The notes beneath the pieces are model-generated. The model was not told the DNA's origin. It ran no database searches and worked only from the letters and a program-made list of their open reading frames with translations. From Paracoccus sp. (in: a-proteobacteria) (lineage in GTDB: Bacteria; Pseudomonadota; Alphaproteobacteria; Rhodobacterales; Rhodobacteraceae), in contig NZ_JAUNTJ010000023.1 of NCBI RefSeq assembly GCF_030538755.1, positions 1 to 45,332 on the forward strand: a DNA stretch of 45,332 bases, given 5' to 3'. Numbering within the stretch: position 1 is the first letter of the stretch; the number at the start of each line of letters is the position of its first letter. A program made the position numbers and the translations under genes. This document shows, piece after piece, positions 1 to 45,332 of the stretch.

Positions 1-779
1 TCGCGCAGGGTGACGCCGACATAGTTCACACCGATGCCAATGCCGATGAACAATTGCGCGGCCATGATCGCCTCGGCCGGCGGGCGGGTGGTGATGATCC
101 CTGCCAGCGACAGCACCGTTGTCACGATCATCGGCCCAAGGATCGAGGCTCCGAACAGACCGATCCGTTCGCCCCCCTTCCAGCCGATCAGCGCGGCAAC
201 CACCATCAGCGCAAGCTGATCCCAGCCGGTCTGCGCCATCGGCTTGCCGATCGCGCCGGTCAGCGACACATCATACAGCCCGACCAGAACGACCGGCACG
301 ATCGTCACCAGAACCGCAACGCGCGTCGCATGGATCAGCGACAGGGCGCGCACATCGGCCCCTGCCTCGGCACCGAACACGACCATATCCTGCAAGCCAC
401 CGGGCATGGCGGCATAATATGACGTGACCGGATCAAAGCCCAAACGGCGAAAGAACGGCACGCCGATCAGCCCGATCAGCAGAACATACAGCGGCACCAG
501 CGCCACGCTCAGCGCCATGTGCGGCACCTGCGCCACCACATCGGGGGTAATGGATGCGCCCACGGCCACGCCCAGCACCGTCCGCGCCGCAACCGAAATC
601 TGCCCCAGACCACGCAACGGCGCGCCAGCCAGTGCCGCGATCAGGCAAAAGCTCATCGGGCCGAACAGGAACGGCAGCGGCAGGCCCAGCAGCCAGAAAA
701 CCGCAGCGCCACACAGTGCCAGCGCGATGGTCGCGCCGCGAGGGACAAGCTGCGGCGGCAGGGTCAAGGGATGGGCCAT
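1..779 (-). CDS. AbrB-family membrane protein (partial, runs off left edge)
   Basis: Translating the minus strand from ATG at 779 gives about 259 residues of very hydrophobic protein with repeated membrane helices and conserved stretches such as GPMSFCLIAAL, SYYAAMPGGLQDMVVFGAEAGAD and GIGVNYVG. These are typical of the AbrB/ammonia-monooxygenase-like membrane family (Pfam AbrB), whose substrate is not established. The C-terminus lies outside the window. An AGGAG stands 9 bases before ATG 779, and a second ATG at 785 is only 3 bases from it, so 779 is preferred. It diverges from the GntR regulator at 857 and could share its operator. A link to carboxylate transport is inferred from position only. 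Confidence 0.8.
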   Translation of the reverse strand, partial: MAHPLTLPPQLVPRGATIALALCGAAVFWLLGLPLPFLFGPMSFCLIAALAGAPLRGLGQISVAARTVLGVAVGASITPDVVAQVPHMALSVALVPLYVLLIGLIGVPFFRRLGFDPVTSYYAAMPGGLQDMVVFGAEAGADVRALSLIHATRVAVLVTIVPVVLVGLYDVSLTGAIGKPMAQTGWDQLALMVVAALIGWKGGERIGLFGASILGPMIVTTVLSLAGIITTRPPAEAIMAAQLFIGIGIGVNYVGVTLR

Positions 780-797
780 CAGCATCAACTCCTCTGG

Positions 798-826
798 TTG
801 ACAGGTTTGGGATACTCTTGTATCCA
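798..826 (+). promoter_or_regulatory. Promoter with embedded palindromic operator before the GntR/tcu genes
   Basis: A TTGACA -35 hexamer (798-803) is followed after 17 bases by TATCCA (821-826), reading toward the GntR gene at 857. A perfect inverted repeat GGATAC-TCTT-GTATCC (810-825) fills the spacer and enters the -10. This is the expected place for an autoregulatory GntR/FCD repressor site. The same 77-base gap serves the divergent AbrB gene, so the site could control both. Binding by the adjacent regulator is inferred. Confidence 0.6.
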
Positions 827-856
827 CTCGTATGCAACGCAAAGCCGCAGCTTATA

Positions 857-1522
857 ATGACTGACGATCCCAATTCCCCGCAAGGGCAATCCGCCTATCG
901 CCGCCTGCTGACCGAGATTCGTTCCGGCCAGCTTGCCCCCGGCGCGCGGCTGCGTGAAACCGAACTGGCCGACCGCTTTGGTATTTCCCGCACCCCCGTG
1001 CGCGAGGCGATCCGCCAGCTAGAGGCGGACGGGCTGGTGATCCATCAGGCCCGGCAGGGCGCGACGATCCGCACGCTGGACCATGCCGAGGTGATCGAGC
1101 TTTACGAAATGCGCATCGTGCTGGAGGGCACGGCGGCGCGCATGGCTGCGCGCATGGTCCTGCCGGTCGAGCTTGACGAATTGCGCGACATAAACGCCAC
1201 GATGGCGCAGGCCGCGCCGGGGTTCGAGGCGCAGGAGCTGAACCGCCAGTTCCACCGCGCGGTTCTGGGGGCCGCGCGCAACCGCTTTCTGGTCAAGGCG
1301 GTCAGCGCGCTGCAAAAGACCATGCTGATCCTTGGCCCGACCACGCTGGCCGAACCCGCCCGCCCCGAAACCGCTGCATCCGAACATGCCGCCGTCATCG
1401 ACGCGCTGGATCTGCGCGATGGTGCCGCCGCCGAACAGGCCATGCGTGCCCATCTGGAAAGCGCGCTGAACGCCCGCCTGCGCGCGATGCGCAGTCTCGA
1501 AATTCCGCTGGAGGACGAATGA
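857..1522 (+). CDS. GntR-family regulator, FadR/FCD subfamily
   Basis: This 221-residue protein has an N-terminal winged helix (residues 11-73, with LADRFGISRTPVREAIRQLEADGL as the recognition region) and an all-helical FCD ligand domain (about 80-210) with spaced histidines in NRQFH, SEHAA and RAHLE that usually hold a metal and an organic acid. Such proteins mostly repress neighbouring carboxylate-catabolism genes until the acid binds. The open frame extends further upstream, but ATG 857 gives the normal family length and leaves a promoter/operator in front. Its stop overlaps the tcuA-like start in an ATGA, so it heads an operon with the tcu-like genes and probably controls them. Confidence 0.9.
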   Translation: MTDDPNSPQGQSAYRRLLTEIRSGQLAPGARLRETELADRFGISRTPVREAIRQLEADGLVIHQARQGATIRTLDHAEVIELYEMRIVLEGTAARMAARMVLPVELDELRDINATMAQAAPGFEAQELNRQFHRAVLGAARNRFLVKAVSALQKTMLILGPTTLAEPARPETAASEHAAVIDALDLRDGAAAEQAMRAHLESALNARLRAMRSLEIPLEDE

Positions 1523-2907
1523 CCCAAGCCGAAACCTATGACATCGCCGTGGTCGGTGGCGGCAACGCCGCATTGTGCGCCGCCATCACCGCCGCCCGTG
1601 CAGGTGCCCGCGTCATCATCCTGGAAGGCGCGCCCGAACCCTATCGCGGCGGGAATTCACGTCACACCCGCAACTTTCGCTGTATGCACCGCGGGCCGAT
1701 GTTCCCGCTGACCGGCGCCTATGAAGAAGACGAATACCTGCACGACCTGATGCTGGTCACAAAGGGCAAGACCGACGAACATCTGGCCCGCATGGCGATC
1801 CGCACATCCGAAGAATGCCTGCCGTGGATGCAGGAAAACGGCGTGCGCTTTCAGCCATCCTTGTCGGGCACGCTGTCGCTGTCGCGCACGAATGCGTTCT
1901 TTCTGGGCGGCGGCAAGGCGCTGGTGAACGCCTATTACAACACCGCCACCGATCTGGGCGTTTCTGTGATCTATCAGGCACAAGTGCGCCATGTTCACCG
2001 CGAGGGGCAGGACATCACCCATCTCGACATCGAGGTAAAGGGCGTGCCACAGACCATCCGCGCGCGGGCCTATGTGCTGGCCTCGGGCGGGTTTCAGGCC
2101 GACATCGACTGGCTGGCCCGCGCCTGGGGGCCAGCCGCGCGGAACTTTCTGATCCGCGGCACGCCCTATAACCGTGGCGTGGTGCTGCGCGACATGCTGG
2201 ATCAGGGGGCCGACAGCGTGGGCGACCCGACGCAATGCCACGCCGTCGCCATCGACGGGCGCGCGCCGAAATATGACGGCGGCATCGTGACGCGGCTGGA
2301 TTGCGTGCCGTTTTCGGTGGTGGTGAACCGCGATGGCCAGCGGTTCTATGACGAGGGCGAAGATACCTGGCCCAAGCGTTACGCGATCTGGGGCCGACTG
2401 GTCGCGGCGCAGCCCGATCAGGTCGGCTATGCGCTGATTGACGCCAAGTCGATCGACCTGTTCATGCCCTCGGTCTTTCCGCCGATCAAGGCGGACAGCA
2501 TCCCGGAACTGGCGCAAAAGATGGGCCTTGATCCCGACGCGGTGGACCGCACCGTGGCCGATTTCAACACCGCTTGCCATCCCGGCACGTTCCATGCGAC
2601 GGAACTGGACGGGCTGGCGACCGAGGGGCTGAACCCGCCGAAAACCAACTGGGCGCGGCCTTTGGATACGCCGCCCTTCTATGGCTATCAACTGCGCCCC
2701 GGCGTGACCTTCACCTATCTGGGGCTGAAAGTGTCCGACCGCGCGCAGGTCCACAGCGCGCAAGGCCCGATCCGCAACCTGTGGGCGGCGGGCGAGATCA
2801 TGGCCGGGTCGATCTTGGGTCAGGGCTATCTGGCTGGTTTCGGCATGACCATCGGCACTGTATTCGGACGTATCGCAGGCAAGGAGGCCGCCGCCCATGT
2901 CGCTTGA
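1519..2907 (+). CDS. tcuA: FAD-dependent tricarballylate dehydrogenase-like protein (TcuA)
   Basis: A 462-residue flavoprotein of the succinate dehydrogenase/fumarate reductase flavoprotein family. The N-terminal dinucleotide-binding motif is VVGGGNAALCAA (residues 11-22). The RGGNSRHTRNFRCMHRGP segment near residue 45 and the C-terminal NLWAAGEIMAG...GQGYLAGFGM segment are characteristic of TcuA/CobZ-type enzymes. TcuA oxidises tricarballylate to cis-aconitate and hands electrons to TcuB. The start overlaps the regulator stop (ATGA) and the end overlaps tcuB by 11 bases, so the three are coupled. The exact substrate (tricarballylate or a related tricarboxylate) is inferred from family and context, not shown. 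Confidence 0.88.
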   Translation: MTQAETYDIAVVGGGNAALCAAITAARAGARVIILEGAPEPYRGGNSRHTRNFRCMHRGPMFPLTGAYEEDEYLHDLMLVTKGKTDEHLARMAIRTSEECLPWMQENGVRFQPSLSGTLSLSRTNAFFLGGGKALVNAYYNTATDLGVSVIYQAQVRHVHREGQDITHLDIEVKGVPQTIRARAYVLASGGFQADIDWLARAWGPAARNFLIRGTPYNRGVVLRDMLDQGADSVGDPTQCHAVAIDGRAPKYDGGIVTRLDCVPFSVVVNRDGQRFYDEGEDTWPKRYAIWGRLVAAQPDQVGYALIDAKSIDLFMPSVFPPIKADSIPELAQKMGLDPDAVDRTVADFNTACHPGTFHATELDGLATEGLNPPKTNWARPLDTPPFYGYQLRPGVTFTYLGLKVSDRAQVHSAQGPIRNLWAAGEIMAGSILGQGYLAGFGMTIGTVFGRIAGKEAAAHVA

Positions 2908-3991
2908 TTTCACCCTTCCCGCCCAAGCCTCTGCCATGGACGAGGCGCGCCGCCAGATCGAGATCTGCAACGCCTGCCGCTATTGCGAGGGGTTCTGTTC
3001 GGTTTTTCCGGCGATGACCCGCAACAAGGCCTTTGCCGATGGCGATCTGACCCATCTGGCGAACCTCTGCCACAATTGCCGGGGCTGTTACTATGCCTGC
3101 CAATATACCCCGCCGCATGAATTCGCGCTGAACATCCCCGCCGCACTGGCCGAGGTGCGCACCGACAGTTGGGAACGTCTGGCCCGCCCGCGCGCGCTGG
3201 CCGGGCTGTTTCAGCGGCATGGCGTGGCGATGGCCGGGCTGCTGGTGGCGGCACTGGCGCTGTTCTTTTGGCTGGTTGCCGCGTTCCGCCCGGTCGAGGG
3301 CGCGGGTTTCTATGCCCATATGGCGCATAACCTGATGATTGCGCTGTTCATTCCGGCTTTTGTTGGGCCGCTGGCGCTGATCGCGCTGTCGCTGCGCGAT
3401 TACTGGCGCGAGGTGGGCGGAGGGCGCATCCGGCTGGCCGATCTGGCGCGCGCAGGCGACATGGCCGCGCGGATGAAGAACCTGAACGGCGGCCATGGCG
3501 ACGGCTGCAACTTTGAACAGGGCACCCGATTCAGCCAGAACCGGCGCGTGTTCCACCAGTTGCTGATGTGGGGCTTTATCGCCTGTTTCGGCGCGACCAG
3601 CGCAGGGACAATCATGCACTATGTCTTTGGCTGGCACGCCCCTTATCCGCTGTGGTCGCTGCCGAAACTGCTGGGCGTTCCCGGCGGGCTGGCGATGGTG
3701 ATCGGCGCGGGCGGTCTGGCGGCGCTGAAACTGCGCGCCGACCCCGAACTGGGCGATCGGCGCGTCTGGGGCGGCGAAATGGCCTTTGTGCTGCTGCTGG
3801 CGATTGTCGCGGCCACCGGGCTGGCACTGTATGCCGCCACCGGCACGGGTGCCGTCGGCGCGCTGCTGGCCGTGCATCTGGCCAGCGTGATGACGCTGTT
3901 CCTGCTGATGCCGTTTTCCAAGATGGTCCACGGATTTTTCCGCTTTACCGCACTGGTGGCCGAGGCGGGCAAGCAGAGGCAGAGCGCCTAA
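2897..3991 (+). CDS. tcuB: TcuB-like membrane iron-sulfur electron-transfer protein
   Basis: A 364-residue protein. Two four-cysteine clusters near the N-terminus (C24, C27, C30, C34 and C58, C61, C64, C68) should hold two [4Fe-4S] centres. They are followed by several membrane helices (about residues 105-130, 145-170, 215-240, 250-275, 290-340). This is the TcuB/CitB architecture, which reoxidises the TcuA flavin and passes electrons to the quinone pool in the inner membrane. A strong AAGGAGG stands before ATG 2897 inside the end of tcuA, consistent with translational coupling and matched amounts. Histidines in the membrane part (for example in FMLxH-like and HLASVM positions) could bind haem or quinone, but this cannot be decided from sequence alone. 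Confidence 0.87.
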   Translation: MSLDFTLPAQASAMDEARRQIEICNACRYCEGFCSVFPAMTRNKAFADGDLTHLANLCHNCRGCYYACQYTPPHEFALNIPAALAEVRTDSWERLARPRALAGLFQRHGVAMAGLLVAALALFFWLVAAFRPVEGAGFYAHMAHNLMIALFIPAFVGPLALIALSLRDYWREVGGGRIRLADLARAGDMAARMKNLNGGHGDGCNFEQGTRFSQNRRVFHQLLMWGFIACFGATSAGTIMHYVFGWHAPYPLWSLPKLLGVPGGLAMVIGAGGLAALKLRADPELGDRRVWGGEMAFVLLLAIVAATGLALYAATGTGAVGALLAVHLASVMTLFLLMPFSKMVHGFFRFTALVAEAGKQRQSA

Positions 3992-4089
3992 GCCTGCTGA
4001 CCCAAGGTTGCGGGGCTGCCTGACCTGTGCAAACGTGCAGGTTGGCGGCCCTTGCTGTTGGCCTGACCAGACAACAAGGGAACAGGCAG

Positions 4090-4473
4090 ATGTTGCAGAT
4101 CGACCGGCTGGATCACCTTGTTCTGACCGTCGCGGATATTGACCGCACCTGCGATTTTTACCGCGATGTGCTGGGCTTTCAGGTGGTCACATTCGGTCAG
4201 GGGCGCATCGCGCTGAGCTTTGGTCAGCAAAAGATCAATCTGCACCAAACGGGGCAAGAGTTCGAGCCAAAGGCCCTGCGCCCCACCGCCGGGTCTGCCG
4301 ATCTTTGCCTGATTACGACGCTGCCGCCCGATGCCGTCATTCAGGCCCTGACCCGCGCGGGCATCGCTATTGAACAAGGCCCCGTGCCCCGCACCGGGGC
4401 CACGGGGCCGATCACCTCGGTCTATATCCGCGATCCCGACCAGAACCTGATCGAGATCGCCAGCTATGATTAG
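4090..4473 (+). CDS. VOC-family (glyoxalase/dioxygenase superfamily) protein
   Basis: A 127-residue single-domain protein with the paired beta-alpha-beta-beta-beta modules of the vicinal oxygen chelate fold. It starts with LDHLVLTVADIDRTCDFYRDVLGF and ends with DPDQNLIEIASYD. The usual metal ligands are present: His9, a His in NLHQTG and Glu in LIEI. The open frame extends upstream to 4027, but ATG 4090 follows AAGGGA and gives the normal VOC start. The substrate is unknown; family members do isomerisation, thiol transfer or ring cleavage. It follows tcuB by about 100 bases on the same strand and converges on the PrpF-like gene with a 4-base stop-to-stop overlap. Confidence 0.85.
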   Translation: MLQIDRLDHLVLTVADIDRTCDFYRDVLGFQVVTFGQGRIALSFGQQKINLHQTGQEFEPKALRPTAGSADLCLITTLPPDAVIQALTRAGIAIEQGPVPRTGATGPITSVYIRDPDQNLIEIASYD

Positions 4474-5555
4474 ACGGTGCCAGCGGGCACAAACACCTCG
4501 CCTGTCAGCAGCTTGCGCGCGGTGCGGATGGCGCCGGCGCTGACCACCTGCAAATCCGCGCCCTGCCCTTGGGTGCGCAGCGCCACGTCGATCATGCCGC
4601 TGGGGTGTTCGATCAGGATCTCGCGATCCTCACCCTCGGGGCGCAGCGCCAGCCCGTCAGAGACCGAGCCTTGCAGCATAGCCACGGTGGACACGCACAG
4701 CGCGCCGGTGACGGCAAAGGCGGCGTGGGTCTTGTGCGGCACCAGATAGCGCGCGGCGATATGGCCGTCGCCCTTGGGCGCGGCGATGATGCCGATCTTG
4801 GGGATCACCTTGCCCGCGACATCACCAAGGCCCATGCGCTGCCCCGCCTCGCGCCGCATTGCCTCGATCCGGGTGAAAAAGTCACGGTCGGCATCCAGTT
4901 CGTCGGGGGTTTCATAGCCGGTTTTGCCCATATCGGCGGCGCGCACGATCATCATCGGCACGGCCACGTCGATCAGCGTCACATCCACGCCGTCAATCTG
5001 TTCGCGCAACTGGCCCGTCGGCAGCAGCGCATCGGTTTTCGACCCGACAATATCCATAAAGTTCAGCCGCACCGCCGCCGCCGTGCCGGGCACGCCCGCA
5101 ATCGCCGTGTCTCCATCGTAAACCACGCCATCCGCATCGGTCTGCACAATCGCCTCGATCCGGCTGGAGGTGTTCAGGTTGTGGATCACGACGCGCGTTT
5201 CGCCGCCCGTCGCCGCAACCATTCCGCGTTCGATGGCAAAAGGCCCGACTGCGGCCAGAATATTGCCGCAGGACGGCGCGGTATCGACCACCGGATCCGT
5301 GATCGAGACCTGCGCGAACAGGTAATCGACATCCACCCCCTGACGCGATGATGGCCCGACAATCGCCACCTTGGAGGTCAGCGTATCCGCGCCGCCGATC
5401 CCGTCGATCTGGCGCAGATCTGGCGACCCCATCACGGCCAGCAACATCCGGTCGCGCGCGGCCTCGTCTGCGGGCAGGTCGTCCATGCGGAAATACGGCC
5501 CCTTGGACGTGCCGCCGCGCATGACCATCACCGGGATTGCGTGTTGTTTTGCCAT
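4470..5555 (-). CDS. PrpF-superfamily isomerase, probably 4-oxalomesaconate tautomerase (GalD-like)
   Basis: A 361-residue cofactor-free isomerase. The signature VMRGGTSKGPYF near the N-terminus, the DGIGGADTLTSKVAIV segment and the DTAPSCGNILAAVGPFAIERG segment contain the catalytic lysine and cysteine region of the PrpF/GalD family (diaminopimelate-epimerase-like fold). Relatives isomerise 2-methylaconitate or tautomerise oxalomesaconate. Here the neighbours suggest an aconitate-like C6 tricarboxylate, possibly trans- to cis-aconitate. That substrate is an inference. ATG 5555 follows GGAAGGAAAG; the alternative ATG 5570 lacks a site. It is the last gene of the left-reading operon regulator-kinase-TctC-TctAB-isomerase. 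Its TAA overlaps the VOC gene's TAG. Confidence 0.85.
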   Translation of the reverse strand: MAKQHAIPVMVMRGGTSKGPYFRMDDLPADEAARDRMLLAVMGSPDLRQIDGIGGADTLTSKVAIVGPSSRQGVDVDYLFAQVSITDPVVDTAPSCGNILAAVGPFAIERGMVAATGGETRVVIHNLNTSSRIEAIVQTDADGVVYDGDTAIAGVPGTAAAVRLNFMDIVGSKTDALLPTGQLREQIDGVDVTLIDVAVPMMIVRAADMGKTGYETPDELDADRDFFTRIEAMRREAGQRMGLGDVAGKVIPKIGIIAAPKGDGHIAARYLVPHKTHAAFAVTGALCVSTVAMLQGSVSDGLALRPEGEDREILIEHPSGMIDVALRTQGQGADLQVVSAGAIRTARKLLTGEVFVPAGTV

Positions 5556-5621
5556 GATCTTTCCTTCCATATGAAAAGGCCCGCACCGGTGATGGCGCGG
5601 GCCGATGCTGTCATCCGCGAC

Positions 5622-7616
5622 CTAGCCCAAGAGCCATGGCAACTGGCCATAGAACTGATCCTGCAACAGCCCGGCGGGCAGCATCAGGTTCAGCGTCGAG
5701 GTCAGCGCCGCCAAGATCGCCACGGCCAATGCCGTCAACGCAATGATCTGAAGCCAGCCCGACTTGGCCACGATCCGCAAGAAGGCGACAAAGAACACCA
5801 TCAGCGCCAGGAAATACCCGACCAGTGAAATCGCCACGACAAAGCCCACCAGCCAGGCCATGTATTTGCGCGGCGTCAGGGGGCCGTCGTCATCCGTGCT
5901 CAGCTTTTCTTCGCTGTCGAACACCGCGCCGCTGGTGCGGTTGCCGGTGATCTGCGGATACAGCACAAAGAACGACGCGATCAGCCCGACGATGGCCACG
6001 CCCATCGGGAACACCTTGCCCAGCAATTGCAGGTTGTAGGTGTCATAGATGGTAAACAGAAAGAACGCGACCAGAACCAGCGTAAAGGTGATCTGCGGCC
6101 ACAGCGGATAGGCATCCGATACGGTCCCCGCACCTTCGGTCTGGATCTTGTTGTTGCCGCCCCTGGACCGCAGGCTAAGAAAGATCGACAGCGCAATGAT
6201 GGCCGCGATAATCAGCACGATCGGGCGTCCGAAAAAGCTCCACCCCGAAAATTGCAACGCCTGATACAGATAGCGTTCCCCTTGGGTGGCCAGAACGAAG
6301 CCGATCAGAAACGCCGGGCGCGGCCAGCCAAAGCGGCGCAGCATGATGCCGATGATGCCCATGCCCACCAGCGCCACCAGATCATAGAGCGAGCGGTTGG
6401 GCTGGAACGCCGCGAACGAGATCACCATCACCATAAACGGCGCGATCAGCGCGTAGCGCACCATGGTAATGCGCGCGATCCCCGGTGCCAGCATCAGGCA
6501 CAGCAGCGTGCCCATGACGTTGGCCAGCGCCAGCGACCAGACGATGGTATAGGTCACGTCAAGGTTGGTGGACACCATCGAGGGGCCGGGCTGCAAGCCG
6601 ATCAGCACCATCCCGGCCAGAAAGATCGCCATCGCCCCCGAACCCGGAATGCCGAACAGCAGCGTCGGCACCAGACCGCCGCCCTCTTTCGACGAGGTGG
6701 TCGATTCCACCGCGATCACGCCGCGAATGTCACCCTTGCCGAACTGGCTTTTGTCCTTGGCGGTCTGCACGACATGGCCATAGGCGATCCAGTCCACGAC
6801 CGAGCCGCCAAGACCGGGGATCATCCCCAGCATCGCGCCCAGTCCGGCCAGACGCAGGGTCAGCCAGCGATAGGCCCATGTGTCCTTGATGCCCTGCTTC
6901 CAGCCTGCGCCCAGCGCCGAACCCTTGGCCGCAATTGCGCTGTTCTTGCGCAGCAGATCGCCGATTTCCGGCACGGCGAACAGCGCCAGACCGACGATCA
7001 CCAGCGGCAGGCCGTTCATCAGGTAAAGCGTGCCGAACTCCATCCGGTATTCGCCGGTGGCCGGGGCAGACCCGACCGAGCCAAGCGCCAGACCGGCAGC
7101 AGCGGCGACCAGACCTTTCGCAAGGCTCTGCCCCGACAGCACGCCGACCATCGACAGGCCGAACATCGTCAGCATGAACAGTTCCGCCGCGCCGAACGAC
7201 AGGATCAGCGGCCGGGCGACCAGAACGCAGACGGTCAACACCGCCGCGCCGAACAACCCGCCAATGAACGAGGCCGTGAATGCCGCGCTGAGCGCGCGGG
7301 CAGCCTGCCCCTTTTTCGCCAGCGGGAATCCGTCAAGGATCGTCGCCTGCGACGATGACGACCCCGGAATCCCCATCAGGACCGAGGCGAATGTGTCGGA
7401 AATCGCCAGCACCGGCAGAATGCCGATCAGCATGGCCAGCGCCGAGGTCGGCTCCATCCCGTAAACGAACGGCAGCAGCAGCGACATGCCGACAATACCG
7501 CCCAGACCGGGCAGAATGCCGACGATCAGACCGACGCCAACCCCGACCATCAGATAAGTAAAGTGATTCAGCGTCAGCACAGTGCCAAGCGCCTGATAGA
7601 TTGCATCCATTATCAT
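5622..7616 (-). CDS. Fused TctA-TctB tripartite tricarboxylate transporter permease
   Basis: A 664-residue inner-membrane protein. Residues 1-500 are a TctA large permease, including GVGVGLIVGILPGLGGIVGMSLLLPF, MGIPGSSSSQATILDGFPLAKKG and GLVPTLLFGIPGSGAMAIFLAGM. After a linker (about residues 500-515) the last 150 residues form the four-helix TctB small subunit (from YPLWPQITFTLVLVAFFLF). TctA and TctB are normally separate proteins, and fusion fixes their 1:1 stoichiometry. With the TctC-type binding protein encoded just upstream it should form a sodium- or proton-driven tricarboxylate symporter. The start chosen is ATG 7616 after GGGGG; the open frame begins at 7670 without a better site. 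Confidence 0.92.
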   Translation of the reverse strand: MIMDAIYQALGTVLTLNHFTYLMVGVGVGLIVGILPGLGGIVGMSLLLPFVYGMEPTSALAMLIGILPVLAISDTFASVLMGIPGSSSSQATILDGFPLAKKGQAARALSAAFTASFIGGLFGAAVLTVCVLVARPLILSFGAAELFMLTMFGLSMVGVLSGQSLAKGLVAAAAGLALGSVGSAPATGEYRMEFGTLYLMNGLPLVIVGLALFAVPEIGDLLRKNSAIAAKGSALGAGWKQGIKDTWAYRWLTLRLAGLGAMLGMIPGLGGSVVDWIAYGHVVQTAKDKSQFGKGDIRGVIAVESTTSSKEGGGLVPTLLFGIPGSGAMAIFLAGMVLIGLQPGPSMVSTNLDVTYTIVWSLALANVMGTLLCLMLAPGIARITMVRYALIAPFMVMVISFAAFQPNRSLYDLVALVGMGIIGIMLRRFGWPRPAFLIGFVLATQGERYLYQALQFSGWSFFGRPIVLIIAAIIALSIFLSLRSRGGNNKIQTEGAGTVSDAYPLWPQITFTLVLVAFFLFTIYDTYNLQLLGKVFPMGVAIVGLIASFFVLYPQITGNRTSGAVFDSEEKLSTDDDGPLTPRKYMAWLVGFVVAISLVGYFLALMVFFVAFLRIVAKSGWLQIIALTALAVAILAALTSTLNLMLPAGLLQDQFYGQLPWLLG

Positions 7617-7763
7617 GGTGTGCCCCCTGACCCCCTGATCCGGGCCAGACAGCGACGCACCGAACGGCACTGCACCGACAAGACCGGAAAAGCTGAAAAT
7701 GCGATGCCTTGCGCCACGCCATGGCCCGCTGGCATCCGCCCGTTACCCCTCGGGCAGCAAAGC

Positions 7764-7788
7764 GGGCGCCGCAATGGTCGCGGCGCCC
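7764..7788 (-). terminator. Hairpin between tctC and tctAB (attenuator or mRNA stabiliser)
   Basis: A perfect 9-bp inverted repeat, GGGCGCCGC (7764-7772) and GCGGCGCCC (7780-7788) around a 7-base loop, begins 12 bases past the TctC stop. No U-run follows, so it looks less like a full terminator than a partial attenuator or 3'-end stabiliser. Such elements commonly keep a periplasmic binding protein in excess over its permease. This role is inferred. Confidence 0.5.
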
Positions 7789-7799
7789 GGACCGGACAA

Positions 7800-8900
7800 T
7801 CAGTCCAGCGTGACGTTGTGACGCTCACGCAGATAGTTGCGCACCCATTCGCGCGATTCCGGGTCGATGGTGGTGGCGACGCGATACAGCCTTTCCGCAT
7901 CATCCCCCACGGCCTGCGTGTATTCGCCCAGGATTTCGCCCGCAGCAGCGACCAGTTCCGGGTCGGCGGCAGCGGCAGCAAAGGCATCGCGATAGGCCTT
8001 GACGATCGGTTCGGGCGTATCCTTGGGCAGAACCGCGTTCTTTTGCGCCGCGAAACCGGCGACGAAAAAGGCTTTATACGCCTCGAACGCCACGCCCGAG
8101 GGCGGTTCGCCGTGCATCATTTCATAGGCTTCGGCGAAATGCGGAATGTCGGGGAAGGTCGGATCGCGCTGGATGTTGCCCTCGGCGTCAAGCACGCCAT
8201 AGGAAAACAGCGGCACGGCGGTGCCCGCCTGAACCAGCGGCACCACGTTGGTCAGATAGGCCGAGGTGGTCTGATAGTCGATGGTCGCCTCGCCCCGTTC
8301 AAAGGCCAGACGGCCATCGCCGCGCCCGGTCATGCCGAACACATGGCGCACGTTCAGGCCCATCACCTCGAACGCCAGCATCGGCACCAGATCCAGCGAG
8401 GTCGCGCCCTGGCTGGCGTAAACCAGTTCACGGTCGGCGATCTTGCCCAGTTCCGAGGCATCGGCCACCTCAAAGCTGGACGGGATATAGACGACGCCGC
8501 CGGTGGGCGACACGACGACCGGCTGGAATTCGGCCAGATCGTAACGCACCCGCCGGTCGCCCAGCAGATACGGGAATTGCGTGGACCCCGAGGTGCCCAG
8601 CATTTGCAGCCCGTTCGGGCGCGCCCGCGCCGCAAATTCGTTCGATCCGGTGATGGACCCGCCGCCCGGCACGTTGCGGACGATTACGTTGGGATTGCCG
8701 TCCAGATGGCGCACCAGATAGGGCGACAGAAAGCGCGCCCACACGTCCGAACCGCCCCCTTCCGAGAAGGGAATCCAGAACTCGACCGTTTTGCCCGAGA
8801 AATCCACATCCTGCGCCATCGCAGGGGCAGAGACGGCAAGCGTCAGGCCCGCGACCGCAGCCGCAATAACGCCACGAAAATGGCGAATCGGTGATTGCAT
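7800..8900 (-). CDS. TctC-family periplasmic tricarboxylate-binding protein
   Basis: A 366-residue exported protein with a signal peptide (arginine at residue 6, hydrophobic core, AMA-Q cleavage near 28). The mature protein starts with the TctC-type FSGKTVEFWIPFSEGGGSDVWARFL and carries GTSGSTQFPYLLGDRRVRYDL and DYQTTSAYLTNV. This TctC subgroup differs from classical TctC but keeps the two-lobed solute-binding fold. ATG 8900 follows GGAGGA at good spacing; the longer open frame to 8963 has no such site. It lies between the two-component system and the TctAB permease on the same strand, so it probably feeds that permease. It is a clear paralogue of the protein at 11233. Confidence 0.9.
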   Translation of the reverse strand: MQSPIRHFRGVIAAAVAGLTLAVSAPAMAQDVDFSGKTVEFWIPFSEGGGSDVWARFLSPYLVRHLDGNPNVIVRNVPGGGSITGSNEFAARARPNGLQMLGTSGSTQFPYLLGDRRVRYDLAEFQPVVVSPTGGVVYIPSSFEVADASELGKIADRELVYASQGATSLDLVPMLAFEVMGLNVRHVFGMTGRGDGRLAFERGEATIDYQTTSAYLTNVVPLVQAGTAVPLFSYGVLDAEGNIQRDPTFPDIPHFAEAYEMMHGEPPSGVAFEAYKAFFVAGFAAQKNAVLPKDTPEPIVKAYRDAFAAAAADPELVAAAGEILGEYTQAVGDDAERLYRVATTIDPESREWVRNYLRERHNVTLD

Positions 8901-8997
8901 AAATTTTCCTCCCATCAGGACCAATGCGCCGGGGCGCAGATCTTTCGTGGGCTGTTTTCGCACACGAACCTGTCAGCAAGCTGTCATATCAGGCAGA

Positions 8998-10395
8998 TCA
9001 CGCTGTTTTTTGCGTCAGCGGCAGGCTGAACCGGATGGTGCAGCCGACAGAGGACAGCTCGACCATCGCATCCCCGCCGGCGCGGCGCGCGATCATGCGG
9101 ACGATGGGCAGCCCCAGCCCGGAACCGCCGTCATCGGCATAATTGATGCGGAAAAAGCGCTCGAACACGGCCTCGTGCAGATTGGACGGGATGCCCGGTC
9201 CCTGATCGCTGACCCGCAGCACCGCCTGCCCGGCCCGCCGCGACAGTTCCAGCCGCAGTTCGCTGTCCGGCGGGCAGCCGTATTTCAGCGCGTTGTCGAT
9301 CAGATTATCGACCGCCTCTTCCAGCAGAACGGCGTTGACGGCGACGCGCAGCGGGCGGTCGGGTTCGATCAGGGCCACATCGACACCCCGGCGCAGCGCG
9401 GCAGGCACATGGCGGCGGGCGACCTCGGCCACGGTCTGGGTGAAATCGACCGGCGGCCCGGCGGTCATCCCCTGCCCGTCGCTGGCGGCATCCAGCCGCA
9501 GCAATTGCTGCGTCAGCCGTGACAGCCGCCGCGTCAATTCGCCCAGATCGCGCAGCCTCTGTTCGCGGTCGCCCGCGTCGCGCGCGCTCAGCGCCGATTC
9601 GGCTTGCGCCTGAATGGCGGCGACCGGGTTGCGCAGCTGATGCGCGGCGTTGGATATGAAGGCCCGCCGCCGGTCCAGTTCCGCAGACAGACGGGTGAAC
9701 AGGCTGTTGATGGTGGCGACCAGCGGCATCACCTCGCGCGGGACATTGCGACGGATCGGGCGCAGTTCGCTGGTGCTGCGCAGCGCCACCGCATCGCGCA
9801 GATCGGTCAGCGGCGACAGGCCGCGATTGATCCCGAACCACACCAGCCCCGTGACCGAGGCCACCATCAGCGCCAGCACCGCCGCCGCCTGCCCCAGCAT
9901 CTGCCGGGTCAATGCGTCGCGGGCGGTGACGGTCTGCCAGACGCGCACGGTCGTCCAGCCATCCAGTTCGGCGTCGGTGATATATTCGCGCAGCACCACC
10001 ACGCGCACCGGCCGCCCGTTCCACGACGCGCTGTAAAAGACCGGCACCGCCTCGGGGTATTCGACACCAGCGGGCAGCGGCGGCGCATCGGTGCGCCCGA
10101 CGATAAAGCGCCCCCCGGCGGCGTGAACCTGATAATAGATCGGATCGCCAAGCGCCCCTTCCAGCGAACGCAGCAGATCGCCCGCCAGCACATCGCCGCG
10201 CGTCACCATCACCTCGCGCGCGACGGCATGGGCGACGACCTTCAGCGTATCGTCATACAGCGCGCGCGACACATCGCGCGCCATCCAGTTCAGGATGACG
10301 CTGGCCGTCACGGCAATCACAAGCTGCGGCACCACGATCATCACGAACAGGCGTGCGCGCAGGCTGCGCCAGACCGGGCGACGGCGCCGCGTCAC
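8998..10395 (-). CDS. TctE-like sensor histidine kinase
   Basis: A 465-residue membrane kinase. A first helix (about 17-37) is followed by a periplasmic domain (about 38-165), a second helix (168-188), a HAMP-like linker, an HisKA domain with phospho-acceptor His252 in NAAHQLRNPVAA, and a HATPase domain with N-box NLIDNALKYG (364-373), DQGPG (397-401) and GSGLGL (424-429). The N-terminal sensor region resembles 2CSK_N domains of TctE/QseC-type kinases. The GTG start at 10395 overlaps the response regulator stop as GTGA, so synthesis is coupled. It probably senses a tricarboxylate directly or through a TctC-type binding protein. The open frame extends upstream to 10593, but that part is a shadow of the regulator gene. 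Confidence 0.92.
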   Translation of the reverse strand: MTRRRRPVWRSLRARLFVMIVVPQLVIAVTASVILNWMARDVSRALYDDTLKVVAHAVAREVMVTRGDVLAGDLLRSLEGALGDPIYYQVHAAGGRFIVGRTDAPPLPAGVEYPEAVPVFYSASWNGRPVRVVVLREYITDAELDGWTTVRVWQTVTARDALTRQMLGQAAAVLALMVASVTGLVWFGINRGLSPLTDLRDAVALRSTSELRPIRRNVPREVMPLVATINSLFTRLSAELDRRRAFISNAAHQLRNPVAAIQAQAESALSARDAGDREQRLRDLGELTRRLSRLTQQLLRLDAASDGQGMTAGPPVDFTQTVAEVARRHVPAALRRGVDVALIEPDRPLRVAVNAVLLEEAVDNLIDNALKYGCPPDSELRLELSRRAGQAVLRVSDQGPGIPSNLHEAVFERFFRINYADDGGSGLGLPIVRMIARRAGGDAMVELSSVGCTIRFSLPLTQKTA

Positions 10396-11063
10396 CTTGC
10401 TGCAACCTGCAAGATATAGCCAAGGCCGCGGATGGATTTGATCTGCACGCCGCCCCCCTCGATCTTGCGGCGCAGGCGCGACACCAGAATTTCCACTGCG
10501 TTCACATCGACATCCGCGCCGGTGCCATAGATGCTGTCGCACAGCGCCGCCTTGGATACGACCCGCTCGGCACTGTCGAACAGCGCCTCCCACAGCGCCA
10601 GTTCGCGGCGCGACAGGTCGATGGTGCCCTCTGGTCCCGACAGGCGGCGGCCCGCGCGGTCGAATTCCAGCCCGGCGATGGGTTCCACCATCTGCCCGCG
10701 CCGCCCGCGCCGCCGCCCCAGCGCACGGATGCGCGCGGTCAGTTCGGCCATCTCGAACGGCTTGGTCATATAATCATCGGCCCCCGCATCCAGCCCGGCG
10801 ACGCGATCATCCAGACTGTCGCGCGCGGTCAGCACCAGAACCGGAATATCGGTTCCCGATGCCGCCAGACCTCGAATCACCTCCAGCCCACCCATGCGCG
10901 GCAGGTTCATATCGACGATGGCCAGATCGGCCCCCTCGCTGGCCAGAAACTCGGCCCCGTCCTGCCCGTCGGCCAGCCAGTCCACCGAATGCCCTTCCTC
11001 GCGCAGCGCCTGAGCGACGGCGCGCGCCAGCATCTGGTTATCTTCGATCAGCACGATACGCAT
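10392..11063 (-). CDS. OmpR/TctD-family response regulator
   Basis: A 223-residue protein. The receiver domain (1-118) carries acidic residues E7/D8, phospho-acceptor Asp51 in AIVDMNLPRMGG, Thr79 and Lys101 in MTKPFEMAEL. The C-terminal winged helix (about 128-220) ends in NAVEILVSRLRRKIEGGGVQIKSIRGLGYIL, as in OmpR-type DNA-binding domains. ATG 11063 opens directly at MRIVLIEDN; the upstream open frame is a non-coding extension across the divergent gene. It is the first gene of the left-reading transport operon and likely activates that operon and the divergent tctC-like gene when a tricarboxylate is present. Confidence 0.93.
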   Translation of the reverse strand: MRIVLIEDNQMLARAVAQALREEGHSVDWLADGQDGAEFLASEGADLAIVDMNLPRMGGLEVIRGLAASGTDIPVLVLTARDSLDDRVAGLDAGADDYMTKPFEMAELTARIRALGRRRGRRGQMVEPIAGLEFDRAGRRLSGPEGTIDLSRRELALWEALFDSAERVVSKAALCDSIYGTGADVDVNAVEILVSRLRRKIEGGGVQIKSIRGLGYILQVAAR

Positions 11064-11150
11064 GGGCGTCAGAGACTCGTCATCGCAGCGGGACAGGATC
11101 AACCTGCGCAAGCGCGCGCCCGCGCGCAACCCCGCCGCACAAAAATCAGG

Positions 11151-11179
11151 TGGCAAGGGGTAACGGCCCCGCCTACAAT
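11151..11179 (+). promoter_or_regulatory. Possible promoter of the orphan tctC-like gene
   Basis: TGGCAA (11151-11156) and TACAAT (11174-11179) are separated by 17 bases and read toward the gene at 11233. The -10 is good and the -35 weak, as expected for a promoter needing an activator such as the divergent response regulator. No clear operator repeat was found between 11064 and 11232. Confidence 0.35.
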
Positions 11180-11232
11180 CGGCGCAGGGTCCGGTCACGG
11201 CGACAAACGAACGCACCGGGTGGGAGAGTTGG

Positions 11233-12339
11233 ATGCAGGCAGGATCGCCGCTTTGGCGCATCGCCCTGATCGCGATATGCGCGGCAAGCCTGCTGGACGG
11301 GCGCCCGGCGGTGGCCGATACCGCGCGGCCAGATTTCACCGGCACCGTTGTTGAATGGATCATTCCGTTCGGGGAAGGCGGCGGGTCAGACATGTGGGCG
11401 CGGTTTCTGGCTCCGCTGATCGTCCAGCACTTGCCCGGACAGCCGCAGGCGATAGTGCGTAATGAATATGGCGGCGGCGGCACGCGCGGGGCCAATCTGT
11501 TTACGGCACAGGCGCGCCCCGATGGGCGCATGGTGCTGGGCACATCCGGGTCAACGCAGATCGCCTATATGCTGGGCGATCTGCGTGTGCGCTATGATTA
11601 CGACGACTGGGATGTCCTGATGGCGACCCCGACGGGCGGGGTGGTCTATGTCTCGGCCGATCTGGGTGTCGGGTCGTGGCACGAGATTGCCGATCTGCAA
11701 GGCCAGCGGCTGCTGTATGCAAGCATGGGGCCTGCTTCGCTGGATCTGGTGCCGATGCTCGCCTTTCGCCTGCTGGGGTTGGATGTGCGCTATGTGTTCG
11801 GCTACACGGGCCGGCATGACGGGTTGCAGGCCATGCAGCAGGGCGAGATCAGCATCGACTATCAGACCACCCCCGCCTATCTGGCCAATGTCGCGCCGCA
11901 GGTGGCGCAGGGGCGCGCCGTGCCGCTGATGACATGGGGTGTGCTGGACGCCGATGGCCGGGTGCTGCGCGACCCGACCTTCCCCGACCTGCCCACAGTC
12001 GAGGAGGTTTACGAACTGATCCACGGTGCCCCGCCCTCTGGTCCCGATTACGAGGCGTATCGCGCCTTTGCCACCGCCGGTTTTGCGGCGCAAAAGATGC
12101 TGGTGCTGCCGCGCGAAACGCCCAGGGCGATTCAGGACGAATGGATCAGCGCGATCCGCAAGGCACTGGCCGACCCCGACTATCAGGCCAAGGCCCCGGC
12201 GCGGCTGGGGGCCTATCAGACGGTGGTGGGCCAGGATGCCGAGCGTCTGGCCCGCAGCGCGACACATATCGCGCCCGAGGTGCGCCAGAACGTGCTGGAC
12301 ATGCTGGCCAGCGAATATTCCGTCCGACTGTCGGAATAG
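11233..12339 (+). CDS. Second TctC-family binding protein (orphan, next to the sensor pair)
   Basis: A 368-residue exported protein with an N-terminal signal peptide (cleavage near AVA-D, residue 28) and the TctC-type sequence DFTGTVVEWIIPFGEGGGSDMWARFL. It is a close paralogue of the binding protein at 7800-8900 through its whole length, sharing GTSGSTQ, MLGDLRVRYD, TPTGGVVYV, DYQTT and GVLDADGRVLRDPTFPDLPT. No permease gene follows it. It diverges from the response regulator. TctC-type proteins such as Bordetella BctC can act as periplasmic ligands for the sensor kinase, so this copy may be a dedicated sensory receptor. That role is inferred. Sharing the TctAB permease is the alternative. 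Confidence 0.9.
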   Translation: MQAGSPLWRIALIAICAASLLDGRPAVADTARPDFTGTVVEWIIPFGEGGGSDMWARFLAPLIVQHLPGQPQAIVRNEYGGGGTRGANLFTAQARPDGRMVLGTSGSTQIAYMLGDLRVRYDYDDWDVLMATPTGGVVYVSADLGVGSWHEIADLQGQRLLYASMGPASLDLVPMLAFRLLGLDVRYVFGYTGRHDGLQAMQQGEISIDYQTTPAYLANVAPQVAQGRAVPLMTWGVLDADGRVLRDPTFPDLPTVEEVYELIHGAPPSGPDYEAYRAFATAGFAAQKMLVLPRETPRAIQDEWISAIRKALADPDYQAKAPARLGAYQTVVGQDAERLARSATHIAPEVRQNVLDMLASEYSVRLSE

Positions 12340-12358
12340 CCCGCCCTGCCCCGCGATT

Positions 12359-13432
12359 CTATCGTCCGCCCTGCGCGCCAAGATTGTCGCAGATGCGGGC
12401 GGCAAAGGCACGCGTGCCCAGCGGCCCGCCCAGATCGGCGGTGCGGCTGGCCGGATCGTCCAGCGCCTGTTCGACGGCGGCCTCGACCGCACGGGCGGCG
12501 GCGGCGTAATCCGCGCGGTCATGCCGCCGCGCCAGCCAGTCCAGCAGCATCGCCGCCGACAGGATCAGCGAAGTGGGGTTTGCGCGATCCTGCCCGGCAA
12601 TATCCGGCGCCGACCCATGCTGCGCCTGCGCCACGCACACATCCGCCCCCTGATTGATCGAGCCGCCAAGCCCCAGACTGCCCGACAGTTCCGACGCCTC
12701 ATCCGAAAGAATGTCGCCGAACATGTTGGTCGTCACGATCACGTCAAAGCTGTCGGGGCGGCGGATCAGATGCGCGGCGGCGGCATCGACGATCAGTTCC
12801 TCTAACTGCACATCCGGGTAATCTGCGGCAACGCGCCGCACCTCGCGCAGAAACAGGCCGTCGGTCAGCTTCAGCACATTGGCCTTATGCACCGCCGTCA
12901 CCTTTTTGCGGCGGCTGCGCGCCAGATCAAAGGCGGTGCGGGCGACGGTGGCCGATGCTTTTGCGGTGATCTTGCGCACCGACAGGGCCATGTCATCATC
13001 GGGCATGAACTCGCCCGTGCCGGCGACCATGTTACGGTCGGCATAGAAGCCTTCGGTATTTTCGCGCACCACGATCAGGTCCATGGGCTTGCGCAGCACG
13101 CTCAGATCAGGGCGCGACCGGGCGGGCCGGATATTGGCATACAGCGAAAACTGCACCCGCAACGCCCCCGAGGGGTTGATGCCGCCCTGTTCACGCGGCG
13201 GGTAATCGTAATGCGACACCGGCCCAAGGATCACGCCATCCACCTGCGGAATGCGATCCAGCACCGCCTGGGGCAGCGTGGTGCCCTGTGCCGCCAGCGA
13301 CGCAAGCCCGATCTGCGCCTGTTCCAGCGCCAGCCCCAGATCGAAGGCCGCATTCACCCGGTCCAGCACCGCCAGTGTGGCTTGCGTGATTTCGGGGCCG
13401 ATCCCGTCGCCGGGCAATACCAGAATGCGCAT
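12359..13432 (-). CDS. Isocitrate/isopropylmalate dehydrogenase-family enzyme
   Basis: A 357-residue NAD(P)-dependent beta-decarboxylating dehydrogenase. Seen are the N-terminal LPGDGIGPEI, the substrate segment with RENTEGFY in place of the ELTGG type of true LeuB, the catalytic KANVLKLTDGLF and TTNMFGDILSDEAS motifs, and HGSAPDIAGQDRANPTSLI for the adenine nucleotide. RENTEGFY is typical of isocitrate/homoisocitrate-like members. In this cluster it probably oxidises a 2-hydroxy-tricarboxylate such as isocitrate or a homologue; the exact substrate is open. It diverges from the GntR regulator at 13544 across a 111-base region rich in inverted repeats and converges on the orphan tctC gene with a 19-base gap. 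Confidence 0.9.
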   Translation of the reverse strand: MRILVLPGDGIGPEITQATLAVLDRVNAAFDLGLALEQAQIGLASLAAQGTTLPQAVLDRIPQVDGVILGPVSHYDYPPREQGGINPSGALRVQFSLYANIRPARSRPDLSVLRKPMDLIVVRENTEGFYADRNMVAGTGEFMPDDDMALSVRKITAKASATVARTAFDLARSRRKKVTAVHKANVLKLTDGLFLREVRRVAADYPDVQLEELIVDAAAAHLIRRPDSFDVIVTTNMFGDILSDEASELSGSLGLGGSINQGADVCVAQAQHGSAPDIAGQDRANPTSLILSAAMLLDWLARRHDRADYAAAARAVEAAVEQALDDPASRTADLGGPLGTRAFAARICDNLGAQGGR

Positions 13433-13444
13433 CTGACAAACTCC

Positions 13445-13515
13445 GATTGGTTCTTTTTCCTCTTAAAGTGCCAGATAACGCATGTCTGGCCTTTTGCAAG
13501 CGCAAAAAACCAATC
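13445..13515. promoter_or_regulatory. Nested inverted repeats in the dehydrogenase/GntR divergent region
   Basis: Three palindromic elements lie between the divergent genes. GATTGGTT (13445-13452) pairs with AACCAATC (13508-13515) as an outer repeat 55 bases apart. GCCAGA (13470-13475) pairs with TCTGGC (13485-13490). TTTTGC (13492-13497) pairs with GCAAAA (13502-13507). The region is AT-rich for this genome. The layout fits binding sites of the divergent GntR-type regulator, possibly with looping between the outer pair, but binding is inferred. Confidence 0.5.
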
Positions 13516-13543
13516 TTGGCAATTTGCGCGGCATCTGTCATGG

Positions 13544-14479
13544 ATGGCCGAAAAGGACGGCCCCGAATTGACCAGCCTTGCCGACACCCTTGCCAGCCGG
13601 ATCGCGGCGCATATCCGTGCGCAAAATCTGCGCCGTGGCGAACGGCTGACGGAACGGCGGCTGGCCGAACAGTTCCGCGTCTCGCGCTCGCCCATAAGGG
13701 CCGCGATGAAGCAACTTGCCGCCGCCGGTGTGTTAAAGGCGACGGAACGCAGCGGCTATCAGATCCTTGATGCGGATGCCGCCGTGGCGCTGTCAGACCG
13801 GCAACCGGCCACCGACCCCGACGAACAGCTTTACCTGACCATCGCCCGCGACCGGGTGCAGGGCCGCCTGCCCGACCGGATCAGCGAAAACGAATTCCTG
13901 CGCCGCTATGATCTGACGCGCGGCCAGTTGGGCCGCCTGCTGCGCCGCATGTCGCAAGAAGGCTGGATCGAGCGGCTGCCCGGCCACGGCTGGGAATTTC
14001 AGCCGCTGCTGACCTCGCTGGAAAGCTATCGCGACAGCTATCGGTTCCGGCAGTTGATCGAACCGGCAGGGCTGCTGGAACCGGGCTTTGCCCTGAACCG
14101 CCCGGCGCTGGAACAGCGGCTGGAGCAGCAGGAATGGCTGGTGGCGGGCGGCATCTGGTCGGTCAGCGACGCGCGGCTGTTCGATCTGAACAGCGGGATG
14201 CACGAAACGCTGATGGAATGCAGCGGCAATCTGTTCCTGATCGACGCCCTGCGCCGGGTGGACCGGCTGCGCCGCCTGTTCGATTACGGCCAGACGCTGG
14301 ACCGCGACAGCGCCCGCGACCGCTGCGTGGAACATGTGCATCTGTTGCAGCTTGTGCTGGCCGGCAAGAACGCGGATGCTGCGGATTATTTGCGCGCGCA
14401 TCTGACCGCACTTGTGCCACTCAAGGCCATGCGTCTGCGCCCCGCCCCGACTGAAACGACACCTGCACCGGAGGATTGA
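13544..14479 (+). CDS. GntR-family regulator with two winged-helix segments and an FCD-like domain
   Basis: A 311-residue regulator. The first winged helix (about 8-75) contains LTERRLAEQFRVSRSPIRAA. A second helix-turn-helix-like segment follows (about 85-150: NEFLRRYDLTRGQLGRLLRRMSQEGW...). The C-terminal part (about 160-290) is an all-helical FCD-type ligand domain with NSGMHETLMECS and VEHVHLLQLV. The open frame extends upstream to 12887 as a shadow of the dehydrogenase, and ATG 13544 is the first start outside it. There is no strong ribosome-binding site, so translation may be weak, as is common for regulators. It likely controls the divergent dehydrogenase and the stress protein gene 3 bases downstream. 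Confidence 0.87.
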   Translation: MAEKDGPELTSLADTLASRIAAHIRAQNLRRGERLTERRLAEQFRVSRSPIRAAMKQLAAAGVLKATERSGYQILDADAAVALSDRQPATDPDEQLYLTIARDRVQGRLPDRISENEFLRRYDLTRGQLGRLLRRMSQEGWIERLPGHGWEFQPLLTSLESYRDSYRFRQLIEPAGLLEPGFALNRPALEQRLEQQEWLVAGGIWSVSDARLFDLNSGMHETLMECSGNLFLIDALRRVDRLRRLFDYGQTLDRDSARDRCVEHVHLLQLVLAGKNADAADYLRAHLTALVPLKAMRLRPAPTETTPAPED

Positions 14480-14482
14480 CAG

Positions 14483-15304
14483 ATGACCATTCGCAGTATC
14501 CTGACCAACTATACCGGCAACGGCGGCGGCCCTGCCGCACTGCGTATGTCGATCCAGATGGCGCAGAAATACGACGCCAGCCTGACCGCCGCCGTCTGGG
14601 TGCCCGACAACCCGATGCGCCGCCGCGCGGGTGCCTTTCTGACACCCGAGATCGACAAGATCCTTGATGGCTATGAAAACGATTTCATCGCCGAGCGGCG
14701 CGGGGCCTTTGAAACCGCCGTCGCGCAGGCCGGGCTGACCGGCGAGACGCATTTCGAGGCCTATGGCACCCGCAGTCGCAGCATCACCGAGGTCGCGCGC
14801 GGCCATGACATCGTGGTGATCGGCAGCGCGACCGACCCCAATCAGGCGCAGGATTTCGGTGTGCGCCCCGATGTCGTCGCCCTGCGCAGCGGCCGCCCGG
14901 TGCTGGTCGTGCCCTCGACCTATAACGCGCCGTCGATCATCGAATCCGCCGCCGTTGCATGGGACGGCAAGCGCGCGGCGGCGCGGGCGCTGGCCGATGC
15001 GATGCACATCCTTGGCACCAAGGACCGGGTGATCCTGATCGGTATCGGCGACGATCTGCCGCCCGATTACGGCGCAGAGGTGATGCGCCTGATGGAACGC
15101 CACGGCATCGAAGCCGAACTGGTCATCCGCCCTCAGGGCGCGGGCGGCACCGGGCAGACCATCATCGACACCTGCCTGGAAACCGGCGTCGGGCTGTTGG
15201 TCATGGGTGCCTATGAACACAGCAAGTTCACCGAAGATCTGCTGGGCGGCGTGACGCGCGACATCTTTGAACGCGCGCCGCTGCCGGTGCTGATGTCGCA
15301 CTGA
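14483..15304 (+). CDS. Tandem universal stress protein (UspA family)
   Basis: A 273-residue cytoplasmic protein of two Usp-like halves (about 1-145 and 150-272). The second half ends with LLVMGAYEHSKFTEDLLGGVTRDIFERAPLPVLMSH, containing the G-X2-to-G-X9-G(S/T) nucleotide-loop region typical of Usp C-termini. In the first half the ATP loop is poorly conserved. GGAGG at 14470-14474 lies inside the end of the regulator gene and the gap is 3 bases, so the two genes are co-transcribed. Tandem Usp proteins of this kind are usually stress- or starvation-induced; a specific role in carboxylate use is unknown. Confidence 0.9.
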   Translation: MTIRSILTNYTGNGGGPAALRMSIQMAQKYDASLTAAVWVPDNPMRRRAGAFLTPEIDKILDGYENDFIAERRGAFETAVAQAGLTGETHFEAYGTRSRSITEVARGHDIVVIGSATDPNQAQDFGVRPDVVALRSGRPVLVVPSTYNAPSIIESAAVAWDGKRAAARALADAMHILGTKDRVILIGIGDDLPPDYGAEVMRLMERHGIEAELVIRPQGAGGTGQTIIDTCLETGVGLLVMGAYEHSKFTEDLLGGVTRDIFERAPLPVLMSH

Positions 15305-15427
15305 CGCGCGCCGGGGCAGCAACGCCCTGCCCGGCGGCACCACAGCCGCCGGGGCAATCCGCGCCGCGCCACCTTGCGACACCAGCCCGCATCCCCTACA
15401 TCAGACGGGACAGTGAAAGGACGTGCC

Positions 15428-15670
15428 ATGGCTATGGAAGCGCATGATATTGAAGCCCTGATCCGCGCGGCGTTCCCGGATGCGCAGATCACGATCACCG
15501 ACCTTGCCGGCGACGGAAACCATTTCGCCGCCGAGGTGATCGACGAAAGTTTCCGTGGTCAGAACCGCGTTCAGCAGCAGCGGGCCGTTTATGCCGCGTT
15601 GCAGGGCAAGATGGACGGGTCGCGCGGCGAATTGCACGCACTGGCCCTGACCACCAAGGCGCCGGACTGA
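15428..15670 (+). CDS. BolA-family protein
   Basis: An 80-residue protein with the BolA fold: an N-terminal helix (MEAHDIEALIRAAFP), FAAEVIDESFRGQNRVQQQRAVYAAL, and a C-terminal ELHALALTTKAP with the conserved histidine that helps bind a [2Fe-2S] cluster with a CGFS glutaredoxin. AAAGGA stands 7 bases before ATG 15428; ATG 15434 is an alternative. It lies 33 bases before the monothiol glutaredoxin gene, the classic operon for cluster transfer and iron signalling. Confidence 0.92.
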   Translation: MAMEAHDIEALIRAAFPDAQITITDLAGDGNHFAAEVIDESFRGQNRVQQQRAVYAALQGKMDGSRGELHALALTTKAPD

Positions 15671-15703
15671 TCCGGCCCGATCAACCACAAGGACAACCGA
15701 AAA

Positions 15704-16066
15704 ATGAGCGATGCGCAGGCGCAGATCCGCGAGACTGTCGATGGCAATGACGTGGTGCTGTTCATGAAGGGCACCAAGGAAATGCCGCAATGCGGTTTTT
15801 CCAGCCGCGTGGCCGGGGTGCTGAACTATATGGGCGTCGATTACCGCGACGTGAACGTGCTGGCCGATGAAGGCGTCCGTCAGGGCATCAAGGATTTTTC
15901 CGACTGGCCGACGATCCCGCAGCTTTACGTCAAAGGCGAATTCGTCGGCGGCTGCGACATCGTGACCGAAATGACCCTCTCGGGCGAGCTGGACCAGTTG
16001 TTCGATCAAAAGGGCGTCTCTTACGACAAAGAGGCCGCCGACCGCATCCGCGAGGCGAATGCCTGA
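15704..16066 (+). CDS. grxD: Monothiol CGFS glutaredoxin (Grx4 family)
   Basis: A 120-residue glutaredoxin with the active site CGFS at residues 30-33 (MPQCGFSSR), the glutathione-binding [20 protein letters not shown] and a normal family length. CGFS proteins bridge a [2Fe-2S] cluster between two monomers or with BolA using glutathione, and deliver it to target proteins. They are weak oxidoreductases. It is co-directional with bolA 33 bases upstream. ATG 15704 follows AAGGACAACCGAAAA. Confidence 0.95.
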
Positions 16067-16072
16067 TAAAGC

Positions 16073-16097
16073 GGCGCCTGCTTCGACGGCAGGCGCC
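16073..16097 (+). terminator. Hairpin after grxD
   Basis: GGCGCCTGC (16073-16081) pairs perfectly with GCAGGCGCC (16089-16097) around a 7-base loop, 6 bases past the glutaredoxin stop. There is no U-run right behind it, so it may be a Rho-assisted terminator or a 3'-end protector. Confidence 0.5.
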
Positions 16098-16111
16098 CCG
16101 ACCTGACTTTC

Positions 16112-16167
16112 GGTCAGTTGTGCTTTGACCGATCTCGTGTTCACTCTTAAGGTCACAGAGACTGACC
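16112..16167 (+). promoter_or_regulatory. Promoter of the TAXI-TRAP operon with repeated GGTCA sites
   Basis: TTGACC (16125-16130) and TAAGGT (16148-16153) are 17 bases apart and read toward the binding-protein gene. Two inverted repeats overlap them: GGTCA-N9-TGACC (16112-16130) over the -35, and GGTCA-N7-TGACC (16151-16167) over the -10 and start point. This is a typical two-operator repressor arrangement. The regulator is not identifiable in the window. Confidence 0.5.
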
Positions 16168-16183
16168 AACAGGAGGAGAACAC

Positions 16184-17140
16184 ATGACAACCCGCTTTCG
16201 GCTGGCCGCCGCCGCCCTTGGTGCCGCACTGGCCGTAACGCCCCTGACCGCAAAGGCGGAAACCTTTATCAACGTGCTGACCGGCGGAACCTCGGGGGTG
16301 TATTACCCGATGGGTGTGGCCATGTCGCGCATCTATTCCGAACATATCCCCGACGTTCGCGTGCAGGTGCAAGCCACCAAGGCCAGCGTGGAAAACCTGA
16401 ACCTGCTGCAACAGGGGCGCGGCGAGATCGGCTTTTCGCTGGGCGATTCCGTGAAAATGGCCGCCGAGGGCGACCCCGAGGCCGGTTTCCGCGCCCCGCT
16501 GGACAATCTGCGCGGCATCGCCGCGATTTATCCGAACTATATCCAGATCGTCGCCAGCGAGGCATCGGGCATCAAGACGCTGGATGATCTGCGCGGCAAA
16601 TCGCTGTCGGTCGGCGCGCCGCGTTCGGGCACCGAACTGAATGCCCGCGCCATTCTGGACGCCGCCGGGATGAGCTATGACGATCTGGGCAAGGTCGAAT
16701 ACCTGCCCTTCGCGGAATCGGTCGAGCTGATTAAAAACCGTCAGCTTGACGCGACGCTGCAATCGGCGGGGCTTGGCGTTGCCTCGCTCAAGGATCTGGC
16801 GACCTCGGTTCCGGTGCAGGTCGTGTCCGTTCCCGCCGACATCGCGGAAAAGCTGGGCGCGCCCTATGCTGCGGGCGAAATTCCGGCGGGCACCTATGAC
16901 GGGCAGGCCGAGGCCGTGCCGACCGTGACGATCATCAACTTTCTGATCTCGCACGATGGCGTGGACGAAGAAATTGCCTATCAGATGACCAAATCGCTGT
17001 TTGATAACGTCGAGCAGTTGAAAACCGCTCATGCGGCGGCAAGCGCGATTGACCTGCAAACCGCCGCGCAGAATATGCCGGTGCCGCTGCATCCGGGTGC
17101 CAGGCGGTTCTATGACGAACAGGGCGTGGCCACCGAATAA
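16184..17140 (+). CDS. TAXI-family TRAP transporter solute-binding protein
   Basis: A 318-residue exported protein with a signal peptide (cleavage AKA-E near residue 25). The mature start FINVLTGGTSGVYYPMGVAMSRIYSEH and the segments QQGRGEIGFSLGDS, LRGKSLSVGAPRSGTELNARAIL and VEYLPFAESVELIKNRQLDAT define the TAXI (TRAP-associated extracytoplasmic immunogenic) family. It captures a small acid in the periplasm and delivers it to the fused permease encoded 71 bases downstream. Ligands of the family include glutamate and other C4-C5 acids. AGGAGGAG stands before ATG 16184. Confidence 0.94.
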   Translation: MTTRFRLAAAALGAALAVTPLTAKAETFINVLTGGTSGVYYPMGVAMSRIYSEHIPDVRVQVQATKASVENLNLLQQGRGEIGFSLGDSVKMAAEGDPEAGFRAPLDNLRGIAAIYPNYIQIVASEASGIKTLDDLRGKSLSVGAPRSGTELNARAILDAAGMSYDDLGKVEYLPFAESVELIKNRQLDATLQSAGLGVASLKDLATSVPVQVVSVPADIAEKLGAPYAAGEIPAGTYDGQAEAVPTVTIINFLISHDGVDEEIAYQMTKSLFDNVEQLKTAHAAASAIDLQTAAQNMPVPLHPGARRFYDEQGVATE

Positions 17141-17211
17141 GCGGCCCTGCGACACTCAAGGCGCGGGCCGCCCCAGGCCCCGCCGCATAAAATCACCAAT
17201 AGGGACGACAG

Positions 17212-19323
17212 ATGAGCCAGCCGACCGAACCCCTGCACGCCCCGCCAGCAGGCAACCCTGATCTGGGCATTCACGATCCGCTGGCCGACAGCTTTCCCGC
17301 GACGACGCAGGGCAAGGTTCTGTTCTGGCTGGCGGTCGCCTTTTCGCTGTTCCAGATCGGATCGGCGGCGCATCTGTTCGACCTGCCCAGCCAGATCCTG
17401 CGCGCGGTCCACGTTGGTTTCCTGACCGCGCTGGCCTTTCCGCTGATGGCGGCGCTGCGGGGTGTCGCCCTGCCGCTGCGTGCGCTGGCATGGGGCTTTG
17501 CGCTGGCGGGTGTCGCTGTCGCGGCCTATCAGTGGATCGAATACCGCGACCTGATCTTCCGCGAGGGCGACCCGAACCAGATGGACCTGATTATGGGGTC
17601 GATCGCGCTGATCGTGGTGTTCGCCGCCGCGTGGGTCATCATGGGTCCGGCGCTGCCGATCATCGCCGGGCTGTTTCTGGGATACTGCTTCTTTGGCGAA
17701 TACCTGCCCCGGCCGCTGAACCATCGCGGCTATGACTTCTGGCAGGTCATCACGCATATGTCCTTTGGCACCGAGGGGATTTACGGCATCCCCACCTATG
17801 TCAGTTCGACCTATATCTTTCTGTTCATCCTGTTCGGGGCGTTTCTGGAAAAGGCCGGGATGATCCGGCTGTTTACCGATGTATCGCTGGGGCTGGTCGG
17901 GCATCGCATGGGCGGCGCGGCCAAGGTGGCGGTGGTGTCGTCGGGGCTGATGGGCACGATTTCCGGTTCCGGCGTGGCCAATGTCGTCACCACCGGGCAG
18001 TTCACCATCCCGCTGATGAAACGCTTTGGCTATCGTCCCGCCTTTGCCGGCGGGGTCGAGGCGACCGCCTCGATGGGCGGGCAGATCATGCCGCCGGTGA
18101 TGGGCGCGGTCGCCTTTATCATGGCCGAGACGCTGGGTATCCCCTATCTGGAAGTGGTCAAGGCCGCGATCATTCCCGCCATCCTGTATTTCGCCGGCGC
18201 CTTCTGGATGGTCCATCTCGAGGCCGGGCGCATGAACCTGCGCGGCATGTCGCGCGACCAACTGCCCTCGGCGCTTGGGGCGCTGAAGGCCGGGTGGTAT
18301 CTGATCCTGCCGCTGGCGGTGCTGGTCTGGCTGCTGTTTTCGGGCTTTACGCCGCTGTTCGCGGGCACCGTCGGCCTTGCGCTGACGATGATGCTGATCC
18401 TTGGCGCATCCATCGTGCTGGGCCTGCCTGCCGGGGTGATCCGGGTGATCTTCTGGGTCGGGCTGGGGCTGCTGGCGGCGGCGCTGATGCGCATCTCCGA
18501 GGTGTGGCTGTGGTATGGCGTCATGGCGCTGATCGTGCTTGCCGTGCTGACGGCGCAGGGGCGGCTGACCATCGGGCAGGTGATCGACAGTCTGGCCGAA
18601 GGCGCGAAAACCGCCCTGCCCGTCGGCATCGCCTGCGCCCTGGTCGGCGTCATCATCGGCACGATGACCCTGACCGGCGCGGCCAACACCTTTGGCATCT
18701 TCATCGTCAGCGTCGGCGAAAGCAGCCTGCTGCTGTCGCTGATCCTGACCATGATTACCTGCCTGATCCTTGGCATGGGCATCCCCACGATCCCGAACTA
18801 TATCATCACCTCGTCCATCGCCGGACCGGCGCTGTATGAGCTGGGCGTGCCGCTGATCGTCAGCCATATGTTCGTGTTCTATTTCGGCATTCTGGCCGAC
18901 CTGACCCCTCCGGTCGCGCTGGCCTGCTTTGCCGCCGCGCCGATTGCGCGGGAAAGCGGGCTGCGCATCAGCTTTCAGGCGATCAAGATCGCGGCGGCGG
19001 GGTTCGTGATCCCGTTCATGGCGGTCTATACCCCGGCGCTGATGCTGCAATCCGGCGGCCCGCTGGCCGAGGCCATCGGCTTTCTGCCGGCGGTGATCTA
19101 CATCGTGGTGAAATGCGCGCTGTCCATCGTGCTGTGGGGCGTGGCGGTGGTCGGCTGGCTGGTCTATCCGCTGCCGGTCTGGATGCGCGCCATCGCGATG
19201 ATCGCCGCCTTTACCCTGATCGCCGCCATGGCCGTCACCGATGAGGTCGGTTTTGCGCTGGCCGCCGTTCTGGGCCTTGTCTGGTGGCGCGGCCTGAAAT
19301 CGCGCGCCGCCACAACGGCATGA
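17212..19323 (+). CDS. TRAP transporter fused permease (4TM/12TM)
   Basis: A 703-residue inner-membrane protein. The N-terminal part (about 35-160) is the DctQ-like four-helix small subunit. The remainder is the DctM-like large subunit with GLMGTISGSGVANVVTTGQFTIPLMKRFGY, GGQIMPPVMGAVAFIMAETL and GMGIPTIPNYIITSSIAGPAL. Fused permeases of this length are the standard partner of TAXI binding proteins and work as sodium-dependent secondary transporters. Its TGA overlaps the next gene's ATG (ATGA), showing tight coupling to the DUF1850 protein. Confidence 0.95.
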   Translation: MSQPTEPLHAPPAGNPDLGIHDPLADSFPATTQGKVLFWLAVAFSLFQIGSAAHLFDLPSQILRAVHVGFLTALAFPLMAALRGVALPLRALAWGFALAGVAVAAYQWIEYRDLIFREGDPNQMDLIMGSIALIVVFAAAWVIMGPALPIIAGLFLGYCFFGEYLPRPLNHRGYDFWQVITHMSFGTEGIYGIPTYVSSTYIFLFILFGAFLEKAGMIRLFTDVSLGLVGHRMGGAAKVAVVSSGLMGTISGSGVANVVTTGQFTIPLMKRFGYRPAFAGGVEATASMGGQIMPPVMGAVAFIMAETLGIPYLEVVKAAIIPAILYFAGAFWMVHLEAGRMNLRGMSRDQLPSALGALKAGWYLILPLAVLVWLLFSGFTPLFAGTVGLALTMMLILGASIVLGLPAGVIRVIFWVGLGLLAAALMRISEVWLWYGVMALIVLAVLTAQGRLTIGQVIDSLAEGAKTALPVGIACALVGVIIGTMTLTGAANTFGIFIVSVGESSLLLSLILTMITCLILGMGIPTIPNYIITSSIAGPALYELGVPLIVSHMFVFYFGILADLTPPVALACFAAAPIARESGLRISFQAIKIAAAGFVIPFMAVYTPALMLQSGGPLAEAIGFLPAVIYIVVKCALSIVLWGVAVVGWLVYPLPVWMRAIAMIAAFTLIAAMAVTDEVGFALAAVLGLVWWRGLKSRAATTA

Positions 19324-19679
19324 GCGGTTGCCTGATGGTCGGTGCCGCTATGCTGATGCTGGGTGGCACCGGCTTTCAACTGGAATGGACCCATTCCGTC
19401 GAACGCAGCGGCTGGCGCGAGGATTGGCGGATCGAGGGCGACAGCCTGCGCCTGACCCGCGCCGCCGTGCGCGGATCTGGTGCCGGGATGGAGCCGGGCG
19501 CGGGCGCGCAATTGCAGAACGGCTGGTGGGTCTGGTCGCCCGACCTGCCGCCGCAACCCGCGCTGCTGCTGGCGGCCTCGGGCGCGACCGGCGGCGGCTG
19601 GCGCTTGTGCGAGGGCGACCGCTGCCAGACCATCGGCACCAGCGCCAGCGATCCCATCCAGATCAGGCCCTGCCCATGA
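19320..19679 (+). CDS. DUF1850 protein of the TAXI-TRAP operon
   Basis: A 119-residue protein with an N-terminal hydrophobic segment (CLMVGAAMLMLGG, likely signal or anchor) and the DUF1850 pattern WTHSVERSGWREDWRIEGDSLRLTRAAVRGSGAGMEPG. DUF1850 genes recur next to TAXI-TRAP permeases, which suggests an accessory or assembly role in the periplasm; the function is unknown. ATG 19320 overlaps the permease stop. Confidence 0.85.
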   Translation: MSGCLMVGAAMLMLGGTGFQLEWTHSVERSGWREDWRIEGDSLRLTRAAVRGSGAGMEPGAGAQLQNGWWVWSPDLPPQPALLLAASGATGGGWRLCEGDRCQTIGTSASDPIQIRPCP

Positions 19680-19736
19680 CCTCTGCCCCCCTTTGCACCG
19701 CCGCACGGCCCGCTGTTTCTTGTCTGGATAACGCCC

Positions 19737-20939
19737 ATGTCCCATTTGCATCCTGATCTGGTCGTCGTCGGTGGCGGCATCCTTGGCCTTGCGACCGCGG
19801 CCGAGGCGCAGCGGCGCGACCCTACCGCGCGGGTGTTGGTGCTGGAACAGGAACCCCAGCTTGCCAGCCATCAGACCGGGCGCAATTCCGGGGTGATCCA
19901 CGCCGGGGTGTATTATCCGGCGGGCAGTCTCAAGGCGCGGTTCTGCCGCGAAGGGGCCGCCGCCACCCGCGCCTTTTGCGAATCCGAGGGCATCCGCCAC
20001 GACACCTGCGGCAAGCTGATCGTCGCCACGCAGGAAGCCGAGGTTCCCCGGATGCAGGCCCTGCTGGAACGCGCCCGCGCGAACGGCATCGACATCACCC
20101 CGCTGCCCGGCGACGAAGCCCGGCGGATCGAGCCGAACATCCGCGCCGTCGCCGCGCTGATTTCACCCGCGACCGGGATCACCGATTTCGCGGCGATTGC
20201 ACGGCGGATGGCCGAACGGATCACCCTTGCGGGCGGCGAGATCCGCAGCGGCGTCACCGTCACCGGCGGGGCGGAAACCGCGCAAGAGGTGCGCTTGCAG
20301 ACCAGCGCCGGGCCGGTAACTGCGGGGCGCGTGGTGTTTTGTTGCGGGCTGTGGGCCGACCGGATGGCGCGGCAATTCGGCGCCCGCCCCGACAGTGCCC
20401 CCGATTTCCGCATCATCCCGTTTCGCGGCGAATATTTCCGCATTCTGAACCAGTCGCCCGATCTGGTGCGCCATCTGATCTATCCCGTCCCCGATCCTGA
20501 CCGGCCGTTTCTGGGCGTTCACCTGACGCGCAAGCTGGACGGCGGCTTTACCGTCGGCCCGAATGCCGTGCTGGCTGGCGCGCGCGACGGCTATGCCAAG
20601 ACCCGTGTCAGCCCGCGCGACCTGCGCGATGCACTGGCCTTTCCCGGCTTTTGGCGGATGCTGCGGCGCAATGCTGCGCCTGCCTTTTCTGAACTGGCGG
20701 GTTCGCTGTCGCGGCGGCTGTATCTGCAAAAGGTGCGCCGCTATTGCCCGCAGATCGGGCTGGCGGACCTTGCGCCCTATCGGCCCGGCATCCGGGCACA
20801 GGCGGTTGCGGCAGACGGGCGGCTGATCGACGACTTTCTGTTCGCCCGCACGCCGCGCACCCTGCATGTCTGCAACGCGCCGTCGCCTGCCGCAACGGCA
20901 GCCATGCCGATCGCAGCATACATCCTGAACCAGTTGTAG
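19737..20939 (+). CDS. lhgO: L-2-hydroxyglutarate oxidase/dehydrogenase (LhgO-like)
   Basis: A 400-residue FAD enzyme of the DAO superfamily. It starts DLVVVGGGILGLATAAEAQRR (dinucleotide-binding GGGILG) and carries the LhgO-typical SHQTGRNSGVIHAGVYYPAGSLKARFC, ISPATGITDFAAIARRMAE, FRIIPFRGEYFRI and LTRKLDGGFTVGPNAVLA. LhgO oxidises L-2-hydroxyglutarate to 2-oxoglutarate, feeding electrons to quinone or oxygen. It lies 57 bases after the DUF1850 gene on the same strand, which suggests the TRAP system imports a C5 acid that ends in this step. That link is inferred. Confidence 0.92.
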   Translation: MSHLHPDLVVVGGGILGLATAAEAQRRDPTARVLVLEQEPQLASHQTGRNSGVIHAGVYYPAGSLKARFCREGAAATRAFCESEGIRHDTCGKLIVATQEAEVPRMQALLERARANGIDITPLPGDEARRIEPNIRAVAALISPATGITDFAAIARRMAERITLAGGEIRSGVTVTGGAETAQEVRLQTSAGPVTAGRVVFCCGLWADRMARQFGARPDSAPDFRIIPFRGEYFRILNQSPDLVRHLIYPVPDPDRPFLGVHLTRKLDGGFTVGPNAVLAGARDGYAKTRVSPRDLRDALAFPGFWRMLRRNAAPAFSELAGSLSRRLYLQKVRRYCPQIGLADLAPYRPGIRAQAVAADGRLIDDFLFARTPRTLHVCNAPSPAATAAMPIAAYILNQL

Positions 20940-20991
20940 AATAAACAAAAATTTTATTGAGCGATGACCAAACGCCGTTCACATTGCCGCC

Positions 20992-21357
20992 ATGACACAG
21001 CGGCCGCTTCACTTTTGCATTATCGAGCGCGATCTGTTTATCGCCTCGGATATGCGTGCCGGGCTGGAACTGGCCAGCCCCGGCTGCCATGTGCATCACC
21101 TGCGCGACATGGACGAAGTGAACGGCAGCACGCCGGAAAACGGCACGATCTTTATCACCAAGCTGGCACTGGCTGATCTGGACCCAAGCGGCCTGCATGC
21201 TCTCGCGCAGCGTGTGCAGGGGCGGATCGTTCTGCGCGATGGCACCGACAGCGAAGACGCGGTGATCGGCCAAGGGCACGACCGCCTGCCCTCGCCCTTT
21301 TCCAACCGCGATCTTCGCGAACTGGTCGAGCGTCTGCACAACGGCGGGGCAGAATAA
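20992..21357 (+). CDS. Orphan protein with a degenerate receiver-like fold
   Basis: A 121-residue protein I do not recognise as a named family. The spacing of predicted strands and helices (CIIERDLFIASDMRAGLELA, GTIFITKLALADLD, GRIVLRDGTDSED, PFSNRDLRELVERL) resembles a response-regulator receiver domain. At the position of the phospho-acceptor Asp it has FITKLAL, and no conserved Lys follows, so it should not be phosphorylated in the normal way. It could be a pseudo-receiver that binds a partner. It is followed by a strong terminator and its codon use matches its neighbours. Confidence 0.65.
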   Translation: MTQRPLHFCIIERDLFIASDMRAGLELASPGCHVHHLRDMDEVNGSTPENGTIFITKLALADLDPSGLHALAQRVQGRIVLRDGTDSEDAVIGQGHDRLPSPFSNRDLRELVERLHNGGAE

Positions 21358-21370
21358 ATCAGAATAAAAC

Positions 21371-21394
21371 AGCCCCCTTGGGGGCTGCTTTCTT
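21371..21394. terminator. Bidirectional Rho-independent terminator
   Basis: AGCCCCC (21371-21377) and GGGGGCT (21380-21386) form a 7-bp stem with a 2-base TT centre. The stem is followed by GCTTTCTT on the plus strand and preceded by AATAAAAC, which gives U-rich tails in both directions. It separates the receiver-like gene from the convergent holin-like gene. Confidence 0.75.
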
Positions 21395-21396
21395 CG

Positions 21397-22101
21397 TCAA
21401 TACCGCCGGTCGTCATAGGGATCGTCATACCATTCCGGGTCAACGTCCTGATCGCTGCGGCGCCAGTCCTGCACCTTGGATGCCAGGGCCACACCCACGG
21501 CAAGCGCACCGACCAGCTTGGCCATGCTGCCCGCATTGGTGTTCGCGGCTTCGCTGACCTTGTGACCGGCGTCACGGGCCATGCGGCGGGCCTCGTCCAC
21601 CTTTTCCTGCGCCGTGTTCAGGTTTTCCGCCGTCAGACCCACGCTGCGGGCCGTGTTGCGGGCGAACCCATAGGCGCTGCGTTCGGCATCGCCGACAACC
21701 TTGCTGGCCTGATAGCTGGCGCGGTCGATCAGCGAATGCACCCGGTTTTCGGCCATATCGGCAAAGCGGGCGGCCTCGGACTGAGCGCGGTTCATGGCAG
21801 CATCCGCCGCAAGGCTGATCCGCGCCTCGACCTCGGCCTTCAGGTCATCCGTGGTCGGCGGCTGGTGACGCACCTTGCCCGCAACCAGCATCACGATGAC
21901 ACCGATCACGACAAAGCCACCCCCCACCGCCAGCGAGGCCATGGTGGACCCCCACCCCAGATCAGTGGCCAGAAAGCTCCACAGCGCGGCCAGCAGAAAC
22001 CCGGCACCAACGGCGATCACCACCCCGGCAGCGGCCTTGAAGGCCGTCCGCCGTGCGGTGTCCGCCAGCGCCAGTTTCATATTGCGCGCATAATCGAACA
22101 T
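21397..22101 (-). CDS. YqjE/phage-holin-III-like inner-membrane protein
   Basis: A 234-residue protein. Two membrane helices near the N-terminus (about 23-48 and 53-76) are followed by a long, charged, alanine-rich amphipathic or coiled region (80-185) and an acidic tail ending DPEWYDDPYDDRRY. The N-terminal part resembles the putative holin-X/YqjE family. Genomes often pair such a gene with a DUF883/YqjD protein, as here with a 9-base gap. YqjD-type proteins attach ribosomes to the membrane in stationary phase in E. coli; the role here is inferred. No phage genes surround it. Confidence 0.75.
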   Translation of the reverse strand: MFDYARNMKLALADTARRTAFKAAAGVVIAVGAGFLLAALWSFLATDLGWGSTMASLAVGGGFVVIGVIVMLVAGKVRHQPPTTDDLKAEVEARISLAADAAMNRAQSEAARFADMAENRVHSLIDRASYQASKVVGDAERSAYGFARNTARSVGLTAENLNTAQEKVDEARRMARDAGHKVSEAANTNAGSMAKLVGALAVGVALASKVQDWRRSDQDVDPEWYDDPYDDRRY

Positions 22102-22110
22102 GACTGCCCC

Positions 22111-22569
22111 TTACCGGCGCGCCGCCAGAACCAGACCGATCAGAAAGCCGACGCCAGCCGCAATCCCAAGGGCCTGAGCAGGCTTGCGGCGGACCAGATC
22201 GGACAGTTCGTCATAGCGTTCTTCGGCATAATGGGCGGCGTCGCCCGCGTGACGGCGGCCTTCCTCATACAGATGATGCGCCTTGTCGCGGGCAATCGCG
22301 GCATATTCCTCGCCGGTTTCGCGCGCCATATCGGCATATTCGCGGCCCACCTCGCGCGCCTGATCCAGCACTTCCTGACCTTTGTCTTTCAGGCGCGACA
22401 CGGGGTCGTTGCCGGTCAGTTCGTCGATCTTGCTGCGGGCATCGGATGCCAGACGGCTGACGCCGGATTTTACATCATCCGCCGTCTCGCGGGCGGCGTC
22501 ACGCACATCGCGCGCGGCGTCGCGGGCATCATTTTTCAGTTCTTCGGCAGTCTTGTCGTGATTGGACAT
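22111..22569 (-). CDS. DUF883/ElaB-YqjD-like membrane-anchored protein
   Basis: A 152-residue protein with LEA-like repeating charged helices (DAARDVRDAARETADDVK, EVGREYADMARETGEEYA) and a C-terminal anchor GIAAGVGFLIGLVLAARR, the DUF883 pattern. Relatives sit in the inner membrane by their C-terminus and bind ribosomes or respond to osmotic and stationary-phase stress. It is the first gene of a two-gene minus-strand unit with the YqjE-like gene. AAGGAG lies just upstream of ATG 22569. Confidence 0.85.
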   Translation of the reverse strand: MSNHDKTAEELKNDARDAARDVRDAARETADDVKSGVSRLASDARSKIDELTGNDPVSRLKDKGQEVLDQAREVGREYADMARETGEEYAAIARDKAHHLYEEGRRHAGDAAHYAEERYDELSDLVRRKPAQALGIAAGVGFLIGLVLAARR

Positions 22570-22634
22570 GGAAGGACTCCTTAGTCTGCAATAGGTTGTC
22601 GGGGAAAGAACAAGGGGCGGGGCGGGATTGTTCC

Positions 22635-23858
22635 ATGACGAACGATAAATATTTGCAAAACCTCAGCCTGTGGGCCGAGGCGAATCAGGATCTGCCCGAG
22701 ATCGGCCAGCCCGGTGACGGCGCGCTGATCGACACGCTGATCGCGCTGCGCCACCGGCTGCACCGCAGCCCCGATCTGTCAGGCGATGAAGGCCAGACCG
22801 CCGCCCTGATCGCCGAGGTGCTGCGCAACACCAGGCCTGACGATCTGCTGACCGGGCTGGGTGGCCACGGCGTTGCCGCGATCTGGCGCGGGGCCGCCCC
22901 CGGTCCCACCGTGATGCTGCGCGCCGAGCTGGACGGCCTGCCGATCCACGAACAATCCGATGCCCCGTATCGCAGCACCCTGCCGGGCAAGGCGCATATG
23001 TGCGGCCACGACGGGCATATGGCGATTCTCGCCGGGGTTGCGACGCTGATCGGCGCGCGGCGTCCGGCGCGCGGGCGCGTCATCCTGCTGTTCCAGCCCG
23101 CCGAGGAAAACGGCATGGGCGCGGCCTCTGTCATCACCGATCCCCGCTGGCCACAGATCGCGCCCTATTACGCCTTTGCGATCCACAATATGCCGGGCGT
23201 CCCGCTGGGTCACGCCCGCCTTGCGCCGGGTGCCGCCAACTGCGCCTCGCGCGGGCTGCGGCTGCGGCTGAGCGGGCGCACGGCCCATGCCAGCCAGCCC
23301 GATACCGGCATTTCCCCCGTCCCGGCACTGGCGGCGCTGATCCCGGCGCTTGGCGCGCTGTCACACGGCAGCGGCCCGCAGGACAGCGGCTTTCGGCTGG
23401 CGACCGTGACCCATGCGCGCCTTGGCGATGCGAGCTTTGGCGTTGCGCCGGGCGATGCCGAACTATGGGTGACGCTGCGCAGCCGCGATGACGATGGCAT
23501 GGCCGACCTGCTGAATCAGGCGCAGACCCTGGCCCAGCAAACCGCCGACACGCACCGGCTGGGCCTGACGATCAGCCATGACGACATCTTCCCCGCCTGC
23601 ACCAACGACGCCCGCGCCACGCTGATCCTGCAAGACGCGCTGGATGCCGAGGGAATCACCCGCTCGACCGCCGACCTGCCCATGCGCGCATCCGAAGACT
23701 TTGGCCGCTTTGGCCGCGCCGGCGTGCGTTCCGCAATGGTGCTGCTGGGGGCGGGCGACGGACCTGCGCTGCATAACCCGGATTACGACTTTCCCGACGC
23801 GCTGATCCCGGTCGGCCTGCGCCTGATGCGCCGGGTGCTGTTCGATCTTCTGGACTAA
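22635..23858 (+). CDS. M20-family amidohydrolase/peptidase
   Basis: A 407-residue metal-dependent hydrolase. Motifs seen are LRHRLHRSPDLSGDE, LRAELDGLPIHE, MCGHDGHMAIL (metal His/Asp), QPAEENGMGAA (catalytic Glu pair), the dimerisation-domain SGRTAHASQPDTGISP, and a C-terminal ALHNPDYDFPD with a metal histidine. The family includes N-acetyl-amino-acid, hippurate and indole-acetyl-amino-acid deacylases. The substrate here is not clear. ATG 22635 was chosen because it begins the conserved part; the frame opens at 22596 in the intergenic region. The gene ends 7 bases before tRNA-His, which is on the other strand. Confidence 0.9.
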   Translation: MTNDKYLQNLSLWAEANQDLPEIGQPGDGALIDTLIALRHRLHRSPDLSGDEGQTAALIAEVLRNTRPDDLLTGLGGHGVAAIWRGAAPGPTVMLRAELDGLPIHEQSDAPYRSTLPGKAHMCGHDGHMAILAGVATLIGARRPARGRVILLFQPAEENGMGAASVITDPRWPQIAPYYAFAIHNMPGVPLGHARLAPGAANCASRGLRLRLSGRTAHASQPDTGISPVPALAALIPALGALSHGSGPQDSGFRLATVTHARLGDASFGVAPGDAELWVTLRSRDDDGMADLLNQAQTLAQQTADTHRLGLTISHDDIFPACTNDARATLILQDALDAEGITRSTADLPMRASEDFGRFGRAGVRSAMVLLGAGDGPALHNPDYDFPDALIPVGLRLMRRVLFDLLD

Positions 23859-23865
23859 GGGGGAT

Positions 23866-23941
23866 GGTACCGCCTCCCCGGCTCGAACGGGGGACCTCTA
23901 GATCCACAATCTAGCGCTCTAACCAACTGAGCTAAGGCGGC
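23866..23941 (-). tRNA. tRNA-His (anticodon GTG), CCA encoded
   Basis: The minus strand folds into a complete cloverleaf. The acceptor GCCGCCT pairs with AGGCGGT, the anticodon stem-loop reads TAGATTGTGGATCTA with anticodon GTG, and the T arm is CCCCG-TTCGAGC-CGGGG. Nucleotide 1 is G opposite U72, the discriminator base is A73, and CCA is encoded. There is no templated G-1 opposite C73, which most bacteria use as the main histidine identity element. This non-canonical form is known in many alphaproteobacteria, which also have a divergent HisRS. Confidence 0.95.
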
Positions 23942-24036
23942 ACAGGGCGTGTCCATAAACCGCCCCGCGCGCTGATGCAAGCCCGACTTGCCGGGAATTT
24001 TCATGCGCGTTAAGCAGGGGCAAAAGGAACCAAGCC

Positions 24037-24264
24037 ATGAGCATCAACAAACAAAGCGACATCGCCGCCAACCTGCAAATCGGCCCCACCGATCAGGGCA
24101 TGGTGCGCATCTATGTCGAGGCCGAAGGCGGAATCGAACTGCCGCTGGATTTCGACCCGGACGAGGCGCTGGAAATCGCCGAAGAACTGGCCGCCGCCGC
24201 CGAAGCAGCCCGCAGCATGGACGCCCCGGCCCCGGCCGGCAAACCTAAAGCCCCCCGTCGCTGA
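24037..24264 (+). CDS. Small conserved rhodobacteral protein (DUF6324-like)
   Basis: A 75-residue acidic protein, SDIAANLQIGPTDQGMVRIYVEAEGGIELPLDFDPDEALEIAEELAAAAEAARSM, ending in a basic KPKAPRR tail. I recall this pattern from small Rhodobacteraceae proteins of unknown function (DUF6324), but the name is from memory. ATG 24037 follows AAGGAACC. Its 3' end overlaps the convergent mmcB gene by 20 bases. Confidence 0.75.
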   Translation: MSINKQSDIAANLQIGPTDQGMVRIYVEAEGGIELPLDFDPDEALEIAEELAAAAEAARSMDAPAPAGKPKAPRR

Positions 24265-24736
24265 TAACAGCAGGATCAACCGCCCCGTGCAGCCGCAACG
24301 CCGCCGCACGGGCGAAATCGCGGGTGATCCGGCTGCGCCGCGCAGCAGCCAACCGCATCTCTTGCGGCATCCGGGCCAGTTCGGCGCCATAGGCATCGGC
24401 CAGAATCAGCCCGGTGTCGGGCGGCAGCAGATCGACCGGAAAATCGGCATCCACAGCCCAGAAATAACGGTCGCACCAATCCAGATACCCGCCCCACTTG
24501 CGATCCCCGGCAAAATCGGCGCGGCAGCTTTTGCATTCGACGATCCAGATTTCGCCCTTGGGACCAAGGGTTATCAGATCGACACGCAACCCGCGCACCG
24601 GGACAAATTCAGTCAGAACCGCATGGCCCAGACTGCGCAACAACCGCGCCGCACCGCGCGCCAGCCGCTGTCCGGGCATCAAAGGCAAAAGCTGATCCAT
24701 GCGCGCCACCATGAACAAACCGAAAACAAAGCGCAA
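24245..24736 (-). CDS. mmcB: MmcB-family DNA repair protein
   Basis: A protein of up to 163 residues matching the MmcB family, first linked to mitomycin C resistance in Caulobacter. The core VDLITLGPKGEIWIVECKSCRADF has the D...E-x-K order of PD-(D/E)XK nucleases, followed by KWGGYLDWCDRYFWAVDADFP. A TTG at 24736 has AGGAAG 4 bases upstream; ATG 24709 and ATG 24700 are possible but lack a site. No LexA-type repeat was recognised in front, so SOS control is not supported by what I see. The gene overlaps the convergent small gene by 20 bases. Confidence 0.88.
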   Translation of the reverse strand: MRFVFGLFMVARMDQLLPLMPGQRLARGAARLLRSLGHAVLTEFVPVRGLRVDLITLGPKGEIWIVECKSCRADFAGDRKWGGYLDWCDRYFWAVDADFPVDLLPPDTGLILADAYGAELARMPQEMRLAAARRSRITRDFARAAALRLHGAVDPAVISDGGL

Positions 24737-24770
24737 GCCGCTTCCTGTTTGCCCAAATACGCATACGACC

Positions 24771-24798
24771 TTGAAACCCGCGCAACAGCGCCTATCTT
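24771..24798 (+). promoter_or_regulatory. Promoter for the structured RNA
   Basis: TTGAAA (24771-24776) and TATCTT (24793-24798) are 16 bases apart on the plus strand, with no protein gene downstream in that direction. Transcription would begin near 24805, ahead of the structured RNA. A second TATAAA (24852-24857) just before the closing stem has no good -35. Confidence 0.5.
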
Positions 24799-24804
24799 AG
24801 ACAA

Positions 24805-25002
24805 CCGGCGGGTTTCTGTTCTTCTCGCGTGCGGCCTTTTTTCCACTGGCCTATAAATTTTCCGAGGGGGCTGGCTCTGTCATGGCCCTGGCTATGTTAC
24901 CCGGCGCCCACCTGATTAGTCAGGCTTTCGGGAAATCTGTTGCCGCCGCGGTCGCTACGGTTCCCGCCACCTGAAAACGCCGCCCTGCGGGGCGGCGTTT
25001 TT
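24805..25002 (+). ncRNA. Probable structured small RNA (6S-like candidate, identity uncertain)
   Basis: This coding-free stretch has a promoter in front and a strong terminator behind. A closing stem is formed by TTTTC-AGG-GGC (24858-24871 with small bulges) and GCC-CCT-GAAAA (24966-24977). Inside are hairpins CAUGGC-CCUG-GCUAUG and CCUGA-UUAG-UCAGG and a CCCG/CGGG pairing. The predicted transcript of about 165 bases before the terminator stem, a long closed duplex with a central open region, resembles a 6S RNA. I cannot match it confidently to the Rfam 6S consensus, and it lacks the SRP RNA core. The 5' end is inferred from the promoter. Confidence 0.6.
24977..25002. terminator. Strong Rho-independent terminator of the small RNA
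   Basis: ACGCCGCCC (24977-24985) pairs perfectly with GGGCGGCGT (24990-24998) around TGCG, followed by TTTT. AAAA precedes the stem, so it can also act leftward. Confidence 0.85.
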
Positions 25003-25023
25003 CATATCCGCCCGCAGCGCATG

Positions 25024-25048
25024 AAAAAGGGCGACCCGAAGGCCGCCC
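25024..25048 (-). terminator. Terminator of the DUF481 gene
   Basis: On the minus strand GGGCGGCC and GGTCGCCC form an 8-bp stem closed by a TTCG tetraloop (25029-25048) and followed by UUUUU (25024-25028). It lies 25 bases past the DUF481 stop. Confidence 0.85.
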
Positions 25049-25072
25049 CCGTTCAGATCCGATCCGGTTGGA

Positions 25073-25945
25073 TCAGAAGCCGTAAACCAGCGAAACACCC
25101 AGTTTGTTGTCGGTGCGGATTTCACGCTCCGACTGGTATTCGGTGGTGTAGGACACGCGGGTCGCGAAAGCGTCCGACATGCGCAGGTTCAGACCCAGCT
25201 CGTTGGTGATCGCGTCGCCAGCATCGCTCGACGACAGAATGTCGGTGTCGTTGGTGACAAAGACGTTCTCGTTGAAGCGGTGGTAGAAGCGCGAAGCCAG
25301 AATGTAACCGGTTTCGGTGGTCGAGCTTTCGTCGGCCAGACCGTCACGCTGGTTGGCGGTCGCGGTGTAGCGGATACCAACACCGGCCTGCACGCGCCAG
25401 GTGGTGTCCGGCGTGTTCAGAACGCGGTAACCCGGACCAAAGCCAAGGAAGCCGTCGCGACGCAGGTTGTCGCCTTCGGCCAGAGCGTCGGTGCTCAGAC
25501 GGCCCAGAACGAAACCATACAGGCGGTCATCGAAGTAATACTGGCCATCATAGATGACGTAGGTTTCTTCTTTGTCCTTGGTGCCTTCGGTGTTTTCACC
25601 GAATTCCAGCAGCATACCCAGCGACTGTGCCCACTGACCCTGATTGTGGTTCAGGCGGGCGGCCAGAGCAAAGTCCTGCTCGTCGGTGTTGCCCGAGGAA
25701 CCGGCATAGGTCAGCGCGACCGAACCGAACAGGCCCTGACGGCGGTCAGCCGGACCAAAGCGGTCACGGTCCTGCGAACGGGCAAAATCGTCACGAACGG
25801 CGTCTTCGACGTCGGTCATGGCTTCGTTAACTTCGGTAATGCCAGCAGCGTTTGCACCGGTGGCGATTTCCGACTGAGCGAAAGCAGGAACGGACAGAGC
25901 GACCAGAATGGCCGAAGCGCCGGCGAGGGAAGCGATATTTTTCAT
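25073..25945 (-). CDS. DUF481 outer-membrane beta-barrel protein (YdiY-like)
   Basis: A 290-residue exported protein with a signal peptide (cleavage AFA-Q near residue 23), a short charged linker (25-70) and a DUF481 domain made of alternating beta strands with aromatic girdle residues, ending in the outer-membrane signature SLVYGF. Family members are called salt-induced outer-membrane proteins. The GAGGT site is 7 bases before ATG 25945. Codons are strongly biased to the most common ones compared with neighbours, which suggests high expression. The gene stands alone with its own terminator. Confidence 0.85.
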   Translation of the reverse strand: MKNIASLAGASAILVALSVPAFAQSEIATGANAAGITEVNEAMTDVEDAVRDDFARSQDRDRFGPADRRQGLFGSVALTYAGSSGNTDEQDFALAARLNHNQGQWAQSLGMLLEFGENTEGTKDKEETYVIYDGQYYFDDRLYGFVLGRLSTDALAEGDNLRRDGFLGFGPGYRVLNTPDTTWRVQAGVGIRYTATANQRDGLADESSTTETGYILASRFYHRFNENVFVTNDTDILSSSDAGDAITNELGLNLRMSDAFATRVSYTTEYQSEREIRTDNKLGVSLVYGF

Positions 25946-26343
25946 TTTACGACCTCATTGAGTAAGGTTTTCTTGCGGTCATCCCGGCTGTTGGGGCCGG
26001 AACATCCTTGCCATGCCGATTTAGTCCGCAGTGCCCGGATGGTTAAGGGGGGCAAGGCCGATCAATCCACCATTTGTCGCATCACGCGCCTGTGACCCCG
26101 ATCGCGACGGCGGATTTCAGCCTACACGAAATCTTACAGAACCAAGGCGGAACTTTTACGCGACTGCAGTAAAACCCTTGTATTATTGAAACTTAAAGCG
26201 CCTCAACCGATGGTTGAGGCGCCGCCATTGTTACAGTTTTTTGTGATCGAAAATTTTTGCCTATTTTTTAGGCGGCACTTTCCGTTAACGTTAACCATGC
26301 CCCTGTTGCACAATCGACACGGCGAGATGTTAATAAATGGCCG
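25946..26343. other. 398-base non-coding gap with a perfect 11-bp hairpin
   Basis: No convincing gene is seen here. GCGCCTCAACC (26198-26208) and GGTTGAGGCGC (26212-26222) form a perfect stem with a 3-base loop. On the minus strand it is followed by TTTAAGTTT, so it may end leftward transcripts from the 26344 gene. GTTAACGTTAAC (26284-26295) is palindromic and runs into TTAACCAT (26291-26298), the CtrA half-site sequence. The stretch next to 25945 should hold the DUF481 promoter, but no clear hexamers were found. Confidence 0.5.
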
Positions 26344-26664
26344 TCAGGAACGCGACGCCGCCCGTTTCGACTCGACCGTGGCGCGGATCAGCGCGGGACG
26401 GGTAAACAAATGCTGGCGCAATCCGCCGCGCGGCGGGGTTTCCGGTTCGGCCATGCGCATCACCGCGATGGCAAATTGCACGCCGCCGAATACGATGGTG
26501 TTGAACACAACCAGCATCACCACCGCCAGCCAGCCGCCCCGGACATTCATGACCAGATGCTGCAAGTTGGCGACATTCAGCCCGATCAGCAGCGCAGTAA
26601 AGGCGACCGCGATGGCAAAGCCGATCAGAACATGGGTGATATAAAGACGGACAAGTTTGGGCAT
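26344..26664 (-). CDS. Small two-helix membrane protein, function unknown
   Basis: A 106-residue protein with two membrane helices (about residues 8-30 and 42-70) and a basic cytoplasmic C-terminal tail. I recognise it only as the kind of small conserved membrane protein seen near nusB in this group. The open frame begins upstream at 26790 inside the nusB region, but ATG 26664 (MPKLVRLYITHV) starts directly before the first helix. It follows nusB by 76 bases on the same strand. Confidence 0.7.
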   Translation of the reverse strand: MPKLVRLYITHVLIGFAIAVAFTALLIGLNVANLQHLVMNVRGGWLAVVMLVVFNTIVFGGVQFAIAVMRMAEPETPPRGGLRQHLFTRPALIRATVESKRAASRS

Positions 26665-26740
26665 GACATGCTTCCTCGGCAGGGCTTGCCATCGATGATA
26701 GCACGTTTCCACCCCGCGACCAGAGGCAGCTTGCGCCGGG

Positions 26741-27202
26741 TCAGAAAGCGTCAGGCCGCAATTCGCGCGCCATATGGTCCAGCACGGCATTCACGAATTT
26801 CGGCTCGCGTCCCTCGGGGAAAAACGCCTCGGCCAGCCGCACATATTCGGTGATGACCACCTTGGGCGGAGTCGCCGGGGTCACAAGTTCGGCCCCTGCC
26901 GCCCGGAACAGGGCGCGCAGCACCGGGTCGATGCGGTCGATGGGCCATTTGGCGACCAGCGCGTGATCCGTGGCCTTGTCCACCTTGGATTGCCAGGTGA
27001 CGGCATCATCGACCAGACGGCGGAACAGATTGGAATCGGCTTCGGGCGAAGGGGCATCGTCGTCTTCGACGCCGATGCGCCAATCCTCGAACTCGCGCAT
27101 CACGCGGTCGGCGGATATGCCCGCGGCTTCCATCTGGAACAGGGCCTGCACGGCATACAGCCGCGCGGCTGCGCTGCGGGCGCGTTTGTCGGTCGGGGTC
27201 AT
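26741..27202 (-). CDS. nusB: Transcription antitermination factor NusB
   Basis: A 153-residue all-helical RNA-binding protein. It has the arginine-rich N-terminus KRARSAAARLYAVQALFQME and the conserved C-terminal half WPIDRIDPVLRALFRAAGAEL, PPKVVITEYVRLAEAF and EPKFVNAVLDHMAREL. It binds boxA RNA with S10 (NusE) during rRNA transcription. Its ATG overlaps the ribH stop by 4 bases (ATGA), so it is translated with the riboflavin genes, the usual alphaproteobacterial order. Confidence 0.96.
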   Translation of the reverse strand: MTPTDKRARSAAARLYAVQALFQMEAAGISADRVMREFEDWRIGVEDDDAPSPEADSNLFRRLVDDAVTWQSKVDKATDHALVAKWPIDRIDPVLRALFRAAGAELVTPATPPKVVITEYVRLAEAFFPEGREPKFVNAVLDHMARELRPDAF

Positions 27203-27750
27203 ACCGCGTTCCCCCCGTCGATGGCACCAGCCAGCCGCACCGGGTCGTGATCGGCGCGCAGCACCTCGCGCGCGGGGCGGGCGGTCCAGCGCCGTTGCAG
27301 GGCGATCAGGTGCAGCGCGGCAGCGGCAGCGCCGCCGCCCTTGTTCTGCCCGGCGGGATCGGCCCGCACCTCGGCCTGCGTGACGTTTTCCACCGTCAGA
27401 ATGCCGTTGCCGATGGCATGGCCTTGCAGCCCCAGCTCCATCAACCCGCGCGAGCTGTCATTGCAAACCGTATCATAATGCGTCGTCTCGCCCCGGATGA
27501 CACAGCCAAGCGCGACAAAGCCGTGATAATCGGCATGGCGCGCGGCCAGCCCGATGGCGGGCGGAATTTCCAGCGCGCCCGGCACCTGAACCACATCACA
27601 GACCGCCCCCGCCTGGGCTGCCACCGCCTGCGCACCGGCCACCAGATCAGCGGCAATCGCCTTGTAATAGGGCGCCACCACGATCAGCAGCCGCACCGGG
27701 CTGTCGAAACGCGGCAGGTCAAGCTGGTGATGTTCGATGCTGGCGGCCAT
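27199..27750 (-). CDS. ribH: 6,7-dimethyl-8-ribityllumazine synthase
   Basis: A 183-residue protein of the lumazine synthase family. It contains VAPYYKAIAADLVAGA, VPGALEIPPAIG, ALGCVIRGETTHYDTVCNDSSRGLMELGL (with the catalytic histidine) and IGNGILTVENVTQAEVRA. It condenses 3,4-dihydroxy-2-butanone 4-phosphate with the ribitylamino-pyrimidine. It is somewhat longer than usual at the C-terminus (RPAREVLRADHDPVRLAGAIDGGNAV). It starts 3 bases after the ribB stop and overlaps nusB. Confidence 0.96.
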   Translation of the reverse strand: MAASIEHHQLDLPRFDSPVRLLIVVAPYYKAIAADLVAGAQAVAAQAGAVCDVVQVPGALEIPPAIGLAARHADYHGFVALGCVIRGETTHYDTVCNDSSRGLMELGLQGHAIGNGILTVENVTQAEVRADPAGQNKGGGAAAAALHLIALQRRWTARPAREVLRADHDPVRLAGAIDGGNAV

Positions 27751-27753
27751 GGC

Positions 27754-28878
27754 TTATTCCTTGGGAATCGGACGGGTTGAATGGATCGAAAGCCCGTAGG
27801 CGTCAAGCCCGACAACCTTCACCGGGGCGGAATTGGTCAGCAGGATCAGATCCGAAAGGCCCAGCGCCGACAGGATCTGCGCCCCCAGCCCATAGTTGCG
27901 CAGCGTATGCGCCCCCACCTCTCCGGGACGGGGCAACGCGGGCGACAGATCGCGGATCAGCACCACGACGCCGCGCCCCTCACGCGCGATTTCCTCCATC
28001 GCGATGGACAGATCACCGGCAGCTTCGCGCCCGATACCCAGCACATCATGCAGCGGGTCCAGCGCGTGCATCCGCACCAGCATCGGGCCGGGGGCGGTCA
28101 GGCTGCCCTTTATCAGCACGATATGTTCGGCCCCCTGCGTCACGTCGCTGAACACCCGCATATCCCATTCGCCGCCAAAGCGGCTGGTCACGGTGGATTG
28201 CGACTGCTGGCTGACCAGATTGTCATGGCGGCGGCGATAGGAAATCAGGTCGCTGATGGTGCCGATCTTCAGCCCGTGCTTTTGCGCAAAGCCGATCAGG
28301 TCGGGCAGCCGGGCCATGGTGCCGTCCTCGTTCATGATCTCGCAGATCACGCCCGAGGGGTTCAGCCCGGCCAGCCGCGCAATATCCACCGCCGCTTCGG
28401 TATGGCCCGCGCGCACCAGAACCCCGCCATCGCGCGCCCGCAGCGGGAACACATGGCCCGGCGAGGCAATATCGGCGGCCCCGCGGGTCGGGTCGATGGC
28501 CACGGAAATGGTGCGCGCCCGGTCATGGGCGGAAATGCCGGTGGTCACGCCCTCGCGCGCCTCGATCGACAGGGTAAAGGCGGTCTCGTGCCGGCTGGAG
28601 TTCTTGGACGACATCAGCGGCAGGCCAAGGGCGTCGATCCGGCTGCCCGGCATCGACAGGCAGATCAGCCCGCGCCCGTGCGTCGCCATAAAGTTGATCG
28701 CCTCGGGCGTGGCCATTTGCGCGGGGATGACCAGATCGCCTTCATTCTCGCGGTCTTCGTGATCGACCAGAATGAACATGCGTCCGTTGCGGGCATCGTT
28801 GATGATGTCTTCCACCGGCGAGATCACATCGGCCAGATCGCGCTCGACGGGACCGGGGTTTTCATACTGCATGGGCAT
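27754..28878 (-). CDS. ribB: 3,4-dihydroxy-2-butanone 4-phosphate synthase with degenerate GTP cyclohydrolase II domain
   Basis: A 374-residue protein. Residues 15-215 are an intact RibB domain: DHEDRENEGDL (acidic metal site), SRHETAFTLSIEAREGVTTGISAHDRARTI and GHVFPLRARDGGVLVRAGHTEAAVD. Residues 220-374 have the length and fold pattern of RibA, but the zinc motif is lost. Aligned with ECLTGD...RCDCG, the three cysteines become D274, E285 and A287. The C-terminal half therefore should not open GTP, and a true RibA must be encoded elsewhere. This bifunctional-looking form is known in alphaproteobacteria. It lies between ribE and ribH in the same operon. Confidence 0.94.
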   Translation of the reverse strand: MPMQYENPGPVERDLADVISPVEDIINDARNGRMFILVDHEDRENEGDLVIPAQMATPEAINFMATHGRGLICLSMPGSRIDALGLPLMSSKNSSRHETAFTLSIEAREGVTTGISAHDRARTISVAIDPTRGAADIASPGHVFPLRARDGGVLVRAGHTEAAVDIARLAGLNPSGVICEIMNEDGTMARLPDLIGFAQKHGLKIGTISDLISYRRRHDNLVSQQSQSTVTSRFGGEWDMRVFSDVTQGAEHIVLIKGSLTAPGPMLVRMHALDPLHDVLGIGREAAGDLSIAMEEIAREGRGVVVLIRDLSPALPRPGEVGAHTLRNYGLGAQILSALGLSDLILLTNSAPVKVVGLDAYGLSIHSTRPIPKE

Positions 28879-28911
28879 ATCCCTTAAAAATGCGTCGGCC
28901 AGACGACCCGT

Positions 28912-29499
28912 TCAGCCAAACTCGGCCAGCCGCGCAACATAGCGGGCCAGCGTGTCGATTTCCAGATTGACCGCATCGCCCGCCTGCGCCGCGCCCCAGT
29001 TCGTCACCTCACGCGTGTGTGGGATCAGGTTGATGCCAAAGCGCGTGCCGTCCACCTCGTTCACGGTCAGCGAGGTGCCGTTCAGCGCGACAGAGCCTTT
29101 GGGCGCAATGAACCGCGCCAGTGCGGCGGGGGCATCGAAGGTCAGGCGCAGGCTGTCGCCCTCGGGGCAGAGGTCCACGATCCGCGCCACGCCATCGACA
29201 TGGCCGCTGACGATATGGCCGCCCAGTTCGTCGCCCACACGCAGCGCGCGTTCCAGATTGACGCGCTGCCCGCTGGCCCAGGTGCCCAGATTGGTTTTCG
29301 ACAGGGTTTCGGCGGAAATATCAACGTCGAACCAGTCGTCGCCCTTGGCCACCACGGTCAGACACACCCCGTCGCAGGCGATCGAGGCGCCCAGATCGAC
29401 GCCCGCCATATCATAGGCGCAGCCAATCCGCGCCCGCATATCGCCACGCATCTCGACCGTGCGCAGCGTGCCAATATCGGTGATGATCCCGGTGAACAT
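28912..29499 (-). CDS. ribE: Riboflavin synthase (alpha chain)
   Basis: A 195-residue protein made of two lumazine-binding barrels. It starts MFTGIITDIGTL and carries SIACDGVCLTVV and GGHIVSGHVDGVARI (barrel 1), then GSVALNGTSLTVNEV and GINLIPHTREVTNWG (barrel 2). It dismutates two lumazine molecules to riboflavin. ATG 29499 follows AAGGGGA; an upstream in-frame ATG at 29517 is less likely. It heads the ribE-ribB-ribH-nusB unit. No FMN riboswitch was recognised in front. Confidence 0.95.
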   Translation of the reverse strand: MFTGIITDIGTLRTVEMRGDMRARIGCAYDMAGVDLGASIACDGVCLTVVAKGDDWFDVDISAETLSKTNLGTWASGQRVNLERALRVGDELGGHIVSGHVDGVARIVDLCPEGDSLRLTFDAPAALARFIAPKGSVALNGTSLTVNEVDGTRFGINLIPHTREVTNWGAAQAGDAVNLEIDTLARYVARLAEFG

Positions 29500-29790
29500 G
29501 CCGTCCCCTTTTCCCATTCAGGCAGGTGCCCTATTGGCCTAGGCCATCGCCCGCGCGGGCGCAAGCAGGTGAAAACGCCCCTGCCCTGCCGAAAAGACAG
29601 GTTGAGTCTCTGATGATTATGGGTTTTTTAAATATTATGTGAGATCTGGCGAATATGTGCAGAGGAATAAGGCGCTGATCGCCCCCTGTGTGCGAAATTT
29701 GCTAACCGCGCCCCGCCATCGTCATCTGTCGGCAGGGCATCTTGCCCTTGGCCATGTTGCCGGGGTGTCGTTGTCATTTGCGGGCAGGTC
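29500..29790. other. 291-base divergent gap between ribE and kpsS
   Basis: No gene is seen. It must hold the promoters of ribE (leftward) and kpsS (rightward). AT-rich DNA at 29610-29645 (including TATTAT at 29633-29638) is the likely promoter area, though no well-spaced hexamer pair is clear. A small hairpin AGGGCA-TCT-TGCCCT lies at 29734-29748 in the kpsS leader. Confidence 0.4.
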
Positions 29791-31125
29791 ATGTTCGAAA
29801 AGGTCGTTCGCCTCTCAGATGCCGCCAATCCGCAGGGTCAGCCCCCGGCGCAGCGGCACTTTCTGATGTTGCAGGGGCCGCACGGGCCGTTCTTTGACCG
29901 GCTGGGCAGGTTGCTGCGCGATGCGGGCGCGACGGTGTGGCGGGTCGGCTTCAACGCGGGCGATTCCTTTTTCTGGCGTGACCGGGCGCATTTCATTCCC
30001 TTTACCGATCCGATTGCCGCATGGCCCGCCCGGCTGGCGCAGATCGTGCGCGACAAGGGGATCACCGACATCGTGCTGTATGGCGACGTGCGCCCGGCCC
30101 ATGCGGCGGCGCGTGAACTGGCCGGCCGGCGCGGCCTGCGCCTGCATGTGTTCGAGGAAGGCTATCTGCGCCCCTTCTGGATCAGCTATGAACGCGGCGG
30201 TTCAAACGGGCATTCCGCGCTGATGAACATCCCCATCACCGAAATGCGCGCCACGCTGGCCGATGCCGGGGACGAGATGCCGCGCCCGCCTGCGCATTGG
30301 GGCGACATGCGCGAACACAAATTCTATGGCGCGCTGTATCACTTTATGATTCTGGCCGCGAACCGGCGCTTTCGCCAGTTCCGCAGCCACCGCGCCATCC
30401 CGGTGTTCGACGAATTTCGCCTGCATCTGCGCCGCCTGATCCTGTCGCCGCTGGATGCGCTGCTGCGGGCACGGGCGGTGCGCTCGATCAACGCGGGGGG
30501 CTGGCCGTTCGTTCTGGTGCTGCTGCAACTGGAACATGACAGCAATTTTCAGGCGCATTCCCCCTTTCGGCGGCAGCGCGACTTTACCGACCTGTGTTTG
30601 CGCGAATTTGCCGCACATGCGCCGCGCCACCACCGCATCGTCTTCAAGGCCCACCCGCTAGAGGACGGGCGCGGCCGAATCGTCGCCGCCATCCGCGAAC
30701 AGGCCCATATGCTGGGTATTCAGGACCGGGTGCATTTCGTGCGCGGCGGCAAGCTGGCCTCGCTGCTGACGCAGGCGCGGTCGGTTATCACGGTCAATTC
30801 CACGGCGGCCCAGCAGGCGCTGTGGCGCGGCCTGCCGGTCAAGGCGCTTGGCCGCGCCGTCTATGGCAAGCCGGGGCTGGTCTCGGATCAGTCGCTGGCC
30901 GATTTCATCCGCCAGCCCGACCGCCCCAACCGCGAGGCATATCGCAGCTATCGCAGCTATCTGCTGCAAACCAGTCAGGTGCCGGGCGGCTTTTACGCGG
31001 CGCGTTCCCGCAACCATGCCTTGCGCATCATCAGCGATCTGATCCTGATGGATGATGACCCGTATGAGATGCTGGCAAACGGCCGGGCGACATTAAGGCA
31101 ACAATTCGCCCTCCGCGATGGATGA
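29791..31125 (+). CDS. kpsS: Capsule lipid-linker Kdo transferase (KpsS-like)
   Basis: A 444-residue cytoplasmic protein of the capsule polysaccharide synthesis family. It contains FLMLQGPHGPFFDRLGRLLRDAGATVWRVGFNAGD, VLYGDVRPAHAAA, HVFEEGYLRPFWISYERGGSNGHS, QLEHDSNFQAHSPF, VFKAHPLEDGR and VITVNSTAAQQALWRGLPVKALG. KpsS adds the first beta-Kdo to lyso-phosphatidylglycerol, the lipid linker of group 2 capsules. It is the first gene of the capsule module that lies on the opposite strand inside the riboflavin region. Confidence 0.92.
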   Translation: MFEKVVRLSDAANPQGQPPAQRHFLMLQGPHGPFFDRLGRLLRDAGATVWRVGFNAGDSFFWRDRAHFIPFTDPIAAWPARLAQIVRDKGITDIVLYGDVRPAHAAARELAGRRGLRLHVFEEGYLRPFWISYERGGSNGHSALMNIPITEMRATLADAGDEMPRPPAHWGDMREHKFYGALYHFMILAANRRFRQFRSHRAIPVFDEFRLHLRRLILSPLDALLRARAVRSINAGGWPFVLVLLQLEHDSNFQAHSPFRRQRDFTDLCLREFAAHAPRHHRIVFKAHPLEDGRGRIVAAIREQAHMLGIQDRVHFVRGGKLASLLTQARSVITVNSTAAQQALWRGLPVKALGRAVYGKPGLVSDQSLADFIRQPDRPNREAYRSYRSYLLQTSQVPGGFYAARSRNHALRIISDLILMDDDPYEMLANGRATLRQQFALRDG

Positions 31126-31232
31126 GGGGTCAAAATGGTGGCGCAGACTGACCAACTTGGGTATTTTACAACGAATTACGGCCAAAACCCGCACCCCAAG
31201 CGGGAATCACGACGGGACAGGAGATTACCGAG

Positions 31233-32360
31233 GTGAAGTTTAACCTTTCGCGCAACATGATGCGCCTTGCGGCCCTTGCCGCACTGACACTGGTTGCGGC
31301 CTGCGCGCTGCCCCGTTCTGGCCCCAACAAGAACGAGATTTTCGGCGGCGCGGTGGAACGCGGCGGCAATACCCATGTGATCTATGTGAACGATCACGTC
31401 ACCCGCGCGGCGAATTTCGCGCCGTCTTACGGCTTTTCGCGCTCGTTCCAGACGGCGGGGGCGGTTGGCGCCGATGAAATCCGCGCGGGCGACGTTCTGG
31501 GTCTGGGGATCTGGGAAAACGTCGATGACGGCCTGCTGGCCGGTCTGGGCCAAAGCGCCACGCAATTGCAGCAAATTCAGGTGGACAGCCAGGGCTATAT
31601 CTTTGTGCCCTATGCCGGGCGCGTGCGCGCGGCAGGCAGCACGCCCGAACAGTTGCGTCAGTCGATCACCTCGCGCCTGTCGGCGCAGACCCCCGATCCG
31701 CAAGTCACCGTGACCCGTATGGCGGGCGACGGCGCGACCGTTTCGGTCATGGGCAAGGTGATGAGCCAGGGCGTCTATCCCATCGAACGCCCGACCCGCA
31801 CCCTGTCGGCCATGCTGGCGCGCGCGGGCGGTGTGGCCATCGAACCCGAAATCGCCGTCGTCACGGTCAAGCGTGGCAGCGACAGTGGCCGCGTCTGGCT
31901 GCGCGATCTGTATGGCAGCAGCTCGAACGACATCGCCCTGCGCCCCGGCGACATCATTCTGGTCGAGGAAGATCAGCGCAGCTTTACCGCCCTTGGCGCG
32001 CTGGGCGGCCAGACCAAGGTGCCGCTGGGCAACGAACAGATCAACGCGGTCGAGGCGATCGCCATGGTCGGCGGCCTCAACTCGAACCTTGCCGACCCGA
32101 CCGGCGTTTTCGTGCTGCGCGACGAACCGGAATCGGTGGCCAGCCGCGTGCTGGGCAAGCCGGTCTTCGGCACGCAGCGGATCGCCTATGTGCTGGACCT
32201 GACGCGGCCCAACGGCCTGTTCCTGGCGCGCGATTTCATTGTCCGCGACAGCGACACCATCTATGTGACCGAGGCCCCCTATGTTCAGTGGAGCAAGACC
32301 CTTTCGGCCATTACCGGCAGCGCGACCACAGCAGACCGGCTGAGCAGCATCGGCAACTGA
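31233..32360 (+). CDS. Outer-membrane polysaccharide export lipoprotein (OPX/Wza family)
   Basis: A 375-residue lipoprotein starting with GTG 31233 behind GGAG. The lipobox LVAAC puts the acylated cysteine at residue 24. It has a Poly_export domain (DEIRAGDVLGLGIWENV... VDSQGYIFVPYAGRVRAAGSTPEQLRQSI) and SLBB-type repeats (TVSVMGKVMSQGVYPI and LGGQTKVPLGNEQINAVEAIAMVGGL). It forms the outer-membrane channel for capsule or exopolysaccharide. It lies 107 bases after kpsS and 5 bases before kpsC. Confidence 0.93.
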   Translation: MKFNLSRNMMRLAALAALTLVAACALPRSGPNKNEIFGGAVERGGNTHVIYVNDHVTRAANFAPSYGFSRSFQTAGAVGADEIRAGDVLGLGIWENVDDGLLAGLGQSATQLQQIQVDSQGYIFVPYAGRVRAAGSTPEQLRQSITSRLSAQTPDPQVTVTRMAGDGATVSVMGKVMSQGVYPIERPTRTLSAMLARAGGVAIEPEIAVVTVKRGSDSGRVWLRDLYGSSSNDIALRPGDIILVEEDQRSFTALGALGGQTKVPLGNEQINAVEAIAMVGGLNSNLADPTGVFVLRDEPESVASRVLGKPVFGTQRIAYVLDLTRPNGLFLARDFIVRDSDTIYVTEAPYVQWSKTLSAITGSATTADRLSSIGN

Positions 32361-32365
32361 CGCGA

Positions 32366-34360
32366 ATGCCCCTATCGTATGACGCAGCCGCCGGGGATCA
32401 TCCCCGGCGGCTGTTCGCATTCAACGGCGGTTTCTGGACCCAGCCCCGCCTGCGCCGCATCCTGACGCTGGCGGGGTGGCGGCTGACCTTTGGGCTGCCC
32501 GGCCCCGGCGATCACGTCGCGATCTGGGGGGCATCCCCCACCGCATGGCGCGGGCGCGCTGTTGCAGCGCGGCGCGGCGCGCGGATCGTCACGGTCGAGG
32601 ATGCGTTTTTGCGCTCGATCCTGCCGGGGCGTGCGCGGGGGCCGCTGGCCCGACGCGGGCCGATTGGCCTGTTGATTGATCCGCATGGGGTGCATTTCGA
32701 CCCTTCGCAGCCTTCGTTGATTGAAACCCTGATCCCACAAGCGGCCCCACATCGCGCCGACGCCGCCGCCGCGCTGGAACACCTGCGCGCCGCCGATCTG
32801 TCGAAATACAATGCGCACCTGCCCGACGCGCCGCTGCCCGCGCCCGGTTATGTGCTGGTGATCGACCAGACGCGCGGCGATGCCTCGCTGCGGGGGGCTG
32901 GTCGGGCACTGTTTTTGCGGATGCTGGATGCGGCGCGCGACGAACATCCCGCAGCGCGCATCGTGGTCCGCGCGCATCCCGAAACGGCCGCCGGCCTGCG
33001 CCCCGGCCATCTGACCCGCGACGATCTGCGGCCGGGCGAGGAATTTTGCGATGCGCCCGTCTCGCCATGGCGGCTGGTCGAAAACGCCCGCGCCGTCTAT
33101 GCCGTCAGTTCACAACTGGGATACGAGGCGCTGCTGGCCGGGCACCACCCCCGCCTGTTCGGCGCGCCGTTTTATGCGGGCTGGGGGCTGTCGGATGATG
33201 ATGCCGCGCCCGCCCGAGGTCAGGCTGCGCCGCAAGATCTGTTCGCCGCCAGCCACCTGCTCGCGCCGGTCTGGTATGACCCTTGCCGCGACCGGCTGAC
33301 CGATTTCCACGGCGCGCTGGATCAGATCGAAGCCGAGGCCAAGGCCTTTCGTCAGGATCGCGGCGGCCATCTGGCCTATGGGATGCGCCTGTGGAAACGC
33401 CCGGCCATCGCCAGAATCTTTGGCAACGGTGCCGGGGTGCGCTTTGCACGGCAGCCATCGGCGGCGGTGACGCTGGTCTGGGCGAACAGGGCGGAGGCCG
33501 CGCCGCAGGCGATCCGGGTCGAGGACGGTTTTCTGCGATCGCGCGGTCTGGGGGCGGCGCTGGTTCCGCCGCTGTCGCTGGTCGCGGATGACTGCGGCAT
33601 TTACTATGATCCAAGCCGGGAAAGCAGGCTGGAACGCTTGATTGCCGCAGGTCCGCCGCCCGGCGGCGCGGATCGAGCGGCCCGTCTGATCGCGCAACTG
33701 ACCAAGGCGGGGCTGAGCAAATACAACCTGTCCGCCGGCGCGCCCACTCTGCCGCCGCGCGATGGCCGCCGCATGATTCTGGTGCCCGGTCAGGTCGAGG
33801 ATGACGCCTCGATCCGCCTTGGCGCGGGGCGCGAACAAAGCAATCTGGCCCTGTTGTCACGGGTGCGGGCCGAAAACCCCGATGCGCTGGTGATTTACAA
33901 GCCCCATCCTGATGTCGAGGCGGGCCTGCGGCCCGGCCACATCCCGCCTGCGAAATTGGCTGAATTGGCCGACGTGGTGGCGGCAGGCAGTGACCCGTTA
34001 ACCCTGATCGCAGCCGTTGATGAGGTCTGGACCATCACATCCACGCTGGGCTTTGAGGCGCTGCTGCGCGGGGTGCCGGTCGTAACATTGGGCGCGCCCT
34101 TTTATGCCGGCTGGGGCCTGACGCGCGATCTTGGCCCTGTTCCCGCGCGCCGTCAGGCCCGGCCCGATCTGAACGCGCTTGCCCATGCCTGCCTGATTGC
34201 CTATCCGCGCTATTTCGACCCGATCCGTGGCCTGCCCTGCCCGCCCGAGGTCGCCATCGACCGCCTGTCTGACCCGGCCTCGTCAGTCAGCGGACCGGGC
34301 CTGAGATGGCTGGCCAAGGTTCAGGGGGCACTGGCGGGGCAAAGCTGGATCTGGCGTTAG
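32366..34360 (+). CDS. kpsC: Capsule lipid-linker Kdo transferase (KpsC-like, two tandem GT modules)
   Basis: A 664-residue protein with two related halves (about 1-330 and 340-640). Each carries a matching set: EDAFLRS / EDGFLRSRGLGAALVPPLS, LSKYN / LSKYN, VLVIDQTRGDAS / ILVPGQVEDDAS, RAHPETAAGLRPGH / KPHPDVEAGLRPGH, and GAPFYAGWGL in both. KpsC alternates beta-2,4 and beta-2,7 Kdo additions to build the capsule linker after KpsS. ATG 32366 lies 5 bases after the export protein stop; the earlier frame opening at 32288 overlaps that gene. Confidence 0.94.
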   Translation: MPLSYDAAAGDHPRRLFAFNGGFWTQPRLRRILTLAGWRLTFGLPGPGDHVAIWGASPTAWRGRAVAARRGARIVTVEDAFLRSILPGRARGPLARRGPIGLLIDPHGVHFDPSQPSLIETLIPQAAPHRADAAAALEHLRAADLSKYNAHLPDAPLPAPGYVLVIDQTRGDASLRGAGRALFLRMLDAARDEHPAARIVVRAHPETAAGLRPGHLTRDDLRPGEEFCDAPVSPWRLVENARAVYAVSSQLGYEALLAGHHPRLFGAPFYAGWGLSDDDAAPARGQAAPQDLFAASHLLAPVWYDPCRDRLTDFHGALDQIEAEAKAFRQDRGGHLAYGMRLWKRPAIARIFGNGAGVRFARQPSAAVTLVWANRAEAAPQAIRVEDGFLRSRGLGAALVPPLSLVADDCGIYYDPSRESRLERLIAAGPPPGGADRAARLIAQLTKAGLSKYNLSAGAPTLPPRDGRRMILVPGQVEDDASIRLGAGREQSNLALLSRVRAENPDALVIYKPHPDVEAGLRPGHIPPAKLAELADVVAAGSDPLTLIAAVDEVWTITSTLGFEALLRGVPVVTLGAPFYAGWGLTRDLGPVPARRQARPDLNALAHACLIAYPRYFDPIRGLPCPPEVAIDRLSDPASSVSGPGLRWLAKVQGALAGQSWIWR

Positions 34361-34424
34361 GGGGGCTGTCTGCCCCCCCGTCGCGTTCCGCGACTCCCCC
34401 CGAGGATATTTTCCGACCAAAGAT
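34360..34424 (+). repeat. Intergenic element copy A: G/C hairpins plus GAGGATATTT-N3-GACCAAAGAT
   Basis: Right after kpsC, GGGGGC (34361-34366) pairs with GCCCCC (34372-34377), and GTCGCG (34380-34385) pairs with CGCGAC (34389-34394). These are followed by GAGGATATTT-TCC-GACCAAAGAT (34402-34424). The same 10+3+10 core occurs once more in the window, inverted, at 41039-41061. Such GC-hairpin/AT-core elements are common between genes in Rhodobacteraceae and may end convergent transcripts (kpsC and ribD). Confidence 0.7.
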
Positions 34425-34429
34425 ACGGG

Positions 34430-35437
34430 TCAAGCACGGCGCCAGATTTGCATCAGGTCGGGGCCGATCTGTCGGCTTTCGGTCAGGCGATAACGCGGCG
34501 CGTCTGCCAGCCGGTGCAAATCCAGCGAGCCGAGCGCCGGACGCCCTTCGGCCCCCAGCAGCACACCGGCGCTGTAAAGCACGATCTGATCCACAACCCC
34601 GGCGTGCAGCAGGCCCGCTGCCAACTGCCCGCCGCCTTCGCACAGCACGCGAGTCAGGCCGCGCGCGCCCAGTTCGGCCATGAATGCCGCCGGGGCTCCG
34701 CCGATGTGCCACAGGGGGCCGTGGTCCGGGCCTTGCGGCGGCAGGTCTGGCAGCGGTTGGCGGGAAACGACGATGCGCACGGGCTGTTGCTGCGGGCCGA
34801 GGCCGCGCAGGTTGAGGTTGGGTCGGTCAGCGCGGGCCGTTCCGCCGCCGACCATGATCGCGTCATGGACAAGCCGCAGGGTCTGCACATGCTGGCGCGC
34901 CATTGGGCCGGTGATCCATTGGCTTTCCCCCGAAGCCGTCGCGATTCGGCCATCAAGGCTGGTCGCCAGTTTCAGCGTCAGCATCGGGCGGCCTTGGGTG
35001 ACGCGGGTCAGAAACCCGATCTGATCGGCGCGGGCAGCATCTGCGCAGACGCCCTCGGTCACAATGATCCCGGCCGCCCGCAGGCGCGCGTGGCCTTGGC
35101 CAGCGGTGCGCGGGTCCGGGTCGGTCAGCGCGGTGACGACGCGCGACACACCTGCGGCGATCAGCGCATCGGCGCAAGGCGGCGTTCGCCCGTGATGCGC
35201 GCAGGGTTCCAGCGTGACATAGGCCACCGCCCCGCGCGCCGCATCCCCGGCCTGCGCCAAAGCCATGGTTTCGGCATGAGGGCGGCCGCCCGGCTGCGTC
35301 CAGCCCCGGCCGACGACCCGGTCATTATGGACCAGCACGCAGCCGACCGCAGGGTTGGGCCAGCAATTCCCCAAGCCCCGACGCCCCAGCCGCAGCGCGT
35401 GGGCCATATGGGTCTGGTCCTGAGGCTGGACGCTCAC
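34430..35437 (-). CDS. ribD: Bifunctional riboflavin deaminase/reductase
   Basis: A 335-residue protein. The N-terminal deaminase has zinc ligands H54 and E56 (PHAETMAL) and C79, C88 ([17 protein letters not shown]). The C-terminal reductase (about 147-335) contains [44 protein letters not shown] and [15 protein letters not shown]. It performs the second and third steps from the GTP cyclohydrolase II product. Its start overlaps the nrdR stop as ATGA. It is separated from ribE-ribB-ribH by the opposite-strand capsule genes. Confidence 0.96.
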
Positions 35438-35895
35438 TCTTGGCTGCTGGGCCGCAGTTCGGCCACGAATTTATCAAAGTCGCCGGCGTCCTGGAAGTTC
35501 TTGTAAACGCTGGCAAAACGGACATAGGCGACGTTATCTATGCGCGACAGGGTTTCCATCACGATTTCCCCTATCGCCTTGGAGGGGATGTCGGTTTCAC
35601 CCGAACTTTCCAGCCGCCGCACGATCCCCGAGATCATCTGGTCGATCCGTTCCGGCTCGACCGGGCGTTTCTGCATCGCGATACGGATCGAGCGGGACAG
35701 CTTATCGCGGTCGAAATCTTCGCGCTTGCCGTTTGACTTGACCACGATCAGGTCGCGCAGTTGCACGCGCTCGTAAGTGGTAAAGCGTCCCGCGCAGGCC
35801 GGGCAAAAGCGGCGGCGGCGGATCGCGACGTTATCTTCGGCCGGGCGCGAGTCCTTTACCTGGGTGTCGATATTTCCGCAAAACGGGCAGCGCAT
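35434..35895 (-). CDS. nrdR: Ribonucleotide reductase repressor NrdR
   Basis: A 153-residue protein with a zinc ribbon (C3, C6, C31, C34 in MRCPFC...FCPAC) and an ATP-cone (about 49-139: [20 protein letters not shown]...). It represses ribonucleotide reductase genes by binding NrdR boxes according to the ATP/dATP ratio. It is first in the nrdR-ribD pair and overlaps ribD by 4 bases, a conserved arrangement in many bacteria. Confidence 0.97.
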
Positions 35896-36076
35896 CCCTT
35901 GTCCCCTGTCAGCCCCGATCCGCCACCACTATAGGCCCTGTAGCACCGCTTGGGTAGCGGGGATGCGATGCCACCAGATGCGGAGGTGCAGATTTCAACC
36001 AGATAGCGGCGTCAAAATGGTTGCTATGCGGGGCCTAACGCCCTGCTGGCGGGTCAGCCAACCCATGTCCGGTGCG

Positions 36077-37600
36077 TCAATCCGCCCCCTGTTCCGCCGC
36101 TTTGCTTGCCGGTTCGGGCAGCGCCGTGGCGCCGCCGTCATGGTCAAGCCCGATGCGCTTTTGCGTGCGTGCACCCAGTTCGCGCAGCATTTCGACCTGC
36201 CGGATGACATTGCCCTGCCCGCGTGTCAGCCGGTCCATCGCCTGCCCATGCGCGCGCGTGGCACCGTCCAGTGCCTTGCCCACCGCCTCAAGCGATTCGA
36301 CGAAACCGGCAACCTTGTCATAAACCGCACCCGCCCGGCGGGCGATTTCCAACGCATTGTTTTCGCGCCTTTCCACCGTCCAGATATGGTCCACAGTGCG
36401 CAGCGTCAGCATCAGCGTTGTGGGCGTCGCCAGTCCGATGCGGCAATCCAGCGCAAAGCTGGCCAGATCGGGATCTGCGCGCAATGCCTCGGAAAAGGCA
36501 CCTTCGATGGGGATGAACATCAGCACATAATCGACCGAGGCATCGTCCAGCCGGTCATATCCCTTGGCCGATAGCGCGGTGATGTGCGCCCGGATCGCGG
36601 CAACGTGCCGTCGCAGCGCGGCATCGCGGTCGGCCGGTTCGGCGGCATTGACCGATTGTTCATAGGCATTCAGCGACACCTTGCTGTCGATCACCAACAC
36701 CTTGCCGCGCGGCATCCGAACGATCACATCCGGGCGCCAGCCCTTGCCGTCTTCGTCCCGGAAAGCAGTCTGAAGGTCGTAATGTCGCCCCTCTTCAAGG
36801 CCCGAATCTTCCAGAATTCGTTCCAGAATCATCTCGCCCCAGGCACCCTGGCGCTGTTTTTCGCCTTTCAGCGCGCGGGTCAGTTCGACGGCCTCGCGGC
36901 TGATCGCCTCGGACCGGCGATGCAGGCCCTCGATCTGTTCGCGCAGGCGTGCGCCTTCTTCGTCCAGCACCTTGTTTCGGGTTTGCAATTCCGTCTGAAA
37001 CCGATGCACCTGATCGCGGAACGGCACCAGCAGGGCAGACAATTGTTCCGATTGCACGCGCCGCATATCCTCGCCCTGCGAACGCAAGGTTTCCTGCGAC
37101 ATCAGGCGGAACTGCCCGGTCATTTCCTCGCGCAGATCGCGCAAGGTGGCGATGTCGCGGCCCATTGCCTCGCGGTCTTTTGCGGCGCTTAACCGCGCCT
37201 CGGCCAGATCGCGTTCCAGCTTGGCCGCAGCATCGCGCGCGCGAAACAGCGCATCGGACAGGCCGTCGCGTTCTTCGGTCAGGCGCGACAACGCATCGGC
37301 ACGTTCATCCAGCCGGACATCCAATTGCCCTGCCCGCAGCGCCAGATCCCGCACCGCCTGTCGTTCCCGATCCAGTTGCGGTTCCAGCGCCGCAATCCGT
37401 TCGCCAAGCCGCTGCACCTCCCCGGCCTGATGACGGGCGTCGATTTCAGCACGCGCGGCCTCCGCCAGTGTCGCCGCAAGCCGCCGCCGCGTCAGCAGAT
37501 GCAGCACCAGCAGGACCACCAGCACCGCCACAACACCCGCAAGCAGCCGTGCCAGGGCATCTGCATCGGTCAAGAACGAGTTAAGCCAATCGGTCTGCAT
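36077..37600 (-). CDS. rmuC: DNA recombination protein RmuC
   Basis: A 507-residue protein. An N-terminal membrane helix (about 18-38) is followed by a long coiled coil (40-260), then the RmuC nuclease-like core: LKGEKQRQGAWGEMILERILEDSGLEEGRHY, GWRPDVIVRMPRGKVLVIDSKVSLNAYE, VDYVLMFIPIEGAFSEAL and LATPTTLMLTLRTVDHIW. The E...D...S-K pattern resembles PD-(D/E)XK nucleases. RmuC limits inversions at short inverted repeats in E. coli. ATG 37600 is preferred over the upstream frame opening at 37690, which would put a terminator inside the gene. Confidence 0.94.
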   Translation of the reverse strand: MQTDWLNSFLTDADALARLLAGVVAVLVVLLVLHLLTRRRLAATLAEAARAEIDARHQAGEVQRLGERIAALEPQLDRERQAVRDLALRAGQLDVRLDERADALSRLTEERDGLSDALFRARDAAAKLERDLAEARLSAAKDREAMGRDIATLRDLREEMTGQFRLMSQETLRSQGEDMRRVQSEQLSALLVPFRDQVHRFQTELQTRNKVLDEEGARLREQIEGLHRRSEAISREAVELTRALKGEKQRQGAWGEMILERILEDSGLEEGRHYDLQTAFRDEDGKGWRPDVIVRMPRGKVLVIDSKVSLNAYEQSVNAAEPADRDAALRRHVAAIRAHITALSAKGYDRLDDASVDYVLMFIPIEGAFSEALRADPDLASFALDCRIGLATPTTLMLTLRTVDHIWTVERRENNALEIARRAGAVYDKVAGFVESLEAVGKALDGATRAHGQAMDRLTRGQGNVIRQVEMLRELGARTQKRIGLDHDGGATALPEPASKAAEQGAD

Positions 37601-37674
37601 CACAACCCACAGTTTGTTCCCCTTTCGTGCCGGAACATCCCGTCTGGCGCAACCCGTTGTATAGCATTTTAACG

Positions 37675-37704
37675 AAAAAAGCCGCCGCACAGGGGTGCGA
37701 CGGC
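37675..37704 (-). terminator. Terminator of the VPLPA-CTERM gene
   Basis: On the minus strand GCCGTCGCAC and GTGCGGCGGC form a 10-bp stem (one G-U) with a CCCT loop (37681-37704), followed by UUUUUU (37675-37680). It lies 22 bases past the stop of the gene at 37727. Confidence 0.88.
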
Positions 37705-37726
37705 CTTCTTCAGAATGTGAATGCGA

Positions 37727-38326
37727 TCAGGCGCGCTGACGACGACGCAGGGCGGCAACACCACCCAGCGCGCCCAGCAGCAGCAGGCCCGTTGCGGGCA
37801 GCGGAACCGGTGCCACGCGCACGCTGTCGATGTCAAAGCTGCCAGCGCCGCGCAGGTTGCCGGTGTCGAAATGGACGAACTTCATCGCGTCCCAGATACC
37901 GTCAAAGGTAAAGGTCGCGGTCGGGTTCGCATTGCTGATCGGGGCTTCGTTAACCAAAGTCCACGAATTCGGATTCGACAGGTTGCCGACGTAAACCAGC
38001 GCCTGTTCGACCCAGCCAGCGCGGTTGTTAAAGGTCACTTCGGCCACGGTCGAGGGCGACTTGAAGCTGGTGCCGAAGGTGAAGATCACCTCGTCGAAAT
38101 TCCCGATTTCAAAGAACTGCCCATCTGTCGCGCCCAGCGCGTTCAGCCCGTTCGCACGACCATTCGCGGTCGAGCGGCCAGCAGCCTGATTGTCGTCGTT
38201 ATAGGTCACAGTGGTGGCATAACCATCGTTATAGCCGCCCGGACCAACGGTCACGACAGCCGCACCTGCGGCACCCGCAACCAGCGTTGCGGCCAGCGCC
38301 GCACCCAAAGCCAGTGTATTTTTCAT
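37727..38326 (-). CDS. VPLPA-CTERM-sorted surface protein
   Basis: A 199-residue exported protein. It has a signal peptide (residues 1-22, AGAAGAA), a beta-rich middle (about 25-165, FEIGNFDEVIFTFGTSF..., NPTATFTFDGIWDAMKFVHFD) and a C-terminal sorting signal PVPLPATGLLLLGALGGVAALRRRQRA, which consists of the VPLPA motif, a hydrophobic helix and a basic tail. Such proteins are cut by an exosortase of the rhodobacteral type and moved to the surface or exopolysaccharide. No exosortase is in the window. ATG 38326 is 9 bases from AGGAG; ATG 38332 is only 3. The function of the middle domain is unknown. Confidence 0.85.
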   Translation of the reverse strand: MKNTLALGAALAATLVAGAAGAAVVTVGPGGYNDGYATTVTYNDDNQAAGRSTANGRANGLNALGATDGQFFEIGNFDEVIFTFGTSFKSPSTVAEVTFNNRAGWVEQALVYVGNLSNPNSWTLVNEAPISNANPTATFTFDGIWDAMKFVHFDTGNLRGAGSFDIDSVRVAPVPLPATGLLLLGALGGVAALRRRQRA

Positions 38327-38513
38327 ACTCATTAACTCCTGCAAAAGCGGCAATAGCCGTCTCACCCTTAAATACCCCATGCTCACGCCGTGCAAAAGGT
38401 AAAACTTTATAAAAGGTTAAATTTTTACCGCATAAAAATCAGCGCCTTAACCAGATTCAGCGCCTAAAAGTTGAATGAATAAATCATATAATCGCGCTAA
38501 AATTGCGTAACCC
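38327..38513. other. AT-rich promoter region of the VPLPA-CTERM gene
   Basis: This 187-base region is much richer in A+T than its surroundings. It has a direct repeat TCAGCGCCT at 38439-38447 and 38457-38465, spaced 18 bases, and two AAAAGGT stretches (from 38396 and 38412). TATAAA occurs on the minus strand at 38406-38411 without a good -35. The repeats may be activator sites. Confidence 0.4.
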
Positions 38514-38937
38514 TCAGGCTAAATCACCTGCCTGAAACGATATATTCTGCATAAAGCGCAAAATTTCCCGGCCATAAACCTGCTCATCCCGAATCGAGAC
38601 ATTCGCCGCTGCCAGCCAATCCACAATCGAGTGATCGCGCGCCCCTGTCAGCCGCATATCCCAACCCCGGAAATACCGTTCCGCCAAGGGACCGCTGCCC
38701 AGAATAACGATGTCCTGATGTCTGGGGTCCGCGTTGAGCGAGGAAACAACCTCTCTCAACGCGCTTTCCGCGCCCTCAAGCCATTGAAAGAACATACCGT
38801 CTTCGCAATGCAGCAGGCCGGTCAGCCCCAAAAGGCTGTTGCGGGCACGGGCCACCCGCGCAATATCGTCGATCCCCGCCTTATCCCAAGGATCAACGGC
38901 GAGGCTGCGGTATAAAAAATAACACAGCCTCTGATTG

Positions 38938-38948
<11 letters not shown>
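38514..38948 (-). CDS. BLUF-domain blue-light photoreceptor
   Basis: A 144-residue single-domain BLUF protein. Against AppA the key residues are all present: Tyr13 in YRSLA (AppA Y21), Asn37 in [10 protein letters not shown] (N45), Gln55 in FFQWLEG (Q63), and Trp96 and Met98 in GWDM (W104, M106). It should therefore bind FAD and undergo the normal red-shift photocycle. A helical tail (110-144) may contact an output partner. The only suitable start is TTG 38948, which lies inside the end of rpoD (11-base overlap) with no clear ribosome-binding site, so translation probably depends on rpoD. Confidence 0.9.
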
Positions 38949-40905
<1,957 letters not shown>

Positions 40906-41038
40906 CAGCGGCTCCTTCTGAGGGGGCAAAGCGATTCGGCGCGACCCGAATCACAAGGTAAGGAAAGCCAAGATATAGGGCGCGCGCGGCCCGAATCAAA
41001 GGGGGACGCAAAAGAATGATTCGCCCCTGATTCGCCCC
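40906..41038 (-). promoter_or_regulatory. rpoD leader and promoter with GATTCG repeats
   Basis: On the minus strand TTGATT (40994-40999) and TATATC (40972-40977) are 16 bases apart and point to rpoD. Around them are repeated GATTCG-type motifs. TGATTCGCCCC is tandemly duplicated with no gap (41017-41027, 41028-41038). CCGAATC recurs at 40946-40952 and 40992-40997. GATTCGG-N6-CCGAATC forms an inverted repeat at 40933-40952. This is unusual for an rpoD leader and may be protein binding sites. Confidence 0.5.
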
Positions 41039-41109
41039 ATCTTTGGTCCTCAAATATCCTCTGGGGCGTGGGGGGCGGGGGAAGAGCCCACCCGCGCCTT
41101 GCCCCGCCA
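41039..41109 (-). repeat. Intergenic element copy B (inverted relative to copy A)
   Basis: Reading the minus strand, GAGGATATTT-GAG-GACCAAAGAT occupies 41039-41061, identical to the core at 34402-34424 except for the three middle bases, and is flanked by G/C-rich stretches (41062-41109). It shows that DNA of the alphaproteobacterial genome continues at least to about 41,100. Confidence 0.65.
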
Positions 41110-41121
41110 CCCCCCCCCCCC
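41110..41121. other. Run of 12 C: likely join between two genomes
   Basis: Left of this run lies rhodobacteral DNA (rpoD, the shared intergenic element). Right of it all genes use actinobacterial-style codons (CTC, GTC, GAG, CGC heavy), carry actinobacterial family members and Microbacteriaceae-like repeats. A homopolymer is a common place for mis-assembly. No integrase, tRNA end, direct repeat or transposase marks the border. Gap 40906-41264 holds otherwise only the rpoD leader and this join. Confidence 0.75.
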
Positions 41122-41264
41122 GGGGCACCTCCACCCGTCACCTCTCACGACACACTCAGAACGAGAACCGACGACACACCCGAGGGGATCACAGACGTGT
41201 GCCAGCATCGTGCGCCAGCATCGACCAACATTCCGAACACCCCACATCAGACAACGGAGTCGAC

Positions 41265-41462
41265 ATGTTTGGCACTGAGCTCCTCCTGCAGGTCTTGTTG
41301 TTCTCGCTCCTTGGCATCGCGGCCCTTGTCGCGGGCGTCTCCGCACTCACTCGAACCCTCGGAGCCACATCGAGGCGGCAGGGCAACGCCCATCAAGGAA
41401 TCGCCCCAGCATCCCCGGCCGGCGACCCACCACCCTCTGATGCCACACGCGAGCGCTCGTGA
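41265..41462 (+). CDS. Small single-helix membrane protein (hypothetical)
   Basis: A possible 65-residue protein. It starts at ATG 41265 behind CGGAG, has one membrane helix (about residues 5-28, LLLQVLLFSLLGIAALVAGVSAL) and ends in a polar tail. The frame opens upstream at 41043 across the join, but that part is not coding. No family is recognised. Confidence 0.4.
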   Translation: MFGTELLLQVLLFSLLGIAALVAGVSALTRTLGATSRRQGNAHQGIAPASPAGDPPPSDATRERS

Positions 41463-41501
41463 CCGGGCCGCATGCGAACGGAAGACACACCATCGGCTTG
41501 A

Positions 41502-42116
41502 ATGAGCGATCCGCATCATGTTGACTCGCGCGGCGCACCCTGCCCGGTATGCGCACGCGCGATGCTGTGCGGAGCTCGACCCGCACTCCCCTCCCGCGCG
41601 CCCCCGCGCATCCGGCCCGCCAGCCGTCAATGCGCGCAAGTTCGCTCGACCGGCGACGCGGACGGCCACGACGCACGGCGAGACCCACTCTTCGCCGACT
41701 CGACATCGCCGACCGCGCCGAGCGCTGCCGATGGCGCGGCGACCGTCGGAATCGGCTCGGTGCTCCTCCTCACCGAGGTACTCGCGAAGCCCCTCCGCGA
41801 CGACCCCGCTTCACGCGAGGTCGCCTCGCTCACGAGCCTGTTGAGCCGCATCGAGTTGCGCGCGCTCGACACCGACACGGCCACGCTCGCCCTCGAGTTC
41901 GCCGTGTCGTATCGACTGCGCGCGGCCGATGCGACGCACGTGGCGACCGCCGTCGCCGGCGGCGCCACCATGTTCCTGACCAACAATCGCCGCGATTTCA
42001 CTCGGCACACCACCGAGATCGACATCGTGTCCCCCGACGAGCTGCCCGACCCAGCCGAGCTCGCGCGCCGCTCGGGAACCACCACCATCGACTCCCCAAT
42101 AAACCCCCACGGCTAA
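41502..42116 (+). pseudogene. PIN-domain (VapC-like) protein with damaged or missing N-terminal part
   Basis: The C-terminal 115 residues fit a PIN ribonuclease-like domain. They include VGIGSVLLLTEVLAKPLRDD, a middle helical part, RIELRALDTDTATLALEFAVSYRLRAADATHVATAVAGGATMFLTNNRRDF, and the expected acidic residue in AADATH. The N-terminal 75 residues are arginine/proline-rich and do not give the usual LD(S/T)xV first strand with its catalytic Asp; only FADST may be a relic. A frameshift or truncation before residue 80 is likely. No antitoxin gene is seen upstream. Confidence 0.5.
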
Positions 42117-42159
42117 GCTGAAGGAACGTTGCGCCCCGATCGCGCGCGAAGGGAGCCGA

Positions 42160-42711
42160 GTGACCGCCACGTCAGAGCCGCCCCTCGACGCGAGCCCCGG
42201 CGACGACGAGCGCATCACGGCCGCCCCCGCCGGCTCGACGACGACGCCGCTCGGCGACGCGATCGACCCCGATAACTTCACGCCTCGGCTCGTCTCACTG
42301 CTGTCGAACAAGCTCGTGTGGCGCGAGTCACGCCTGCTGCGCGAGCGCTTCGATCTCGGCACGAACGACTGGCGCATCATCTCGGCGCTCGGCACGAGGC
42401 CCGGTGCGACCGTCACCGAGATCGCCGACTTCATCGCCGTCAACAAGGCGATCGTCTCGAAGAGCGTGGCGATCCTGCTCGAGCGCGGCCTCGTCGCGTC
42501 GTCGCCGCTGGCCGGGCGCTCGCGCCCGCTCTACCTCACGGCCGAGGGCGCAGCCATGCACGCGCAGATGCTGCCCATCTCGATGAGCGGGCAGCACTAC
42601 ATCCTCGACGGCCTCGACGCCGGCGAAGTCGAGCGCTTCAACGCGCTGCTGCGCGCGATGCTCGCCCGCACCGACGAGCCGGGGTTCCGCGGCGACGGCA
42701 GCGACAGCTGA
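42160..42711 (+). CDS. MarR-family transcriptional regulator
   Basis: A 183-residue protein from GTG 42160 behind GGGAG. After a disordered N-terminus (1-40) comes a MarR winged helix: LVSLLSNKLVWRESRLLRERFDLGTNDWRIISALGTRPGATVTEIADFIAVNKAIVSKSVAILLERGLV, the wing SPLAGRSRPLYLTAEGAAMH, and the dimerisation helix near the C-terminus. Its target is unknown. Codon use (GAC, CTC, ATC, GTC) is that of the actinobacterial segment. Confidence 0.88.
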   Translation: MTATSEPPLDASPGDDERITAAPAGSTTTPLGDAIDPDNFTPRLVSLLSNKLVWRESRLLRERFDLGTNDWRIISALGTRPGATVTEIADFIAVNKAIVSKSVAILLERGLVASSPLAGRSRPLYLTAEGAAMHAQMLPISMSGQHYILDGLDAGEVERFNALLRAMLARTDEPGFRGDGSDS

Positions 42712-42825
42712 GCGCAGCCGGCTCCGCTCCCCAACCGGACATTCACTCCCCGAGCTCAGCTCGCCCATGTCCGCCCTGGTCGTTGATTCGACGCGCGCAC
42801 GCACGCGTCGCGGGCAACGTGCCGA

Positions 42826-43254
42826 TCAGCGCTGCCGCTCGCGCACAGCCCGAAGGTGCACGTCGGTCGGCTCGACCACGTGGGCGGCGTACTCGGGGTG
42901 CTTCGGCAGCCACTTCGCGACGTAGGGGCACACGGGCACGATGCGGTAGCCGCGGGCGACCACGTCGTCGACGGCGTCCCGCACGAGTACCGACGCGAGG
43001 CCCCGGCCGCCGTAGGCCTCGTCGACGCCCGTGTGGAACAGCACGCGGTGCACGGGGCCGCCGCCGTCGGGCTCGACGTCGACGTACGATTCCTCGCCGA
43101 TCACGGCCTCGCCGCGGGCACCGTCATCGCTGCCAGCGGCGGGGTCGATTCGGGCGGCCTCGTCGGTTCCGGCGCCGCCGGGCCGGCGATCAACGAGCAC
43201 GTAGCGCGATTCGTCGGCCCGGTGCTGCACCTCGAAGCGGTCGTCGTCGTTCAT
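42826..43254 (-). CDS. GNAT-type acetyltransferase, NATD1/YjdJ subfamily
   Basis: A 142-residue protein with the short GNAT core GPVHRVLFHTGVDEAYGGRGLASVLVRDAVDDVVARGYRIVPVCPYVAKWLPKHPEYA, including the acetyl-CoA loop (Y-GG-RGLA) and the CPYV-x-KW-hP motif typical of the YjdJ-like subfamily. A 30-residue insert (about 25-50) interrupts the N-terminal strands. The substrate is unknown. It is followed on the same strand by no gene in the segment; the pirin gene lies 44 bases upstream. Confidence 0.85.
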   Translation of the reverse strand: MNDDDRFEVQHRADESRYVLVDRRPGGAGTDEAARIDPAAGSDDGARGEAVIGEESYVDVEPDGGGPVHRVLFHTGVDEAYGGRGLASVLVRDAVDDVVARGYRIVPVCPYVAKWLPKHPEYAAHVVEPTDVHLRAVRERQR

Positions 43255-43298
43255 CGTGTCGCTCCTCGCGGTCGTGTTCGTGGTCGGCGTCGCCGTCG

Positions 43299-44345
43299 TC
43301 AGCCATCGGATGGGGTCGCGGCGGCCCCGCCTCGATCGCGTGGGCGCAGCCGCACGGTCGGCAGCTCGGGGGCCGGCAGCGGCAACGGCTGCCCCTCGGG
43401 GAACGGGCCGAAGAGCGCGGCGTCACGGTCGTCGCCCGCACCCGCATCCGGTGCCCCACCGCGCGCGTCGACGCCGATCTCTGCCTGATAGCGGCGCCGG
43501 AACTCGACGATCTCGTCGTGGGTGCGGCCCACGAAGTTCCACCACATCACGATCTGCTCGTCGAAGGGCACGCCGCCGAGCAGGATGATGCGGGCGCCGC
43601 CGTGCCCGGCGGTGAGCGTGAGCGACGCGGCACCGGGCGGCGCAGAGCCGAGCCCGCGGTGGGCGACGGGCGTGCCATCGACGGCCACCGTGCCGGTCAC
43701 GGCGAGCACCGCGTGCTCGAAATCGGCTCGCACATCGAGCGTCACCGATCGATCTGGATCGATGCGCAGTTCGGCGCCGAGCAGCTCACCCGTGCGCGTG
43801 TCGACGGGTGAACGCGAGCCGAGCAGCTCGCCGATGAACACGCGCGCCGTGAGCCCCGGTGCCTCGACCGGGTCGGGCACGAAGTGGGTGAGGCCGGGCG
43901 CGCTGAACCGCGTCGCGTCGGGCAGGGCGAACCAGAGCTGCACCCCGTGCAACACCTCGGTGTCGGGGGTGCTGAACTCGGAGTGCGTGATGCCCCGCCC
44001 CGCGAACATGAGGTTAAGCTCGCCGGGGCGCACCACGGCGGCGTTGCCGGCCGAGTCGAGGTGGTCGATGTCGCCCGTGAACAGCCACGACACCGTCGCG
44101 AGACCCGTGTGCGGGTGGCGGGGCACGCGCATCCCGCCCGTCGCCGCGACGTGGTCGGGGCCGTAGTGGTCGAGGAAACACCACGCGCCGACCATCGATC
44201 GCTCCCGCTGCGGCAGCGTGCGATGCACGGTCATGGCGCGGGGCCCGCCGAGCGGCACGAGGCGCGGTTCGAGCACCTCGACCGCGTTGCACGGTCGGCC
44301 GCGTTCGAGCACCGCCTCGTCGGGGTGCCGATCGAGATTGCTCAC
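43299..44345 (-). CDS. Pirin-family protein
   Basis: A 348-residue bicupin. It starts at GTG 44345 (SNLDRHPDEAVLERG). The N-terminal cupin has the iron ligands of pirin in PRHPHTGLATVSWLF, DHLDSAG and AGRGITHSEFS. The C-terminal cupin follows from about 180 (ELRIDPDRSVTLDVRADFEHAVLAV, HGGARIILLGG, MWWNFVGRTHDEI). Bacterial pirins can act as quercetinases or as regulators. The open frame runs upstream to 44726 through repeats and a broken AhpD-like gene that belongs to something else. Confidence 0.92.
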   Translation of the reverse strand: MSNLDRHPDEAVLERGRPCNAVEVLEPRLVPLGGPRAMTVHRTLPQRERSMVGAWCFLDHYGPDHVAATGGMRVPRHPHTGLATVSWLFTGDIDHLDSAGNAAVVRPGELNLMFAGRGITHSEFSTPDTEVLHGVQLWFALPDATRFSAPGLTHFVPDPVEAPGLTARVFIGELLGSRSPVDTRTGELLGAELRIDPDRSVTLDVRADFEHAVLAVTGTVAVDGTPVAHRGLGSAPPGAASLTLTAGHGGARIILLGGVPFDEQIVMWWNFVGRTHDEIVEFRRRYQAEIGVDARGGAPDAGAGDDRDAALFGPFPEGQPLPLPAPELPTVRLRPRDRGGAAATPSDG

Positions 44346-44439
44346 GGCACCACCCTGCCATCGATGCCGCGCGGACGCACCGGATGGCGGCTGAGGATCG
44401 AGACGCGGCCGCGCGCGTTGATCGCCACCGCCACCCACT

Positions 44440-44549
44440 CGGCTGCTGCGAGTGCAGGTCGAGGCGAACGCGCATCCGTTGAGCTGCGACGCGCGCACCG
44501 CGATCAATTCGGCCTCGGCGGCCGAGAACGCCTCGGCCGCCTTCCAGCC
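44440..44549 (-). pseudogene. AhpD/carboxymuconolactone decarboxylase-like remnant, frameshifted
   Basis: On the minus strand FSAAEAELIAVRASQLNGCAF matches the core of alkylhydroperoxidase D-like proteins, whose next residues should be C-L-D-x-H. One base is missing at about 44465-44471, and after it the reading resumes in the next frame as LDLHSQQ. The fragment is cut at its 5' side by the repeat starting at 44547. It is only about 37 codons long, so it is a relic rather than a gene. Confidence 0.6.
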
Positions 44550-44836
44550 TCGGCTCCTTCGTCGCTCGGCCAGCGACGAGGACCTCGCTCGGTCGGCGAG
44601 ACGCCCGGGCAGCTCGACCTGCGCACGAGGGGCGCTCCGCCCGAGCACGTGCGTTGTGGTGTGTGGTTCTCGGCGTGTCGCGCAGTTTTGTGCACGACAC
44701 GCCGAGGAACACACACCACAACGCACGCGGGGCCTCGGCTCCTTCGTCGCTCGGCCAGCGACGCCTCCGACGGTCGAGCGAGCGGAGCGAGACGAGACCT
44801 CCCGGGGGCCTCGGCTCCTTCGTCGCTCGACCGGCG
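44547..44836. repeat. Threefold direct repeat (32, 32 and 29 bases)
   Basis: A 32-base sequence at 44547-44578 is repeated exactly at 44732-44763, and its first 20-odd bases recur with two changes at 44808-44836. The shared core contains CTCGGCTCCTTCGTCGCTCG. Such sequences are scattered between genes in some Microbacteriaceae. One copy cuts the AhpD-like remnant, and the other two flank the inverted repeat at 44649-44726 on its right. Confidence 0.8.
44649..44726. repeat. 32-bp near-perfect inverted repeat (long hairpin)
   Basis: The left arm 44649-44680 and right arm 44695-44726 match at 30 of 32 positions around a 14-base loop (44681-44694). Each arm contains the GTGTGTG-type stretch and the CGGCGTGTCG end next to the loop. 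No T-run follows, so it is not a simple terminator. The shape suggests a palindromic repeat family or the end of a miniature mobile element. Confidence 0.85.
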
Positions 44837-44850
44837 GTGTCGCGCCGCCG

Positions 44851-45332
<482 letters not shown>

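Follow-up and report, generated by a model that had tools for sequence, protein, structure and literature searches.

The 45,332-base stretch analysed here (hereafter the window), which is the complete contig C29 (NZ_JAUNTJ010000023.1) of genome G000, is almost certainly an assembly chimera of a Paracoccus-like chromosome and an actinobacterial tail, and its junction is then not a biological feature. Two distant lineages meet in it at a sharp border, the true continuation of the chromosome lies elsewhere in the same assembly and is broken at the matching point, and the join was not found in the genus relatives searched. The genome comprises 3,013,277 bases (3.01 Mb) spread over 50 contigs; its listed completeness is 86.81% and its listed contamination 0.49%. 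The original prediction had placed an abrupt change from alphaproteobacterial to actinobacterial DNA at a poly-C run, and we found that homology and a 5-mer score both switch there, near 41,110-41,123. The contig is divided as follows:

1..41,109: Paracoccus-like chromosomal part (five blocks collinear with the genus relative G018, up to 41,074; rpoD 84.5% identical to Paracoccus ferrooxidans)
41,110..41,123: run of 12 C and most likely border of the two genomes (end of G018 homology, alignment of an intergenic element, log-odds peak)
41,124..45,332: foreign actinobacterial tail up to the contig end, probably from Microbacteriaceae (homology and composition)

The Paracoccus-like part of the contig

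The left side carries the following features next to the border:

36,077..37,690, minus strand: rmuC-like gene near rpoD (PF02646, 1.2e-97)
38,938..40,929, minus strand: rpoD, primary sigma factor (Sigma70 regions 1.1, 1.2, ner, 2, 3 and 4 all present)
41,037..41,077, plus strand: copy of an intergenic element dispersed in the genus, with a G-run/C-run stretch after it (at least 19 further matches in its own genome)

The rpoD gene is whole in the profile search, and it probably starts at an ATG near 40,905. Its DNA is closest to that of P. ferrooxidans, with four more Paracoccus entries following in rank; judged by this similarity, the host is Paracoccus or a near relative of Paracoccus. The order and orientation of rpoD and rmuC are the same in the window and in P. 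ferrooxidans pFER4 (CP038202.1). Two ORFs separate them in the window and a single gene does so in the annotated pFER4, where rpoD lies between that gene and the adjacent DNA primase gene. Among the genus relatives the nearest is G018, which shares five collinear blocks with the window at 86.6-90.8% identity. Counting one extra 598-bp match of 68% on the opposite strand, the G018 coverage comes to 33,221 bases within the initial 41,074 and to none within the final 4,258. The rhodobacteral nature claimed for the left side, rpoD included, is thus upheld by both the rpoD identity and the collinearity. Most of 3,166-11,441 (about 8 kb) is missing from the collinear stretch of G018; its composition is native, and its genes, as named from their translations, presumably include those of a tct-type transporter and of a two-component system, besides further metabolic genes. 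Another left-side stretch, compared with plasmids, gave mixed matches that were largely alphaproteobacterial.

The intergenic element (CATCTTTGGTCCTCAAATATCC) has at least 19 more matches in its own genome, all overlapping 41,037-41,077 (40 of 184 candidates scored), and no match in the plasmid records searched. The recurrence of this element at about 34.4 kb, which the original prediction had pointed out, was borne out, that copy being recognised by eye. Directly after the element, a G/C stem of the GGGGGGCGAAGCGCCCCC type stands in five of the seven own copies displayed, on either strand, and the element looks, by its sequence, like a terminator-type repeat. A fold of the stem at the border is predicted, yet it is no better than that of shuffles (z -0.87; 36 of 200 fold equally well), so that the stem can only be conjectured to have caused the break in the assembly.

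Position of the border and composition

The run of 12 C at 41,110-41,121 is the sole such run within the window and arises in 3 of 100 shuffles of it. Since own copies of the element carry the G/C stem, and one of them aligns as far as 41,116 (78% identity), the C-rich stretch up to the run may still be native. We place the border between the genomes most likely at 41,110-41,123, and less probably at 41,075-41,109.

Composition was compared on both sides, as had been suggested, by a 5-mer log-odds score that contrasts Paracoccus-like with Microbacterium-group DNA and that, in leave-one-locus-out controls, was correct in 65/65 and 50/50 2-kb chunks. All 20 2-kb windows from 1 to 40,000 score positive, as do the two 500-bp windows from 40,001 to 41,000. 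The score falls to -7 for 41,001-41,500, which contains the border, and is clearly negative in all seven 500-bp windows of 41,501-45,000, so that the left reads as Paracoccus-like and the right as Microbacterium-group-like. Summed along the contig, it reaches its maximum at 41,123 and is almost flat across 41,060-41,140. The G+C content is 0.63 at 40,500-40,999 vs 0.69-0.75 from 41,250 onward; native DNA at 32.5-35.5 kb also attains 0.70-0.71, and therefore G+C by itself is not diagnostic of the tail.

Besides the border, three further places in the genome have a run of at least 12 C or G: C3:51-69 (L159; 50 bases from a contig end), C34:1008-1021 (L160) and C13:14556-14567 (L161, 1557-1568). 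The DNA around all three scores Paracoccus-like. The C run by itself was accordingly dismissed as a marker of foreign joins, the three other such runs sitting in DNA of native composition.

The rpoD-dnaG adjacency and contig C44

The original prediction had stated that dnaG, the usual upstream neighbour of rpoD, was missing. It is indeed absent from the window, but we found it on contig C44 of the same genome, whose final base (24,388 of 24,388) lies 146 bp inside the dnaG 3' end. Among 60 genomes searched besides G000, three in which rpoD was not placed were excluded (two with no match, one with an element-only match), and in the other 57, all of the genus, dnaG adjoins rpoD at 58 of 58 rpoD places, with gaps between the aligned ends of 26-247 bp (median 152). 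The homology of C29 with G018 ends at 41,074, and the G018 dnaG end lies 23 bp beyond (L022, 5,766 to 5,789), while C44 aligns with G018 through its final base, within dnaG and without foreign DNA. The broken ends of C29 and C44 thus oppose each other across about 168 bp of G018 (L022, 5,767-5,934), which on these alignments has the look of an assembly gap. Because dnaG and rpoD are normally adjacent and C44 ends in dnaG, the 4.2 kb extra on C29 is foreign to the locus.

The actinobacterial tail

The tail has the following genes and repeats:

41,502..42,116, plus strand: possibly decayed ORF that retains part of a PIN domain (PF01850, 1.9e-9, profile positions 31-116 of 120)
42,160..42,711, plus strand: MarR-family regulator (PF12802, 1.6e-9; 60% amino-acid identity over 149 aa in the Microbacterium marinilacus genome, L151)
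42,826..43,254, minus strand: GNAT-like acetyltransferase (PF14542, 3.4e-22)
43,299..44,345, minus strand: pirin family protein (PF02678, 8.4e-28)
44,436..44,537, minus strand: possible remnant of a CMD/AhpD-type gene (PF02627, E 2.8e-4, 34 aa, under the curated cut-off)
44,547..44,839: 32-nt repeat in three copies and a palindrome with 37-nt arms (44,648-44,727), from the repeat search
44,851..45,332, minus strand: LigM-type vanillate/3-O-methylgallate O-demethylase, C-terminal third, cut by the contig end (NF047885, 2.8e-87; PDB 5x1i)

The acetyltransferase and LigM-like genes that had been named on this side are both present. The LigM-type fragment is the C-terminal 159 aa (NF047885 positions 305-460 of 461), and its score stays under the whole-protein cut-off because the protein is partial. 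The putative CMD/AhpD-type remnant sits between the pirin and LigM-type genes, beside the repeats.

Genome-level searches of the tail took in 16 actinobacterial genomes, then 398 from the Microbacterium family and 366 from the genus Microbacterium; in these last two sets, one or two candidates were scored for each genome. The LigM-type DNA is 88% identical over 467 bp to M. marinilacus and 86% to M. suaedae (L031 and L036 genomes), and the MarR and pirin genes are 75% and 74% identical in DNA to M. marinilacus. Such gene-length matches (86-88% for the LigM-type part, about 75% for pirin and MarR) agree with the actinobacterial origin that had been proposed for the right side, and from 41,501 onward the composition too is of the actinobacterial kind. 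No source at species-level identity was found, the LigM-type match being the best among the matches listed from the three genome sets. Identity in the pirin region is at most 77% among the matches listed, and none of the matches listed is informative for the first kilobase of the tail, where the PIN remnant lies.

By these similarities the source family is probably Microbacteriaceae. The family is uncertain because the PF14542-pirin pair, present in Microbacterium loci L036 and L061, is common to other actinobacterial loci as well, because the top-scoring match of the tail is a Streptomyces genome, over the acetyltransferase-pirin stretch, and because the whole tail was compared at genome level with the 16 actinobacterial genomes and the Microbacterium family only. 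Pirin matches Streptomyces, Jiangella and others besides Microbacterium; of 93 pirin loci found, 80 were kept, and 79 of these are in records with actinobacterial titles, the remaining one being titled Acidobacteriaceae. WhiB, the sole actinobacterial marker examined, was not found in G000, and this marker thus gave no sign of a second foreign contig.

Alternative origins of the tail

A recent genuine transfer would have inserted actinobacterial DNA between rpoD and dnaG, possibly deleting the 3' end of dnaG, and such an event, if true, would split a pair that is adjacent in all 57 genus relatives with both genes placed. The tail is joined to rpoD within one contig, and on sequence alone an insertion is conceivable; we nevertheless regard it as very improbable. 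C29 ends at 45,332 in foreign DNA and C44 follows G018 to its final base inside dnaG, so that neither contig shows the far edge of an insert. Loss of the dnaG end would damage an essential gene. The tail also retains its actinobacterial composition. The original prediction had described the border as lacking an integrase, att site, tRNA or transposase, and our ORF, tRNA and repeat scans found none: no mobility gene (integrase, transposase) among the five to seven scanned ORFs of a tail only 4.2 kb long, no tRNA at the border, the only one of the window being at 23,865, and no repeat crossing the border among the best repeats of 40,900-45,332 (direct families, 20 of 27; inverted pairs, 25 of 31). 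Actinobacterial genes beside rpoD in a relative would have spoken for transfer; in a search of 124 further genus genomes, with two candidates per genome scored, every match to the tail stayed at or below 93 bp, short of gene length, and such matches were confined to 37 of the genomes. A genomic island was rejected, as these scans gave no mobility genes or border repeats, C44 ends inside dnaG, and a second border, which might lie beyond the contig end, was not seen.

Still less probable is that the Paracoccus-like host carries an actinobacterial segment on a plasmid or phage. Some plasmids do have pirin, acetyltransferase and LigM-type genes, and a pirin-like stretch occurs in one unannotated phage record; however, no plasmid or phage record was found to span 80% of the tail, which led us to discard this origin. 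The 67 plasmid records that match the tail do so at 60-80% identity, and the best 12 of the 67 reach no more than 22% of its length. No replication, mobilisation or phage structural gene turned up among those five to seven ORFs, and six tail proteins gave no phage family besides a pirin one.

Discussion

The original prediction had offered a chimeric contig or a mis-binned join as the simplest explanation. The chimera stood, with dnaG found on C44 and a tail without gene-length matches in the genus; mis-binning of separate contigs did not, and C29 is a misassembly within one contig. We suggest that the chromosome has rpoD beside dnaG and that the assembly would have broken off within the short spacer separating the two genes, perhaps because of the G/C-run stem. 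The rpoD-side end would then have been joined at the C run, by the assembler or through chimeric reads, to 4.2 kb of DNA from an actinobacterium, presumably one in the same sample, and the dnaG-side end would have become the terminus of the separate contig C44. The run of 12 C is shorter than an ordinary assembly k-mer and too short for an ordinary overlap, so that by itself it would not account for the join.

The value of the finding is one of data hygiene only, and nothing biological is to be inferred from the junction. Left in place, the tail would credit a Paracoccus-like genome with a false LigM-type part, pirin and MarR regulator, and would mimic a transfer between phyla beside a core gene. 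Since the listed contamination fails to reveal it, synteny or gene-by-gene checks are needed for tails of this kind.

Chimeric contigs that arise by misassembly are described in the GUNC paper (PMC8201837) as a relatively rare error class of metagenome-assembled genomes. C29 resembles this error class in having two sources in one contig, an abrupt change of lineage and no mobile-element border found; it differs in that its join sits at a run of 12 C and in being known from sequence alone. The tail resembles the acetyltransferase-pirin neighbourhood of Microbacterium (L036, L061) in also pairing a PF14542-type acetyltransferase with pirin, whereas, among the loci compared, MarR, acetyltransferase, pirin and LigM-type genes stand together only in the window's own. 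With the dnaG-rpoD-rmuC locus of Paracoccus, as in P. ferrooxidans pFER4, the window shares the retained order and orientation of rpoD and rmuC, and it departs from that locus in having actinobacterial DNA in the place of dnaG, which lies instead at the end of C44.
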